DNA from: Toxonevra muliebris
Taxonomy: Eukaryota; Arthropoda; Insecta; Diptera; Pallopteridae
Assembly: GCA_963691655.1 (NCBI GenBank)
Contig: CAVNUY010000015.1
Span: forward strand, 62,001 to 126,000
Reading direction: 5' to 3'
Length of the DNA: 64,000 bases
Under the pieces are notes generated by a model. It was not told where the DNA came from and did not search any database. It saw only the letters and a list, made by a program, of their open reading frames with translations. Shown in pieces: positions 1 through 64,000 of this stretch. A program made the translations under genes and the position numbers. Position 1 is the stretch's first letter. Each line of letters starts with the position of its first letter.

Positions 1-1
1 T

Positions 2-790
2 ACCGGTGGCCCAAAGATGGAGAATGGAACTGGAGCTGGTCTCTACTTCGAAGACCTGCAGCTAAGGCAGTCGTATCGTCTTCCTGACAGCTGCAGCGTT
101 TTTCAGTCAGAGATTTTTGCTATTGAGAAAACTGCTCGACTTCTACAAGACAGTACGATTCCGATTTCGAATATCACTATCTTTACTGACAGTCAGGCTG
201 CAATGAAGGCAATAAAATCAAAAATAGTTAAATCGGAGATTGTAAAGAAATGTCGTGCTTCACTGGTGGCCATTGAGCACTACAAGGTCACTCTCTGCTG
301 GGTTCCTGGACATAGCAATATTGAAGGGAACGAAATAGCAGATCAAATGGCCAGAAGGGGCTCTGAAATGGACATTAACGAGGCGGATACCTCTATACAA
401 TCTCCGATGTGTGAACTATTTAGGAATATAGACGAGTACACCATAGCGGTGTCAAATGACGCTTGGACTAACCTAGATGACTGTATAGTTTCACGGGCCT
501 TGTAGTTTATAGTTTCAAATGTCCTCTTAGGGCACAACAAATCTGCAGTACGTCTGCTCACAGGAGTCATAACTGGACATTGTGCTATTGCACCAATGCT
601 TCAACGGTGGCACATTACAACGAGCAGACTGTGCAGAAGTTGTCATGATGAAGAAGAGACAGAATCGATTCTTCACTTTCTATGTCAATGTCCTAGGCTA
701 CAGATGAGCAGACTCCAATGTTTGGGGTCGCGCTTTTTCAATAGTCTAACAGAGATAACGAAAGTGGTTTTTGTTTTTTTCATTACATGA
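2..790 (+). pseudogene. LINE ORF2 3' part: RNase H domain and C-terminal zinc-knuckle region, broken
   Basis: This is the tail of a non-LTR retrotransposon ORF2, entering from the left edge in an open frame. RNase H removes RNA from RNA/DNA hybrids during target-primed reverse transcription. The reading frame shows TGGPKMENGTGAG near its start, then SEIFAIEK, then TDSQAAMKA, then a WVPGHSNIEGNEIAD block, which carry the usual RNase H acidic and histidine positions. A TAG ends this frame at 503-505. The homologous protein resumes in another frame around 535 with NKSAVRLLTGV and a Cys/His cluster (CRSCHDEEETESILHFLCQC), typical of the C terminus of LOA/R1/Jockey-group ORF2 proteins. One frameshift plus the stop make it inactive. 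The clade is inferred from resemblance to the LOA-type copies elsewhere in the window. Confidence 0.8.
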
Positions 791-2145
791 TCCGAAGTCC
801 TTTTTGAATTTTGGGTGCGATCCAATAACAACTCATTTTGTGTTATATTTACATTAGTTGTTTTGGTAGTTGTTGGGACATCGTCTAATTCAAATTCTTC
901 TTGGAAAAAGCTGGTGGATGGATCAGTTGAATTCAGGAATTCATTCGAAAGAAATTCATATTGGTAGTCTTCAGAGTCGAAATTCTATGAAAATAAAAAG
1001 TTTGTTCTTTTATCTAGATGCATTTACTATTTGGAATACAAAACAAGTTGGTATTTTCTAAAACACATTCGTAATAGGTTTGTCTGTCTTCATAGCTAAA
1101 AACAAAAAATTTAAATTGTGTAAATGCAATTTTAATGTTCAAGACAACAAGTGCGTTTATAACCTTGAATTACTATGTATGTATGTATGGTGATATTAAC
1201 CAACAAACTTCTATTCTTTGGTGAATTGGACAGCAAACTTCTTTTCTTTGGTGAACTGGGCTCATTTCGCAAATTCTGTGAAAGTAAAAAAATTCCAAAT
1301 AAATACATATATTTTAAGAAAAAAACGTTATTTACATGTAAACTCCTTTTGTTGAAATTATTTACTGGGGAAGTGGGCTCAGAAGTTGCTGAAAGGAAAT
1401 TTTTATATTTCCAATTACTTTGTATTATTCCATTTTTTTACCAATTCACCTAAAAACATTTTATTAGTAGAAATACCTATATACATATGTCTATTTACCA
1501 TAAGAAAATCTTGGATTGGTTTTGAATTGTTGATTCATCTCATCCACAGTTTTTTGCCAAAACTGTTGCTTTTTTAATTTGTTTTTGTATGAAATACTTC
1601 TGTAATTCCATACAAACTTAGCTATATGCACCTTTTCCATAAGAAAAGATACATACTCGTCCTTCCAGATATGTTTTTCCATTTTGAACTAACAATATCA
1701 TTTAAAATATTTTTTAAACGTAAATGTTGTTTAACGATTTGAATTTTTTCCAATTATTTTTTTTAAAGACGTTCTGCCTGAATTTGACCGTTCTATATTA
1801 TTTAATATAATCGTCTCTTTCACACAATTTATTGCTGTCTTCATAATATAAGTGACACTTAACACTTTTTAATGCATTAAAAATGTAAAAAAATGTGGAA
1901 AAAATCAAGTATTACTTTAAGCAAGAAATTTCAAATATTCGGCAATTAGCAAATGTGAAGAATACCTAATATAAATAGCGTTAATAGTAATATCTGTTAA
2001 ACATTTTATTTATGGCACATAAAAGTGAATGTTGCATACGCAAAATTGGGTATGAAAGAGTTAATTGTTCTAATGTTGGTATAACATCTTCGAGTATAAT
2101 ATTTTTGTATTTTATTGCATTTACAGTACCCTCCAAAATAATTAA
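791..2145. other. AT-rich non-coding stretch
   Basis: No convincing gene is visible. Short ORFs here are AT-biased and without motifs. The only structure I see is a two-unit direct repeat at about 1204-1263 (period 30 bases, core TTCTTTGGTGAA). Confidence 0.6.
1204..1263. repeat. 30-bp tandem duplication
   Basis: Two adjacent units begin CAAACTTCT at 1204 and 1234 and share TTCTTTGGTGAA. They differ at a few positions. A third, weaker echo (GAAGTGGGCTC) lies near 1370. Confidence 0.6.
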
Positions 2146-2317
2146 CCCTTGGGGTTAAAACGATGACGGATAAGCATTAATAAATAAATGCTTAAAGAAA
2201 GCAATCACTTGTTTTATTGTAATGAAGTTTTTGCTATAAGAAAAATTGCAATCAATACTGCCTGTACTGTCGCGGAGCGTCCTCTCATGTAACTTTTCAG
2301 AGCGCGCTTCCGAAGGG
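2146..2317. mobile_element. Very short TTAA-flanked element, piggyBac-MITE-like
   Basis: A 172-bp segment is flanked on both sides by TTAA (2142-2145 and 2318-2321). Its ends read CCCTTGGGG on the left and, on the opposite strand from the right, CCCTTCGGAA. TTAA target duplication with CCC termini is the signature of piggyBac-superfamily elements. The terminal repeat is short (about 8 positions), so chance cannot be excluded. Confidence 0.4.
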
Positions 2318-2321
2318 TTAA

Positions 2322-3815
2322 ATAACACAATAATGGCACCCCACAATAAAATCTAAGGGGAATGTTTTACAGTTTTACCATGCATTCTGCTTTAAATGGT
2401 TTACTTTTTCTACGGTGCACAGTGTTTTGAGAGTGGGAAAAAATAATTGTTTCCATGGGTTGAAATAGTAATTTTTTTTCTTGTTAATAGATATCCGACT
2501 AATATATTTGAAGAGGCAGTGGTCAAAACGTGATATCCAACAATTTAAAAATTTTATAGGAGAGCAAAAACATCTTCGTATTTCCCTATTCCACACTTAC
2601 CGAAATGCGATTTTCGAATAATTATTTTAAAAAAGGCCTTTTATTTATTAAGGGGTTATATACGTTTTGGTATGGAAACTTAGGGGATATTTGTGATTTT
2701 TTTTTTTTGGATTATTTGAAATAATTTATTTGAAACTAGCAAAACAGGTACACATAGTACATATTCTTATGAAAAAAAAGAGTGGTCGGATATAAAAAAA
2801 ATATTGAAAATTGTAGAAGTTGTAGCTCTTGTCCTGATGCACGTTTTTTCTGCAGAGTCTGGCGGTGACCACGATTGAATGCCAACAACTCAATTGTAAT
2901 CAAGAAGACAAAAAATTTACAGTTGTGTACTACAGCGAAAAGTTTTGAAAAAAAACCTTTTTCTTATACGGAAATCATGATGCAAAAGAAAGTAGATTTT
3001 TTGAGTCTCAAAAATGTATTTAAAAAAAATTATTAGTTAAGACAAATACTGCACATGAAAAAATGACAGTACTCCGTATTGTAACTAGGAAAAAATTAGA
3101 TGAATTGGTCAATTAGTTTTTGAGATATCGCGGTCACCGCAAAGGCATTTTTCAAAAAATTCATTCGGAGAAAATCACTTTTAAAGTTTTGAATGCACTT
3201 TATTCATGAACAGTAGCGCGCTACAAATCGAGTTGCTACTTACGATCTACTGCTCGGATTGACTTGAAATTTTGAACATAAACTCTTGAAAGTATGTTTG
3301 TTCGAAATAAGTCATAAAATTTAGATTTTTTGTGTCATGAAAACGTATATAAAATTACGTATATTAAAAAATGTTAGCCTAGATGTGGAAAATATTTTTC
3401 TATAACCTTTCAAAGTTGGGAAAAGCGGTTTAGTACTGGTATAAAATGTTCAACTTATTAATTACCTCAATTACTTTTAACAAACTGCCGTTATTGGCAA
3501 ATATGAAAAATAAAAAAGTTTTGTTTTTGTTGTTTTTTATTAATAATTAAAAAATACTCCTTTTTGAAGGGCTCGTTTAGCGTCTTTGCCGGAGTATATC
3601 TATCGACCGGCGAAGACCAGTGTGTTCTAGCTACTATTATATGAAAACTGGATTTTAGGCAACTTCTATTATTATTCCGGTTATCCGGTTTTAATGTCAA
3701 ATTTACACTATTTTTAAGTTCAACTGCTTATAACTCAGGTAAATTTTTGTCAAATCGGCCTAAGGTTCCGGCTTTTTGTTTAAATCGTATATAAATTTTA
3801 TTTTTTCGTCATCGA
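2322..3815. other. AT-rich non-coding stretch
   Basis: I see no gene, RNA or repeat structure I can name. The small ORFs on either strand lack recognisable domains. Confidence 0.5.
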
Positions 3816-4249
3816 TTGCTCCGCTGTATAAGAAAATATGGTTTTCAATGTATTTTTGACGTTTTTTCTGTTTTTGCGCATCTTTTACAATGTTTTTATT
3901 TAGTATTAGCTAGTGTGTTGATATTATTGCGTGTTTTGGTTTGTTTTTGGAGGATTTGTGTTAAAAAATTGGAAAGTTCTTGGTTTGACCAGTTTGGTTA
4001 TGATGATGAAGAAGAACCATATGCAACCGGCGAAGATGATGATTAGTGATGACTAGGATGGATGTACCAGAAGAAATAGGTTCCGATGGCGAATACGATA
4101 GTGATGACTCGGATGCAGAATTTTCAGCACCAGAAGCGAGAGAAGATGCAGTTTTACAACCAGTTTTTTTTCCAGAAACGGAACAATTAAATACACTAAA
4201 AATCCCTTGCAAAGTCCACTGTGGAAGTTCAATACTATTGCCAGGGTAG
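3816..4249 (+). pseudogene. Acidic ORF remnant of unknown function
   Basis: Two overlapping frames encode a strongly acidic stretch: one ends in DDEEEPYATGEDDD at 4046, and the next runs from an ATG at 4046 with GSDGEYDSDDSDAEF and stops at 4249, just inside the 81-bp repeat that starts at 4241. Acidic, low-complexity N termini of this kind occur in piggyBac transposases among many other proteins, but no transposase core follows. The join to the 81-bp repeat suggests it was truncated by the Gypsy-related insertion. I do not recognise the protein. Confidence 0.25.
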
Positions 4250-4321
4250 AGCTCAGCTCTAGTAGGGCTCCAGTGGTTCGTTGGCTACAGAATTTTTTGA
4301 TTGCAGGGGACCCTCACTGTA
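4241..4321. repeat. 81-bp direct repeat, copy 1, at the 3' break of Gypsy-1
   Basis: This segment (from CCAGGGTAGAGC to CCCTCACTGTA) recurs with few changes at 6711-6791 in the same orientation. The two copies bracket the minus-strand Gypsy-1 pol region. Sequence outside the 81 bp differs at both copies, so the repeat boundaries are sharp. Confidence 0.85.
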
Positions 4322-6290
4322 GTGCTGACATGCCCGGCCAGTAGTAGCGGCGACAAATTCTGGCAATAGCCTTCCTGACGCCTAAGTGCCCTGCAGTCGC
4401 TTCGTCGTGGTTCTCTTGCATGACCCGTGTTCGAGAATTTGTTGGCACGCATAGCTTCCACGCATCGTCGTCTCCTTCCTCTGCTGGCTGAGGAATGTGC
4501 CGGTATAAGTGACCTTCCTGGATGGTGTAGTCTGGGAAGTTCTCTGGATGACTGAGTACCTCCTTTATTTTCTTTTCCATCCAGGCACAGCGCTCACTGG
4601 TAGTTGCCTCTGTCCCGGTCCTTCTCACGGCTGTCAATGGTTGACGGGACAGTGCGTCAGCGACAACGTTCAGCTTCCCGTTGCGGTTTGAATGTCAAAC
4701 GTATGCTGCTGGAGCTCCAGGGCCCACCGTGCTATTCACCCTGAAGGACTCTCGATTGAATTGAGCCACTTGAATGACTGATGGTCGGTGATCACGGTGA
4801 ACTGGTAGCCCTCGATGGCCAAGCACTCCTTCTTGGTTGGCGAATTGTTCTCCTCTGCCTTGTCTTGTGTTAACACCGCCCCCAACCCGTAATTACTTGC
4901 ATCGGTTTGTAGGGTGAATCGGTGCGAGAAGTCTTGTTGTTCTTGCGTCCAGTGGAAGTGCTTCCCTTTTCTTAGTAGCTTGGTGACAGGGTGCACAAGG
5001 TCTGAGAATTCCGGCACGAACCTCCGGTACCACGACGCTATTCCCAGGCACTGGCGCAGCTCTCGGACGTTGGTTGGTGGACGCAACTCTTGTATGGCGG
5101 CGATTTTATCTGAATCGGTGTGGATGCCCTGGTCGCTCACTACGTGCCCCAAGTACTTGATTTCCCTTTTAAAAAATTCGCACTTCTCTCTATTTAACCG
5201 CAGCTTCGCCTCCCTCAATCGCCGAAAGACATCTCGAAGGATTTCCATATGCTCCTGCAGCGTTGACCCCGTCACGATGATGTCGTCCAAATAGGCGAAC
5301 GCATGGGGCTCCATCTCCGGCCCGATGACTTTATCTAGGGCCCGCTGGAACGTGGCCGGAGCGGAGTGTAACCCAAATGGCATGACGCGCCATTGATATA
5401 GTCCACGCCCAGGGACGGTGAGTGCTGTGTACTGCTTGCTGTCTTCATGCATGGGAATCTGCCAATACCCGTTCTTAAGATCTAAGCTGCTAATATACTT
5501 GGCGTTGCTCAGGCGATCGAGAATGTGATGTATGCGTGGCAGGGGGTAGGCGTCTGGCGTTGAGCTGCCTGTAGTCAATACACAGCCGCCACTGTCCAGT
5601 CTTTTTCTTCACTAGAACGATGGGTGCGCTGTGTGGGCTGTGTGATGGTTTGATGCATTTCTTCTGTATCAGCTCGTCGACCTCTTTGTTAATGATGGCT
5701 TGCATTGCTGGATTCTTCGGGTAGTACCGCTGCTTGATGGGCCGCTCATCCTTCATGACAATACGGTGGGAGGTAATGTCGGAAGTATCTGTCAGGTGTT
5801 CAAATTTCTCTAGTTCGACCTTGAGGAAGGCCTCTATTGCTTCTTGCTCATCCGCGGCAACCGGTCGTACGACAATGCATGTAGGGGTAGGATATTATCG
5901 TTGCGCCGGAGTGGTTCGCTGGAGGGTTATGCTCTGTCCGCCACAGCTGAAGATGGCATTAGTTTTCGTTAAGAAGTCCATCCCGAGGATGAGTGGGTCG
6001 ATGACTCCCGGTCCCCTGGCTGGATGCATATTGAAATCTCCTCAAGAACACGCCTAGGGCTGCCGTCTGCCATGAGAACATTAGTGTTTGTTTTCTGGAT
6101 GACCCCTTGGTCCTTGAGGAGGGTTGTCGGCTCCGGTGTCGATGGTGGCACTGACTGATATGTTTCCTAGGCGGACGGTGGCGAATATGTGCGTAGCGTC
6201 GTATGCGAGTGTTGTTGTATACGGGATGGACTTATCGGGACTACCTCCACTCCTCGTTACTGGTGGGTCCCTCGGATCCATGCCAATTTC
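4322..6290 (-). pseudogene. pol: Gypsy-1 LTR retrotransposon pol fragment: protease, RT, RNase H, partial integrase
   Basis: Read on the minus strand, the order is protease, reverse transcriptase, RNase H, integrase, as in Ty3/Gypsy elements. The protease shows SATIDTGADN near 6125 and GMDFL near 5965, in shifted frames. RT begins near 5756 (KQRYYPKNPAMQ), changes frame near 5560, and contains SSLDLKNGYWQI, MPFGLHSAPATFQRAL and the catalytic FAYLDDIIVTG. RNase H retains FTLQTDASNYGLGAVLTQ but lacks about 20 residues both before and after it compared with the family. The integrase keeps the start of the H2C2 zinc module (NHDEATAGHLG, CRRYYWPGM) and then stops abruptly at about 4326, next to the 81-bp repeat. 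Frameshifts, a TAA near 5900 and the missing integrase core make it dead. No gag is recognisable upstream. Confidence 0.88.
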
Positions 6291-6710
6291 GCCATGTTAG
6301 CCTGAATGTGATCTATTAGTTATTATTTTTAAGGGCGTTATATTTTTTTTTGACCAAATTTTTATTTTAAACAATAGTTCCTTTTCCAACAAGAGTTTTT
6401 ATATTTTTTTTTAACAAGAGTTTTTTTTCAAGCACAATTCAAATTTATTTTGAACACAGTTTTCTCGACAATTTTTTTTTTCAACAACAGTTTATTAATT
6501 AATTGTACCAAGTTTATTAATTAATTTTGCCTGATGGTCAATAGGTCTTTCACTTTATGCCACTGGTTGCCCCTCCGGATCTTTTGTTTCTGTTTCTTTG
6601 TTTTTTTTTTTTCCACTATGTGTCTCAATTGTCTGTAAGTTTTGTTTTTAGTTTTTTTTCACTTCAGGGTCCCTGCTCGCGCGTCATGTAACGCAACGTT
6701 CTTTCACAGG
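6291..6710. other. T-rich leader-like region upstream of Gypsy-1 protease
   Basis: The + strand is rich in T runs with repeated AACAAGAGTTTTT-like phrases. It sits where gag, the leader and the 5' LTR of Gypsy-1 would be expected, but I see no gag motif and no clear primer binding site. It is most simply degraded 5' sequence of that element. Confidence 0.4.
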
Positions 6711-6791
6711 CCAGAGTAGAGCTCAGCTCCAGTAGGGCTCCAGTGGTTCGTTGGATACAGAATTTTTTGATTGCAGGGGACCCTCACTGTA
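6711..6791. repeat. 81-bp direct repeat, copy 2, upstream of Gypsy-1
   Basis: Same orientation and nearly the same sequence as 4241-4321, with differences such as GGG versus GAG near the start and GGCTACAG versus GGATACAG in the middle. Together with the other copy it flanks the Gypsy-1 coding remnant. It may be an LTR remnant or a template-switch product. Confidence 0.85.
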
Positions 6792-6937
6792 TATTATTGA
6801 GACACATTTTGGTTTTAATTTCAGTATTCTTTAATTCACTTTTTGCCTAATAATAGGGTGTATAATTTCACTAACAATAATATCACACACACAAAACTGC
6901 TGGCACTGTTCCCTCGCGTTCTGCAGTTCCTCTGGTA

Positions 6938-7518
6938 GGCGAGTGAGTAGAGTATACAGAGCATTGTCGTCGATGCGTATGATGCGCCTAATAAGGCGAG
7001 CGAGTAGAGTATACGGAGCGTTGTCGTAGATGCGTATGATGCGCCTCATAAGGCGAGCAGAGTAGAATATCAAGAGGGTTGTCTTCGATGCGTATGATGC
7101 GCCTCATAAGGCGAGCAGAGTAGAATATCAAGAGGGTTGCCTTCGATGCGTATGATGCGCCTCCTAAGGCGAGCAGAGTGTACAAAGCGTTGTCGTCGAT
7201 GCGTATGATTCGCATGATAGGGCGAGCGGGTAGAGTGTACAGATCGTTGTCTTCGATGCGTATGATTCGCCTGATAGGGCGAGCGAGGAGAGTGTACAGA
7301 TCGTTGTCTTCAATGTGTATGATGCGCCTGAGAAGGCGAGCGAGCAGAGTGTATCAAGCGTTGTCTTCGATGAGTATGATGCGTATGACAGGGCGAGCGA
7401 GCAGAATATACAGAGCGTTGTCTTCGATGCGTATGTTTCGCCTGATAGGGCGAGCGAGCAGAGTGCACGGATCGTTGTCTTCGATGTGTATAATGCGCCT
7501 GATAGGGCGAGCGAGCAG
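6938..7518. repeat. 57-bp minisatellite, about ten units
   Basis: The anchor GATGCGTATGATGCGCCT recurs at 6972, 7029, 7087, 7145, 7198, 7255, 7312, 7369, 7426 and 7483 with small variation. The period is 57 bases except for two 58-bp steps and one 53-bp step. Because 57 is 19 codons, several frames remain open on both strands, giving 19-residue repeats such as YRSLSSMRMIRLIGRARRV. Divergence among units is moderate. Nothing indicates which strand, if any, is translated. Confidence 0.92.
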
Positions 7519-7621
7519 CGGGTACAGAGAAAAATCCCGTTTACTGGCGGCGCAGCGACTACGGGACGCGGGTGGAGTAGAGCGTCCGTAATTGTCCTGC
7601 TATTCTCTATGCTACCTTAAG

Positions 7622-8075
7622 CTTCCAACAGTCCGTCTGGGGTCATATGGTAGGGATTATACCATCCAAGTGGCACCACACGGTCTGCTTACAGGGTCTG
7701 GTACTGTATTGTGGTGGTTAGGCCAACAATACAGTACAGAACACTTGGTCGCTTAATTCCTAACACTGCTGCGCTACGGGAAGTTGCCGACAGATCGTCT
7801 GGGGTCATATGGTAGGGATTATACCATCCAAGTGGCACCACACGGTCTACTTAAAGTGTTTGGTACTGTGTTGTGGGGGGTTAGGCCAACAATACACTAC
7901 CAACCACCCGATTACTCGTTCCTAAGAGAAGCTATTCTAAGTTTCCAACTGACCGTCTGGGGTCATATGGTAGGGATTATACCATCCAAGTGGCACCACA
8001 CGGTCTGATTGAGTATATAGTATTGTATAGTGGGGTTAAGTCACTACACAATACCAAATACTTGGAACCTTATTC
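7622..8075. repeat. Three tandem copies of a 160-bp hairpin-bearing repeat
   Basis: The phrase CGTCTGGGGTCATATGG starts at 7634, 7796 and 7954 (spacings of 162 and 158 bases). Each unit has a conserved first part with an ATGGTA/TACCAT stem and a second part with a longer inverted repeat. The long stems are at 7701-7712/7726-7737, 7862-7874/7889-7901 and 8019-8031/8043-8055. Copy 1 pairs GTACTGTATTGT with ACAATACAGTAC perfectly. Copy 3 keeps most of the pairing while two pairs have changed on both sides. The loops contain TTAGGCCA in copies 1 and 2. Confidence 0.85.
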
Positions 8076-8420
8076 CTATGCTTATAATCTATATATGTTC
8101 ATGATTGTCTTCTACTCACCCGAATGTATGCTCCCGCGATGTAGTCGCCTTGCCGGTCTGCCAAAAATGATCATGATTTGCATTGCGCAGCACTTTTTAT
8201 ACACCGTCTGCTTCTTCTTCCTTAAATTCCAGTTGTCGCTGTCGCTACTGGAATTTGCTTCGCTGTCATACTCTCATTGGATGGCTCGATCGCATGTTTA
8301 TTTAATAATTCAAATTTTGAATTATTATCGTAGTAGGCCGATTGCGTCGTACGATGATACCGTTGGATTTGTGTGTGCTGCTGGCAGCATAGAGTTTATT
8401 GTTGATTTTGCTATGCTATA
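8076..8420. other. No recognisable gene downstream of the 160-bp array
   Basis: An ORF crosses this stretch in the + direction, but it begins inside the tandem array and shows no domain. I see no supported feature. Confidence 0.4.
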
Positions 8421-8429
8421 GTTTCCTGT

Positions 8430-8515
8430 GCATTGCTCTTGTTGTTGTTTTGTACACAGAATAATTCTGTATATCGCTGTTGTTGTTCTTGGTACACAGA
8501 GTAGTTCTGTGCTTT
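8430..8515. repeat. Two imperfect tandem units, each with a small palindrome
   Basis: Units carrying GTTGTTGTT followed by TACACAGA occur twice, about 40 bases apart. The first contains the palindrome ACAGAATAATTCTGT (8456-8470), the second CACAGAGTAGTTCTGTG (8495-8511). Confidence 0.6.
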
Positions 8516-8895
8516 GTTGCCATGCCAGCTCTTCTTCATTTTTGCTTTAGGCTGTTGATGTTCAGGGGCGTTGTTTGGCACACAGGGGCGCAGCAGGTGT
8601 TTGTGCGGCCAAAATTTGTACTGCGAAATTTTGGATCGTCACAACCTATTTATGCAAAGATTACTGTTAAAATGAGGTATTTCATTGTATCTCACACTCC
8701 TTTAAACTTGATGCTTTTTTTTGTAAGCTGGCAGAGAAAATTTTAGGATTTAAGACTATGGATTACTTTTTTTTATTATCTCTTACGGTTTTAAAGCAGT
8801 GGTCACTCAATGTTTTCGAACATGCGCCAAAGAGACATTTTCGAATACTCATAACTTCCGTGGTATGAATGGCAATTTAACAATATGTAGTAATG

Positions 8896-8974
8896 TCCGA
8901 CCGAAGGTGACTTTTTGGCCGTACCCGAACTTCGGCCATTCCTCTTACCTTCGGCCGAAGCCGAAGAGCGAAAG
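8896..8974. repeat. CCGAAG-rich palindromic repeat, upstream copy
   Basis: GC-rich phrases (TTCGGCCATT, GGCCGAAGCCGAAG) stand out in AT-rich DNA. Related phrases recur at 9959-10038, on the other side of the DD41D transposase remnant. Confidence 0.6.
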
Positions 8975-9417
8975 ATTTTTAAAGTATAATAGAATAAAAA
9001 TCTGAACAAACATTTTTTTACCTATTTGCAAATATAAACAGAAAAACATAAATAATAGGTACTCCAAATATAAAGCTGGTCAATGGCACTAAATAACTGC
9101 TTACTTGCTACACTAGTCGGAGGAGATAACAAATATTTTTCATCAGTCTGATGTGGCAGCTGTTTTTTTCATGATATTTTATGAAGAACAATGAAAATAT
9201 AATAGCTTTGTATTTTTATCAACATATCGAGAAAAATTTTAAATTTTTCGCTTTAACATATCGTTACCTCTATTATTCAACCACGTATCTCCAAAAGTAC
9301 CATTTCTCAGAAAACGGAAAAAACTAAAAGTTTGAAAATTAACTTTCGTGCTTAAGTGGAGATAAGAGGCTGAAAAACTGGCTCTATATTTTTTTCATAC
9401 GAACTCGCTGAGAAAAC

Positions 9418-9863
9418 GACCATGTTACCGTCAATGGAGAGCGCAATCGTGTTATGTTGTAAGATTATTTTAATTATATTATTGGCCAGAATTGGATGAA
9501 CTTGACATCAACGATATGTGGTTTCAACAAGACGGTGCCACTAGCCACACAGCACGCGTCACAATCGATTTATTGAAAGGCAAATTTGGTGAACATGTTA
9601 TCTCGAGAAATGATCCGGTGGAATGGCCGCCTCGTTCATGCGATCTAACGCCATTGGATTTCTTTTTATGGGGCATCACGTCACTGGTCTATGCCAACAA
9701 GCCAGCAACTTTAGACGAGCTCAAAGATAATACCAAACGCGAAATTGACAACGTTCCGGTTGAAATGTGTGCGAGATTGGTGAAAAATTGGGTCTAAAGA
9801 ATCGATCGCTGTAAACGGACTCGTGGTGGTCATATGACCGAAATTGAATTTCATTCATAAAAT
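9418..9863 (+). pseudogene. DD41D Tc1/mariner-superfamily transposase C-terminal remnant (rosa-like)
   Basis: This is the catalytic C-terminal half of a DDE/D transposase that cuts and pastes DNA at TA sites. Upstream, VTVNGERNRVM is readable near 9425 in another frame. The main frame runs from PELDELDINDMWFQQDGA (about 9487) to KNWV at 9797. The second catalytic Asp is in QQDGA and the third in TPLDFFLWG, with 41 residues between them by my count. That matches the DD41D family, of which rosa elements of Ceratitis are the known example. After a TAA at 9796-9798 the same frame continues with RTRGGHMTEIEFH, the usual family C terminus, so the stop is a nonsense mutation. The N-terminal DNA-binding half and the first Asp are missing. 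Confidence 0.78.
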
Positions 9864-9958
9864 GTAATGCTTGCACTACAATTTGAACTCAATATCTCAA
9901 AAAATTCTGTGTTTTATTATTAGATAAAATTGTTATGTCCCTAATGGAAACCCCTTTA

Positions 9959-10038
9959 TTTCGGCCATTTTTTACCGAAGCCGTAGCTGAAGATGCGTTT
10001 TTAGGCCGAATAGCCGAAGCTGAATATACGGTAGGACA
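9959..10038. repeat. CCGAAG-rich palindromic repeat, downstream copy
   Basis: Contains TTCGGCCATT and ACCGAAGCCG in the same order as 8896-8974, with interruptions. It ends in GTAGGACACTAATATGTAG, which resembles the reverse complement of the sequence preceding the upstream copy. Confidence 0.6.
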
Positions 10039-10146
10039 CTAATATGTAGCTCGTTGAAAATTTAATACTGAGGGCTTGAACAGTCGAAAACTGGTTGCTC
10101 TTCAACTGTGGATTCCTTGGAGAGTATCCAATAGGGCCGAAAACGT

Positions 10147-11627
10147 CAAGAATGAGTATAAACCAGATTTTCTCTGCACGGGGCAACCACACTGGTGGTA
10201 ATTCCCCCGCTGGTTCGCCAGCGGCTCGAGCAATGGATGTGCAGGCTCGAAACCCTGGTTCTATCAGCAAATCGCTGGAGAGTCTGTTGCTGTGCGATGA
10301 CGATGCAAGAGCAGAGGAATCGGAAAAGGCTAAAAAGGTGCAGAAAACCTCTGCAAAACCTGACGCTGAATTCGAGGAGACTGGGACGGCTCATTACCGT
10401 AGCAGCGCTCCGACGCAGCTTACGATGTCCGCCGGATTATGGTTAAACCTTGTACAAACTTGGAAAGTACCACCATGTCGATGGGCTTTGAGGCTGCGCC
10501 TGGTTTAGGGGCCGGTCAGGTGGAATCTAACATGGTCCGTGAGGTGCATGGAACCCAGGCAAATCCTGGTACCGTTTGGGAGGAAACCAGGACGGCTCCT
10601 CTCCAGGCACCGCTTATGCCTTCTATTGGTCTGATGGTTAATGCCAGCGCGAGCTCGGACAGTACCATCGAGCCGATGGATACAGAAGCAGTGACCGGTT
10701 CAGGGGTCGATCTGCCCAAAAGACAGACCAAAAGGATAAGGCAGAGACGGGCGAAAGCTTTCAAGGATGTGGGAGCTGCAGCTATGGTTCGGGATGAAGC
10801 AGTGGAAGAAACTCCGGTGGATGCCATTGTGGAAACCCAAATCAAAACTGCGGAAGATGCATCTGCGAAAGTTGCCCTTACGTCTCTGCTATGTTCCTGA
10901 AACTGGCAAGAGAAACAGATCTGATGATGACCCGTCTGATCTGGTCAACTTGACAGGGGAAGCGTCGGTGTTTGCTCCGGCTAAAATGAGCAAGGCGAAA
11001 AGGAGGAGGGCTGAAAAGCAAGAATCCTTAGTAGTCAGCTCTATACAGTCGGAAGCTGCTACAGGACGAGGTGCCTCAGGCGGTCGCTTTGTTGGATTCA
11101 CTGGTGGGTTTACTCCCACTAGTGGGTCTAACGTGGTGACTGCGGTGGCCACTAAGAATGTAGCTGCGGTAGCGGCAGGAGAAGCGAACGATAGCGGCGA
11201 TCTAACGGTCTAATTTGCCCAAGGCTCCAGCGGAACCCCTGGTACGGGAGCTAGGAATGCGGCTACAAGCAGTGCACCGGATACGGCGCCCGGAAATCAA
11301 CTGGCTTCCGCGAGCGGTGACTATGCTCAAGTTTCCGCGAGCGTGCTGACGGTTGAGATCCATAGCGACGGCGGACAAGGTCTACTGTCTCAACAACAGA
11401 TAGACTTTGTCGACAGCCAATTCTGGGAGGCCATAGGGACCTCGAAAGAGTCCCCTAGTTTTGAGCGGATGAGGTCGGATCACGGCATCTTGCAGGTGCA
11501 GTGCTCCAACTCTTATCCACTCGACTGCCTAACTAAGACGCTGGCTGGAATACCAGTCTTTGAAGGCTGTAATTTTGTCATTAGACAAATTACCGTTGAA
11601 GGTCATACGTTCTAGGTACGGCATGCG
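10147..11627 (+). pseudogene. LOA-type LINE ORF1 (nucleic-acid-binding protein), broken
   Basis: GC content rises here relative to the flanks, as in the other LINE coding regions. The frames between 10147 and 11213 encode Ala/Thr/Ser-rich, basic-patch sequence (for example KRIRQRRAKAFKD and KMSKAKRRRAEKQE), broken by frame changes near 10440, 10770 and 11213. The segment 11343-11615 encodes a folded-looking domain (QQQIDFVDSQFWEAIG, PLDCLTKTLAGIPVFEG) resembling the C-terminal region of ORF1 proteins of LOA-clade LINEs (DUF4780-like, from memory). ORF1 proteins of this group bind the element RNA. It lies directly upstream of an endonuclease-reverse transcriptase ORF2 remnant, consistent with one element. 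Confidence 0.65.
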
Positions 11628-11694
11628 CCTTTATCTGAATTTGGGACGCGTTCTCATTACGCTACTGGATTCAGATGAAGGTAAGGTGAAATAG

Positions 11695-13462
11695 GTGATG
11701 ATGACCAACTCTATGTCAAATCCCCAAATAATTTTAATTCAAGAACCATGGGTGTGGAACAGACGCGTTGGGGGAGTTAAGCGGGGTTCCGTCCTTTATT
11801 GTGAAGGAGTGGTTCGTCCGCGTTCTTACATGATTGTGCCGAAAGCGGTTGACTGCACGACGTTAAGACAATTTTGCAATCAAGACCTCGTTGCAGTTAA
11901 AATAAAGTACCGTTACGATTCTATTATACCCCCTCCTACGAGGGAGTTGATGGAAGTCGAACGATACGCGGAATCAAATGGCTTAGGACTAATAGTGGGC
12001 TGTGACGTCAATGCTCAGAACACTATCTGGGGGAGCACCAAGTGTAACTTCAAGGGAAATAAGCTGTTGCATTTCATTCTGTCATCCCGACTGGTAATTC
12101 AAAACGTTAGCACCAGCCCGACTTTTGTTATTAGTAGGTGATTAATCTGACATTATCAAACAGTATAGTAGCTGATCAAATCACCGGATGGCGAATTCTT
12201 AGAGATGACTCCCTTTCGGACCACCGTTACATAGAGTTTCGTCTTGCAGCTGAGCTAAAATTGGTTCCTGCCGACCGAAATCCTCGAAAAGCGGATTGGA
12301 CACGATTCGGTGAGCTGGTCGAAGAAAGAGTTCGCGTCGTTCCTAAACTCCGGACAATAGAGTCAATCGAGGAAGCCTCTAATACATTAGGCTGAATCTT
12401 GGCTGATTGCTATGAGATGGTATGCCCGGAACGTAGGAGTAAGTAGACTAGGTAAGGCGGTCCCTTGGTGGAACGCTGAGCTTTCGAAACTCCGGAAAAA
12501 CTCCAGGAAGCTTCTGAACCGAGCCCTTAAATCTCGGTTGGAAGGGGACTGGGCTGCCTACCGTCAGCTGTAAAAGGACTATAAGAAGATGGTGAAATAT
12601 TTAAAACTGGACTCTTATAGAAATTTTTGCAGTGAAATGGTAGATCAGAAGGTTTCGGCAAAGCTATGCAAAGTTCTTCAAAGGGACCGGACGGCTAAGT
12701 TGGACTCAATTCTGAAACCCGATGGCTCCTACACCAACTCTAGGTCAGAAGTTAATTACGTACTCCTTGCAACGCATTTCCCGGGTTGCAAGGTCAGGTT
12801 GGCTCCAGTACCAGAAGGCTCGACTGGTTTATAGCCTCTAAGATGGTTTATAGCTATTAAGATTTGTCTTTTCGTCATTCGATGACTTTAAGTCCCCTGG
12901 ACCCGACGGCATTTCTCCAATCATGCCAAAGCGGGGAGGGAGAAATCATATGCAGGTTCTGGAAAAGATCTTCACGGCTTGTCTCGCTCACGGATATATT
13001 CCACGTCTTTGGCCCTCGATTAAAGTTGTTGATAACTACGCTCTACCGAAGAGTTTTGTACCGATAAGCTTGACATCGTTTTTGCTTAAAAGTCTGGAAC
13101 GCATGGTCGAGAAGCACATCAGGCTGAAGGTTCTAAGCCAAAACCATCTCAATTCTCGACAACATGCTTATCAGAGTGGAAAATCCTGTGAATCAGCTCT
13201 TCACGACTGTGTTAGTATAGTTGAACAAGGGTTGGAAGCAAGGAACTATACCCTGGGAGTGTTTGTCGATATCGAAGGGGCTTTTGACAACGCTACCTTC
13301 GACTCGATGTGCTCTTCGGCCAGAGAATATGGTGTTGAAGAAATCGTCATTCGATGGATTCATACCATGCTATCCAAACGGCTGCTTATCACTAGGGGAG
13401 AAAACGATGACAGTGTTATGGTCGAGGTTGAGAAAGGATGCCCCAAGGGGGCATTTAAATAA
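11695..13462 (+). pseudogene. LOA-type LINE ORF2: endonuclease and N-terminal reverse transcriptase, truncated
   Basis: ORF2 supplies the apurinic-type endonuclease and the reverse transcriptase. The endonuclease part shows ILIQEPWVW near the start, LIVGCDVNAQNTIWGS around 12000 and SLSDHRYIEF near 12215, the last holding the catalytic SDH. Frame changes occur near 12140 and 12395, and more follow in the linker. RT sequence runs from about 12860 with FKSPGPDGI-like frames, LLKSLERMVEKHI, LNSRQHAYQSGKSCESAL, the catalytic-Asp motif GVFVDIEGAFDNATFD, and ends at VEKGCPKGAFK (13462). It breaks off just where the TPQGG motif would come. The YADD core, RNase H and 3' tail are absent, so the copy lost its 3' half, unlike the usual 5' truncation of LINEs. 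Confidence 0.82.
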
Positions 13463-14900
13463 CATAAAAACATTTCATGTTCAAACGATTTTTAAACAAA
13501 ATAAAAATTATTCGAATTTGAATATGCATTCAAAAATATTTACACAAAAAGTTTCATTATTTTTGCTGTGGAGATGTCATATCCCATCGAATTTTTACAA
13601 GAGCACGAGGAACTGGTAACACTCCGGTTGCATATGTATATCTAAATTTTCTTGAGAGGATTGTTATGCAAAGGTTCTACAAACGAAAATTATAAGAGTT
13701 TGACCGATACAGAAATTATTTCAGTAAATATAGGCTCTGGGGATTGTCATACCCTATCGCACTGATGTCGGTTTAACGTTAATAAATGCAATGCTAAAAA
13801 CCAAAACAAAAAATGAATGTGTTGTTAAAATGGAAATCAGGCATAAAATGCAATATTATATTTTCATGATTCAGACGTATTACCTGAATATAAAAATATA
13901 CTGTTTATTAATTTTTTCATTGTAAGTTCGTTTATATTAATATTTATGAATTATGTATAGCCATATAAATTAAGAAAAAAAAATAAATTCTGGGAGTTCA
14001 TGCGTGTGTGAGATAACGTCCACTATAAATTTTTATATCTTCTTAAGATTTCAAGAAAGAGATTGGGCAAAACAGGTTCTTAAAAAGAAAAACATTTAGC
14101 ATGACTACAGTAAATGTATTCAAAATTTTCATTCTTTTTTTTATTAACTACAATTTAAGTCCATATGAAATGCAAAGTTGTAAATGCGTATAGTTTAGTT
14201 AAAATACAATTTGTGTTTAACTATGAAAAAAGGTTGCCTTATTATGTGGGTGTTTTAATTTTAAAAAAAAAATGTGTGTTAAAAAATTGTAAAAAAAAGT
14301 TTTCCCTTGGCTAACATTTAAGAAAAACATCAAACTTGCACATTAGCCATCTCGGACATTGCGATGTTTAAAAATCTGACGTCAAATGCATGTTATATAC
14401 ATATCCAAGCATAAAATGAAATTAAAGTAATAAAACTTCATTTTAATGTGAAAATCTTACGAATTCCATTCTATTTGTAAATGCTAACGAGATGAATATC
14501 AAATAAACAATAAGTAGAATAGTTTGAATGACATTTGTATATTTGTCAATCAAACCGGTTTCGTTTTTTCTTCATATGTATATATGCATATATGAATTTT
14601 CGTATATAAATGTTTGCAGTTTTTCAATGTTTATTTACATCTGGCAATGCTGTTTGGCTGCTGGGAAATGAAAACAGCTGATTACCTTATTCTATTTCGT
14701 GAATAATTAATGTGTTGCTGAACTTAATTGAAAAAATTTATAAATAGTATTCCGATTAATAAGTAACATTGCGATTTTATTGGATCATAAAAGAACCCTT
14801 AAATAGGAAGGTATTTGCGTTGTAAGTAGGCTCATACCAAATCATAGTTTTTTTGTAAACAAATGTTGAAATAATTTATTTGTTTATTTCGTTGTTGTAG
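13463..14900. other. AT-rich non-coding stretch
   Basis: I see no gene or named repeat. A stop-rich sequence follows immediately after the LINE break. Confidence 0.5.
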
Positions 14901-15290
14901 TTGAGATTATACTCTCAAGTATATGTATACATATTTGTCAATCGTACACCCAACGAATTAATTTCTTATAACGAAAAATTTCAAAAAGAAAACCAGAACT
15001 TTCTAGAAATACATCGACGTCAAGAGTATATAGAGTACGTTGTAGAGTCTAGCCCAGAGCATTCACAGCGTTTTGAAAATTTTAGACAATATTCATCTCG
15101 AATTCGCTCGAAGAATCTGGCTCTTAAAAATAATAGACTTAAAAATAATCGAATTCGTAAATTGCAAATTCACACTGAGGAATCCAGTTTTGAACGTGAG
15201 CAGAGGCTTGCTACGCAGAGACAAATAACATCTATATCTAGAGCGCAAAGTCGAAATGATTTTTTGTTTTGTTGTTTTTGCGACAATTGA
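14901..15290 (+). CDS. Short ORF with Helitron-type EQ/RL-rich repeats (fragment)
   Basis: The 129-residue frame contains two rough repeats: YVVESSPEHSQRFENFRQYS with SRIRSKN, and EESSFEREQRLATQRQ with SISRAQS. Arthropod Helitron replicase-helicase proteins (often annotated PIF1-like) have an N-terminal region built of such SSEQRxxRLxxQRxRxxxSRA repeats, and this is what it most resembles. No Rep HUH motif or helicase motif is present, so at best it is a small N-terminal fragment. It runs directly into dispersed repeat B at its 3' end. The start codon is arbitrary. Confidence 0.3.
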   Translation: MRLYSQVYVYIFVNRTPNELISYNEKFQKENQNFLEIHRRQEYIEYVVESSPEHSQRFENFRQYSSRIRSKNLALKNNRLKNNRIRKLQIHTEESSFEREQRLATQRQITSISRAQSRNDFLFCCFCDN

Positions 15291-15785
15291 CGAAGATAAA
15301 CCATTACAGCAATTTGAAAATAAACATTTTGTGAAAAAAATTAACATTGCACCTTATATGAAATGTAGATTTTCATATTCAATATTTTTTATGTCATTAA
15401 TCAATATAAATAAATGCAATATAAATAATATGAGATGTGTAATTTTTTATAACTTTTTCATTTTTTTATTTAATTTATCAATATTTTTGTAATATTTAAA
15501 TTTTTTCTTAAATAAATAAAATTGAAACATTTGTGAAATTTATGAAATTTAACATGTACAAAAGAATTAACACTGCCACCTCATGTTAAAATCAGATTGT
15601 AGCAGAAAACCGAAGCAAAGAATAAGAAGAAGTCGTGTGGTTTTATTGTTTTTGCGACAATTGACGAAGATAAGCCATTACAGCAATTTCAAAATAAACA
15701 TTTTGTGAAAAAAAACATTGCACCTCATATGAAATGTAGATTTTCATATTATAGATTTTGTTTTCATTTATCAATATTCAATATA
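15258..15785 (+). repeat. Dispersed repeat B, two partial tandem copies
   Basis: The phrase GCGACAATTGACGAAGATAA begins two related segments (about 15278 and 15654). Each continues with CATTACAGCAATTT, ATAAACATTTTGTGAAAAA and ATGAAATGTAGATTTTCATA. The inverse of this sequence occurs at about 31440-31790. Related sequence rich in AACATGT and ATTAACATTGCACCTCATG occurs at 30230-30548 (minus) and 49273-49660 (plus). No coding capacity is apparent. Confidence 0.75.
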
Positions 15786-15789
15786 AAAA

Positions 15790-16737
15790 ACGTGCGTGCC
15801 TTGCACGCAAGATATTTTATGTGTAAATAGTTAAACTAACTGAATGCCATATACATAAGCTCACATATATATAGCCATTTATAGGGATTTGATGTATAAT
15901 CTATATGCTTAGGTAAATAATTCAAATTAAAAGAATTCTTTTATAAAGTTAAAAATTTATTAGATATCATTATCTTTTATATATATGTAAAAGCCCAATT
16001 CACTATAAATTGCAAATGGCCTTACATCAATGGAAATGCAAATTTTTGTTCCATATCGCATGTATTTGTTGTTGTGATAGCAGAAATATTTTGCATTTCC
16101 ACCAAAACCTGAATAGGGCTGACATGTTGTAGTTGAATCATTTTTCTTTTACTCAATGCATCGGGCACGATATGTTCGCATATACGCAACTGCAATTGCA
16201 TCTTTTTTTCCGCGCTTTAAATTTTTCTTCCTGTCGATTTGAAATTTTATTAGATTTGAAAATTTTACATGACGTCGTATAGGTATATGAATTTGTACAC
16301 ACATACGCCAAATAAATTCTCAGGCGACGATAAGTGCTTTCCGCATTTAACCTTAGAAAAGCAACAGGGGTAACCAGTCACCCCACTACTTTTTAAAAGC
16401 ACCGCAAAGAGATTTGCCTTAACTGCATTTAATAAAAATAAGAAACAATGTATTTTCTTTGAAGTAAATAAGTGATTTTATAATAAATAAGTTTGATTTT
16501 TTCTGTTTAACATATTTGCTATTTGCATAGATAAAAAAAGTAGAAAGGTTAATGTACAAAGCGAAATTTTTATAATGCCGTAGTTTGCTATCATTATCAC
16601 TACATTTTGTTTAATCATTTATTGAAACCTAGATTCCTTATTACTTATCATTTTCTACCACGAATAAATGTGCACACACATTTTGTTTTCGTATGCACAT
16701 ACATGTGTGAGTAAATTGATCGAAACATAAACAAACA
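15790..16737 (+). mobile_element. Family A element, copy 1, 3'-truncated
   Basis: It aligns with other family A copies from the terminal hairpin (here GTGCGTGCCTTGCACGC, loop CTT instead of AAG) through the CATATACATAAGCTCACATA, GATATCATTATCTTTTATAT and CGATCGAAACATAAACAAAC-type landmarks. It stops before the right-hand subterminal repeat. One arm of the internal long hairpin near 16270 is deleted. Sequence after 16737 is a LINE fragment. Confidence 0.85.
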
Positions 16738-16981
16738 CCACCGGTTTAATATTATAGACACCCCCTTTTGCCCTGAGTGCCCTAATGAAGAAGAGACTGC
16801 ACAGCGCGTTCTATGCTCCTGCGTGAGATTCGTCGCGGAAAGAGAGGTTCTGAAGGAGGCCCTTGGTGTGGAACTGACAACGTCCAGCTTGTTGTCACAA
16901 ATGGGCGAGTCAAAAGATAAATGGCAAGCAGGCTGCCAGTTTGCAATACAAGTAATGGCAAAACTCCGAGCTGCCTTTTTT
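16738..16981 (+). pseudogene. R1-like LINE ORF2 C-terminal fragment
   Basis: One frame reads CPECPNEEETAQRVLCSCVRF, then AEREVLKEALGVELTTSSLL, then SKDKWQAGCQFAIQVMAKLR. The Cys/His pattern followed by this amphipathic tail is the standard C terminus of R1/LOA-group ORF2 proteins. The piece is about 75 codons, lacks RT and RNase H, and is wedged between a family A copy and a DD37E element. Confidence 0.7.
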
Positions 16982-17832
16982 TCCCCCATGTAATACTACG
17001 CAAAGATAATAATAATTTTTTTGTAAGTTTTCATTTATTCGTTGTTTATGAATTTATTGAATTTCATAATATCAAAGCAGAAAAATATATAAAATCAAAA
17101 CAAAATGTTTGCATATTTGTATATAAAGAATATATAAAATACTGCAAATGTTGAATGTTATTTGCCAAAAGAAATGTAAAATAATTGTTCTATCAAACAC
17201 CTACAACCCATCCATTCATACCTTTTTGTCCGGTGGACCGGTTGCCAACCGTTGCGTTCGCTTCATCGGTATGGCACCTCATAAATGGTTTCTAGCTTTT
17301 TACTTTCCAGAATGGAAAAGAGCGAGTTGCGACCTCTGTGTAATCTATACTCTTTGTAAATACCGAAATATACATCAAAGAATGTTTGAAAAAAATACTT
17401 CTTCCTTTCATAAGAGAGCACAATGTGTCCACATATTTTTGGCCCGATTTGGCATCAGGTCACTACGGCAAGAAAGTTCTGGAGAGGTACCAAAGTAATA
17501 ACATAGTTTTTGTACCAAGAGAGGCCAATCCTCCAAATTGTCCGGAGCTAAGACCAGTGGAGAGATATTGGGCCCTTGTGAAAAGAACTTAAAGAGCACA
17601 AAAAAGGTGTCCCAAAATATCGAAGATTTTAAAAGGAGATGGGAAAACTGTTCCAAAAAGGTGTCTGAAATAACTATCTCTAATGGAAGGCTTACCAAAA
17701 AAGGTCCATGAGTTCATAAATAGTGGTTAGAAAAATATTATCAATTAAATAAAAAAACAATCAAAACTCTAAGATCAACCGTTTAAAAATTATTGAATTT
17801 TATATATGTTAAGATTTTTTCGATCTCACTCC
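16982..17832 (+). pseudogene. DD37E-type Tc1/mariner-superfamily transposon, internally deleted
   Basis: The unit begins CCCATGTAATACTACGC after a T run and ends TCGATCTCACTCC next to TA-rich sequence. The coding part near 17370-17700 reads LLPFIREHNVSTYFWPDLAS, then NIVFVPREANPP, then CPELRPVERYWALVKRT, and in a shifted frame KVSEITISNGRLTKK and VHEFINSG. The second catalytic Asp (WPDLAS) and the Glu (RPVER) are separated by 37 residues, the spacing that defines the DD37E group described in mosquitoes. The N-terminal DNA-binding half and the first catalytic Asp are not recognisable. The open frame upstream (FLSGGPVANRCVRFIGMAPH) is shared by all copies but I cannot identify it. Confidence 0.72.
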
Positions 17833-18033
17833 TTATATATAAAAGATAATGATATCTAATAAATTTTTAAGTTTATAAAAGAATTGTTTTAGTTTGAATT
17901 ATTTACCTAAGCATATAGTTTATACATTAAATCCCTATATATGGCTATACATATGTGAGCTTATGTATATGGCATTCAGTTGGCTTAAATGTTTACACAT
18001 CAAATATCATGCGTGCCTTGCACACATCCATTG
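17833..18033 (-). mobile_element. Family A element, copy 2, left-end fragment
   Basis: Inverse of the first 200 bp of family A, from the CAATGGATG terminus and hairpin (18033 inward) to the ATTATCTTTTATATATA landmark, where the DD37E unit begins. Its partner in the other arm of the inverted duplication is 28956-29136. Confidence 0.85.
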
Positions 18034-18211
18034 TTTTTTTTTTTACTTTTTTGTCAAAAATAAATTATAAACTATTTTTTTTTACCATGAATTAACTGCG
18101 TACTTACTAAATACACATGTTAAAGAAATTAAAATTAAAAATTTAATGGCTTTTTCAGCCCAACAATAAAAACTCAAACTTTTAAATTTCCATCAAAAGT
18201 GAACTCGTTAA

Positions 18212-19035
18212 CTGACAGTGGTGCGTTTTCGCTCCACTTTACCACGCCTACACCTAGGCAGGTACAAAAACAATTTTTTTTCATGTTTGATCATTCCTAT
18301 ATCTTCCCTTAAGGGAGCCTTCTTGTCTAGCTCCATTGAATTTGATTTTACGATTTTTTTTTAAATGAAATAATGAGCAATAGTATTTAAACTTTGTAAA
18401 TATATTTTATTACTTTAACAATATACTAAAATATTAAAAAAAAATATATAATTTTAAGTAAACTAAAATTTGTGTTACAATTGCCCTCTTCAAAAAACGG
18501 ATCTTGCTGGTGGGTCATGTTTTTGATGTTCCACTGATCTAAAACAAACAAAAAATTACTAACAGAATGAGCAGGAACTAGAATAAAAAAAAATTTGACA
18601 AAATGGCGCGTTGTTGAAATTTACGTTACGAAAACAGACTGTTTTTTCATTACTTTTTGTATGTAAAAAGTATTCAACGTTTTTTTAGTTCCTGCGATAA
18701 GCACTGGCTTACTGAATAATATAGTAAAATTTGAGACGAATCGATAGAGTAGTTTTTGTTTTTGGTCTTCCATCATGCAAAAAAATTTAATTTCGAGATA
18801 AATGAGTTTGAACTTCGGTCGGCCATTTTACCTGCTTCTGCGCTCATCTGCTAACTAGGCTGTAGAAGTCGAAATACTGGAAATATTGATACGAATATTT
18901 ACAGTATACTTTTAAAAGCCTATACTTTTGAAATATAACAACAACAAAAATCAATATTTTGAAAACTAGACTAGAAGGTGGCCTAAAAGAGAAATTGAAA
19001 TATTCTCAGTATTTCTATGCTTGTCAATTAATGGG
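18212..19035. mobile_element. TTAA-flanked non-autonomous piggyBac-like element
   Basis: Flanked by TTAA at 18208-18211 and 19036-19039. The left end reads CTGACAGTGGTGCG followed by a TTTT loop and an imperfect complement. The right end, on the opposite strand, reads CCCATTAATTGACAAGC. Related termini bound 26270-26765 and 50591-50986. No transposase is present. TTAA duplication suggests mobilisation by a piggyBac-type transposase. Confidence 0.65.
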
Positions 19036-19589
19036 TTAAAGCATTTTTTTAAGAACCTGTTTTCATCAATGCTACTTTGAATGGGAATTTTCAGAGCCAT
19101 TGATTGTTGAGGTCTTGGTAAACTTACTTACAAGATAGGTCTTGAATTAAATAATCAACTTACAGCTTTCTTTTTTACTTTTTCTATAAATTACCTGTCA
19201 CATTTCCTAGAAAGATTTTATTTTTAAAAATTTTGCAATTTCCACACCACCCAAAGAGGTATGCCAAATAGCGCGTTACAGATTTTTTTTGATGTTTGGT
19301 TCCCCTAAAGGCCTATATCACCAATCCAAACAATAATGCAGTTTATACAATTTTTAATATATGCAATGGGAGATAAAATATATTACTGTGTTGAAAATTA
19401 TAAAAGTACTTTTTTGTTCAAAAAAGTATTAATTTGATATTCATTAATAGATTATTTTTAAGCCCACAAGAATTGCTTTGACTATGATAATAAGTAAAAC
19501 AACATATGTTTTAACTATATTAATAATAAAAAAACAATTTATTGGTAAGAAATTTAATTTTTATATAAAGTAGTAGAAATTTCATAACA

Positions 19590-22500
19590 TTAGCCAACCC
19601 ATATGAATTTTCACATTGGCTGGCCGAAGCCACGCATAGTACTTTAGGTCCTTAGCGATACCAGATAGGAGTCCTAGGAATTATTTATCGAGTGTACACG
19701 TCATTTAAGATGCGAGTATGGTTAGTAAACTTTAAAAGACAGTTCACCCCCAGTTTAACGACCTCGTTCAGACACTCAAACTGTGGAGCTCCTAAATATA
19801 TTAATCGAGTTCGAGCAAAGAAGATGCTCTAGAGTTTCCCTCGCCCCATACATTTCCTGCAATTATCACTGTCGGTTAGTTTTAATTTAAGCGCGTGCGT
19901 TGCTACCAAACAATGGTCAGTTAGTACTCCAATTACTGTCCAATTGCAGTCCTTACGATTGAACGATATAATATATTTTGCGTACCTCTCGTTGTAGGGG
20001 TCACACATGACTTTAGCGATTTTACATGTGGGTTTATTTCTCCACCTAGCTATCGCTTTCTTCCACATGCGTGCTTCTAGGTTACAATTAGCTACTTCAG
20101 AGGCATCAGTACTTCGCTGATTTGATCCTCAATTTTTCCATTGCTGCCCTGCATTGAAGAACACTTTTGGATGATGTCCAGTGTGATGTCAATGCTTTTA
20201 TAGCTGATTGACTATCTATATACCATATATATTTATTGTTGAGTTGATCGTGGCAACACTGATTGCAAGCTCCACAGCCTTCCTAGCGGCAAATATTTCT
20301 GCCTGGAATATGCTGCAGTAATCACGATGCCGGAAGGGCTTTCTGATCTTTAGCTCACTACAGTAAACACCAGCGCCCACCCCCTCAACCACTTTTGAGC
20401 CATCCGTGAAAATATTGAAGGATTTACGTTCTAGTTCCATACCCTTACGCTAGCCTTCCTGCTCAATAACAGCTTTTATCCTCTTTCCAGAACTCCATTT
20501 CGGGATCACGTAATCTGAATCAGATGTGTTCCGACTAATTGAGCTATGTCCGAAGGATCTATAGCATAATTCTCCAGTAACCCGTAGCAAAGAATATATA
20601 ATACATAGAAGGCGCATCACGAACAAATTCATTTGCACAAAAATTTTGTTCTATGGAGCCATAACTGCCTCCAGTTTACACTCAAAATTGAATTGTCCTC
20701 ATAAACTCAATGAGTGGTTGAAATTATTTCTTTCTTTTTGCTGTTGGCTTTGCTTAATGAGAGGGTTTTTTTGTTTGTTTTCGTGCTTGTCATATGAGCT
20801 GGTATTTTCATTATTTAGCAGAATTTACATCGCAAAGCCGGTGCGCTTTTATGTATAGCACAGATTATAAAATTCAAATCCCCAGTTGTGACCCGAAAAA
20901 TATACATTTTTCAAGATTTTTTTTTAGGTAAACTAATAAAGTTTTTTGTAAAAACTATTATTGAACTTAACTTTAACAAATTTCCATTCAAAAATGTTTA
21001 AAAGATTATGAGTAATGAGCGATTCCGTCGACGCCTTTCTGGAAAACATGTTTTGCAGTGACCAACATCTTGCAAATCTAGATCATTTAAATTCCAAAAA
21101 TGAAATCGATTTACTTTCATTATAAGATTATCTAGTGATTAACCAAGATTAGAAAAAAATATGCATATTTAACAAAATTGCCAACTGTCAAAGTTACGCA
21201 TAAAAAAATCCTTCAATCAATCTCTAGATTATTATTTGGAAATAATCGGTTTAGAAGTTGTTGAACGATAGTCATCACCAACTTCAATAACGACGTTTTA
21301 AGAAAAACGCGTTTAAAATTTCAACTTACTTTAATATTAAGAAAAATTTTTTTTTTGGAAATAACAAAAAGTCGAAAATTTTCTCCGGATCAACTTTAAA
21401 ATTTGTGGACATATTTTTGAAAACATTTTCTTTAAGAAAATGCAAGAAAAAAAACGATTTTTTAAAAGTTACAACTGGAAGTGCCCCCTTAAATACTTTC
21501 TAAATCAATTAATTTTAACTTTTTGTGATTTTTCGAATACAAAAAAAAAAAAAAAATTTACTAAAAAGAAATTTTGCGATGACCACAATTTTGGGTCACA
21601 AATTGAAAAAAAAATCAATTTGGTTGGAAAGCAATATTGATATTCGGCAACTTCCCCAAAAAAAAAAAAAAAAAAAAACACATGTTCTCCGCAAAAAAAA
21701 CCCATTCATATGAAACTATACGCAGTCTCACTTGGCAGCACTCTGTAACGATATGAGAGAGCCTAAAAAAAAACACAATGAGAGTGTATGGGAGAGAGTA
21801 AAAGCAAAATAAATGAGTGGTTTCGCTCTTCCTCTTTACTGCGACCGCCCGCACTCGAAACTAAAGCAACATATTTTGGAAAAATTTTAAGAGATGAGCC
21901 ATCTATGTATTGTATATTCTTTGCCAGTAGTCTTTCTGCCGATTTTGCTGCCCGATTTTCTACGAAGAGATCAATTTGAGGCAGGTTGAGAATAGCTTCA
22001 AGAGCTGCCGTTGGAGTTGCTCTCATAGCACCCGTGATACATAGCGCGGACAGCCGCTGAACCTTTTCCAAAGGCTTGATATAAGTTTTCTTTTTAGTTA
22101 TAGTCCACCATACTAAAACACAGTAGATCAGTATAGGTCTAACTATGGCTGAGTAGCACCAATGCATAAGAGAGGGTGACAGACCCCATGTGCTTCCAAG
22201 CATCTTTTTGCATGCGTACAGAGCATTGGTTGCCTTCTTCAACATTAAGCTTCCACAGCAATTTGCTTTCTACAACTATCCCTAGAAATTTGGTATGGGT
22301 TTTTAGAGTCAGTTTGGTGTTGCTTAAACTTGATGGCGTCCATGCGGGGATCTTGTACTTCCTTGTAAAAAGTATTAAGTCCGTTTTATCCGCATTTACG
22401 TCTACCCCGGCACTGGTCGCCCAGTTGCGAATGGTCTTGAGAGTGTCGCTCATAAGTGAGCTTAGAGTATTCAGGCATCTTCCCGTTATTATTACAGCAA

Positions 22501-23580
22501 TGGCGTCCACATATGCTACTAATTTTGGAGCTTTGCCATCGAAGTGAGTTAGAATTTTGTTGACAACTAGCAACCAAAGAAGCAGCGATGAGACTCCTCC
22601 CTGAGGGGTTCCTCTACACGCTACCTTGATTACTGTAGTCTCATTCCATTCCGCTCTTATCTGCCGTAAAGGTCTCAGCTCGTACATCTTGGATTCCTTA
22701 GAACTAATACTAGCTAATTTGAGTAGGATAGTAGTTAACTTTGAAGCTTAAATACCTGTGATCTGAAAATGACTGTGTTTCAAGCACCATCCATTCTTTG
22801 ACCATAGTATTATTACTTGTAGAGAGAGTTATATCGAGAGCATTTACAGAGGTGGGTACAATATACGTTGGTTCCTCACCCCGATTAGCGATATCGAGAT
22901 TACTTTATAATATTTATGTTATGAGTGACTCACCTCTTTCATTGGTATCGGAGCTTCCCCAAACCGTATGGTGGGCATTGGCGTCAGAACCGATGACCAG
23001 GGACTGGCTTCTTCTACCAGCCTTTGAAACTCCTGCGTTGGTGCGCCTTATTTGTGTGACATATAACAGGACTCAAGGAGTAACGGCTCATCCTTGCCGT
23101 CCTCTAATGCCACCACCGTCAGATCATCTGTGGAGAGAGAGGTTTGAATATACGAGTTCAAACTTTTTCTTACCAGTATAACTGCCCTTCCCTTGTTCGT
23201 ACCGTTCGGAGTAAATGTGTGAAAGCTTGGTGACTTTAGTCCAGATACCACGTTACCCGAAGCTATCCATGGTTCCTGGACTAAAGCCACGTCGTAGCCG
23301 CCCTCCTCTAAGTTGAAGAGAAGCTCAGCTGAGGCGATTTTACTGCGATGCAGGTTTATTTGGAAGACCTTCAGCATGCGCGTCCAGTACCACCCCGATG
23401 TTGGATTCTACGTCCATCTCACTCGCTTCCTCACTATCGCGTAACTTGAAAGAGGAGCAGAGGATTTCCTCAATACCAAGGCCTTCCTCAACCTCCCCTG
23501 TAGCAATCGTGTTTTCGTTTTTATCGTTCGGGTGTCGCTTTTTGAGCTGAAGGTACACGCTACCAACGCCCCACTATATC
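19590..23580 (-). pseudogene. LOA-type LINE: ORF1 end, endonuclease, RT, RNase H, 3' UTR; interrupted and deleted
   Basis: Read on the minus strand from 23558. A short ORF1 end is followed by an endonuclease beginning FQINLHRSKIASAELLFNLE (23377) with VALVQEPWI, a TAA after SCYMSHK, and a shifted frame with VIGSDANAHHTVWGS. The central RT motifs are missing. RT resumes with RGTPQGGVSSLLLWLLV and YVDAIAVII, where the usual YADD is YVDA, a substitution at a catalytic Asp. The thumb and connection region runs to about 21900. About 1.1 kb of unrelated AT-rich DNA (20650-21760) intervenes before FNIFTDGSKVVEGVGAG, the RNase H start near 20430. A C-terminal CRKCM zinc-type remnant lies near 19850, then the 3' UTR. 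The copy is inactive several times over. Confidence 0.82.
20650..21760. other. AT-rich insertion inside the LINE
   Basis: This stretch interrupts the LINE reading order between the RT-connection region and RNase H. It holds homopolymer runs (A runs near 21541 and 21659) and no recognisable protein. I find no terminal repeats or target duplication for it by eye. Confidence 0.5.
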
Positions 23581-23671
23581 TTCCCAAACCATGCGTATAG
23601 TAAATCCTCGGCCTCCTTGTTGATCTGGAGGATGTAGCTCTGTCCCAAACCCTCCATGGGAGGCTTGGAGA

Positions 23672-24440
23672 AAGCCTTTCCGGCTTCGTGATTATTGCAG
23701 CATATTCCAGGCAGAAATATTTGCCGCTAGGAAGGCTGTGGAGCTTGCAAACAGTGTTGCCACGATCAACTCAACAATAAATATATATGGTATATAGATA
23801 GTCAATCAGCTATAAAAGCGTTGACATCACACTGGACATCATCCAAAAGTGTTCTTCAGTGCAGGGCAGCAATGGATAAATTGAGGATTAAATCAGCGAA
23901 GTACTGATGCCTCTGTAAGTAGCTAATTGTAACCTAGAAGCACGCATGTGGAAGAAAGCGATAGCTAGGTGGAGAAATAAACCCACATGTAAAATCGCTA
24001 AAGTCATGTGTGACCCCTACAACGAGAGGTACGAAAATATGTTATATCGTTCCATCGTAAGGACTGCAATTGGACAGTAATTGGAGTACTAACTGACCAT
24101 TGTTTGGTAGCAACGCACGCGCTTAAATTAAAGCTAACCGACAATGATAATTGCAGGAAATGTATGGGGCATGATGCGAGGGAAACTCTAGAGCATCTTC
24201 TTTGCTCGAACTCGATTAATATACTTAGGAGCTCCACAGTTTGAGTGTCTGAACGAGGTCGTTAAACTGGGGGTGAACTGTCTTTTAAAGTTTACTAACC
24301 ATACTCGCATCTTAAATGACGTGTACACTCGATAAATAATTCCTAGGACTCCTATCTGGTATCGCTAAGGACCTAAAGTACTATGCGTGGCTTCGGCCAG
24401 CCAATGTGAAAATTCATATGGGTTGGCTGATGTTATGAAA
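23672..24440 (+). pseudogene. LINE 3' end (RNase H remnant and 3' UTR), inverted copy
   Basis: The + strand here carries the same LINE tail as the minus strand of 19590-20328, including the GCAGAAATATTTGCCGCTAG segment (RNase H, AEIFAARKAV) and the terminal GGCTTCGGCCAGCCAATG region. It begins abruptly at the central breakpoint of the inverted duplication. Several frameshifts and stops are present in both copies. Confidence 0.75.
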
Positions 24441-24704
24441 TTTCTACTACTTTGTATAAAAATTAAATTTCTTTCCAATAAATTGTTTTTTTATTATTAA
24501 TATAGTTACAACATATGTTGTTTTACTTATTACGAAGCATAGTCAAAGCAATTCTTGTGGGCTTAAAAATAATCTATTAATGAATATCAAATTAATACTT
24601 TTTTGAACAAAAAAGTACTTTTATAATTTTCAACACAGTAATATATTTTATCCCCCATTGCATATATTAAAAATTGTATAAACTGCATTATTGTTTGGAT
24701 TGGT

Positions 24705-24930
24705 GATATAGGCCTTTAGGGGAACCAAACATCAAAAAAAATCTGTAACGCGCTATTTGGCATACCTCTTTGGGTGGTGTGGAAATTGCAAAATTTTTAA
24801 AAATAAAATCCTTCTAGGATATAGGCTTTTAGGGGAACCAAACACCAAAAAAAAATCTGTAACGCGCTATTTGGCATACCTCTTTGGGTGGTGTGGACAT
24901 TGCAAAATTTTTAAAAATAAAATCCTTCTA
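24705..24930. repeat. 113-bp tandem duplication in the right arm
   Basis: Two consecutive units start GATATAGGC at 24705 and 24818, and each contains GTAACGCGCTATTTGGC and TTTGGGTGGTGTGGA. The left arm (around 19230-19320) has a single unit, so the duplication arose after the two arms separated. Confidence 0.85.
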
Positions 24931-24958
24931 GGAAAGGTGACAGGTAATTTATAGAAAA

Positions 24959-26231
24959 CAATGGATGCGTGCAAGGCACGAAAGATATTTGATGTGTTAG
25001 CAGTTAAACCAACTGAATGCCATATACATAAGCTCACATATGTATAGCCATTTATAGGGATTTGATGTATAATCTATATGCTTAGGTAAATAATTCAAAT
25101 TAAAAGAATTCTTTTGTAAACTTAAAAAGTTATTAGATATCATTATCTTTTATATATATGTTATAGCCCAATTCACTATAAATTGAAAATGGTCTTGTAT
25201 CATTGCAAATGCAAATTTTTATTCCATATCACATATATTTGTTGTTGTGATAGCAGAAATATTTTGCATTAGCACCAAATCGTGAATAGGGCTAATATGT
25301 TGTAGTTGAATCATTTTTCTTTTACTCAATGCATCGGGCACGATATGCTCGCATATACGCAACTGCAATTGCATCTTTTTTTCCGCGCTTTAAGTTTTTC
25401 TTCTTGTCGATTTGAAAATTTTACATTACGTCGTAAAGGTATATGAATTTGTACACAAATACGCCAAATCAATTCTCAGTGCTTTCCGCATTTAACCTTA
25501 GAAAAGCAACAGGTTTGACCAGTCACGCCACTACTTTTTAAAGGCACCGCAAAGAGATTTGCCTTAGCTGCATTTAATAAAAATAATAAACAATGTATTT
25601 TCTTTGAAGTAAATAAGTGATTTTATAATAAATAAGTTTGATTTTTTCTGTTTAACATATTTGCTATTTACATAGATAAAAAAAAGTGTGTGTTTCCTTT
25701 CTAAGGTTAATGTACAAAGCAAAATTTGTATAATGCCGTGGTTTGCTATCATTCTTACTACATTTTGTTTATGCATTTATTGAAACCTAGATTCTTTATT
25801 ATTATTGTTTTTATATTTTAAAAAATATTTAATTTTAATCCAATCTAACTAACAGAATTCAAAACCTATCAAACGGTTGTGTTTGCTACGGCGACTTCTC
25901 TGCTTGTATGGTATAGTCGATCTCCACACGTTTAACACCAACAAATAATTCTGCCACGAATAAATGTACACACACATTTTGTTTTCGTATGCACATATAT
26001 GTGTGAGTAAATTGATCGAAACATAAACAAACAAACTCCGCTCGTATTTTAATTTCTCCCTCTCTTCTTCTCTTCTCTTTGTTGGTTAGAGTAGCACAGT
26101 CATGCCGCGCAGTAGTGTGAGCGAGAGAGGAACTGGACGTTACAGTTATCTTACATCTTACGATACAGTTATTCTTACATTTTACACATTTGAAATTTTG
26201 CCCATACCGTGAGCTAAAATGTTTACACATC
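24959..26231 (+). mobile_element. Family A (HINE/DINE-like) element, copy 3, full length
   Basis: The empty site is preserved in the left arm (reads TATAGAAAAAGTAAAAAAG on the corresponding strand), so both ends can be placed. The element starts CAATGGATGCGTGC and ends GTTTACACATC, flanked by A runs. Features in order: terminal hairpin TGCGTGC/GCACG, subterminal repeat GATGTGTTAG-like, conserved AT-rich body, the right subterminal repeat TGTTTACACATC (inverse of GATGTGTAAACA). No transposase is encoded. One extended minus frame (25886-26284) is not kept open in other copies. The layout matches Helentron-associated elements: inverted subterminal repeats, hairpin beyond only one of them, insertion between like bases. 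Confidence 0.8.
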
Positions 26232-26269
26232 AAAAAGTAAAAAAGAAAGCTATGAAAGAAATGCTTTAA

Positions 26270-26765
26270 CCCATTAATTGACAAGAATATAAATACTGAG
26301 AATATTTCAATTTCTCTTTTAGGTCACCTTCTAGTCTAGTTTTCAAAATATTGATTTTTGTTGTTGTTATATATTTTAAAAGTATATACTGCTTCAAAAG
26401 TATAGACAATCTGTTTTCGTGACTTAAATTTCAATAACGCGCCATTTTGTCAATTTTTTTTTTATTTTAGTTCCTGCTCATTCTGTTTGCAATTTTTTGT
26501 TTGTTTTAGATCAGTGGAAAATCCAAAACATAACCCACCAGCAAGATCCGTTTTTTGAAGAGGGCAATTGTAACACCAATTTTAGTTTACTTAAAATTAA
26601 TTTTTTTTTAATATTTTAGTATATTGTTAAAGTAATAAAATATATCTACAAAGTTTAAATACTACTGCTCATTATTTCATTTAAAAAAAAAATCGTAAAA
26701 ACTTGTCAAATTCAATGGACCTAGACAAGAAAGCCCCTTTAAGGGAAGAAACGCACCACTGTCAG
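26270..26765. mobile_element. TTAA-flanked piggyBac-like element, inverted partner
   Basis: TTAA at 26266-26269 and 26766-26769 bounds a 496-bp segment starting CCCATTAATTGAC and ending CGCACCACTGTCAG. It is the inverse copy of 18212-19035 and is about 330 bp shorter through internal differences. Confidence 0.65.
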
Positions 26766-26889
26766 TTAACGAGTTCACTTTTGGTGAAAATTTAAAAGTT
26801 TGAGTTTTTATTGTTGGACTGAAAAAGCCATTATATTTTTAATTGTAATTTCTTTAACATGTGTTTTTAGTAAGTACGGTAAAAAAAAA

Positions 26890-28912
26890 CAATGGATGTG
26901 TGCAAGGCACGCAAGATATTTGATGTGTAAACAGTTAAGCCAACTGAATGCCATATACATAAGCTCACATATGTATAGCCATATATAGGGATTTTATGTA
27001 TAATGTAAATGCTAGGTAAATAATTCAAATTAAAACAATTCTTTTATAAACTTAAAAATTTATTAGATATCATTATCTTTTATATATAATTGCCCAATTT
27101 CACTATAAATTGCACATGGTGTTGCATCATTGCAAATGCAAATTTTTATTCCATATCGCATATATTTGTGGCTGTGATAACAAAAATATTTTGCAATTGC
27201 ACCAAATCGTAGTTGCATTATTTTTCTTTTACTCAATGCATCGGGCGCGATATGTTCGCATATACGCAGGTGTAATTGCATCTTTTTTTCCGCGCTTTAA
27301 GTTTTTCTTCCTATCGATTTGAAATTTTATTATATGTGAAAATTTTACATAACGTCGCCTGAGAATTGATTTGGCGTATAGGTATATAAATTTGTACACA
27401 CATAAATCAATTCTCAGGCGACAATAAGTTCTTTCCGCATTTAACCTTAGAAAGGCAACCAAGGGTGACCAGTCACCCCACTACTTTTTTAAAGCACCGC
27501 AAAGAAAGAAACAATGTATTTTTATTGATGTAAATAAGTGATTTTATAATAAATAAATTTGATTTTTTTTGTTTAAAAATTTTGCTATTTTCATAGATAA
27601 AAAAAGTGTTGCCTTTCTAAGGTTAATGTATAAAGCAAAATTTTTATAATGCCGTGGTTTGCTATCATTATCACTACATTTTGTTTATACATTTATTGAA
27701 ACCTAAATTACTTATTACTTATCATTTTGTAGGTATTGTTTTTATATCCCAGTATACATTATTGTTTGATATCAACTTGAGGTCAAATACCTTTCTCAAA
27801 TCTCCAACGTTAATTTTCAAATGCACCTCAATGGTCCTATTATAGTCTTCTTAACTTAAAAGGCATATTTTTTATATGGTGATTTTCTTAGTTATCAAAT
27901 TGAAAAATTTATGATTCCCAACTTGATATCAAAGGAATTTCTCCAACCTGTCAAACCTCACTTTTCACTTTTTTGCTCTTACGCATCCCTCAAATTGAAT
28001 TATAATTATGTACAAAATATACATTATGTAAAGCATATATTTCCCTTTAATTCATTTTCACCTCACTTTTGTTTCGAATTTTTTTCACTTTCACTCAGTT
28101 TTTTATATTTATTTTTCAAAATTGAATTGAATTTACAGAAAATGTTTTCCACAAATTAAATTTCTGTGAGAATCTGTGAGAAATCAATAGTATTGCCATA
28201 CGAGTATACTTATAAAATATTGTAAATAATATCTCAAATTTAACTCAAATCGTATTCAAGTTGATATCAAGCGTTGGAAAAAATGTTTGGTTTCAAGTGG
28301 AGAAAAGTGCTTGATATCTAATTGAGAATTAAAATATTTCTCAAAGATTGAAAAAAATGTTGATTCTCAACTTGATGTCAAGTAGAAAGTCAACAAGGAG
28401 AAAAATGTTTGAACTTAAATTGAGAAATACATTGGAAATCAATTTGAGAACTAAGCTTTTCTCCAACATTGAAGAAATAAATTTTCAATGCATATTGGGA
28501 TTTAAAAAAATATTTAATTTTAATCCAATCTAACTAACCGAATGCAAAACCTATCAAACGCCTGTGTTTGCTACGGCGACTTCTCTGCTTGTATGGTACG
28601 GTCGATCTCCACACGTTTAACACCAACAAATAATTCTGCCACGAATAAATGTACACACACATTTTGTTTTCGTATGTACATATATGTGTGAGTAAATTGA
28701 TCGAAACATAAACAAACAAACTCCGCTCGTATTTTAATTTCTCCTTCTCTTCTTCTCTTTGTTGGTTAGAGTAGCACAGTCATGCCGCGCAGTAGTGCAA
28801 GCGAGAAGGGAACTGGACGTTACAGTTATCTTACATCTTACGATACAGTTATTGTTACATTTTACACATTTGAAATTTTGCCCATACCGTGAGCTAAAAT
28901 GTTTACACATGA
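26890..28912 (+). mobile_element. Family A element, copy 4, with a nested MITE
   Basis: Starts CAATGGATGTGTGC after an A run and ends GTTTACACATG before AAAAATAG. The left arm of the inverted duplication (around 18070, inverse strand) preserves the uninterrupted site, a run of A followed by TAGTTTATAA. A 752-bp element is nested at 27748-28499. Part of the right arm of the internal long hairpin (about 27412) is lost. Confidence 0.82.
27748..28499. mobile_element. MITE-like element with CCCAGTATACATT termini
   Basis: Family A sequence is interrupted here, and other copies show the uninterrupted TTTTTATATTTTAAAAAAT site. Termini are CCCAGTATACATT and, from the other end, CCCAATATGCATT (11 of 13 identical). 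The body repeats near-palindromic TTGATATCAA and CAACTTGA phrases at 27769, 27919, 28258 and 28362. A target duplication of AT or a similar 2-base site is possible but ambiguous. It encodes nothing recognisable. Confidence 0.65.
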
Positions 28913-28955
28913 AAAATAGTTTATAATTTATTTTTGACAAAACAGAAAAAAAAAT

Positions 28956-29136
28956 CAATGGAATTGTGCAAGGCACGCAAGATATTTGATGTGCAAACAG
29001 TTAAGCCAACTAAATGCCATATACATAAGCTCACATATGTATAGCCATATGTAGGGATTTAATGTAAATAATTCAAACTAAAACAATTCTTTTATAAACT
29101 TAAAAATTTATTAGATATCATTATCTTTTATATATA
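28956..29136 (+). mobile_element. Family A element, copy 5, left-end fragment
   Basis: Mirror of copy 2. It begins CAATGGAATTGTGCAAGGC with the terminal hairpin and ends at ATTATCTTTTATATATA, where the DD37E unit starts. Confidence 0.82.
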
Positions 29137-30070
29137 AGGAGTGAGATCGAAAAAATCTTAACATATATAAAATTCAATAATTTTTAAACGGTTGATCTTA
29201 GAGTTTTGATTGTTTTTTTATTTAATTGATAAAATTTTACAAATTACAGAAAAATATAACTTTTATAGTTCTAACCACTATTTATGAACTCATGGACCTT
29301 TTTTGGTAAGCCTTCCATTAGAGATAGTTATTTCAGACACCTTTTTGGAACAGTTTTCCCATATCCTTTTAAAATTTTCGATATTTCGGGACACCTTTTT
29401 TGTGCTCTTTAAGTTCTTTTCACAAGAGCCCAATATCTCTCCACTGGTCTTAGCTCCGGACAAATTGGAGGATTGGCCTCTCTTGGTACAAAAACTATGT
29501 TATTACTTTGGTACCACTCCAGAGCTTTCTTGCCGTAGTGATATGATGCCAAATCGGGCCAAAAATATATGGACACATTGTGCTCTCTAATGAAAGGAAG
29601 AAGTCTTTTTTTCAAACATCTTTGATGTATATTTTGGTATTTACAATGAGTATAGATTACACAGAGGTGGCAACTCGCTCTTTTCCATTCTGGAAAGTAA
29701 AAAGCTAGAAACCATTTATAAGGTGCCATACCGATGAAGCGAACGCAAAGGTTGGCAACCGGTCCACCGGACAAAAAGGTATGAATGGATGGGTTGGAGG
29801 TGTTTGATAGAACAATTATTTTACATTTCTTTTGGCAAATAACATTCAACATTTGCAGTATTTTATATATTCTTTATATACAAATATACATACATTTTGT
29901 TTTGATTTTATATATTTTGATTGATTTCTTTTTTGTTATGCACATGCATGTAGATACTTTTGAATATATTTTTCTGCTTTGATATTATGGAATTCAATAA
30001 ATTCATAAATAACGAATAAATGAAAACTTACAAAAAATTATTATTATCTTTGCGTAGTATTACATGGGAG
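29137..30070 (-). pseudogene. DD37E-type transposon, inverted partner copy
   Basis: The minus strand carries the same element as 16982-17832. The frame 29409-29852 is open for 147 codons and includes IREHNVSIYFWPDLAS, NIVFVPREANPP and CPELRPVERYWALVKRT, giving the Asp and Glu 37 residues apart. A one-base shift after KRT leads to the family C-terminal sequence. Compared with its partner the catalytic-region frame is intact, but the protein still lacks a recognisable N-terminal half. Confidence 0.72.
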
Positions 30071-30229
30071 AACAAAAAAAAGGCAATCCAAAAACGCGCA
30101 TAGATTTTAATTTAAAATTTTTGTTTGAAAATTTTAAATTTTATACTTTTTTTAATTTTGCTTTCTTTGTTTACAATTGCAATTTCTTTGTTTACATTAT
30201 TTTTTAAATATAAAATAACTACACTCATG
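30071..30229. other. AT-rich linker between DD37E and repeat B
   Basis: Contains AAAACGCGCATAGATTTTAA and AT-rich sequence. The inverse occurs at 49661-49740, so it belongs to the same duplicated block. Confidence 0.55.
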
Positions 30230-30548
30230 TAGTTTCTCACATGACATCTCATATTTCTAACTGAACAAAAAATGTAAATGCTTTGGCCCATACGATTTCA
30301 CATTGCATCTCATATTTTTATCAAAATGTTAATTTTTCTTATCACTGTTAAATCTATCGACGTCTCTGCCGTGGCCATACGATTTTCTCAAAATGTTAAT
30401 TTCAAAATCGCTGTAATGATTTATTCGGGTAAACAACTAGAACACTAAACTCTTCTTCTTATTTTAACAAGAGGTGCAATGTTAATTCTTTTGCACATGT
30501 TAAATTTCATTTATCCCTGATACAATAACATGTAAACAAGAAATTTTT
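30230..30548 (-). repeat. Dispersed repeat B copy
   Basis: Inverse of 49273-49660, sharing CATACGATTTCACATTGCATCTC and TTGCACATGTTAAATTTCAT-type phrases. It abuts the right end of family A copy 6. Confidence 0.7.
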
Positions 30549-31304
30549 GATGTGTAAACATTTTAGCTCACGGTATGGGCAAAATTTCAAATGTATAAAA
30601 TGTAAGAATAACTGTAACGTAAGTGAAGGATAACTGTGACGTCCAGTTCCCCTCTCGCTCACACTACTGCCCGGCATGACTGTACAACTATAAACACAAG
30701 GAGAAGAGACGGAGAAAATAAAATACGTGCGGAGTTTGTTTGTTGATGTTTCGATCAATTTACTCACACATATATGTACATACGAAAACAAAATATGTGC
30801 GTACATTTATTCGTGGCAGAATTATTTGTTGGTGTTAAACGTGTGGAGATCGACTATACCAAGCAGAGAAGTCGCCGTAGCAAACACAGGCGTTTGATAG
30901 GTTTTGCTGGTGGTTAGTTAGATTGGATTAAAATTAAAAATTTTTTAAAATATAAAAACAATACAAAATGATAAGTAATAAAGAATATAGGTTTCAATAA
31001 ATGTATGAAGAAAATGAAGTGATAATGATAGCAACCTACGGCATTATAAAAATTATGCTTTGTAAATACATTAAACTTAGAAAGGCAACCATTTTGGCTA
31101 TTGGGCTATTGTATATAACTAATAAATTTTATAGTTTTTAAAAGAATTGTTTTAATTTGAATTATTTACCTAAGCATATAGATTATACATCAAATCCCTA
31201 TATATGCCCATACATGTATGAGCTTATGTAAGTAATTGGCATTCATTCAGATGGCTAAACTGTTTACACATCCAATATATTGCGTGCCTTGCACGCATCC
31301 ATTG
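30549..31304 (-). mobile_element. Family A element, copy 6, internally deleted
   Basis: On the + strand it starts GATGTGTAAACATTTTAGC and ends with the inverted terminal hairpin GCGTGCCTTGCACGC and CCATTG. Roughly 500 bp of the body, including the long internal hairpin, is missing between the AGAAAGGCAACC landmark (about 31090) and GGGCTATTGTATATA. Both termini are intact and flanked by A/T runs. Confidence 0.82.
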
Positions 31305-32014
31305 TTTTTTATTTATTTCTTCTTATGTTTTATTATTTTTATTTTATTATTAGCTACAAATGTAGTTATTTAAGAAAAAATTTGAATATTACATTAATAT
31401 TGATAAGGGAAATAAAAAAGAAAATATTATAAAAAATTCCACATCTCATATTATGAGGTGCATGCATTTATTTATATTGAATATTGATAAATGACATAAA
31501 AAATATTTAATATGAAAATCTACATTTCATATGAGGTGCAATGTTAATTTTTTCACAAAATGTTTATTTTGAAATTGCTGTAATGGCTTATATTCGTCAA
31601 TTGTCGCAAAAACAACAAAACCACACGATTCTTCTTCTTATTCTTTGCTTCGGTTTTCTGCTACAATCTGATTTTAACATGAGGTGACAATGTTAATTCT
31701 TTTGCACATGTTAAATTTCATATATCGCTGATACAATAACATGTAAACAAGAATTTTTTTTATTTATTTGCGCATGCGACGGAATATATTTTTGCTTTAC
31801 ATCTTTATTTTATTTATTTTGCAAAAATCATAGCATTTATAATTTATATTGGTAGATAAGTATATTATTTTGAGGTCCTACAACTTTGGCATCTGAGGCA
31901 AAGTTGTGTATTACAAAACACAACCCTCCACCTGCTCTTTGTACCTCTGTTTGAGGGTTTTTGGCAAAATATTTTTTAAAATTGTTCATACAGGCTAAAT
32001 GGCTTGGAATACTG
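31305..32014. other. Repeat B inverse copy and flanking sequence
   Basis: 31440-31790 is the inverse of the 15258-15785 repeat B segment. 31305-31410 matches the inverse of 46391-46494. The rest (31800-32014) is AT-rich with one copy of an AAAGTTGTGTATTAC phrase that has relatives near 36400, 36690 and 38050. No gene is seen. Confidence 0.6.
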
Positions 32015-32162
32015 ACATACTTCTTTCGACAAAAATATTCCCCATAAAAAAGTAAAATGGGTATTTGAACACCAAAATTGGTTTTGGGGACATACATATA
32101 CTCCAAAAATCTCCCAAAATAGCGGTACGCCGAGACGCTTTAGGATTGGTGTGAAAGCAAAC
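32015..32162. repeat. Outer part of left foldback arm (arm split by the BEL element)
   Basis: Inverse of 38090-38222: CATACTTCTTTCGACAAAAA, the CCAAAATTGGTTTTGGGGAC segment and AGCGGTACGCCGAGACGC all recur inverted there. The rest of this arm continues at 36380 after the BEL insertion. Confidence 0.8.
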
Positions 32163-32556
32163 TGTTGAGGCAGTTGTCCTCGAAATCCTGATTTTCACTA
32201 GAATCTTGAACTAGAGTGACAATCTGATTTAGATGAAATATAAACTTTATTTATTCCAGCGCAAGTGTTCACGTCTGTTAAAATTCCTAAGGAATTACAA
32301 TTCATTAACAATTCATTAAAGTACTTAAATTACATTATATAAAATATACATACTTTCTGGTATGGAAAATCAAGATATGAAATAAGTTCCAGGAACGCTG
32401 ATGCTTTGTGCCGTTGACTATTCTCGCTTAATACAGTCAGACCAATGAATATGTGGAATTAATAATCAGCGGTTCTAGAACTTATTTTACAATTTTGTAG
32501 TAGATTAAAAAATAATATGTAATAGAAAAAAGAAGCTTTAAGCAGTGGCGGCAACA
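32163..32556 (-). repeat. BEL/Pao 3' LTR (on the minus strand)
   Basis: 394 bp, from TGTTGAGGCAG to GGCGGCAACA on the + strand. It is nearly identical to the other LTR, differing mainly by an 11-bp duplication containing ATTAACAATTC near 32307. The pol frame reads into it. Confidence 0.93.
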
Positions 32557-35500
32557 TACCACCCCGCAGTATGGCAAGAAAAGACATATATCGCAGCCCT
32601 ACTAAACGTTTTGAGCCACAGAACAGAAATCTTTGTAACTGGTCTATCCAAAACATCAGTTGCAGTCATGATCTTTGCGCTGCGCACCTGACCATCTTTT
32701 GCTAACCTCGTTTCTATTACCTTTCCTCTTGGCCAAACATTACGAGGACACATAGGATCAACCACGATCACCAAATCACCGACACGTAAAGGTTTTACCT
32801 TCTCATGCCACTTTGTTCTACATGTTACCGAAGGTAAATATTCAGATATCCATCTCCTCCAAAAGTGTTCTGCAAACTGCTGCGATCGAAGCCAACTATG
32901 CTTAAGTACTTCAGAGCTGTCGTTTATAAGAGCAATTGGCTTTATATCGTTCGAGCATCCTACCAGGAAATGATTTGGAGTGATGGCTTCATCATTACCA
33001 TCTTCAAGGGGAACATATGTTAGCGGTCTTGTATTAACAATGTTTTCAGCTTCGGCTAGCATGCTGCGAAGAAGTTCGTCATTCGGTGAGCGACTAGGCA
33101 TTATTTTATAAAGAACTGTTTTTATCGAGCGTACCAGTCGCTCCCAAGCGCCTCCCATGTGAGGTGCAGCGGGTGGATTGAAGTTCCATTTCGTCGAAGT
33201 GGTAGTAAAATGTCTAATCAATGCGTCTCTGTCAACCTCCTCAACTGCTTCTCGAAGTTCCCCTTCCGCACCAATAAAGTTGGTGCCGTTGTCACTGAAA
33301 AATTCTCTCGGTGTACCACGCCTTGCCATGAAGTTTCGTATAGCCAAGATACAAGAGCTAGTGGTTAGAGAATATGCTATCTCCACGTGAATAGCTCTTA
33401 CAGTAAAGCACGTAAACAGAACACCGTATCGTTTTTCTTGATGATGATTCACTGTGACCATAAGTGGTTCCAAAAATTCAAGTCCAGTAAATGTAAACGG
33501 GGCGATATAAGTAGCTAGCCGTGCACGCGGCAATTTTGCCATCTGAGGAACCTGGGGCATTGCTTTGTAGATCTTGCACATTTGACAGTTTCTAACTTGA
33601 ACTTTATAAGTGATGCGCAAACGAGAAATATAATATTTTTGACGAATTTCATTTATTGCGGTTTCATGATTTAGATGGTGATACAAACTGTGATAGTGCA
33701 ATAAAATTAGCGCTGTTAACGGGTTTTCCCTGGGGAGAATAATTGGTTTTTTTTGCTCCTTAGGTACAGATGCTGCATCAATTCTACCATCAACTCTGAG
33801 AATATCGTGTTCGTCCAAATAAGGCGACTTAGCGTACAATCGACTTGATCTTTGCAGCTGCTTGTTCGCTTTCAACGTGTTTATATTATCAATGTACGTC
33901 GTGCGCTGTGCTTGTAGATATAGTAAATTTTCGGTTTTTTGAAGTTCTTCTTGCTGAAGCTCACTACACAATAATTCTATCTTTTTCCATTTTCTTGTGA
34001 TATTTTCAATAAACCGTAAAGTATATGCCACTGTCCTCAGCGGTCTTTTCCACTTTGAGAAACGTTCGATATCGATTAGCTTTTCAGTTATACCAATATG
34101 TAGTACATTATTTTTTAACTCTTCAGTAGTAGGTGGTTCTTGAAATGCACAAGTAGTTGGCCATTCATTCTTTTGCATATATAAAAATTGAGCCCCATTG
34201 ATCCAGCGGGAGTTTTGATGTAAATCTGGTTTGCTTGACCATTTGGTTGCTTCGTCTGCGACATTTAACTTGCTAGGAATCCACCTCCAATCTTTTGTAT
34301 TTGTTAAATCCAAAATTTCAGTTACTCGAAATGCAACAAATTGGCTATATCTACGATGATCTGATTGTAACCAGCTGAGGACAGTTTTCGAGTCCGACCA
34401 ATAAACTAAGCGAGAGATTTTGAGAGTGTGATTTTTGACTATATTACTTACATATCGCGCACCAATTAGAGCTGCCATTAACTCCAAGCGAGGAATGGAA
34501 GTGAGCTTTAGCGGCGATACTTTTGTCTTTGAACCAATAAGAGAGCATACTACTTCATTACTGTTAGATAGCCTAATATAAGACACCGCAGCGTATCCAT
34601 ACGCACTAGCATCTACAAATACATGCAACTGCACATCGAGATCATTATAGTTTTTGAAATGTTGAAGATAACAACGATTTATTTTTGTATTTTGCAAATC
34701 CGGTAAAAATTTAACCCATTTGACTAATTGGGGCGCCAATATTTCTTCATCCCAGTTGATTGCAGTTCGCCAAACTTCCTGTAATAAAATCTTTGCATAC
34801 ATTAGAAAGTGACCTATAAGACCAAGAGGGTCGTAGATCGAAATGAGAATGCGTAGCATTTCCCTCTTTGTAGGCGCACGACTTCCCAGAAAAATGTCAC
34901 TTTGCAGAATCGTTGATGAGATTTTAAAAGATATTTTATCATCGCTGGGAATCCAAAATACTCCGAGTACTTTTTCCATTGCAGCAGCATTGCCTATATT
35001 TAGATTCTTTTCACATATCTGTTGACTATCGCTAAGAGCTTGCAAAACTTCATTTGCATTCGATATCCAATTTCGTATAACAAAACCACCTTTATTATGA
35101 ATGTATCTAACATCTAAAGTTACCTTAACAGCTTCATCGATCGTGTCAAATGAATCTAAATAATCATCTACGTAGTGATTGCACTTAATGGCGTTAGCAG
35201 CTACAGGAAATTCATTTTCGAACTCTGACGCATTCAAGTTCTTTACGAATTGCGATATATTAGGAGCGCACGTAGCTCCAAAAATCATAACGTTCATAAC
35301 ATATATTTCGCGTTCAGTATTGACGTCAATATCACGCCACAGAAATCGCTCTGCGTGCTGATCTTCAGGCCGAATAAAAATTTGGTGGAACATTTCGGCA
35401 ATGTCTCCACAAACAGCAACTGATTTTTGTCTAAAACGATACAAAATACCTGCAAGCGATTCAAGCATATCAGGCCCTGTAAGCAGCAGCGAGTTCAACG

Positions 35501-35712
35501 ATACTCCATTAGCTTTAGCTGCAGCGTCCCATACAATACGCGTCTTGCCAGGTTTATTTTTGTTAAAAACTGCGAATATTGGCAGATACCACGTTTTATG
35601 TTGATCATGTATTTCGTAATCATTTAATTTACGAATGTACCCTTTCGTTAAATAGTCGCTTATAGTTTTCTTGAATGCATTCAGTAACTGTGAATCATCC
35701 CTAATTCACACT
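32538..35712 (-). pseudogene. pol: BEL/Pao pol: RT, RNase H, integrase
   Basis: A very long open frame, from about 35712 to a stop inside the LTR, encodes most of a BEL polyprotein. RT motifs include KTRIVWDAAAKANG (around 35530), GDIAEMFHQIFIRPEDQ and NHYVDDYLDSFDT (catalytic DD). RNase H follows (HVFVDASAYGYAAVSYI, ELMAALIGARYV, YWSDSKTVLSWL). The integrase has a zinc module (HYHSLYHHLNHETAINEIRQ, NCQMCK), then GLEFLEPLMVTV where the first catalytic Asp of the usual GVDYFGP is Glu, then FFSDNGTNF and GGAWERLVRSIK. A BEL-type C-terminal domain follows (KVKPLRVGDLVIVVD). The protein starts partway into pol, and gag and protease are absent. The D-to-E change suggests a defective integrase even in this long frame. 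Confidence 0.92.
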
Positions 35713-35850
35713 TCCATATATCGAAACAAGTTGTGGAAGGGACGTTAGCGCAAGTTTTATGAAAGTGTTTGCGACACTGAACACAAAGAATGATCTTTGA
35801 TCTGAAGGCAGATCGTGTGGGGTTGGTGGTTGACCTTGTGAGGAGTTCAT
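35710..35850 (-). pseudogene. gag: BEL/Pao gag start with PHD-like zinc-finger remnant
   Basis: An ATG at 35850 opens MNSSQGQPPTPHDLPSDQR. In a shifted frame the sequence continues CVQCRKHFHKTCANVPSTTC, then WKCELG. The C-x2-C, H-x2-C and W-x-C spacing resembles a PHD finger, which I recall at the N terminus of some BEL Gag proteins. The sequence then jumps directly into RT, so the deletion removed almost all of gag and the protease. The frameshift lies between the ATG segment and the finger. Confidence 0.55.
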
Positions 35851-35996
35851 TTTGTACTTACTTTGAGGTTAGCAAAATGGCGACGAGTGACCAAGTAATA
35901 TGGTGGCACGTGGCACTGTGATGGCGTATTCGGGCAATTCAAAAAGAATATCTTCAGCAGCAACTTAAGCTGCGAAGTACAGAAAGAATTTTAATT

Positions 35997-36379
35997 TGTT
36001 GAGGCAGTTGTCCTCGAAATCCTGATTTTCACTAGAATCTTGAACTAGAGTGACAATCTGATTTAGATGAAATATAAACTTTATTTATTCCAGCGCAAGT
36101 GTTCACGTCTGTTAAAATTCCTAAGGAATTACAATTCATTAAAGTACTTAAATTACATTATATAAAATATACATACTTTCTGGTATGGAAAATCAAGATA
36201 TGAAATAAGTTCCAGGAACGCTGATGCTTTGTGCCGTTGACTATTCTCGCTTAATACAGTCAGACCAATGAATATGTGGAATTAATAATCAGCGGTTCTA
36301 GAACTTATTTTACAATTTTGTAGTAGATTAAAAAATAATATGTAATAGAAAAAAGAAGCTTTAAGCAGTGGCGGCAACA
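35997..36379 (-). repeat. BEL/Pao 5' LTR (on the minus strand)
   Basis: 383 bp from TGTTGAGGCAG to GGCGGCAACA, near-identical to 32163-32556, followed by the CAAAC target duplication. No convincing primer binding site is visible just inside it. Confidence 0.93.
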
Positions 36380-36745
36380 CAAACAATATTTATCTTTTCA
36401 TAATAAACAACTTTGTCTCAGTCATCAATGATGTAAGATGACAAACTAATAAACCACCCATCGATTACCACCAACACAAACATAATCAATGATCATAAGT
36501 TTCGCTGGCAAAAGAAAAATATTCGATTCAAACCAAATTCAATTTGATTTTTTTGCAGCAGCAGTAGCGAGAAAATAGGCAACATCGCGCTAAAATACAA
36601 ATTTGCTGAAATTTTAATAAAAATGAAAAATGTAGATATCGGATTGTGTGTATTGTGATGGGATGTTAGTGGGTTAGTTTATTAATTTGAAGTCCTACAT
36701 CGTTGACGTCTGAGAAAAACTTATTTACTATAAAAAGATCAATAT
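36380..36745. repeat. Inner part of left foldback arm
   Basis: Inverse of about 37690-38085: AACAACTTTGTCTCAGTCAT, CACCAACACAAACATAATCA, GATATCGGATTGTGTG and AAAAGATCAATATTTTTTGCC all occur inverted there. With 32015-32162 it forms an arm of about 510-540 bp. Confidence 0.85.
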
Positions 36746-37236
36746 TTTTTGCCTTTGTGTATACAAAATTATATACCTATACGACGTTCTGTAAAATTTT
36801 CAAATCTAATAACATTTCAAATCGACAGGAGGAAAAACTTAAAGCGCGGAAAAAATGATGCATTGAGTAAAAGAAAAATGATTCGACTACAAGATATCAG
36901 CCCTATTCACGATTTGGTACAAATGCAAAATATTTCTGCTATCACAACAATAAATACATGCGATATGGAACAAAAATTTGCATTTGCATTGATGCAAAGC
37001 CATTTGCAATTTATAGTGAATTGGGCTATTACATACATATATATAAAAGATAATGATATCTAATAAATTTTTAACTTTATAAAAGAATTCTTTTAATTTG
37101 AATTATTTACCTAAGCATATAGATTATACATCAAATCCCTATGAATGACTATACATATGTGAGCTTATGTATATGGCATTCAGTTGGTTTAACTGTTTAC
37201 ATATCAAATATATTGCGAGCCTTGCACGCATCCATT
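36746..37236 (-). mobile_element. Family A element, copy 7, left half
   Basis: Inverse of family A from its terminal hairpin (GCGAGCCTTGCACGC near 37213) to the region of the internal long hairpin, where it stops. It forms the spacer between the foldback arms, together with the DD37E fragment. The terminal hairpin has a G-to-A-type change here. Confidence 0.78.
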
Positions 37237-37246
37237 GTTTTTTTTT

Positions 37247-37639
37247 CTCCCATGTAATAATACGCAAAGATAATAATAATTTTTTGTAAGTTTTAATTTA
37301 TTCATTGTTAATGAATTTATTGAATTTCATAAAATAAAAGCAGAAAAATATATTCGAAAGTATCTACATGCATGTGCATAACAAAAAAGAAATCAAACAA
37401 AATACGTAAAATCAAAACAAAACGTTTGCATATTTATATTAAAGAATATATAAAATACTGCAAATGTTGAATATTATTTGCCAAAAGAAATGTAAAATAA
37501 TTATTCCATCAAACACCGCCAACCCATCCACTCATACCTTTTTGTCCGGTGAACCTGTTGCCAACCGTTGCGTTCGCTTCATCGATATGACACCTCATAA
37601 ATGGTTTCTAGCTTTTTACTTTCCAGATTGGAAAGGAGC
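37247..37639 (+). pseudogene. DD37E element 5' fragment
   Basis: Starts CTCCCATGTAATAATACGC after a T run, as in the other copies. It ends at CCAGATTGGAAAGGAGC, before the catalytic region. Only the unidentified upstream frame (FLSGEPVANRCVRFIDMTPH) is present. Confidence 0.7.
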
Positions 37640-37689
37640 TGTACGGTACAAATTTTGCAATCAATTTTAAACTAACTTTCCGATGAGGT

Positions 37690-38222
37690 AGAGATTTGAA
37701 TACTTATACACATACGCCAAGGCAAAAAATATTGATCTTTTTATAGTAAACAAGTTTTTTTTAGACGTCAATCAAATTAATAAACTTACCCACTAAAATC
37801 CCATCACAATACACACAATCCGATATCTACATGTTTCATTTTTATTAAAATTTCAGCAAATTTGTATTTTAACGCGGTGTTGCCGATTTTCTCGCTACTG
37901 CTGGTGCAAAAAAATCAAATTGAATTTGGTTTGAATCGAATATTTTTCATTTTGCCAGCGAAACTTATGATCATTGATTATGTTTGTGTTGGTGGTAATG
38001 GATGGGTGGTTTATTAGTTTGTCATCTTACATCATTGATGTCTGAGACAAAGTTGTTTATTATGAAAAGATAAATATTATTTGCTTTTACACCAATCCTC
38101 CGGCGTCTCGGCGTACCGCTATTTTGGGAGATTTTTGGAGTATATGTCCCCAAAACCAATTTTGGTGTTCAGATACCCATTTTACTTTTTTATGGGGAAT
38201 ATTTTTGTCGAAAGAAGTATGT
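37690..38222. repeat. Right foldback arm, cut by the Gypsy-2 LTR
   Basis: Inverse of 36380-36767 plus 32015-32162. Its outer end stops at 38222, where the Gypsy-2 LTR begins, at the same point in the arm where the left copy reads CATACTTC. Confidence 0.83.
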
Positions 38223-39591
38223 TGTCACCGTCACTTTCGCGCTCAAATTAGATTAAAGAAGAAAGACGGAATCTCTGCGTTGCCAGCTATCTCTGTGGAG
38301 AAGTGGTCGCAGGTTCAAAATAAAATGAAAATAAGAATAAAAAAAAATATTTTTTGAAACGCTCGATTTCTGTAGCCCAATACTGAGCTACCGCACAATT
38401 TTACAAAATGTAAAATTAAATTTCACCCGCACAACCTGCTGGGCTCATGAGCACACAAACGGACTTTCACAAATTTTAGAAGAAAGAAGAGAAAATAAAG
38501 TTTATAGTAGGAGAAGCCTACTCCACAAACACAATAGTCACTTGCAGTTAGCACCAACTGCCAAAAAGTGACCACTACAAAAGAAAAATATAAAAATAAA
38601 AGGGTACTCCCTGGATTAATGGGTTTATGAACCCTCCTATATTCGCGCACAAGGATCGCGACCCGAAAATTAATTCCCGAACAAAGTAACCCGGCTAAAA
38701 TTACTTTACCACTGTCGCTACAAGTTAGCGACACAACAAAATAAAAATTGATTTTAACTTCTAAAATGTCCGATACACCCCGACTCGGTGCTCCGCGCTC
38801 AATATTTAATAGAATTAATAAATTTAACACTATTGGTCCACCACGACTTGGTGGTACCAATCACAATAATATTAATTTAAAATACTTTGGTTCACCCGAC
38901 TTGGTGATACCAAAGTACACAAAAATTAATTCATCAAAAAAAAAAGGACACAAAACAAAATTTAATAATTCGCACAAAAAAATCGCACAAGATTCAAAAA
39001 AGTGTATAATTTAAAATAAATCGTTAAATATTCGCACTAAGAAAAATTCTGGTAGTCGCTCTCGAAAGCTAGCACAGAACTGAATATAAGTACGGTGCAA
39101 AAATATGTACCACTTATATTCAGCCACATACATTATCTTTTCGTCCGCTATGTCAGCAGGACACAATGCAGTTTCTCCAAGAAACTGGTCTCTAAACGGG
39201 AAATCATCATACCCATACATGTGTGGGTGTACATGATTACACCCTGGACAAAGTCCCCGATCCAACCAATTGTATGAGAATTGGCGGCAATGCACCTGTA
39301 TTAGTGCATAGCGGAGTCATACCGTTGAATTCTCACTAGAAAATCAACCAAACGAGAGAACCAAAGTTTTCCCGTTTTTCCGCAAATTTACAACAAATAC
39401 ACCTCTGCGCTCTCTTACAGAAGTCTCCATATCCCCACTCCCAGTGTTATAATCTAGTACTAAATGGTACTCTTTTACTATTGTGAATGTGGATATCGGC
39501 CAAAAAGAAGAGGAAGAGTGACAGAAGAAAGATAAAGAAAGAAAAGAAGAAATAGGTTAGAAAGTGCAGCACGCGGCTGCGCTTCCTAACA
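38223..39591 (-). repeat. Gypsy-2 3' LTR (1369 bp)
   Basis: Starts TGTCACCGTCACTTTCGCG and ends GCTTCCTAACA on the + strand. By eye it differs from the other LTR at roughly a dozen positions plus small indels, which points to a recent insertion. It contains three consecutive short hairpins sharing the core CACC...GGTG at 38776-38790, 38832-38861 and 38884-38916. A 145-codon frame on the element's sense strand (38423-38860) lies wholly inside the LTR and is repeated in the other LTR. It has hydrophobic stretches and no recognised domain. Confidence 0.93.
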
Positions 39592-39721
39592 AAATTAAAA
39601 TTAAATAATTTTAATTTCGCGAGTGACGCGCCGCGGAATTAAATCGCGATAATCCCACCTCTACCTCCGCGAAAGTTGCTTGGACTCACCAAGAGGACAA
39701 CAACTTTCGACCAGCACACCC
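39592..39721 (-). other. Gypsy-2 3' untranslated region
   Basis: Only 130 bp separate the end of integrase from the LTR. I cannot point to a clean polypurine tract immediately next to the LTR; the adjoining sequence is A/T-rich. Confidence 0.6.
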
Positions 39722-40750
39722 TTAGTCCGGCCAGTACTCCTCAGTATGTGGTCTCAGGTCTTGCACATGCCAAGTACCTTTTTCCCTACCGTCCTCATCT
39801 TCTAATATATAGTTCCAAGGAGACACCCTCTTTTTAATCCTAAACGGTCCAATAAATTTCGGAGCCAACTTCGCGGCGAAGAAGTTTGCAGCATCCGACA
39901 GTACAAAATTTTTCCTCCAAACCAACTCGTTTGGTAAATACTGTGTATCCCTACGTCTTAAATTATAAGTCTGCGCCATCTTGGCGCTGGCTGTCTGTAG
40001 CTTAATGCGTATGTTTTCCCTCAAGTCTGCCATTTGCTTGGCTCTGTCCTCGATACTTGTCGTAGTCGTTTCGTCAAAGTCATTTTCCCGTCTGTAATCC
40101 TTGTCTCCCCGGACTGCCATGTTTCGCCCAAAGTTTGCATAGTACGGAGAAACCCCCAAGACTTCATGTTGTACTGTGCGTATACAACATGCTACCTTAG
40201 ACAGGTGGGTATCCCAAGTCTTGTGATTTTCCGACACATATGCCCTTAACGTCGTCTTAATCGTCTGGTTAATGCGCTCCGCTGGGTTTGCCTGAGGGTG
40301 ATAATGAGCCGTATATCTAATGCGCACTCCATACGACTCACATAGAGCCTTTAGCCCTTTGCTCCTAAATTGGGGGCCATTGTCGCACACAATGGAACCA
40401 GGGACACCAAAGAGAAGGAACACATTGTCTTCCAACTCTCTTAAAATGCTCTTGGCTGTTGCCGCCCGCAACGGAAACAAGAGCGGAAACTTAGTGAAGT
40501 AGTCGACCACAGTGAGTATATAACAATACCCCCGGTTTGACCTGACTAAGGGCCCTACCAGATCCACACAGATCATTTCAAAAGGCTCTAAGACCTTGGT
40601 TCTACCTACCATACAACCAGCTGGTCTTCTGTTTTCAGGTTTGACACTCTGACAAACCTGACACCCACGTACATACCTACTAACATCCGCCTTCATCTTC
40701 GGCCAATAATATCTCTCTAATACCCTACTAAAGGTTTTCAGGTTTTTCAC
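39722..40750 (-). pseudogene. pol: Gypsy-2 integrase
   Basis: Integrase inserts the cDNA into the genome. The 342-codon frame has the end of the zinc module (RYVRGCQVCQSVKPENRRPA), then catalytic FEMICVDLVGPL, IVCDNGPQFRSKGLK and AHYHPQANPAERINQTIKTT, so the D, D, E triad is present. The C-terminal region includes VWRKNFVLSD, APKFIGPFRIKKRVSP and a final LRPHTEEYWPD. Upstream, at 40750-40900, the join to RNase H is frameshifted and part of the H2C2 zinc-binding segment (the HxxxH half) is not recognisable. The core itself looks intact and is the best preserved part of the element. Confidence 0.9.
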
Positions 40751-40898
40751 CCTTACCTAGGACTCTTTTCCAGTCATATGCCTGGTTATACATATTCTGG
40801 GGTCCTGTTTTGACGTGCTTATACAAATCCCCATTCTGGATACGCCACGCCGGATAATTTAATGGGTCTTCCGATACCCTTTTACACATATTAGTTAG

Positions 40899-42225
40899 TC
40901 ACGTATCTCGCGACGACTCCGCGACTTCGTTCACGACCGGAACACTTCTCGATAACATGTCTGGAACGACATGTTCTTTACCTTTACGATATACGATCTC
41001 GTAATCGTATTGTTGCAACTTCAACACCCATCGCGCCAATCTACCGCACGGATCTTTTAAGTTGTTGAGCCATACTAACGAGTAATGATCGGTCACCACT
41101 GTGAAACGAACACCTTCGATGTATGGTCTCAACCGCCCACAAAACCGCCAAACATTCCTTCTCCGTCGTTGAATAATTTCTTTCACTCCTACTCAGGGAC
41201 CTACTTAGGTAAGAAATTACTTTTTCCCCCTCGTCAAACTCCTGCGTCAGTACGGCTCCCACTCCAAAGTCTGATGCGTCAGTCTGTAGTACAAAGGGTC
41301 TATCAAAGTCTGGGCAACTTAGGACAGGAGCTGTTACTAAACACTCCTTGGCCCGCAAGAAACTATCCTCACATTCCTGAGACCAGTGAAACCTCTTATT
41401 TTTCTTTGCAAGATCAGTAAGGGGCCTCACCAATTCCGCGAAATGTGGCACAAACCTACGGTACCACGAAACAGTTCCCACAAAAGATCGTACTTCCTTA
41501 ACGTTTCGGGTCGCTGGTATCTTAAGCATGGCCTCGACCTTCTCCGGATCTACATGTAGACCCTGTCGATCGACAACATACCCAAGATACTTAAGCGAAT
41601 ATAAACAAAAGTTACACTTCTGCCGATTCAAACGTAAACCCGCGTTGCATATACGGGTCAGGACCTCCTTGAGCACTTCAATGTGTTTCGCGAACGTGTT
41701 CGTGACTATGATGATATCATCAAGGTACACGAGCACGTGAGGCTCTAAGTCGGCACCAATGACTCTGTCAATAAATCTCTGCCAAGTGGCAGGCGCATTA
41801 TGCAGACCGAAAGGCATACGCTTGAATTAGTACAAACCCCTACCAGGGACAGTAAATGCCGTGAAGGCCCTAGAATTCTCCGCTACTAGTATTTGCCAAT
41901 AGGCGGATTTAATATCTAAGCTAGATAAGTATTTAGCATCTTTCAGCTTGTCTAAAGTAGCTGAAATATACGGTAAAGGGTAACTATCTTTTTCAGTATT
42001 TTTGTTAAGGGTCCTATAGTCCACACAAAACCTATACGTATCGTCCTTCTTTTTTATCATTACCACAGGAGAAGCCCATGGACTATGTGATACCTCAACC
42101 ACCCCCTTCTCTAACATGTCTTCTAGTTCAGTATCAATTCGTTTCTGAATCGCCGGCGACACGGGATAATACCGTTGTTTAGTCGGTTCGACGTTCGGAT
42201 CCGATGTTCGACCAAATGAGTACAC
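40899..42225 (-). pseudogene. pol: Gypsy-2 reverse transcriptase and RNase H, with a nonsense codon and a frameshift
   Basis: RT begins near 42225 with TKQRYYPVSPAIQKRIDTEL and shows SSLDIKSAYWQI. A TAA at about 41826 breaks PGRGLY from FKRMPFGLHNAPATWQRFID. The catalytic motif VLVYLDDIIIVT and the LKYLGYVVDRQGL thumb region follow, then RNase H with FVLQTDASDFGVGAVLTQ and TTEKECLAVLWAV. A frameshift near 41100 moves the remainder (GVRFTVVTDHYSLVWL, then RKGKEHVVPDMLSR) into another frame. Apart from these two lesions the domain is full length. Confidence 0.9.
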
Positions 42226-42660
42226 CCAAGACCATCAGGCATACTTTCGAAAGTATCCACTATCAATCGGCTTAATTCCTCCTCTTCACTCCTGGACAAT
42301 TGTGTCCTCTCAATTATCGTCGCGACTGACGAGACCTCGACTTGGCCTGAGAATCTCCACTGATCCTTGGATAAATCTGGTACAACACCCGACTTTACCC
42401 AAAAGTCAACACCAAGGATCAGCTTCTGTGGAAGATTCGGAATTACTAAGCAATTTATGAGGACCGACTTGCCCTCCACCTCGATTGGTAGTGATACTGT
42501 ACCCTCGACCGGTACCCGCTCTCCATCCGCCAATGCTACATCGCGAATATTACACGCATTGGGTTTAATACCCCACGATTTTAAAATTTCCCATCCAGGG
42601 CGCCCGAGTATGGTGCGCGTTGCACCCAAATCCAAAAAAAGCCCTAATTAGCACGCCAAA
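42123..42660 (-). pseudogene. pol: Gypsy-2 aspartic protease region
   Basis: The retroviral-type protease matures Gag-Pol as a dimer. The frame reads FFLDLGATRTILGRPGWEIL near its start, LADGERVPVEGTV in the middle and KLILGVDFWVKSG (the conserved hydrophobic-Gly motif). The active-site triplet, normally D-T/S-G, is D-L-G here, which should abolish catalysis if it is real. Downstream the frame overlaps the start of RT and ends with a frame change near 42150. Confidence 0.75.
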
Positions 42661-44277
42661 AATTTTAACTCCTAAATATGGTCTACTATCCGATTCATTT
42701 TTCGAAAACACAAAACCTAGACACACAACTTCTCGATCTCAATGAGAAGGCCTAATACCTAACACCAGCTGATTGCTCGCAGGCAATCTACCTAACTCCG
42801 ACGAGTCTCCTGCCCTGCTGCCACAGGAGCTCGCACCACATTTCCCGAATTATTTGGGATACGATTATCCCCTCTAGGGCCCGTCCGACCCATGGCAGAA
42901 GCACTACCTCCATTATTCCGATTATTTGGAATATCTGTAATGGCCCGCTGTACACCGAGGACAATCCCGCTTCATTACGCCAGCTCTTCCGCAACCGTAA
43001 CATTTTATTCCGTTGGGACAGTTCGCCGATGCATGTCCAAATCGCTTACAGTTGAAGCACCGGAACGACGCTAGCTTCGACTGTGTTGGTGCCTTTATCA
43101 GACGCTCCAATCGTTGATCCCGAAGTGGCGCATTAACTTACGCGACATCTGGTCCAATCGATACGTACGCGAGATCCGGTTCCAGTAGGTTCTTCGACCG
43201 ACTACTGGGTGGTGGAACAAACGATTCTACGTTTGTCCGAACTGCTTCCAGTCGACGTCCGAGGGAAACCAATTCGGGCAACGATTTCGGCTCAGCCAAG
43301 CCCAGCTGAGTTTGATAGAAAGGCGAAAGATTCGCCATAATTAATCCTAATATCCGACGCTCGGATAATGGTTCGGAAAGCCTGCCGAACATCCCTTTCA
43401 TCGCCGCAACATAAACTCCAATGGACTCCGTACCTCCTTGAGTCCGACGTCTGATTTCGTCCAATAAAATTTCGTCGTAGTTGGGTGGTAAAAACTCCAA
43501 CTTTAGCTCCAATACTAGCTCGTGCCAGTTAGACACCGTCTTGCGCACCGCTCGGAACCATATGAGAGCCTTTCCTGAAAATAAATCTACTGCTCCACGA
43601 AGAAGTTGAGTCTCACTGACTCCACGAGCTTCACACAGCTCGTCCACACGCTCCAGGAAGGCATTGAGAGACAAACCAGTCTTCTCGCCATTGAACTTTA
43701 CTTCCCACTTGGCCAAATTTTCAAATTTTTCTAAGGCTACGGCACCTCCAGCCGAAGGTGCAGTCCTAACCCCAGGGGAATCTAACCCCACTTCTACTGC
43801 AGCCTCCTTCTGCAGAGTTCCCCTCTGAATATTCCCTAACATGGGCCTTGGCACCGCCATTGGTGCAGCCTCTTCCTCATCCCCACCTATCAGCTCATCA
43901 AGCTCAGCTAGAAGCATAACTAGCTTACTTTTGAGCTCCATTTGTTCTGACGCCCCTACTCCATCAGTGGGCTTCGCCCGAGAAATCCGCCCAAGCGCCC
44001 ACTCGATCTTCACGAGTATCTTTCGGTACTCGGAAGACTTCGTATCCTTGGGTGGCGACAACATTAAATTCACAATCTCAGAAATTTTGTCGACAACCGC
44101 ATCCTTATCCTCTCCAAAGAGAAACGGATAATCGGCGAAAACGTCAACGGATCCACGCCGTTCGACAACCCTGGAAGCCCTCAACGACTTCCTCATGACA
44201 TCCACTGTGTCAATTTTCAAACCCCGAGACTCCATCTCGTAGGCCAACTCTTCTTGGTTTAAACGATTTATTTCCAT
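42661..44277 (-). pseudogene. gag: Gypsy-2 gag with CCHC zinc knuckles
   Basis: The frame starts at 44277 (MEINRLNQEELAYEMESRGL), an N-terminal motif typical of this group of insect Gypsy Gags. A capsid-like domain follows (LAKWEVKFNGEKTGLSLNAF, GKALIWFRAVRKTVSNWHEL, EIRRRTQGGTESIGVYVAAM). An in-frame TAA at 43138-43140 follows SIGPDVA, and the same frame then continues into two knuckles: CFNCKRFGHASANC and CYGCGRAGVMKRDC. The second has Val where His is expected, a form I recall in relatives. Gag packages element RNA. The stop makes full-length Gag impossible without readthrough. Confidence 0.85.
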
Positions 44278-45012
44278 TATTGAGATTGAGAAAGAGAGAA
44301 AAAAAATTGAAATAAAGAAAGGAGAGAAGAAAAAAAAACAAAAACAAAATCGCTGAATTTCCCAAACAAATTTCCCACTAGTATATACTAGTCACAGATA
44401 AGGAAAATAATAAAAAAAACACGAAAAAAATATAATAAAAAAAATAGATAAAAAAAAATAAAAATGTTTGTAAAAATAATAACTATAATAAATATTAATA
44501 ATAATAAAAAAAAATAACGCAAAATTAAAAAAAATATTAACGCAAAAATTTAAATGAAATTTTTTAATAAAACGAGGAACCGAAAAAAACAAAAAAATGA
44601 ACTTTAATTTTAAATTATAAAAGCAGTAAAAAAATAAAAAAAATATAATTAAAAAAATAAAAAAAATTTAAAAAATTTAATAAACCCAAATTTTTTTTTT
44701 TAAAAAATTAAAGTAAAAAAAAATTTAATTTAATAAAACCGAATTTAAAAAAAAAAATAATAATAAAACGGAACGGACTCACCGAACGCAAAACCCAAAC
44801 CACCAAACAAGTTTTCCGGACAAAGTTGGGTACACAATTTTTACTCTTCCGACTGCTGATGTTCACCGCTGGAACTCAAAGTAATTTTCTTCTGGAAGGA
44901 AAAAAAATTATTAGTGACACAATTCACTAAATTATATAAAAAATAAAAAAAATACAAAAATACACGTTCGTGAGAATTCCGATTCTCAATTTAAATTTCT
45001 TAATAAATGAAT
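44278..45012 (-). other. Gypsy-2 5' leader, extremely A/T-rich
   Basis: Lies between the primer site and gag. The + strand is dominated by A runs (44400-44770), meaning U-rich leader RNA. No ORF is expected here. Confidence 0.7.
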
Positions 45013-45031
45013 GCCGTACGTTGGGCGCCAA
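45013..45031 (-). promoter_or_regulatory. Gypsy-2 tRNA primer binding site
   Basis: Read on the minus strand just inside the 5' LTR: TGGCGCCCAACGTACGG. The first 13 bases match the 3' end of tRNA-Lys as used by Drosophila gypsy (TGGCGCCCAACGTGGGG). It primes minus-strand cDNA synthesis. Confidence 0.85.
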
Positions 45032-45033
45032 TT

Positions 45034-46390
45034 TGTCACCGTCACTTTCGCGCTCAAATTAAATTAAAGGAGAAAGACGGAATCTCTGCGTTGCCAGCTA
45101 TCTCAGTGGAGAAGGGGTCGCAGGTTCAAAATAAAATGAAAATAAGAATAAAAAAAATATATTTTTTGAAACGCTCGATTTCTGTAGCCCAATACTGAGC
45201 TACCGCACAATTTTACAAAATGTAAAATTAAATTTCACCCGCACAACCTGCTGGGCTCATGAGCACACAAACGGACTTTCACAAATTTTAGAAGAAAGAA
45301 GAGAAAATAAAGTTTATAGTAGGAGAAGCCTACTCCACAAACACAATAGTCACTTGCAGTTAGCACCAACTGCCAAAAAGTGACCACTACAAAAGAAAAA
45401 TATAAAAATAAAAGGGTACTCCCTGGATTAATGGGTTTATGAACCCTCCTATATTCGCGCACAAGGATCGCGACCCGGAAATTAATTCCCGAACAAAGTA
45501 ACCCGGCTAAAATTACTTTACCACTGTCGCTACAAGTTAGGGACACAACAAAATAAAAATTGATTTTAACTTCTAAAATGTCCGATACACCACGACTCGG
45601 TGCTCCGCGCTCAATATTTAATAGAATTAATAAATTTAACACTATTGGTCCACCACGACTTGGTGGTACCAATCACAATAATGTTAATTTAAAATACTTT
45701 GGTTCACCCGACTTGGTGATACCAAAGTACACAAAAATTAATTCACCAAAAAAAAAAGGACACAAAACAAAATTTAATAATTCGCACAAAAAAATCGCAC
45801 AAGATTCAAAAAAGTGTATAATTTAAAATAAATCGTTAAATATTCGCACTAAGAAAAATTCTGGTAGTCGCTCTCGAAAGCTAGCACAGAACTGAATATA
45901 AGTACGGTGCAAAAATATGTACCACTTATATTCAGCCACATACATTATCTTTTCGTCCGCTATGTCAGCAGGACACAATGCAGTTTCTCCAAGAAACTGG
46001 TCTCTAAACGGGAAATCATCATACCCATACATGTGTGGGTGTACATGATTACACCCTGGACAAAGTCCCCGATCCAACCAATTGTATGAGAATTGGCGGC
46101 AATGCACCTGTATTAGTGCATAGCGGAGTCATACCGTTGAATTCTCACTAGAAAATCAACCAAACGAGAGAACCAAAGTTTTCCCGTTTTTCCGCAAATT
46201 TACAACAAATACACCTCTGCGCTCTCTTACAGAAGTCTCCATATCCCCACTCCCAGTGTTATAATCTAGTACTAAATGGTACTCTTTTACTATTGTGAAT
46301 GTGGATATCGGCCAAAAAGAAGAGGAAGAGTGACAGAAGAAAGAAAGAAAAGAAGAAAAAGGTTAGGAAGTTCAGCACGCGGCTGTGCTT
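45034..46390 (-). repeat. Gypsy-2 5' LTR (1357 bp, outer 7 bases missing)
   Basis: Matches 38223-39591 from TGTCACC onward, including the three CACC...GGTG hairpins (about 45588-45728). It ends GGCTGTGCTT without the terminal CCTAACA and runs into TTGGAATTAATG, which matches sequence beside family A copy 6. Confidence 0.92.
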
Positions 46391-46494
46391 TTGGAATTAA
46401 TGTAATATTCAAATTTTTTCTTAAATAACTATATTTGTAGTTAATAATAAAATAAATAAAAAATAATGAAATATAAGAAGAAATAAATAAAAAA
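46391..46494. other. Flank shared with copy-6 block
   Basis: Inverse of 31305-31410 (AAGAAATAAATAAAAAA and TTAAATAACTATATTTG phrases). It shows that the block 46391-50138 and the block 29137-31410 are inverted duplicates. Confidence 0.65.
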
Positions 46495-49272
46495 AATGGA
46501 TGTGTGCAAGGCAGTTAAGCTAACTGAATGTCATATACCTAAGCTCACATATGTATAGTAGATGGCTTATTTGCTCCATACATTTTGCTAAAGTATTTCA
46601 GATCTTAATTGTGACAGCAGAATATGAAATTAGGGTGCTAAAAACTAATTGAAATAAAAAAAAAAAATTTGTGAAAACTGGATGCGCTACTCCGAAAACC
46701 GTGATTTTTAAGGATGTTTTACAATAGGTTTGGGATTTTGTATGGAAAAAGCATTTAACTTGCATATAAAAGATTTTTAGATATCCATATTTATGTAAAA
46801 AATGCCGCTAAAGCGAATGGAGTACCCAGTTTTTTGATACAACTGAACCCAAAGCCACCCCTAGCGCCTAAAGTGACCATTTAGCACTTTTTTTACAAAC
46901 TTTTAAATTCAAACGTAAGGGTTTTGAAGATAGCGGTAATTTTTTTGTAATTAAAGTACATCGAATTGTAGGTAATTTAATTTAGTTTATTTGAAAAACA
47001 AAAATCATATCGAGTTATATTTGAACTAGTAAATTAACTTTTAGTGAACCCATGTCGAGTACAATCAAGTTCATCTTTGACAAATTTCGCCAAAAAATTG
47101 CAAAAAACAAAGCAGACGTTGAAAAAATTGTATTAAATTAATGAAACTTACCAATTAAGAAGTAACTACTAACTTTTAAAATGTTCTCCATACTTAATCG
47201 CTTGCGTCAAAATTGTGGATTTATATCAATATGTAATACAGGTGTCCCCGTATAACACTATTATTAGGCTCCAAAAAAACCATCGTGTTGTGCGGAACAA
47301 GGAACCAGTATAAAAAGCGGAGTTAGGCTCCAAGAATTTAGAAATCTGCCGTATTATATACGAAATCGTACAAAAATAGGGTTATGTAGTACAAGTAGTA
47401 CAAAAATAGGGTTATGTTTCAAGAGTTTAAAAAACAAATTTTTTGGATTTGTGTCGTTCGAGCTGTCACATGCAGGGGCATTCATTTGCTTTATGTATAT
47501 TTTAACTTTTTGTACGGTTTGATACATTTTCTCTCTTTTATTAATAAATTAAAGTTTTTAATTTTGATTGTAAAAAGTAAAAAAACAGAGATTATTGATT
47601 TTATATAAAAAATTTTAATAATAAGCACTTAACAGATAATTTGTTTGAAGATTTAAAGAAAAAATTTGAATTTAACAAGCAAAAATAACAATGAAACTAG
47701 AACACAGAGTGAACTGGAATGGAATGGTGCTGAATGGTCACTTTAGGCGCTAGGGGTGGCTTTGGGTTCAGCTGTATCAAAAAGCTGGGTACGCAATTCG
47801 ACATTTAGCGACATTTTTTACATAGATATGGATATCTGAAAATCTGTTATATGCAAGTTAAATGCTTTTTCCATACAAAATCCCAAACCTATTGTAAAAC
47901 ATCCTTAAAAATCACGGTTTTCGGAGTAGCGCATCCAGTTTTCACAAAATTTAAATTTTTTTTTTCATTTTAATTGGTTTTTAGCACCCTATTTTCATAT
48001 TCTGCTGTCTCAATTAAGATCTTTAGCAAAATAAGCCATCTAATGTATAGTCATATATAGGGATTTAATGTATAATCTATATGCTTAGGTAATTAATTCA
48101 AATTAAAACCACTCTTTTATAAACTTAAAAACTTATTAGATATCATTATCTTTTATATATAATAGCCCAATTCACCATAAATTGCAAATGGTCTTACATC
48201 ATTGCAAATGCAAATTTTTATTCCATATCACATATATTTGTTGTTGTGATAGCATAAATATTTTGCAATTGCACCAAATCGTAAATAGGGCCGATATGTT
48301 GTAGCTGCATTATTTTTCTTTTACTCAATGCATCGGGATCTATATGCTCGCATATACGCAGCTGCAATTGCATCCTTTTTTCGCGCTTTAAGTTTTTCTT
48401 CCTGTCGATTTGAAATTTTATTAGATGTGAAAATTTTACATAACGTCGCCTGAGAATTGATTTGACGTATAGGTATATGAATTTGTACACACATACGTCA
48501 AATCAATCCTCAGGCGACGATAAGTGCTTTCCGCATTTAACCTTAGAAAGGCAACAGGGATGACTAGTCACCCCACTACTTTTTAAAAGCACCGCAAAGA
48601 GAGTTGTCTTAACTGTATTTAATAAAAATAAGAAACAAAGTATTTTCTTTGAAGTAAATAAGTGATTTTATAATAAATAAGTTTGATTTTTTCTGTTTAA
48701 CATTTTTGCTATTTACATAGATACAAAAAGTGTTGCCTTTCTAATGTTAATGTACAAAGCAACATTTTTATAATGCCGTGGCTTTCTATCATTATCACTA
48801 CATTTTGTTTATACATTTATTGAAACCTAGATTCCTTATTACTTATCATTTTGTTTTTATATTTTAAAAAATATTTAATTTTAATGCAATCTAAGTAACC
48901 GAATACAAAACCTATCAAACGCCTGTGTTTGCTACGGCGACTTCTCTGCTTGTATGGTATAGTCGATCTCCACACGTTTAACACCAACAAATAATTCTGC
49001 CACGAATAAATGTACACACACATTTTGTTTTCGTATGCACATATATGTGTGAGTAAATTGATCGAAACATAAACAAACAAACTCCGCTCGTATTTTAATT
49101 TCTCCCTCTCTTCTTCTCTTTGTTGTTTAGAGTAGCACAGTCATGCCGCGCAGTAGTGTGAGCGAGAGGAGAACTGGACGTTACAGTTATCTTACATCTT
49201 ACGATACAGTTATTCTTACATTTTACACATTTGAAATTTTGCCCATACCGTGAGCTAAAATGTTTACACATC
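46495..49272 (+). mobile_element. Family A element, copy 8, carrying a foldback insertion
   Basis: Starts ATGGATGTGTGCAAGGC. About 24 bases covering half of the hairpin and the subterminal repeat are deleted, and it ends GTTTACACATC. The internal long hairpin is complete (48443-48470 pairs with 48493-48520), and one base pair differs from the other copies on both sides. A foldback element interrupts it at 46559-48042. Confidence 0.85.
46559..48042. mobile_element. Foldback/hAT-like non-autonomous element with long TIRs and 8-bp target duplication
   Basis: Begins TAGATGGCTTATTTGC and ends GCAAAATAAGCCATCTA. Inverse homology extends about 320-350 bp from each end (for example CGGTTTTCGGAGTAGCGCATC on one side and its complement on the other). 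ATGTATAG is duplicated at 46551-46558 and 48043-48050, and other family A copies have a single copy of this site. An 8-bp duplication fits hAT or P-type elements. The centre (46990-47690) encodes nothing recognisable and contains two AAAAATAGGGTTATG phrases near 47375 and 47405. Confidence 0.88.
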
Positions 49273-49660
49273 AAAAATTTCTTGTTTACATGTTATTGTA
49301 TCAGCGATATATGAAATTTAACATGTACAAAAGAATTAACATTGCACCTCATGTTAAAATAAGAAGAAGAGTTTTGTGTTCTTGTTGTTTACCCGAATAA
49401 ATCATTACAGCGATTTTGAAATTAGCATTTTGAGAAAATTTAACATGTAATAAGAAAAATTAACATTTTGATAAAAATAAATAAAAAAATAAATCATGTT
49501 AAAAATATGAGATGCAATGTGAAATCGTATGGGCCAAAGCATTTAACATTTTTTGTTCATGTTAAAAATATGAGATGTCATGTGAGAAACTACATGAGTG
49601 TAGTTATTTTACATTTGAAAAATAATGTAAACAAAGAAATTGCAATTGTAAACAAAGAAA
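49273..49660 (+). repeat. Dispersed repeat B copy
   Basis: Contains AACATGTACAAAAGAATTAA, CATTGCACCTCATG and two ATGTTAAAAATATGAGATG phrases (about 49497 and 49558). Inverse of 30230-30548. It follows family A copy 8 exactly as the other follows copy 6. Confidence 0.7.
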
Positions 49661-49740
49661 GCAAAATTAAAAAAAGTATAAAATTTAAATTTTTCAAACA
49701 AAAAATTTTAATTTAAAATCTATGCGCGTTTTTTTTTGTT

Positions 49741-50138
49741 CTCCCATGTAATACTACGCAAAGATAATAACAATTTTTTTGTAAGTTTTCATTTATTCGT
49801 TGTTTATGAATTTATTGAATTTCATAATATCAAAGCAGAAAAATATATTCAAAAGTATCTACATGCATGTAGAAATCAATCAAAATACATAAAATCAAAA
49901 CAAAATGTTTGCATATTTGTATACTGCAAATGTTGAATTTTATTTGCCAAAAGAAATGTAAAATTATTGTTCTATCAAACACCTCCAACCCATCCATTCA
50001 TACCTTTTTGTCCGGTGAACCGGTTGCCAACCGTTGCGTTCGCTTCATCGGTATGGCACCTCATAAATGGTTTCTAGCTTTTTACTTTCCAGATTGGAAA
50101 AGAGCGAATTGCGACCTCTTTGTAATCTATACTCTTTG
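49741..50138 (+). pseudogene. DD37E element 5' fragment
   Basis: Begins CTCCCATGTAATACTACGC and follows the other copies up to CTATACTCTTTG, then diverges. It carries only the unidentified upstream frame (FLSGEPVANRCVRFIGMAPH), without the catalytic region. Confidence 0.7.
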
Positions 50139-50586
50139 GATTGGGGCAGTGCTGGCATCTCCTACGGGAACCATATAGCATTTTTGACAACTTGGTCTCC
50201 AAGAAACGGTTAGTTGGACCAAAAACAATCAACTTTGGGAAATGAGTTATAAGCCGAAACAAGCAATATTAACGCTAAAAGTCGTGCGAATTGCATATGT
50301 CATGCGGGAAATGTAAAGAATTTAGTTAAAACAAGAAATAGAATAAACAAAAAACAAATCTTTGCATTTTCATTCCTTGCAATAAAAATAACTACATATA
50401 TTTTATTGTAACAAAAAAGGAAGGTTTTCGGTCATAAGGCTAAATATGTGCTAAAATATAATTAAAACTTATATTATTTTCCTTTAAATGTAACTATGAA
50501 GTGACTTCTGTAACAAAATAAATCATTTTTTTCTGATATTTTCATTATAATAACAAAAACTCAAAGCATTGAAATTACCCTAAAAA
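50139..50586. other. AT-rich non-coding stretch
   Basis: No gene, RNA or repeat that I can support. Confidence 0.5.
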
Positions 50587-50590
50587 TTAA

Positions 50591-50986
50591 TTCGTCTATT
50601 GACAATGGTGCGTTTTCGCACCACACAGTTTCATGGAAACATTACGGTTGAACAACTGAACCAATCTTCACACTTTCTTTTCCCGGTTGAAAGATAAATA
50701 ATCGAATTAACTATTTGCAAGGTTTCACGATTTAAAAAAATATACAGCACTATTTTTTATTTTTAAAATTAAAAATTGGCAAAAATTGAAAACAAGCCCT
50801 ATTGTAATGGGCGTGGAAGTATGTCGATATAACCTATGGGCTAAAAAAAAATCCGCAATACTTCTGAAAGGCGTATAGAACTAACATAATAATTTTATTG
50901 TCAATATCATTTACCGTTCTTCGGATAAAAATCTATAAAAATCACACATTTAGTGGTGCGTTTTCGCACCACTGTCAATTAATGGG
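50591..50986. mobile_element. TTAA-flanked piggyBac-like MITE with terminal hairpins
   Basis: TTAA at 50587-50590 and 50987-50990. The left end reads TTCGTCTATTGACAATGGTGCG; the right end on the opposite strand reads CCCATTAATTGACAGTGGTG. Directly inside each end lies an 8-bp-stem hairpin, GTGGTGCG-TTTT-CGCACCAC (right, 50953-50972) and the same with one fewer pair on the left. The element is 396 bp and encodes no protein. Confidence 0.72.
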
Positions 50987-50990
50987 TTAA

Positions 50991-51550
50991 TGTATGTATA
51001 CGATTATTTATATTTAGAACTATATAACTTGCATGGTTGTGTTGAGCTCCTGCCCTACTTAGGTGATGAAGTCGTTTCCAAAGATTCTCTCTTTTCTTTT
51101 GAAAGAGAATTTGTAAAATAAAACCTTGCTAAGCCATCCGAAGATTTCATATTATATATTCAAAATTTAGATAATAAGTTTGGGAATGTCATAGAATTTT
51201 AGTTTCGCAATAATTATTTGGCAAAATGAGCGATATTGACCTTTTAACTTGATAGTTTTGCTCTATTTTTTCTAACTAGATTTTTTGATTGTGTTATTTA
51301 TCTTTGATTTTTAAATGAGCTTAGGAGTTAGTACTTCACTTAAGGCACGCTAGTATAAAGTAAATAAATCCTGTATTGAAAAACCAGCTTCATACATTCA
51401 TTACAAAATTTGATTAAAAATTGCTCCACCTTGCCACCAGGGGAGTTGCAATTATATAAAAGAACCGAAGTACGAATATTACAAGTGAGGAAAATTAATT
51501 AGGGTATGAGAGCCAAAGAAGATAACATTTCACAATTATTAATGGGAGAA
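50991..51550. other. AT-rich non-coding stretch
   Basis: Nothing I can identify beyond AT-rich sequence. Confidence 0.5.
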
Positions 51551-51569
51551 GGGGGGGGGGGGGGGGGGG
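51551..51569. repeat. Run of 19 consecutive G
   Basis: An uninterrupted G homopolymer, very unusual in this AT-rich DNA. It could form a G-quadruplex, mark a former non-LTR or SINE tail, or be a sequencing/assembly artefact. Confidence 0.9.
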
Positions 51570-51715
51570 AATAATCAGAATTGGTTTTTCCTCTTCACTG
51601 TTTAAATGCACATACATACATTTATATTTTAATTTATTGTAATTATTTGTTTTAAATTTTAGTAGAACACATATTTATCATCTTAATTCCAGTCCAATTC
51701 GAGATAAATAACTAT

Positions 51716-52423
51716 CAGGAGTGTTCTGACATCCGAAGCGGAATTGCTTCAAGAACGGAATTGAAATTCGATTCGTATTCAAAAAGGTGTTCTGCATTCA
51801 GAAGGGAATTGAGCATTTCGAACTGAAATTGAATCCGATTCGAACTTATGTTCAAGGGGTATGTTCAGTGATTTTTGACATTACAGTTGCTTTGAAGTTT
51901 AATTAATTAAAAAATTTGGCATGAAAATAAAATAAAACCAATAAAAAAAAGTTGCTTTTAAAAATGTAAATAAACAAAATTAATTTTTGTAAAATATTTG
52001 TAAATTTTTTAATATATATAATTAGGGGAAAGCATAAAAATGCAGCACCAACACGATTTTTTTTTCTCCATTCTTCTGGTTCTCAACTAAAATTGCTGCC
52101 AAAACTACAAAGCTCATTTTTATCAACTTAAAATACTCGAATTAATAAATTTTTGCAAAAATAAAACAACAGTATTTTTTACAGTTGCTTTTTCACATTT
52201 AATTCTTTTGTTTTTCTTTGACTATTTCTATTTGTTCAAATATTTACAAATCCACACTCTCTTAGCTGATCGGATTGAATCCGATTGAAATTTCATAAAA
52301 TCGGATGTCAGAACATCTACAATCGAATTTAATCCGATAGCAGTTCCGAAAATCTGATTGCAGAACACGGAACATAGGAATGAATTCCGTTTCCAAACAG
52401 AAACGGATTTCAGAACAAGGCTG
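51716..52423. mobile_element. Possible hAT-type MITE
   Basis: The left end CAGGAGTGTTCTGACATCCG and the inverted right end CAGCCTTGTTCTGAAATCCG agree at 14 or more of 20 positions. The internal sequence repeats GATTGAATCCGATT and TGTTCTG phrases near both ends. CAG...TG termini are typical of hAT elements. No convincing 8-bp target duplication is visible. No protein is encoded. Confidence 0.5.
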
Positions 52424-52980
52424 TACATATAATTCTAATACTGAAAAAGAGGCAAAAACTTTAATACTTACTCATTTTGGACTATACCATCTCAACTTAC
52501 AATTTTCAGGAACTCTTAAAATCTATTTTTATATAGTTTATATAAACGCAACAACGATACAAATGCTCTCCAGTAGTGGCCGAAAAATCACATCCTCCAT
52601 CCAATGGTCTGCTTTGAAAAAATTTCTCATAGTTCAGATTTTGAGTTTGAAGACGGTATAGTCGCAAATGAACGATATGCATACTTCAACATCGAAAAAG
52701 TTGGGAGTCTCATTTCATAATCAATTACATACATATGTATTTCGAATATCTTTCACATTTACAACTTTTTATTTTAATGCATTGTTCAACGCAGCTTCAC
52801 TTAACAACATTTCTCCTCCAGCAGTGTGAGTGATTAATCATTAACAGTTGAAACAAGCGAAATTTTTGAGTTAGTGTACCATTTGGCGCAGCATAAGGCT
52901 GTATCATCGCCAGCAATAATTGCAATAACATTGCTCACGGTATCTATAATTACAGCATTCATAACAGCTTTATAGTCCAA
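52424..52980. other. Non-coding stretch
   Basis: Contains a 93-codon ORF (52380-52661) without recognisable domain, overlapping the end of the preceding element. I do not support it as a gene. Confidence 0.45.
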
Positions 52981-53450
52981 GAGCCCGTGACAAAAAAAAG
53001 TCTCTGACTTTCTGAAGGCTAGTTTTGTAATATGTTGTAATATTTACTTGTGAAATACTCTGGTCAGTCAGGTTTTGGTTGGAACAGGTGGCACACGTGA
53101 GCTTTCAAACATATCGAAAATACGAGGTAAGTGCAACGGTTTTCTATAGGCTGAAACTTTATATACAGGTTATGTATTCAATAAAAATCATAATTCCGGG
53201 AGTCAGCCAGATTTTCGTTAGAACGGGCTCGTCAGTCAGGGTAAAAGTTTGCATGAAAAAAAATTTTTTTGCAACAGTTTTCTAAAATCTAAAAAACAAA
53301 ATTTTAAGTGGTTTATCAATAATAAAACATGAAAAAGTTAATCAGCCAACTTTTTGATATGACAACGCTCGTCAGTCATGGCATATAAGTCCAGTCGGTA
53401 GAGTAAAAAATCTTATCTAAGATCTAGTGATTGTTAGTCGGGGTATGATA
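52981..53450. repeat. Repeat C, left inverted copy, segment 1
   Basis: Starts GAGCCCGTGACAAAAAAAAG and is the inverse of about 62473-62940. It includes the TCTGACTTTC, TGGTCAGTCAGG and CTCGTCAGTCA phrases. The copy continues at 57345 after a 3.9-kb insertion. Confidence 0.85.
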
Positions 53451-55554
53451 CACAGAGAAAAAAAACAGTGTTAAACGTGTTTAATAATAAAACATTTGGC
53501 GCTAAGCGTGTTCATAGTAATATTTAGCGCAAACATGTTTAGGTTAAGTAAACATGTCCGTTCTCGACTTCATTACGAACATATTTAAATTTGTTAAAAT
53601 TGTTCATAATAAATACTAAAACGATGTATTTGAAAATTTTAAACATGTTTATGTTTTTGAAATCAAGTTTTAAAAATGTTCATGTTTTTGAAATCAAATA
53701 TCAATTATTAAATAAAATACTATTTTATTTTTACAAATGATATATTTATTTATTTACTTAAAAGTAAATTAACATTTTTAAGCTGAAAGCCCTTTTTGTA
53801 TTAGGCTTTTAAATTTTAATTATAAGTTATAGTAAGTAAAATAAATAAATAATAAAATTTTCCATTTTTATAAAAGTGATTGCAATTGTCCGGACATTTG
53901 CAGCACAAAAACATTGTTCTTTTAAATTAATGAAACTTCTGTTAATAAATCTGTAAGTGAAGCTGTACAAAAATCGTTCTCAGTATTAATCCCGTACATA
54001 AATTTCTGAGTAAATGTCCATGGAGCGATGTAAACAACCGGATATTTCAAATTGAATACTTGAAATATTTTAAAACACATGTCTACACCTTTAAGCAGGC
54101 TTTCTACCTTGTAAGAAATTAACATCAGCAACAAAAATTTTGCAGCTTGTATTCGTCTGCTCCTTGGACTACGAGAAATGGCTGCAAGGTTGTTTTATTT
54201 GCAAAATTGCTCTCTTGATGTTTTGATATTGTTTCTGCTATGATGTTAAGATTTGTAACATGCGTGATGAAAAAATTTTGTGACTCAATTATAGTTAGTT
54301 TCTTCGTGTGAATTTTTAAAATGTTTGCATGGCAGTAGAACTCCTACCAAGAGAATAAATGTTAGGTAGTTAACAGAATCTGAATAAGAAAAAAGAAAGT
54401 AGGCACATAACTTATTACTTAAACAACAAACCTTCATTTGTTATATAATTTAAATCTGTGAGATGCGTTTTGCACGTTGTATCCTTAATATGGCGCTTGT
54501 AGTAGTCTAGCAGTTTTTGTTTTACTGTAATCCAATTTTGTTCCGTTTTATTCGGAAAAATTTCATTAAAGCCATATTCAATCTGTCAAAACGAAAATGT
54601 TTATTTTACATTAGATTAGTGATTAAAACAAAATTAATATGTAAGTATGAATAGATACCAATTTATAGCCATACGATTGTTTATATGCCGGCCAGCGATT
54701 TAGAATTTCTGCTGTTCCTGAATACACATCTAAGTCACGCTTTCGCAATGAAAACGTTTCTCTCCACAATCTGCAGGTGGTGTTAAAGTCAGAAAAATCA
54801 TTGAACAAGACATACCTTGATTCTTCCATTAACTCCAAAGAGAGTTCGATTTCAACTGTATAAATATCTATTGTTTCACTCAATGAATTGCTTTGATTTA
54901 TTGATGCAGATAACCGCTAAATTTTTTTGGTTTTGTTTTTGCAATTATAATACTTTGAATACAATTTTCCAGAAGGATTTCCCTTGAGTTTTCTCGGAGT
55001 GAAATAATAACTTTGAAAAATAATTAATTATTTTAGTGAAAAATTTTATAGGGTGATTCCGCCCCGATATACATGAAAAAAGGTGACAGGCATAGTATTT
55101 CACTGGGTTTACCACCTGCTTTCATGTTTTTCATCGGAATGGAATAACCCTGTATAATCATGGTCTGAAACGGTTGAATATTTACTTTTGACTCAGTAGG
55201 AAATAATTGAACTATATTGTGTCAAATTTTGTCAAAATGTTCTGGACCCAGCTTAATTTTTAAGAAAGAAATCTTTCCTAAAATTAAGTGAATGATGATA
55301 TTGCGATGTTCCGTCAGTAGAAATTCGTTGTTGTTGTAAAATTGCAAGACAGTGTTTCCAATATCGGTTTCAGTTAAAATTCTTTTATAAACTGTATAAA
55401 TAGTAAATTAATTAAAAATACATAAATATGTGGATTAGAATATTAGTATAAAACAAAATATTTTATTTATTACTTCGAGTGTAAAACAATCACCAAGCAA
55501 ACGTATGTCCTTTGAGTCATCTTGTTTCACGTTCTAGAAAAGATTTAATATACC

Positions 55555-55596
<42 letters not shown>

Positions 55597-57344
55597 TACA
55601 TACATACACCTCAGTACCACGAATATAGATAAATAAAATAAGTCTTTATTACATTTTCAAGATCCTTATTACCGAGGTATGACCTGCACCAAACTACTAA
55701 ATTAGAAGCAGGAATCATATATATTTACAAAGGTACATCTGTACTGGCACATAAAAAGTAATTTATCAGCACAATCCGGGCTATATTAAAATATCAAAAT
55801 TACCTTATTTTTCCATACAGTTAACTTTTCTTTTCTTTGCCGCACTTTAGAAATTAACTCTTTTAGGTCAGATTCTTGAAGGTATTTTAAATTGTGAATG
55901 GTAACGTCTTGTTCTGAAATGTAAATTAAGATTTTACAATTGATTCGTTGGTTGCCAAGCCAAAACTGAGATTTTAGAATTTCACAACTAACTGTCTTGT
56001 ACATGAAGATTTCATATTTATGTGAGGTTATGTATGTATGTTTAAATAAAAAATTGTTTTAAAAAGTTTAATAACATGAACAAAATCATGAAAATTTGTT
56101 CTAATGCATCTTAAGGATAAAAATATATATTTATTTACTCAAGAAATTTGTTCATATACAAGACAGCTAAAGCGTTGGTTGCCATAAAGGCTTCTTTTAC
56201 ACATGGAAAACACAAATCCTCTATAGTTGTACCCAATAATCCAATGTTTGATTAAAAGAACACTGGTTAATAAACACATTTTTAAACAAAGTTCACTAAT
56301 CACTTTAAAATAATTAAATAAACTACAATAATAATAATAAATGAATCTTTAAGTCCCGTCATGCGCCGCTTTCTTTATATTTTTCAAATGCAAATACTAG
56401 CGATGCATAAAATTTCATTAGCAAGTACTTTTTACTCGTTAGTTGAATATATTAAGTGCGTAAAGTGAGTATTTAAAGTTTAATGCACTTTTTACTTATC
56501 AATTGTACTTAAAAAAATTTATAGTTATACATATTTTCTTTACAGTATTCTTTTTTACACCATATTGTATTTTAAAAAAAAATTAAAAACCGAACACTTA
56601 GGTCGTATAAATAGATATCGACAAAATGCATCACTAGTATCTACACATACCGTTATTAAAAACCGAAAATAGCAACAAAATAATGGCCACTCGCAGCAAA
56701 CAATTTTGCATTTCATTTATTTCACCCACCTTTGAATTTATCATACAAGTAAGCACAGTCCACCTTTTCCAATAAATTTATTAGCACTTCATTATTATTT
56801 AATGACATTATTTTTTATTTTATTTACACAGTTTATAGCATAATTAATAACACACAAAACACGACGAAGTAACCACCGAACCGAACTGCAACAAAACCAA
56901 ACTCGTATTGTTTCTTTCGTTTCGTTTTTTTGTTAACTGGCGCCGGCATTGCCAGGCAAATATTTTAATCTTAACAATTGGAAAGGGTGACTTTATTAGG
57001 ATTTAACTTTTTATTTCTGTAACGTTTTGAACATAATGTTACATAAATAAATGAATATATTTGTTTTTTTTTTAATTTAGAGGTATATTTTTTTCATAGC
57101 ACATCCGTAAATAACAATAAATTTGCATTATTTAAAAGAATGTTTACATCTGGCAATTCTATTCAGATATTCTTATTTTCAAAATTATACATTTTTGGTT
57201 TAAAATTGAACATATTTCAAATAGTCAACTCAAAAATGTTTTAGGTGTATTTGTGTTTAATAATATTGAGAAAAACACATTTTATATATTAAGATGTTGT
57301 ATAATGTTTTTTAATGATTTTTCCATTGTGCAGTTTTCTCTGTG
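53451..57344 (-). mobile_element. TIR element carrying a SAMD3-like gene
   Basis: The left end reads CACAGAGAAAAAAAACAGTG. The right end, on the opposite strand, reads CACAGAGAAAACTGCACAATG. It interrupts repeat C; the inverse copy at 62461-62476 keeps the uninterrupted site (on the matching strand GGGGTAGATTAGATGG). The simplest reading is a duplicated TA, which would put it with TA-targeting DNA transposons, but longer degenerate duplications cannot be excluded. A GTGTTTAATAAT phrase occurs as a direct repeat near both ends (about 53477 and 57254). AAACATGTTTA-like motifs cluster at 53470-53660. A degraded eight-exon gene occupies 53922-56808; no DDE transposase is recognisable. Confidence 0.6.
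53922..56808 (-). pseudogene. SAMD3-like multi-exon gene (SAM-type N-terminal domain), degraded
   Basis: I trace eight exons on the minus strand with GT/AG borders: 56730-56808 (MSLNNNEVLINLLEKVD), 55804-55913 (LKYLQESDLKELISKV), 55474-55533, about 55060-55391 (LTETDIGNTVLQFYNN), 54816-54992 (GNPSGKLYSKYYNCKNK), 54659-54770 (DLDVYSGTAEIL, RWPAYKQSYGYKL), 54432-54582 and about 53922-54379 (DSVNYLTFILL, TTLQPFLVVQGADEYKLQNF, VDMCFKIFQVFNLKYP). Exons 1-2 form a SAM-like domain. The later landmarks (GKLY, WPxYK...GYKL, LQPF, CFKIFxVxNLxYP) match what I remember of proteins annotated SAMD3-like in fish and insects. Lesions: TGA at 55222-55224, TAG at 54917-54919, a phase mismatch between exons 3 and 4, and one or two shifts in exon 8. 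The function of the family is not known to me. Confidence 0.62.
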
Positions 57345-57442
57345 TAGATGGAAAAACCACAAAAAACAGTTCTGGGGTTGCAGTGCGACCCTCCCCTTCC
57401 CCCCTGAAAAAGCCATTTTTTTACTAATAACTGTATTAAAAA
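57345..57442. repeat. Repeat C, left inverted copy, segment 2
   Basis: Continues the inverse match to about 62390-62465 (ACAAAAAACAGTTCTGGGG, GCAGTGCGACCCTCC, TTTTTACTAATAACTG). It is interrupted again by family A copy 9. Confidence 0.85.
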
Positions 57443-58709
57443 CAATGAATGCGTGCAAGGCACGCAAGATATTTGATGTGTAAACAGTTTAGCCAACTGA
57501 ATATCATATACATAAGCTGACATATGTATAGCTAGGTAAATAATTCAAATTAAAACAATTCTTTTATAAACTTAAAAATTTATTAGATATATTATCTTTT
57601 AAATACCATATAATAGCCCAATCCACCATAAATTGCAAATGGTCTTGTAACATTGCAAATGCAAATTTTTATTCCATATCGCATATATTTTGCAAATTGC
57701 ACCAAATCGTGAATAGGGCTGATATGTTGTAGTTGCATTATTTTTCTTTTACTCAATGTATCGGGCACTATTTGCTCGCATATACGCAGCTGCAATTGCA
57801 TCCTTTTTTCCGCGCTTTGAGTTTTTCTTCCTGTCAATTTGAAATTTTATTAAATGTTAAAATTTTACATAACGTCGCCTGAAAATTGATTTGGCGTATA
57901 AGTATATGAATTTGTACACACATACGCCAAATCAATCCTCAGGCAGCGATAAGTGCTTTACGCATTTAACCTTAGAAAGGCAACAGGGGTGACCAGTCAC
58001 CGCACTACTTCTTAAAAGCACTGCGCAGAGAGTTGCGTTAACTGCATTTAATAAAATAAGAAACAATGTATTTTCATTGAAGTAAATAAGTGATTTTATA
58101 ATAAATAAGTTTGATTTTTTCTGTTTAACATATTTACTATTTACATAGATAAAAAAGTGTTGCCTTTCTAAGGTCAATACACAAAGCAAAATTTTTATAA
58201 TGCTGTGGTTTGCTATCATTATCACTGCATTTTGTTTATATATTTATTGAAACCTAGATTCCTTATTACTTATCATTTTGTATTGTTTTTATATTTTAAA
58301 AAATATTTAATTTTAATCCAATCTAACTAACCGAATGCAAAACCTATCAAACGTCTGTGTTTGCTACGGCGACTTCTCTGCTTGTATGGTATAGTCGATC
58401 TCCACACGTTTAACACCAACAAATAATTCTGCCACGAATAAATGTACACACACATTTTGTTTTCGTATTTACATAAATGTGTGAATAAATTGATCGAAAC
58501 ATAAACAAACAAACTCCGCTCGTATTTTAATTTCTCCCTCTCTTCTTCTCTTCTCTTTGTTGTTTAGAGTAGCACAGTCATGCCGCGCAGTAGTGCGAGC
58601 GAGGGGGGAACTGGACGTTATAGTTATCTTACATCTTACGTTACAGTTATTCCTACATTTTACACATTTGAATTTTTGCCCATACCGTGAGCTAAAATGT
58701 TTACACATC
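57443..58709 (+). mobile_element. Family A element, copy 9, full length
   Basis: Starts CAATGAATGCGTGC and ends GTTTACACATC, both against A runs. At 1267 bp it contains the terminal hairpin, both subterminal repeats and the internal long hairpin (about 57872-57899 with 57922-57950), and resembles copy 3 throughout. It was inserted into repeat C. Confidence 0.85.
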
Positions 58710-58865
58710 AAAAGCTTAAGTGATTTCCTAAAAAAGGTATTGGTTAATTTTTTCGTATATGTCATAGCTTTCGAGATATTCAATCTTTAAGAAATTCCAA
58801 ATTTTGTACTTTGGATGTACTGTGGATGCGCGCTCATTTTTGTTTATTTGAGATTTCGCGCACAT
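58710..58865. repeat. Repeat C, left inverted copy, segment 3
   Basis: Inverse of about 62203-62335 (GTGATTTCCTA, CGTATATGTCATAG, GATATTCAATCTTTAAGAAA, GATGCGCGC). Homology fades after 58865. Confidence 0.85.
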
Positions 58866-59325
58866 GCACGGAAAAATTGGATTACAAGCTAGGAAGAAAA
58901 ATCAAAATGTGTTTAGAAATACAACATTCTCTGCAATTTTCATTGACTACGGATAAATCTTTATATATATAATCGTATAGTTTTGTGTGTATGACATCGT
59001 GTAACTTCTGAACGACCGGACCGATTGAAGTCATATTTTCTTAGGCGGGAGGATGATAATGGCTTTTAGGAAAGTGGGCGTGGCACCTCCCATACAATCC
59101 TAATAGATTTTTGGGTATATCTCAAGAACCATTTATAGCACAGTAAAGAAATTTGATACAATGACATAACAATGACAATGCCATGCTACAACAAAAATAT
59201 GGGTGGGATTGACAAAGGGGGTGTGGCACCTTCCATATAACCTGAATTTCCATTATGAGATACATATCATAGGAGCCATTTATGGTACGGTACTAAAATT
59301 TAGATTCTTTCAGTTTGTTGAATTA

Positions 59326-59775
59326 GTGGGACCATGCTTCTTTTATATTTTCCACTACTATTTCCTATTAATTTTAGCCTTCTTTTTTTCTAAAACTTTT
59401 TCTTATTTTTTACTACTTTTTCAACTAATATTTTCTACTACTATTTTACTACTTTTTTTTATTTTGTACCACTACTTTCTACTATTTTTTTACTACTATT
59501 TTTTACTACTTTTTTACAATTTTTTCTACTACTATTTTTTATTATTATTTCTACCACTCTTTCTACTCCATTTTCACTATTTTTGTACTACTATGTTTAA
59601 CTATTTTTCTACTACTTTTTCTGCTACCTTTTTTCTACTCTTTTACAACGATTTTTAGTATTGTTTTCAATTCTTTTTCCTACTACCTATTCTACTACTA
59701 TTTTTTTCTACTTTTTTACTGCTATTTTCTACTACTTTTTCCATTTCGTTTTCTACTACTATTTCTACTACTTTA
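59326..59775. repeat. Pyrimidine-rich low-complexity tract (TTTTTCTACTAC-type)
   Basis: About 450 bases built of variable TTTTT and CTACTA units on the + strand. The 151-codon frame from 59203 to 59658 runs through it and is an artefact of the composition. Confidence 0.85.
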
Positions 59776-60208
59776 TGAAATATCTTAAGACCCTGTTTCG
59801 CTGTCTTAAAATCAGTTAAGTGGCGTTGTAACAAATGCTATATTTATAATAAATAAATAAATATGCTGTAATTTCTATCTTACTGCTGAATGACCCCTTT
59901 AGCATCAACTGGGTTAAAAATTTTGCTCAAACGCTATCATCAGCCGATATGGCTTTGTTTTTGTCGAAGGTCACTCACTGATGCGCCTAACGGTCTTTTT
60001 TGTTGTAAATATTCACTATATTCTTTGCTATCAGACTTGAGTTGCTTTCGTACACGTCGTTGAGTACACATCGGTAATAATACAAAAAAACTGTTTCATT
60101 TTCTGGTCGCCCAGACGCAATGTTAACTTTCATTTCTAAAATTTAATTAACACAATATTAATTTGAGATTTTCATTTAGAATCATTCTCTGTTTTTAATG
60201 TACAGTTC

Positions 60209-60521
60209 GCCGGCTTCGATAGCCTAGAGGATAGCGCACTAGACTTTCATCTGGGAGGTTCGGGTTCGATTCCCGTCTTCGTCTGGTGGTTAATTTTCAT
60301 AACTTTCTTATATTCACTATCAATATGAAGTGTATTAGAATTATAAGATAGTGTACAAGTACACACATTGGTTGGTAATGGCAAAACCACCAAGCCGATA
60401 AAAAATTGCCACACCGCCGTTCGGAATCGGCGTTAAACTGTAGGTCCAACTATGTGGTATCACAGTGGGCCGTTCAGGCATAAGTGTGTCTCTCGACAGC
60501 CACTTCAACCTAACCTAACCT
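60209..60521 (+). mobile_element. tRNA-derived SINE with 12-bp target duplication
   Basis: The head carries a Pol III A box (TAGCCTAGAGG, 60220-60230) and a perfect B box (GGTTCGATTCC, 60263-60273), with a tRNA-like anticodon stem CTAGA/TCTGG between. The body ends in CAACCTAACCTAACCTAA-type repeats, a tail seen in dipteran SINEs and LINEs. AATGTACAGTTC is present directly before (60197-60208) and after (60522-60533), a clean 12-bp target duplication from LINE-driven retrotransposition. Length is 313 bp. It sits inside the Helitron-like unit and so inserted later. Confidence 0.9.
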
Positions 60522-60729
60522 AATGTACAGTTCTGCAAGTTAAATAGTTTTAAATCTAGAATTTTTTTCCCAAATTCAATGGAAGCCTGAATTGTCATTA
60601 CGAATATTCAATTTTAAATATCAAGTTACTTCATTCTTTTTTAATTTTCGCGCTTTTCGCAGAAAAGGCAGAACAACGTTTGCCGGGTCAGCTAGTTTTA
60701 GTATATAAACCTCACTTAAATCTTAGAGT

Positions 60730-61423
60730 ATCAAGAAGAAGAATCCATTAAGTCTTGGCCGAAAATAATATAATTAAATACGATTCCCGAGAGCCTGTAC
60801 CAAAATTATTGAAACGCCACATAAGCGCACGTTTGGCATTTGCTGAAAAACTTAAATTTTTCTGACGAAAAAATATTCAATTTGGACGGCCTTGATGGCT
60901 GTCACAAGTACTGGTGCGATGTAAGGCAACCTCGCCAAACTCGTCATAAGCGAAATCATGGTGGCGGATCGCTGATGATTTGGGCTGCTTTTGGGTATGC
61001 TGGAAAGTCTCCGCTATGGTTTATTCCAACTAAAACAAATGCGGACATTTATGTACAAATGTTGGACGAAGTGCTTGTTGAATTTGCTGGGGACCTGTAT
61101 GGAGATGGTTGGATCTTCCAGCAGGACAACGCGCCAATTCATACAGCACGCACTACAAAGCAGTTCTTTTCATCCAGGAACATACCTGTTTTGGAGTGGA
61201 ACATATCAGTCCGGATCTAAACCCTATTGAGGACCTGTGGGGGATACTTTCAAACAAAATTTATAAGAATGGCCGCCAATTTGAGACCATTAAACAGCTT
61301 AAAGAGGCTTTACTTTATGAGTGGGATCAAATAAGCCCCTTAACTTTAAAGCAGTTGGTTGATTCCATGCCAAACCGAATTACGCAAGTGTTTCTTAAAA
61401 AAGGAAAACATATTAACTACTAA
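60730..61423 (+). pseudogene. Tc1-like DD34E transposase remnant
   Basis: Frames between 60730 and 61423 give most of the catalytic half of a Tc1-type transposase: HISARLAFAEK near 60820, a first catalytic region NLDGLDGCHKYW, GGGSLMIWAAFGYAGKSPLW, then GWIFQQDNAPIHTAR (second Asp) and, after a frameshift near 61205, SPDLNPIEDLWGILSNKIY (third residue Glu). The spacing of Asp to Glu is about 34 residues, as in Tc1. The C terminus (LVDSMPNRITQVFLKKGKH) is present and ends at a TAA. Frame changes near 60860 and 61205 and the missing N-terminal DNA-binding domain make it inactive. I could not find its terminal repeats by eye. Confidence 0.85.
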
Positions 61424-62202
61424 AAAAGAAACAAAAAAATGATTTGGTTAAAATTAATTCAATAAATGTCATTATGCACATATATTTATTTCCTAAGAGG
61501 TATTAATATTTAGTTTTCTAAAATTTAGTTGTATATCCATATTGAAATAAATTTGTTTAGTTTTTTGTTGCTAATCATTAGTATTATAAATAAAAAAATT
61601 TGAATACATTTCGATCGTTCTTAGTTATTTTATTTAAAATTTAGCTGATGCACATATACTTATTTCCCTGAGGTAGTATAGTTGCCTGTTAGTTTTTGAT
61701 ACTTCAACTATTTGCAGGCCTAATAAAAATAACTGGTTTCATTATATGTTATAAATGTATGAAAATTAAATCTAGAGCTTAATTTTCAAAGTCATGACTT
61801 CTTATTGTTTATTGCATTTCATGTTCTTTTTTTGAATGCAATTTTTTAACTTTTAAATTGTGAGGAAATATTGCTAAAAGATATGTGAACTGAAAAGAAA
61901 ATGTTTAAGCTTTATATTCAATTAGTTTGGGTTTTTTATTTATTTTTAAGAAACAATTTAAAATTTGCCAAAATCTGGCTAATAATTTTTGTATGCTAAT
62001 AAAATTGCAAAATGTGAATATTTTTATTTCTAACTTTTTCAGCATTTTCGTGCAGTCATGTCTTGAACTAAAAGAAGAAAATGACAGAGAATGTTGTATT
62101 TTATATCCCCTTCAAAATCCCTTTCGATTTTTTTCTTAGCTTGTTTGGTTTTTGAGTAGTTAAATTTTTCCTATAAGCTGAGAGCGGAAAATTTCAAATA
62201 AA
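61424..62202. other. AT-rich non-coding stretch
   Basis: I see no supported gene. This may contain the rest of the Tc1 element. Confidence 0.45.
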
Positions 62203-62940
62203 CTAAAAATGTGCGCGCATCCACAGTACATTCAAAGTACAAAATTTGGAATTTCTTAAAGATTGAATATCTCAAAAACTATGACATATACGAACAAATT
62301 AACCAATGCCTTTTTGTAGGAAATCACTCAAGTTTTTTTTTTGTAGTGATTAGTTTTTTGATATCTTCAACGGTTAACCAGTTATTAGTAAAAAAAATGG
62401 CTTTTTACCAAAGGGGGGAGGGTCGCACTGCAACCCCAGAACTGTTTTTTGTGGTTTTTCCATCTAATCTACCCCGACTAACAATTACTGAATCTTAGAT
62501 AAGATTTTTTATAAACTTTTGGTGCCTTTTTTTACTCTACCGACTGTGCTTATATGCCATGACTGACGAGCGTTGTTGTATCAAAAAGATGACTGACTAA
62601 CTTTTTCATGTTTTATTATTGATAAACTACTTAAAATTTTTTTTTCAGATTTTAGAAAACCTTTGCAAAAATTTTTTTTTCATACAAACTGGGAACTGAT
62701 TGACTGACGGGCTCCGATCTAACGAAAATCTGACTGACTCTCGTTTTTTGTTGAATACATAAACTGTAAATAAAGTTTCAGCCTTTAGAAAACCATTGCA
62801 CTTACCTCGTATTTTCGACATGTTTGAAAGCTCACTTATTCCACCTGTTCTAACCAAAACCTGACTGACCAGAATATTTCACTAGTATAACAACATATAA
62901 CAAAACTAGAAAGTCAGAGACTTTTTTTTGTCACGGGCTC
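62203..62940. repeat. Repeat C, uninterrupted copy
   Basis: About 740 bp, inverse of 52981-53450, 57345-57442 and 58710-58865 combined, ending GTCACGGGCTC. It contains five GACTGAC phrases (for example TGACTGACGAGCG, ATGACTGACTAAC, GATTGACTGACGG). It serves as the reference empty site for the SAMD3-like element and for family A copy 9. Confidence 0.85.
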
Positions 62941-64000
62941 CCCATCTATTAGCAACGTGGACTATAATGGAAGAGTACGCATTTTATATAAAATTCATTA
63001 AATAAAAGGGTTGTTTTGAAACGCTTAACTCATTTCAAAAAATAATCTTACCCCGGCAAATAGAATAATGGAAATTAACTGCGTACTAGGGCGAATATCC
63101 AAAGCTATATGTCCTTTGCAACAAAATCGACACCATCTTCAACAAATTTAAAGCCTGAAGTGGAATTCACAGGCCAATGCAATTTAATAAATTTATTTAA
63201 AGTAAATTGAAAGTAAAATTTACAATTACATGAAATTGTTATTTATTAAGCAGTTGTTTAATATTTCACCACCCTTCGTAATTTTATAAGGCAACCAACT
63301 ACAACGTTAGGTGAATTCACACGCACAGTATGTGTGAACATAAAAAATGAAAATTTGTTGACAGTTTTTACGTTTTAAAATAAGAGTTTATTCTCTGTAT
63401 ATTCTCTGATAGACAAAGTTAAATTATTTTTATATGAACAAATTCTTAAATTCGCCATTTTCTGTGGACCCGGAAAAATTGCTTCCTGAAAGTTCCTAAA
63501 AATTTTTTCAGAATTTGTTAGAATGAACCTTATATTATTTGGAAATAATAATAACTCTACCGATTCTTGGAAAAAATGCATTTTAAAAAATCGTCTTAAA
63601 CGAAATTGTTCATGTTTTAGTACTAACACACATCGGTTGGCATTTCGTTTCTTTATTTTGCAAAATTTGTAATTATCTTATTTATTTAATCATTCTCTGT
63701 TCTGTCCCACACCCACTGGTAGAAATCAAATGGATACAAATCTTAACAATATGAAGTTAATAAGAAGTTATGAGTTCCCATAAAGTTTCAGCTTTCTTAG
63801 TTTAAAAACGAAAAAGGTACCCGGGTACCTCGTCACCCAGAGAACGGTTAAGTGGTACTAAGTATGTTATTATTGCTATTTTGTTCGATTGAAATCGATC
63901 GGCACATACTAAAAAAACTGAACGAGAAGATACTATTATAGATCTTATGCGGCATCTACCTCTGTCGTCGGATCCTATGCTTTTGTCTAAAAAACAATAC
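62941..64000. other. AT-rich non-coding stretch to window end
   Basis: Nothing I can name. A short palindromic GGTACCCGGGTACC phrase occurs near 63817. Confidence 0.45.

Follow-up and report, generated by a model that had tools for sequence, protein, structure and literature searches.

A SAM-like gene within a 3.9-kb element of Toxonevra muliebris: probable deletion derivative of a two-gene transposon with a transposase of predicted RAG1-like fold

The 64-kb stretch of Toxonevra muliebris DNA analysed here (the window) contains an element of 3,894 bp with 11-bp CACAGAGAAAA inverted ends and a TA flanking each side, which harbors a gene of a SAM-like family (Table 1). This raises the question of whether such a gene moves the element, assists in its movement or is simply carried along. 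The inverted termini, which had been proposed in an earlier inspection of the letters alone (the sequence-only reading), are real, and CACAGAGAAAA is found just once per strand within the window. Equally real is the interrupted host repeat, the two parts of which (52981-53445 and 57345-57433) align to one uninterrupted inverse copy 9 kb away. Since small indels beside the insertion separate the filled from the empty site, the TA duplication is consistent at the host-repeat join, but not letter-perfect.

Table 1. Coordinates of the element, its SAM-like gene and the interrupted host repeat in the window.
Feature	Position	Strand	Basis or remark
Left TA, target-site duplication	53449..53450		TA immediately outside each end
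Left terminal inverted repeat CACAGAGAAAA	53451..53461	+	single occurrence per strand of the window
Left subterminal non-coding region, AACATGTT-like repeats	53462..53858		89-92% identity to L005, L006 and L007
Deletion junction and remnant of transposase 5' end; the transposase gene lacks about 2.34 kb	53859..53921	-	alignment to L006 2386, 4728-4819
SAM-like exon 7, frame broken	53922..54379	-	matches Rhagoletis, Musca and Cochliomyia proteins
SAM-like exon 6	54432..54582	-	L006 gene model
SAM-like exon 5	54659..55010	-	L006 gene model
SAM-like exon 4, 1-nt indel	55172..55391	-	L006 gene model
SAM-like exon 3	55474..55533	-	L006 gene model
SAM-like exon 2, lacking 9 nt, with the second half of the SAM-like domain	55804..55913	-	L006 gene model
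SAM-like exon 1, start codon, first half of SAM-like domain	56730..56808	-	L006 gene model
Right terminal inverted repeat	57334..57344	-	CACAGAGAAAA on the opposite strand
Right TA, target-site duplication	57345..57346		TA outside the end
Host repeat, uninterrupted inverse copy	62379..62940	-	empty site at about 62466-62470

In the 491-Mb genome assembly (96 contigs), for which all copy counts represent lower bounds, the exact 29-bp left end is located at four places, each preceded by TA, and the 29-bp right end likewise at four, three of them exact and one with a single mismatch. A longer relative, L006 (C3), measures 6,384 bp, possesses the same two ends as the window element and is flanked by TA on each side. 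The two copies align collinearly and are about 89% identical, but L006 holds about 2.34 kb of extra sequence between window positions 53859 and 53886, which identifies the window copy as a deletion derivative. Our main reading, to which we assign a probability of about 0.87, is that the 3.9-kb element arose by internal deletion from a two-gene transposon of 6.4 kb. In the full-length relative the SAM-like gene precedes the gene of a transposase of predicted RAG1 fold, and this transposase likely moves both by cut-and-paste. Directly observed are the common ends, the lost transposase gene and, in five lineages, a SAM-family gene beside the transposase.

The deletion junction of the window copy is also found at two other sites, in L005 and, with a small further difference, in L044. 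Three transposase-less copies with a common junction fit a single deletion, after which the short form spread in trans. Among the three, both ends are present only in the window copy (the right end of L005 was not found, and the left end of L044 is gone). L046, a further copy of this family (family 1), has the left end without a TA outside; an outside TA is also absent from L045, a 157-bp end fragment, and a wholly intact family-1 element was not seen among the copies examined. Allowing up to one mismatch, AACATGTT, a motif picked after inspection of the sequence, occurs ten times in L006, nine of these within 340 bp of an end. L005 contains a 2.2-kb insertion (L005:2498-4739) bounded by TGTAATG...CATTACA, with CTGT repeated on either side, and in L009 the same 178-bp piece of the element is found twice (2280-2457 and 5519-5696) beside the C28 copy, a doubling which probably results from nested insertions or duplication.

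The SAM-like gene of the window is located on the minus strand and, according to a gene model built on L006, comprises seven exons with all 12 AG/GT borders retained. Of the eight minus-strand exon-like segments previously proposed, strand and borders were thus kept, whereas the number had to be corrected to seven; nor do they fill most of the interior, as the coding part amounts to only about 1.43 kb in a gene span of 2.9 kb. Frame-shifting indels in exons 4 and 7 disrupt the gene, and exon 2 is shortened by 9 nt. In L006 the gene is open across seven exons with GT/AG borders, and the exon 4/5 border adopted in the model agrees with homologues. A search with the L006 protein, which scored only the 7,992 candidates with most words in common, returned six fly protein matches, the best from Rhagoletis pomonella (E 3.2e-64), and in one of the six Pfam DUF4769 lies above the cut-off. 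With the window-copy protein as query, no homologue was found among 1,948 candidates. The putative SAM domain is recognized in L006 as a pattern divided between the first two exons, and its profile scores are weak (SAM_TNK, E 0.2; tankyrase-1 chain, E 0.71), and a Pfam search of the SAM-like proteins gave no SAM domain match.

The second gene of L006 begins 6 nt past the stop codon of the SAM-like gene, on the same strand and in the same frame (L006:4815-4840). The common frame and the short distance suggest that the pair may be expressed from a two-gene transcript or by reinitiation. The encoded protein is a transposase with zinc-finger motifs and a RAG1-like DDE core, composed of the three acids, C-x2-C and H-x3-H. 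Its predicted fold matches RAG1 and HzTransib, and the zinc fingers, the RAG1/Transib-like DDE core and a C-terminal BAH domain are likewise predicted. The DDE core with C-x2-C and H-x3-H is present in all 68 aligned proteins, and the same motifs are found in seven of eight genome copies, the C pair being unaligned in the eighth. Pfam DUF4218 matches 4 of 20 transposase members (best E 0.00088). Musca and Rhagoletis are among the best protein matches of the element's proteins. No relatives were found in viral contigs or, searched with the transposase query only, in bacterial and archaeal genomes. A transposase homologue of Frankliniella fusca (P0109) is publicly named 'Major inner capsid protein VP3', apparently in error.

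The transposase query has at least 68 matches in the genome. Flanks were examined for five stretches picked for long matches, namely L046 of family 1 and the four diverged lineages L049, L050, J47 and J48. In all four diverged lineages a SAM-family gene adjoins the transposase on the same strand, so that, with family 1 included, this pairing is observed in five of the five lineages with flanks examined, at transposase identities between lineages of 32-52%. In L049 and L050 the SAM-family gene is situated upstream of the transposase, as in L006, and a score is obtained for the SAM-like segment itself (best E, 1.5e-17 in L049 and 6.8e-7 in L050). In J47 and J48 the gene is found downstream of the transposase (best E, 1.2e-22 in J47 and 1.9e-16 in J48), and here the SAM-like segment, extending over two exons, was recognized by eye without a score.

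Inverted ends were located in three of the five lineages, where both genes lie inside CAC...GTG ends with 2-bp duplications; together with the pairing in all five, this supports the suggestion of the sequence-only reading that the SAM-like family belongs to the genes of a DNA transposon. The L049 element is 5,601 bp long and flanked by TA, with ends CACCGAGAGAAAAA and CACCCAGAGAAAAA, a match reached in none of 500 shuffles. J48 is represented three times, by 6,817-bp copies at separate sites with unlike flanks. These have CACGGAA ends and duplications of AA, TA and TA, the second and third copy being 99.94% and 98.9% identical to the first. Both genes lie within the element, and the transposase frame is open over 829 aa in all three copies. 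Three near-identical copies with 2-bp duplications show that the gene pair moves together and has done so recently. A search for terminal inverted repeats in L050 and J47 gave AT-rich matches only, which were not counted as ends; the expectation that ends would also surround other SAM-like genes holds for L049 and J48, and no convincing ends were found in these two. All six two-ended elements, from three lineages, display CAC...GTG ends, starting with CACAG, CACCG/CACCC or CACGG, and 2-bp duplications. The duplication is TA/TA in five of them, in line with the TA targeting assumed earlier, and AA/AA in the sixth, a J48-type copy, which departs from it.

As an alternative, the SAM-like gene could be a host gene which was captured long ago and travels as passive cargo without any part in transposition. 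Deletion copies retain ends yet carry a broken SAM-like gene, which indicates that the ends alone can be mobilized given a transposase, and annotation in Rhagoletis, Musca, Cochliomyia, Eurosta and Zeugodacus treats the SAM-family proteins as ordinary, uncharacterised genes. However, a pairing kept in five of five lineages at this degree of transposase divergence, with the gene order swapped in two, argues for long co-evolution. Moreover, L006 and the window copy differ at 42 of 477 third codon positions compared with 22 of 475 first and 28 of 477 second positions, a mild sign of what may be coding constraint, though introns differ at 102 of 1,432. Passive cargo is therefore regarded as unlikely, and the SAM-like gene likely helps the element to move, with a putative role as partner of the transposase.

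Two further explanations have a very small probability. The possibility raised by the sequence-only reading that the SAM-like protein itself is the transposase derives from the lack of any other gene in the window copy, and from nothing further. It is rejected in view of the longer relatives, which hold a separate transposase with DDE, C-x2-C, H-x3-H and RAG1-like predicted fold, a gene deleted from the window copy. Equally improbable is a Tc1/mariner-type derivative with TA target which has captured an unrelated gene: the TA duplications of five of the six two-ended copies would agree with such an origin, whereas the AA/AA duplication of one J48-type copy and the RAG1/Transib-like core of the transposase in the collinear full-length copy led to its rejection.

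Among known transposons, the CMC/Transib (CMCT) clade or its vicinity appears the best placement for the two-gene element family, with fold matches to RAG1 and HzTransib only. This clade, comprising EnSpm-CACTA, Mirage, Chapaev, Transib, Plavaka, ESTA and Lanisha, is described as having CA...TG ends, duplications of 2-5 bp and a DDE core in which the motifs C(2)C and H(3-4)H follow the second D and precede the last E (PMC12730594). The fly element resembles it in the DDE core with both motifs, the CA...TG ends and the duplication, here of 2 bp, and differs by its SAM-like partner gene and the predicted C-terminal BAH domain, neither of which is mentioned for the clade in the titles and abstract openings examined. 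RAGL/ProtoRAG and Transib are reported to generate 5-bp target duplications, and RAGL contains two genes, a convergent RAG1L-RAG2L pair (PMC7204232). With these elements the fly element has in common a RAG1-like predicted core, ends beginning with CAC and, in the case of RAGL, a two-gene composition; in contrast, its duplications are 2 bp instead of 5 bp, its genes are co-stranded in five of five lineages instead of convergent, and the partner is SAM-like (PMC7204232). A CACTA-related transposase, 2-bp direct repeats at the insertion and insect hosts are also described for SmTRC1 and the animal TRC elements (PMC1636069). However, TRC ends begin with CCC instead of CAC, TRC carries Transposase_21 (tnp2), which in the fly element gives a sub-threshold match in 1 of 20 transposase members (E 0.0067), and the excerpted text of PMC1636069 describes no SAM-like partner for TRC. 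The CACTA core of EnSpm/CACTA sensu stricto (PMC1636069) is absent from the fly ends CACAG, CACCG/CACCC and CACGG. Among the literature titles and abstract openings examined, no description of a SAM-like or BAH-bearing CMC element was found, and a Repbase entry may exist.

Plant En/Spm encodes a transposase and a second protein, contains short subterminal repeats and gives rise to transposase-less deletion copies which are moved in trans. The fly element is similar with respect to the second protein, the subterminal repeats and the deletion copies without transposase, and En/Spm differs from it by CACTA ends, 3-bp duplications and a TnpA-type partner. Mirage elements generate 2-bp TA duplications, against which the fly elements show TA in five of six cases and AA in one of six. 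The RSS heptamer reads CACAGTG, and its first five letters recur in the fly ends of the CACAG type.

For the two-gene transposon, a mechanism can be proposed in which the transposase would pair and cut the CAC...GTG ends and insert the element with a 2-bp stagger. Binding of the ends or of AACATGTT-like repeats in the subterminal regions may fall to the zinc fingers, and perhaps to the SAM-like protein as well. SAM domains often polymerise, which makes end bridging the favoured role: the SAM-like domain would polymerise the partner and thus bridge both ends. The BAH domain would direct the complex, and with it insertion, by way of chromatin marks. The element in the window was likely mobilized in trans by a complete element; it can now make neither protein intact and is dependent on other elements.

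More tentatively, one lineage of insect RAG1-fold transposons may constitute an obligate two-protein machine, in which a polymer-forming SAM protein plays the part of RAG2 and the fused BAH domain reads chromatin, and some uncharacterised fly SAM-like genes would be transposon subunits instead of host genes. An unnamed, multi-copy fly SAM-like family becomes a testable transposon subunit, and the pairing would represent a second case, after RAG1-RAG2, of a RAG1-fold transposase travelling with an unrelated partner gene. Since the J48-type copies are near-identical with open 829-aa frames, insect-cell assays could directly address partner dependence and a possible role of the BAH domain.

Several other repeats can be observed in the window. 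Two 1.36-kb direct repeats, 98.5% identical, surround gag-like and pol-like frames at 38222-46390, an arrangement which by eye looks like a young LTR retrotransposon. At 32163-36379, two repeats of about 390 bp with 97% identity enclose a pol-like frame of 1,055 aa (32538-35705), which appears by eye to be BEL/Pao-like. Many copies of a dispersed repeat, up to about 1.2 kb long and in both orientations, lie between 15793 and 58713, with a small fold-back at 48438-48525, and shifted self-matches at 6937-7529 reveal tandemly repeated units of about 57 bp. Finally, a 131-aa frame at 60825-61220 resembles, by eye, a piece of a Tc1/mariner transposase.
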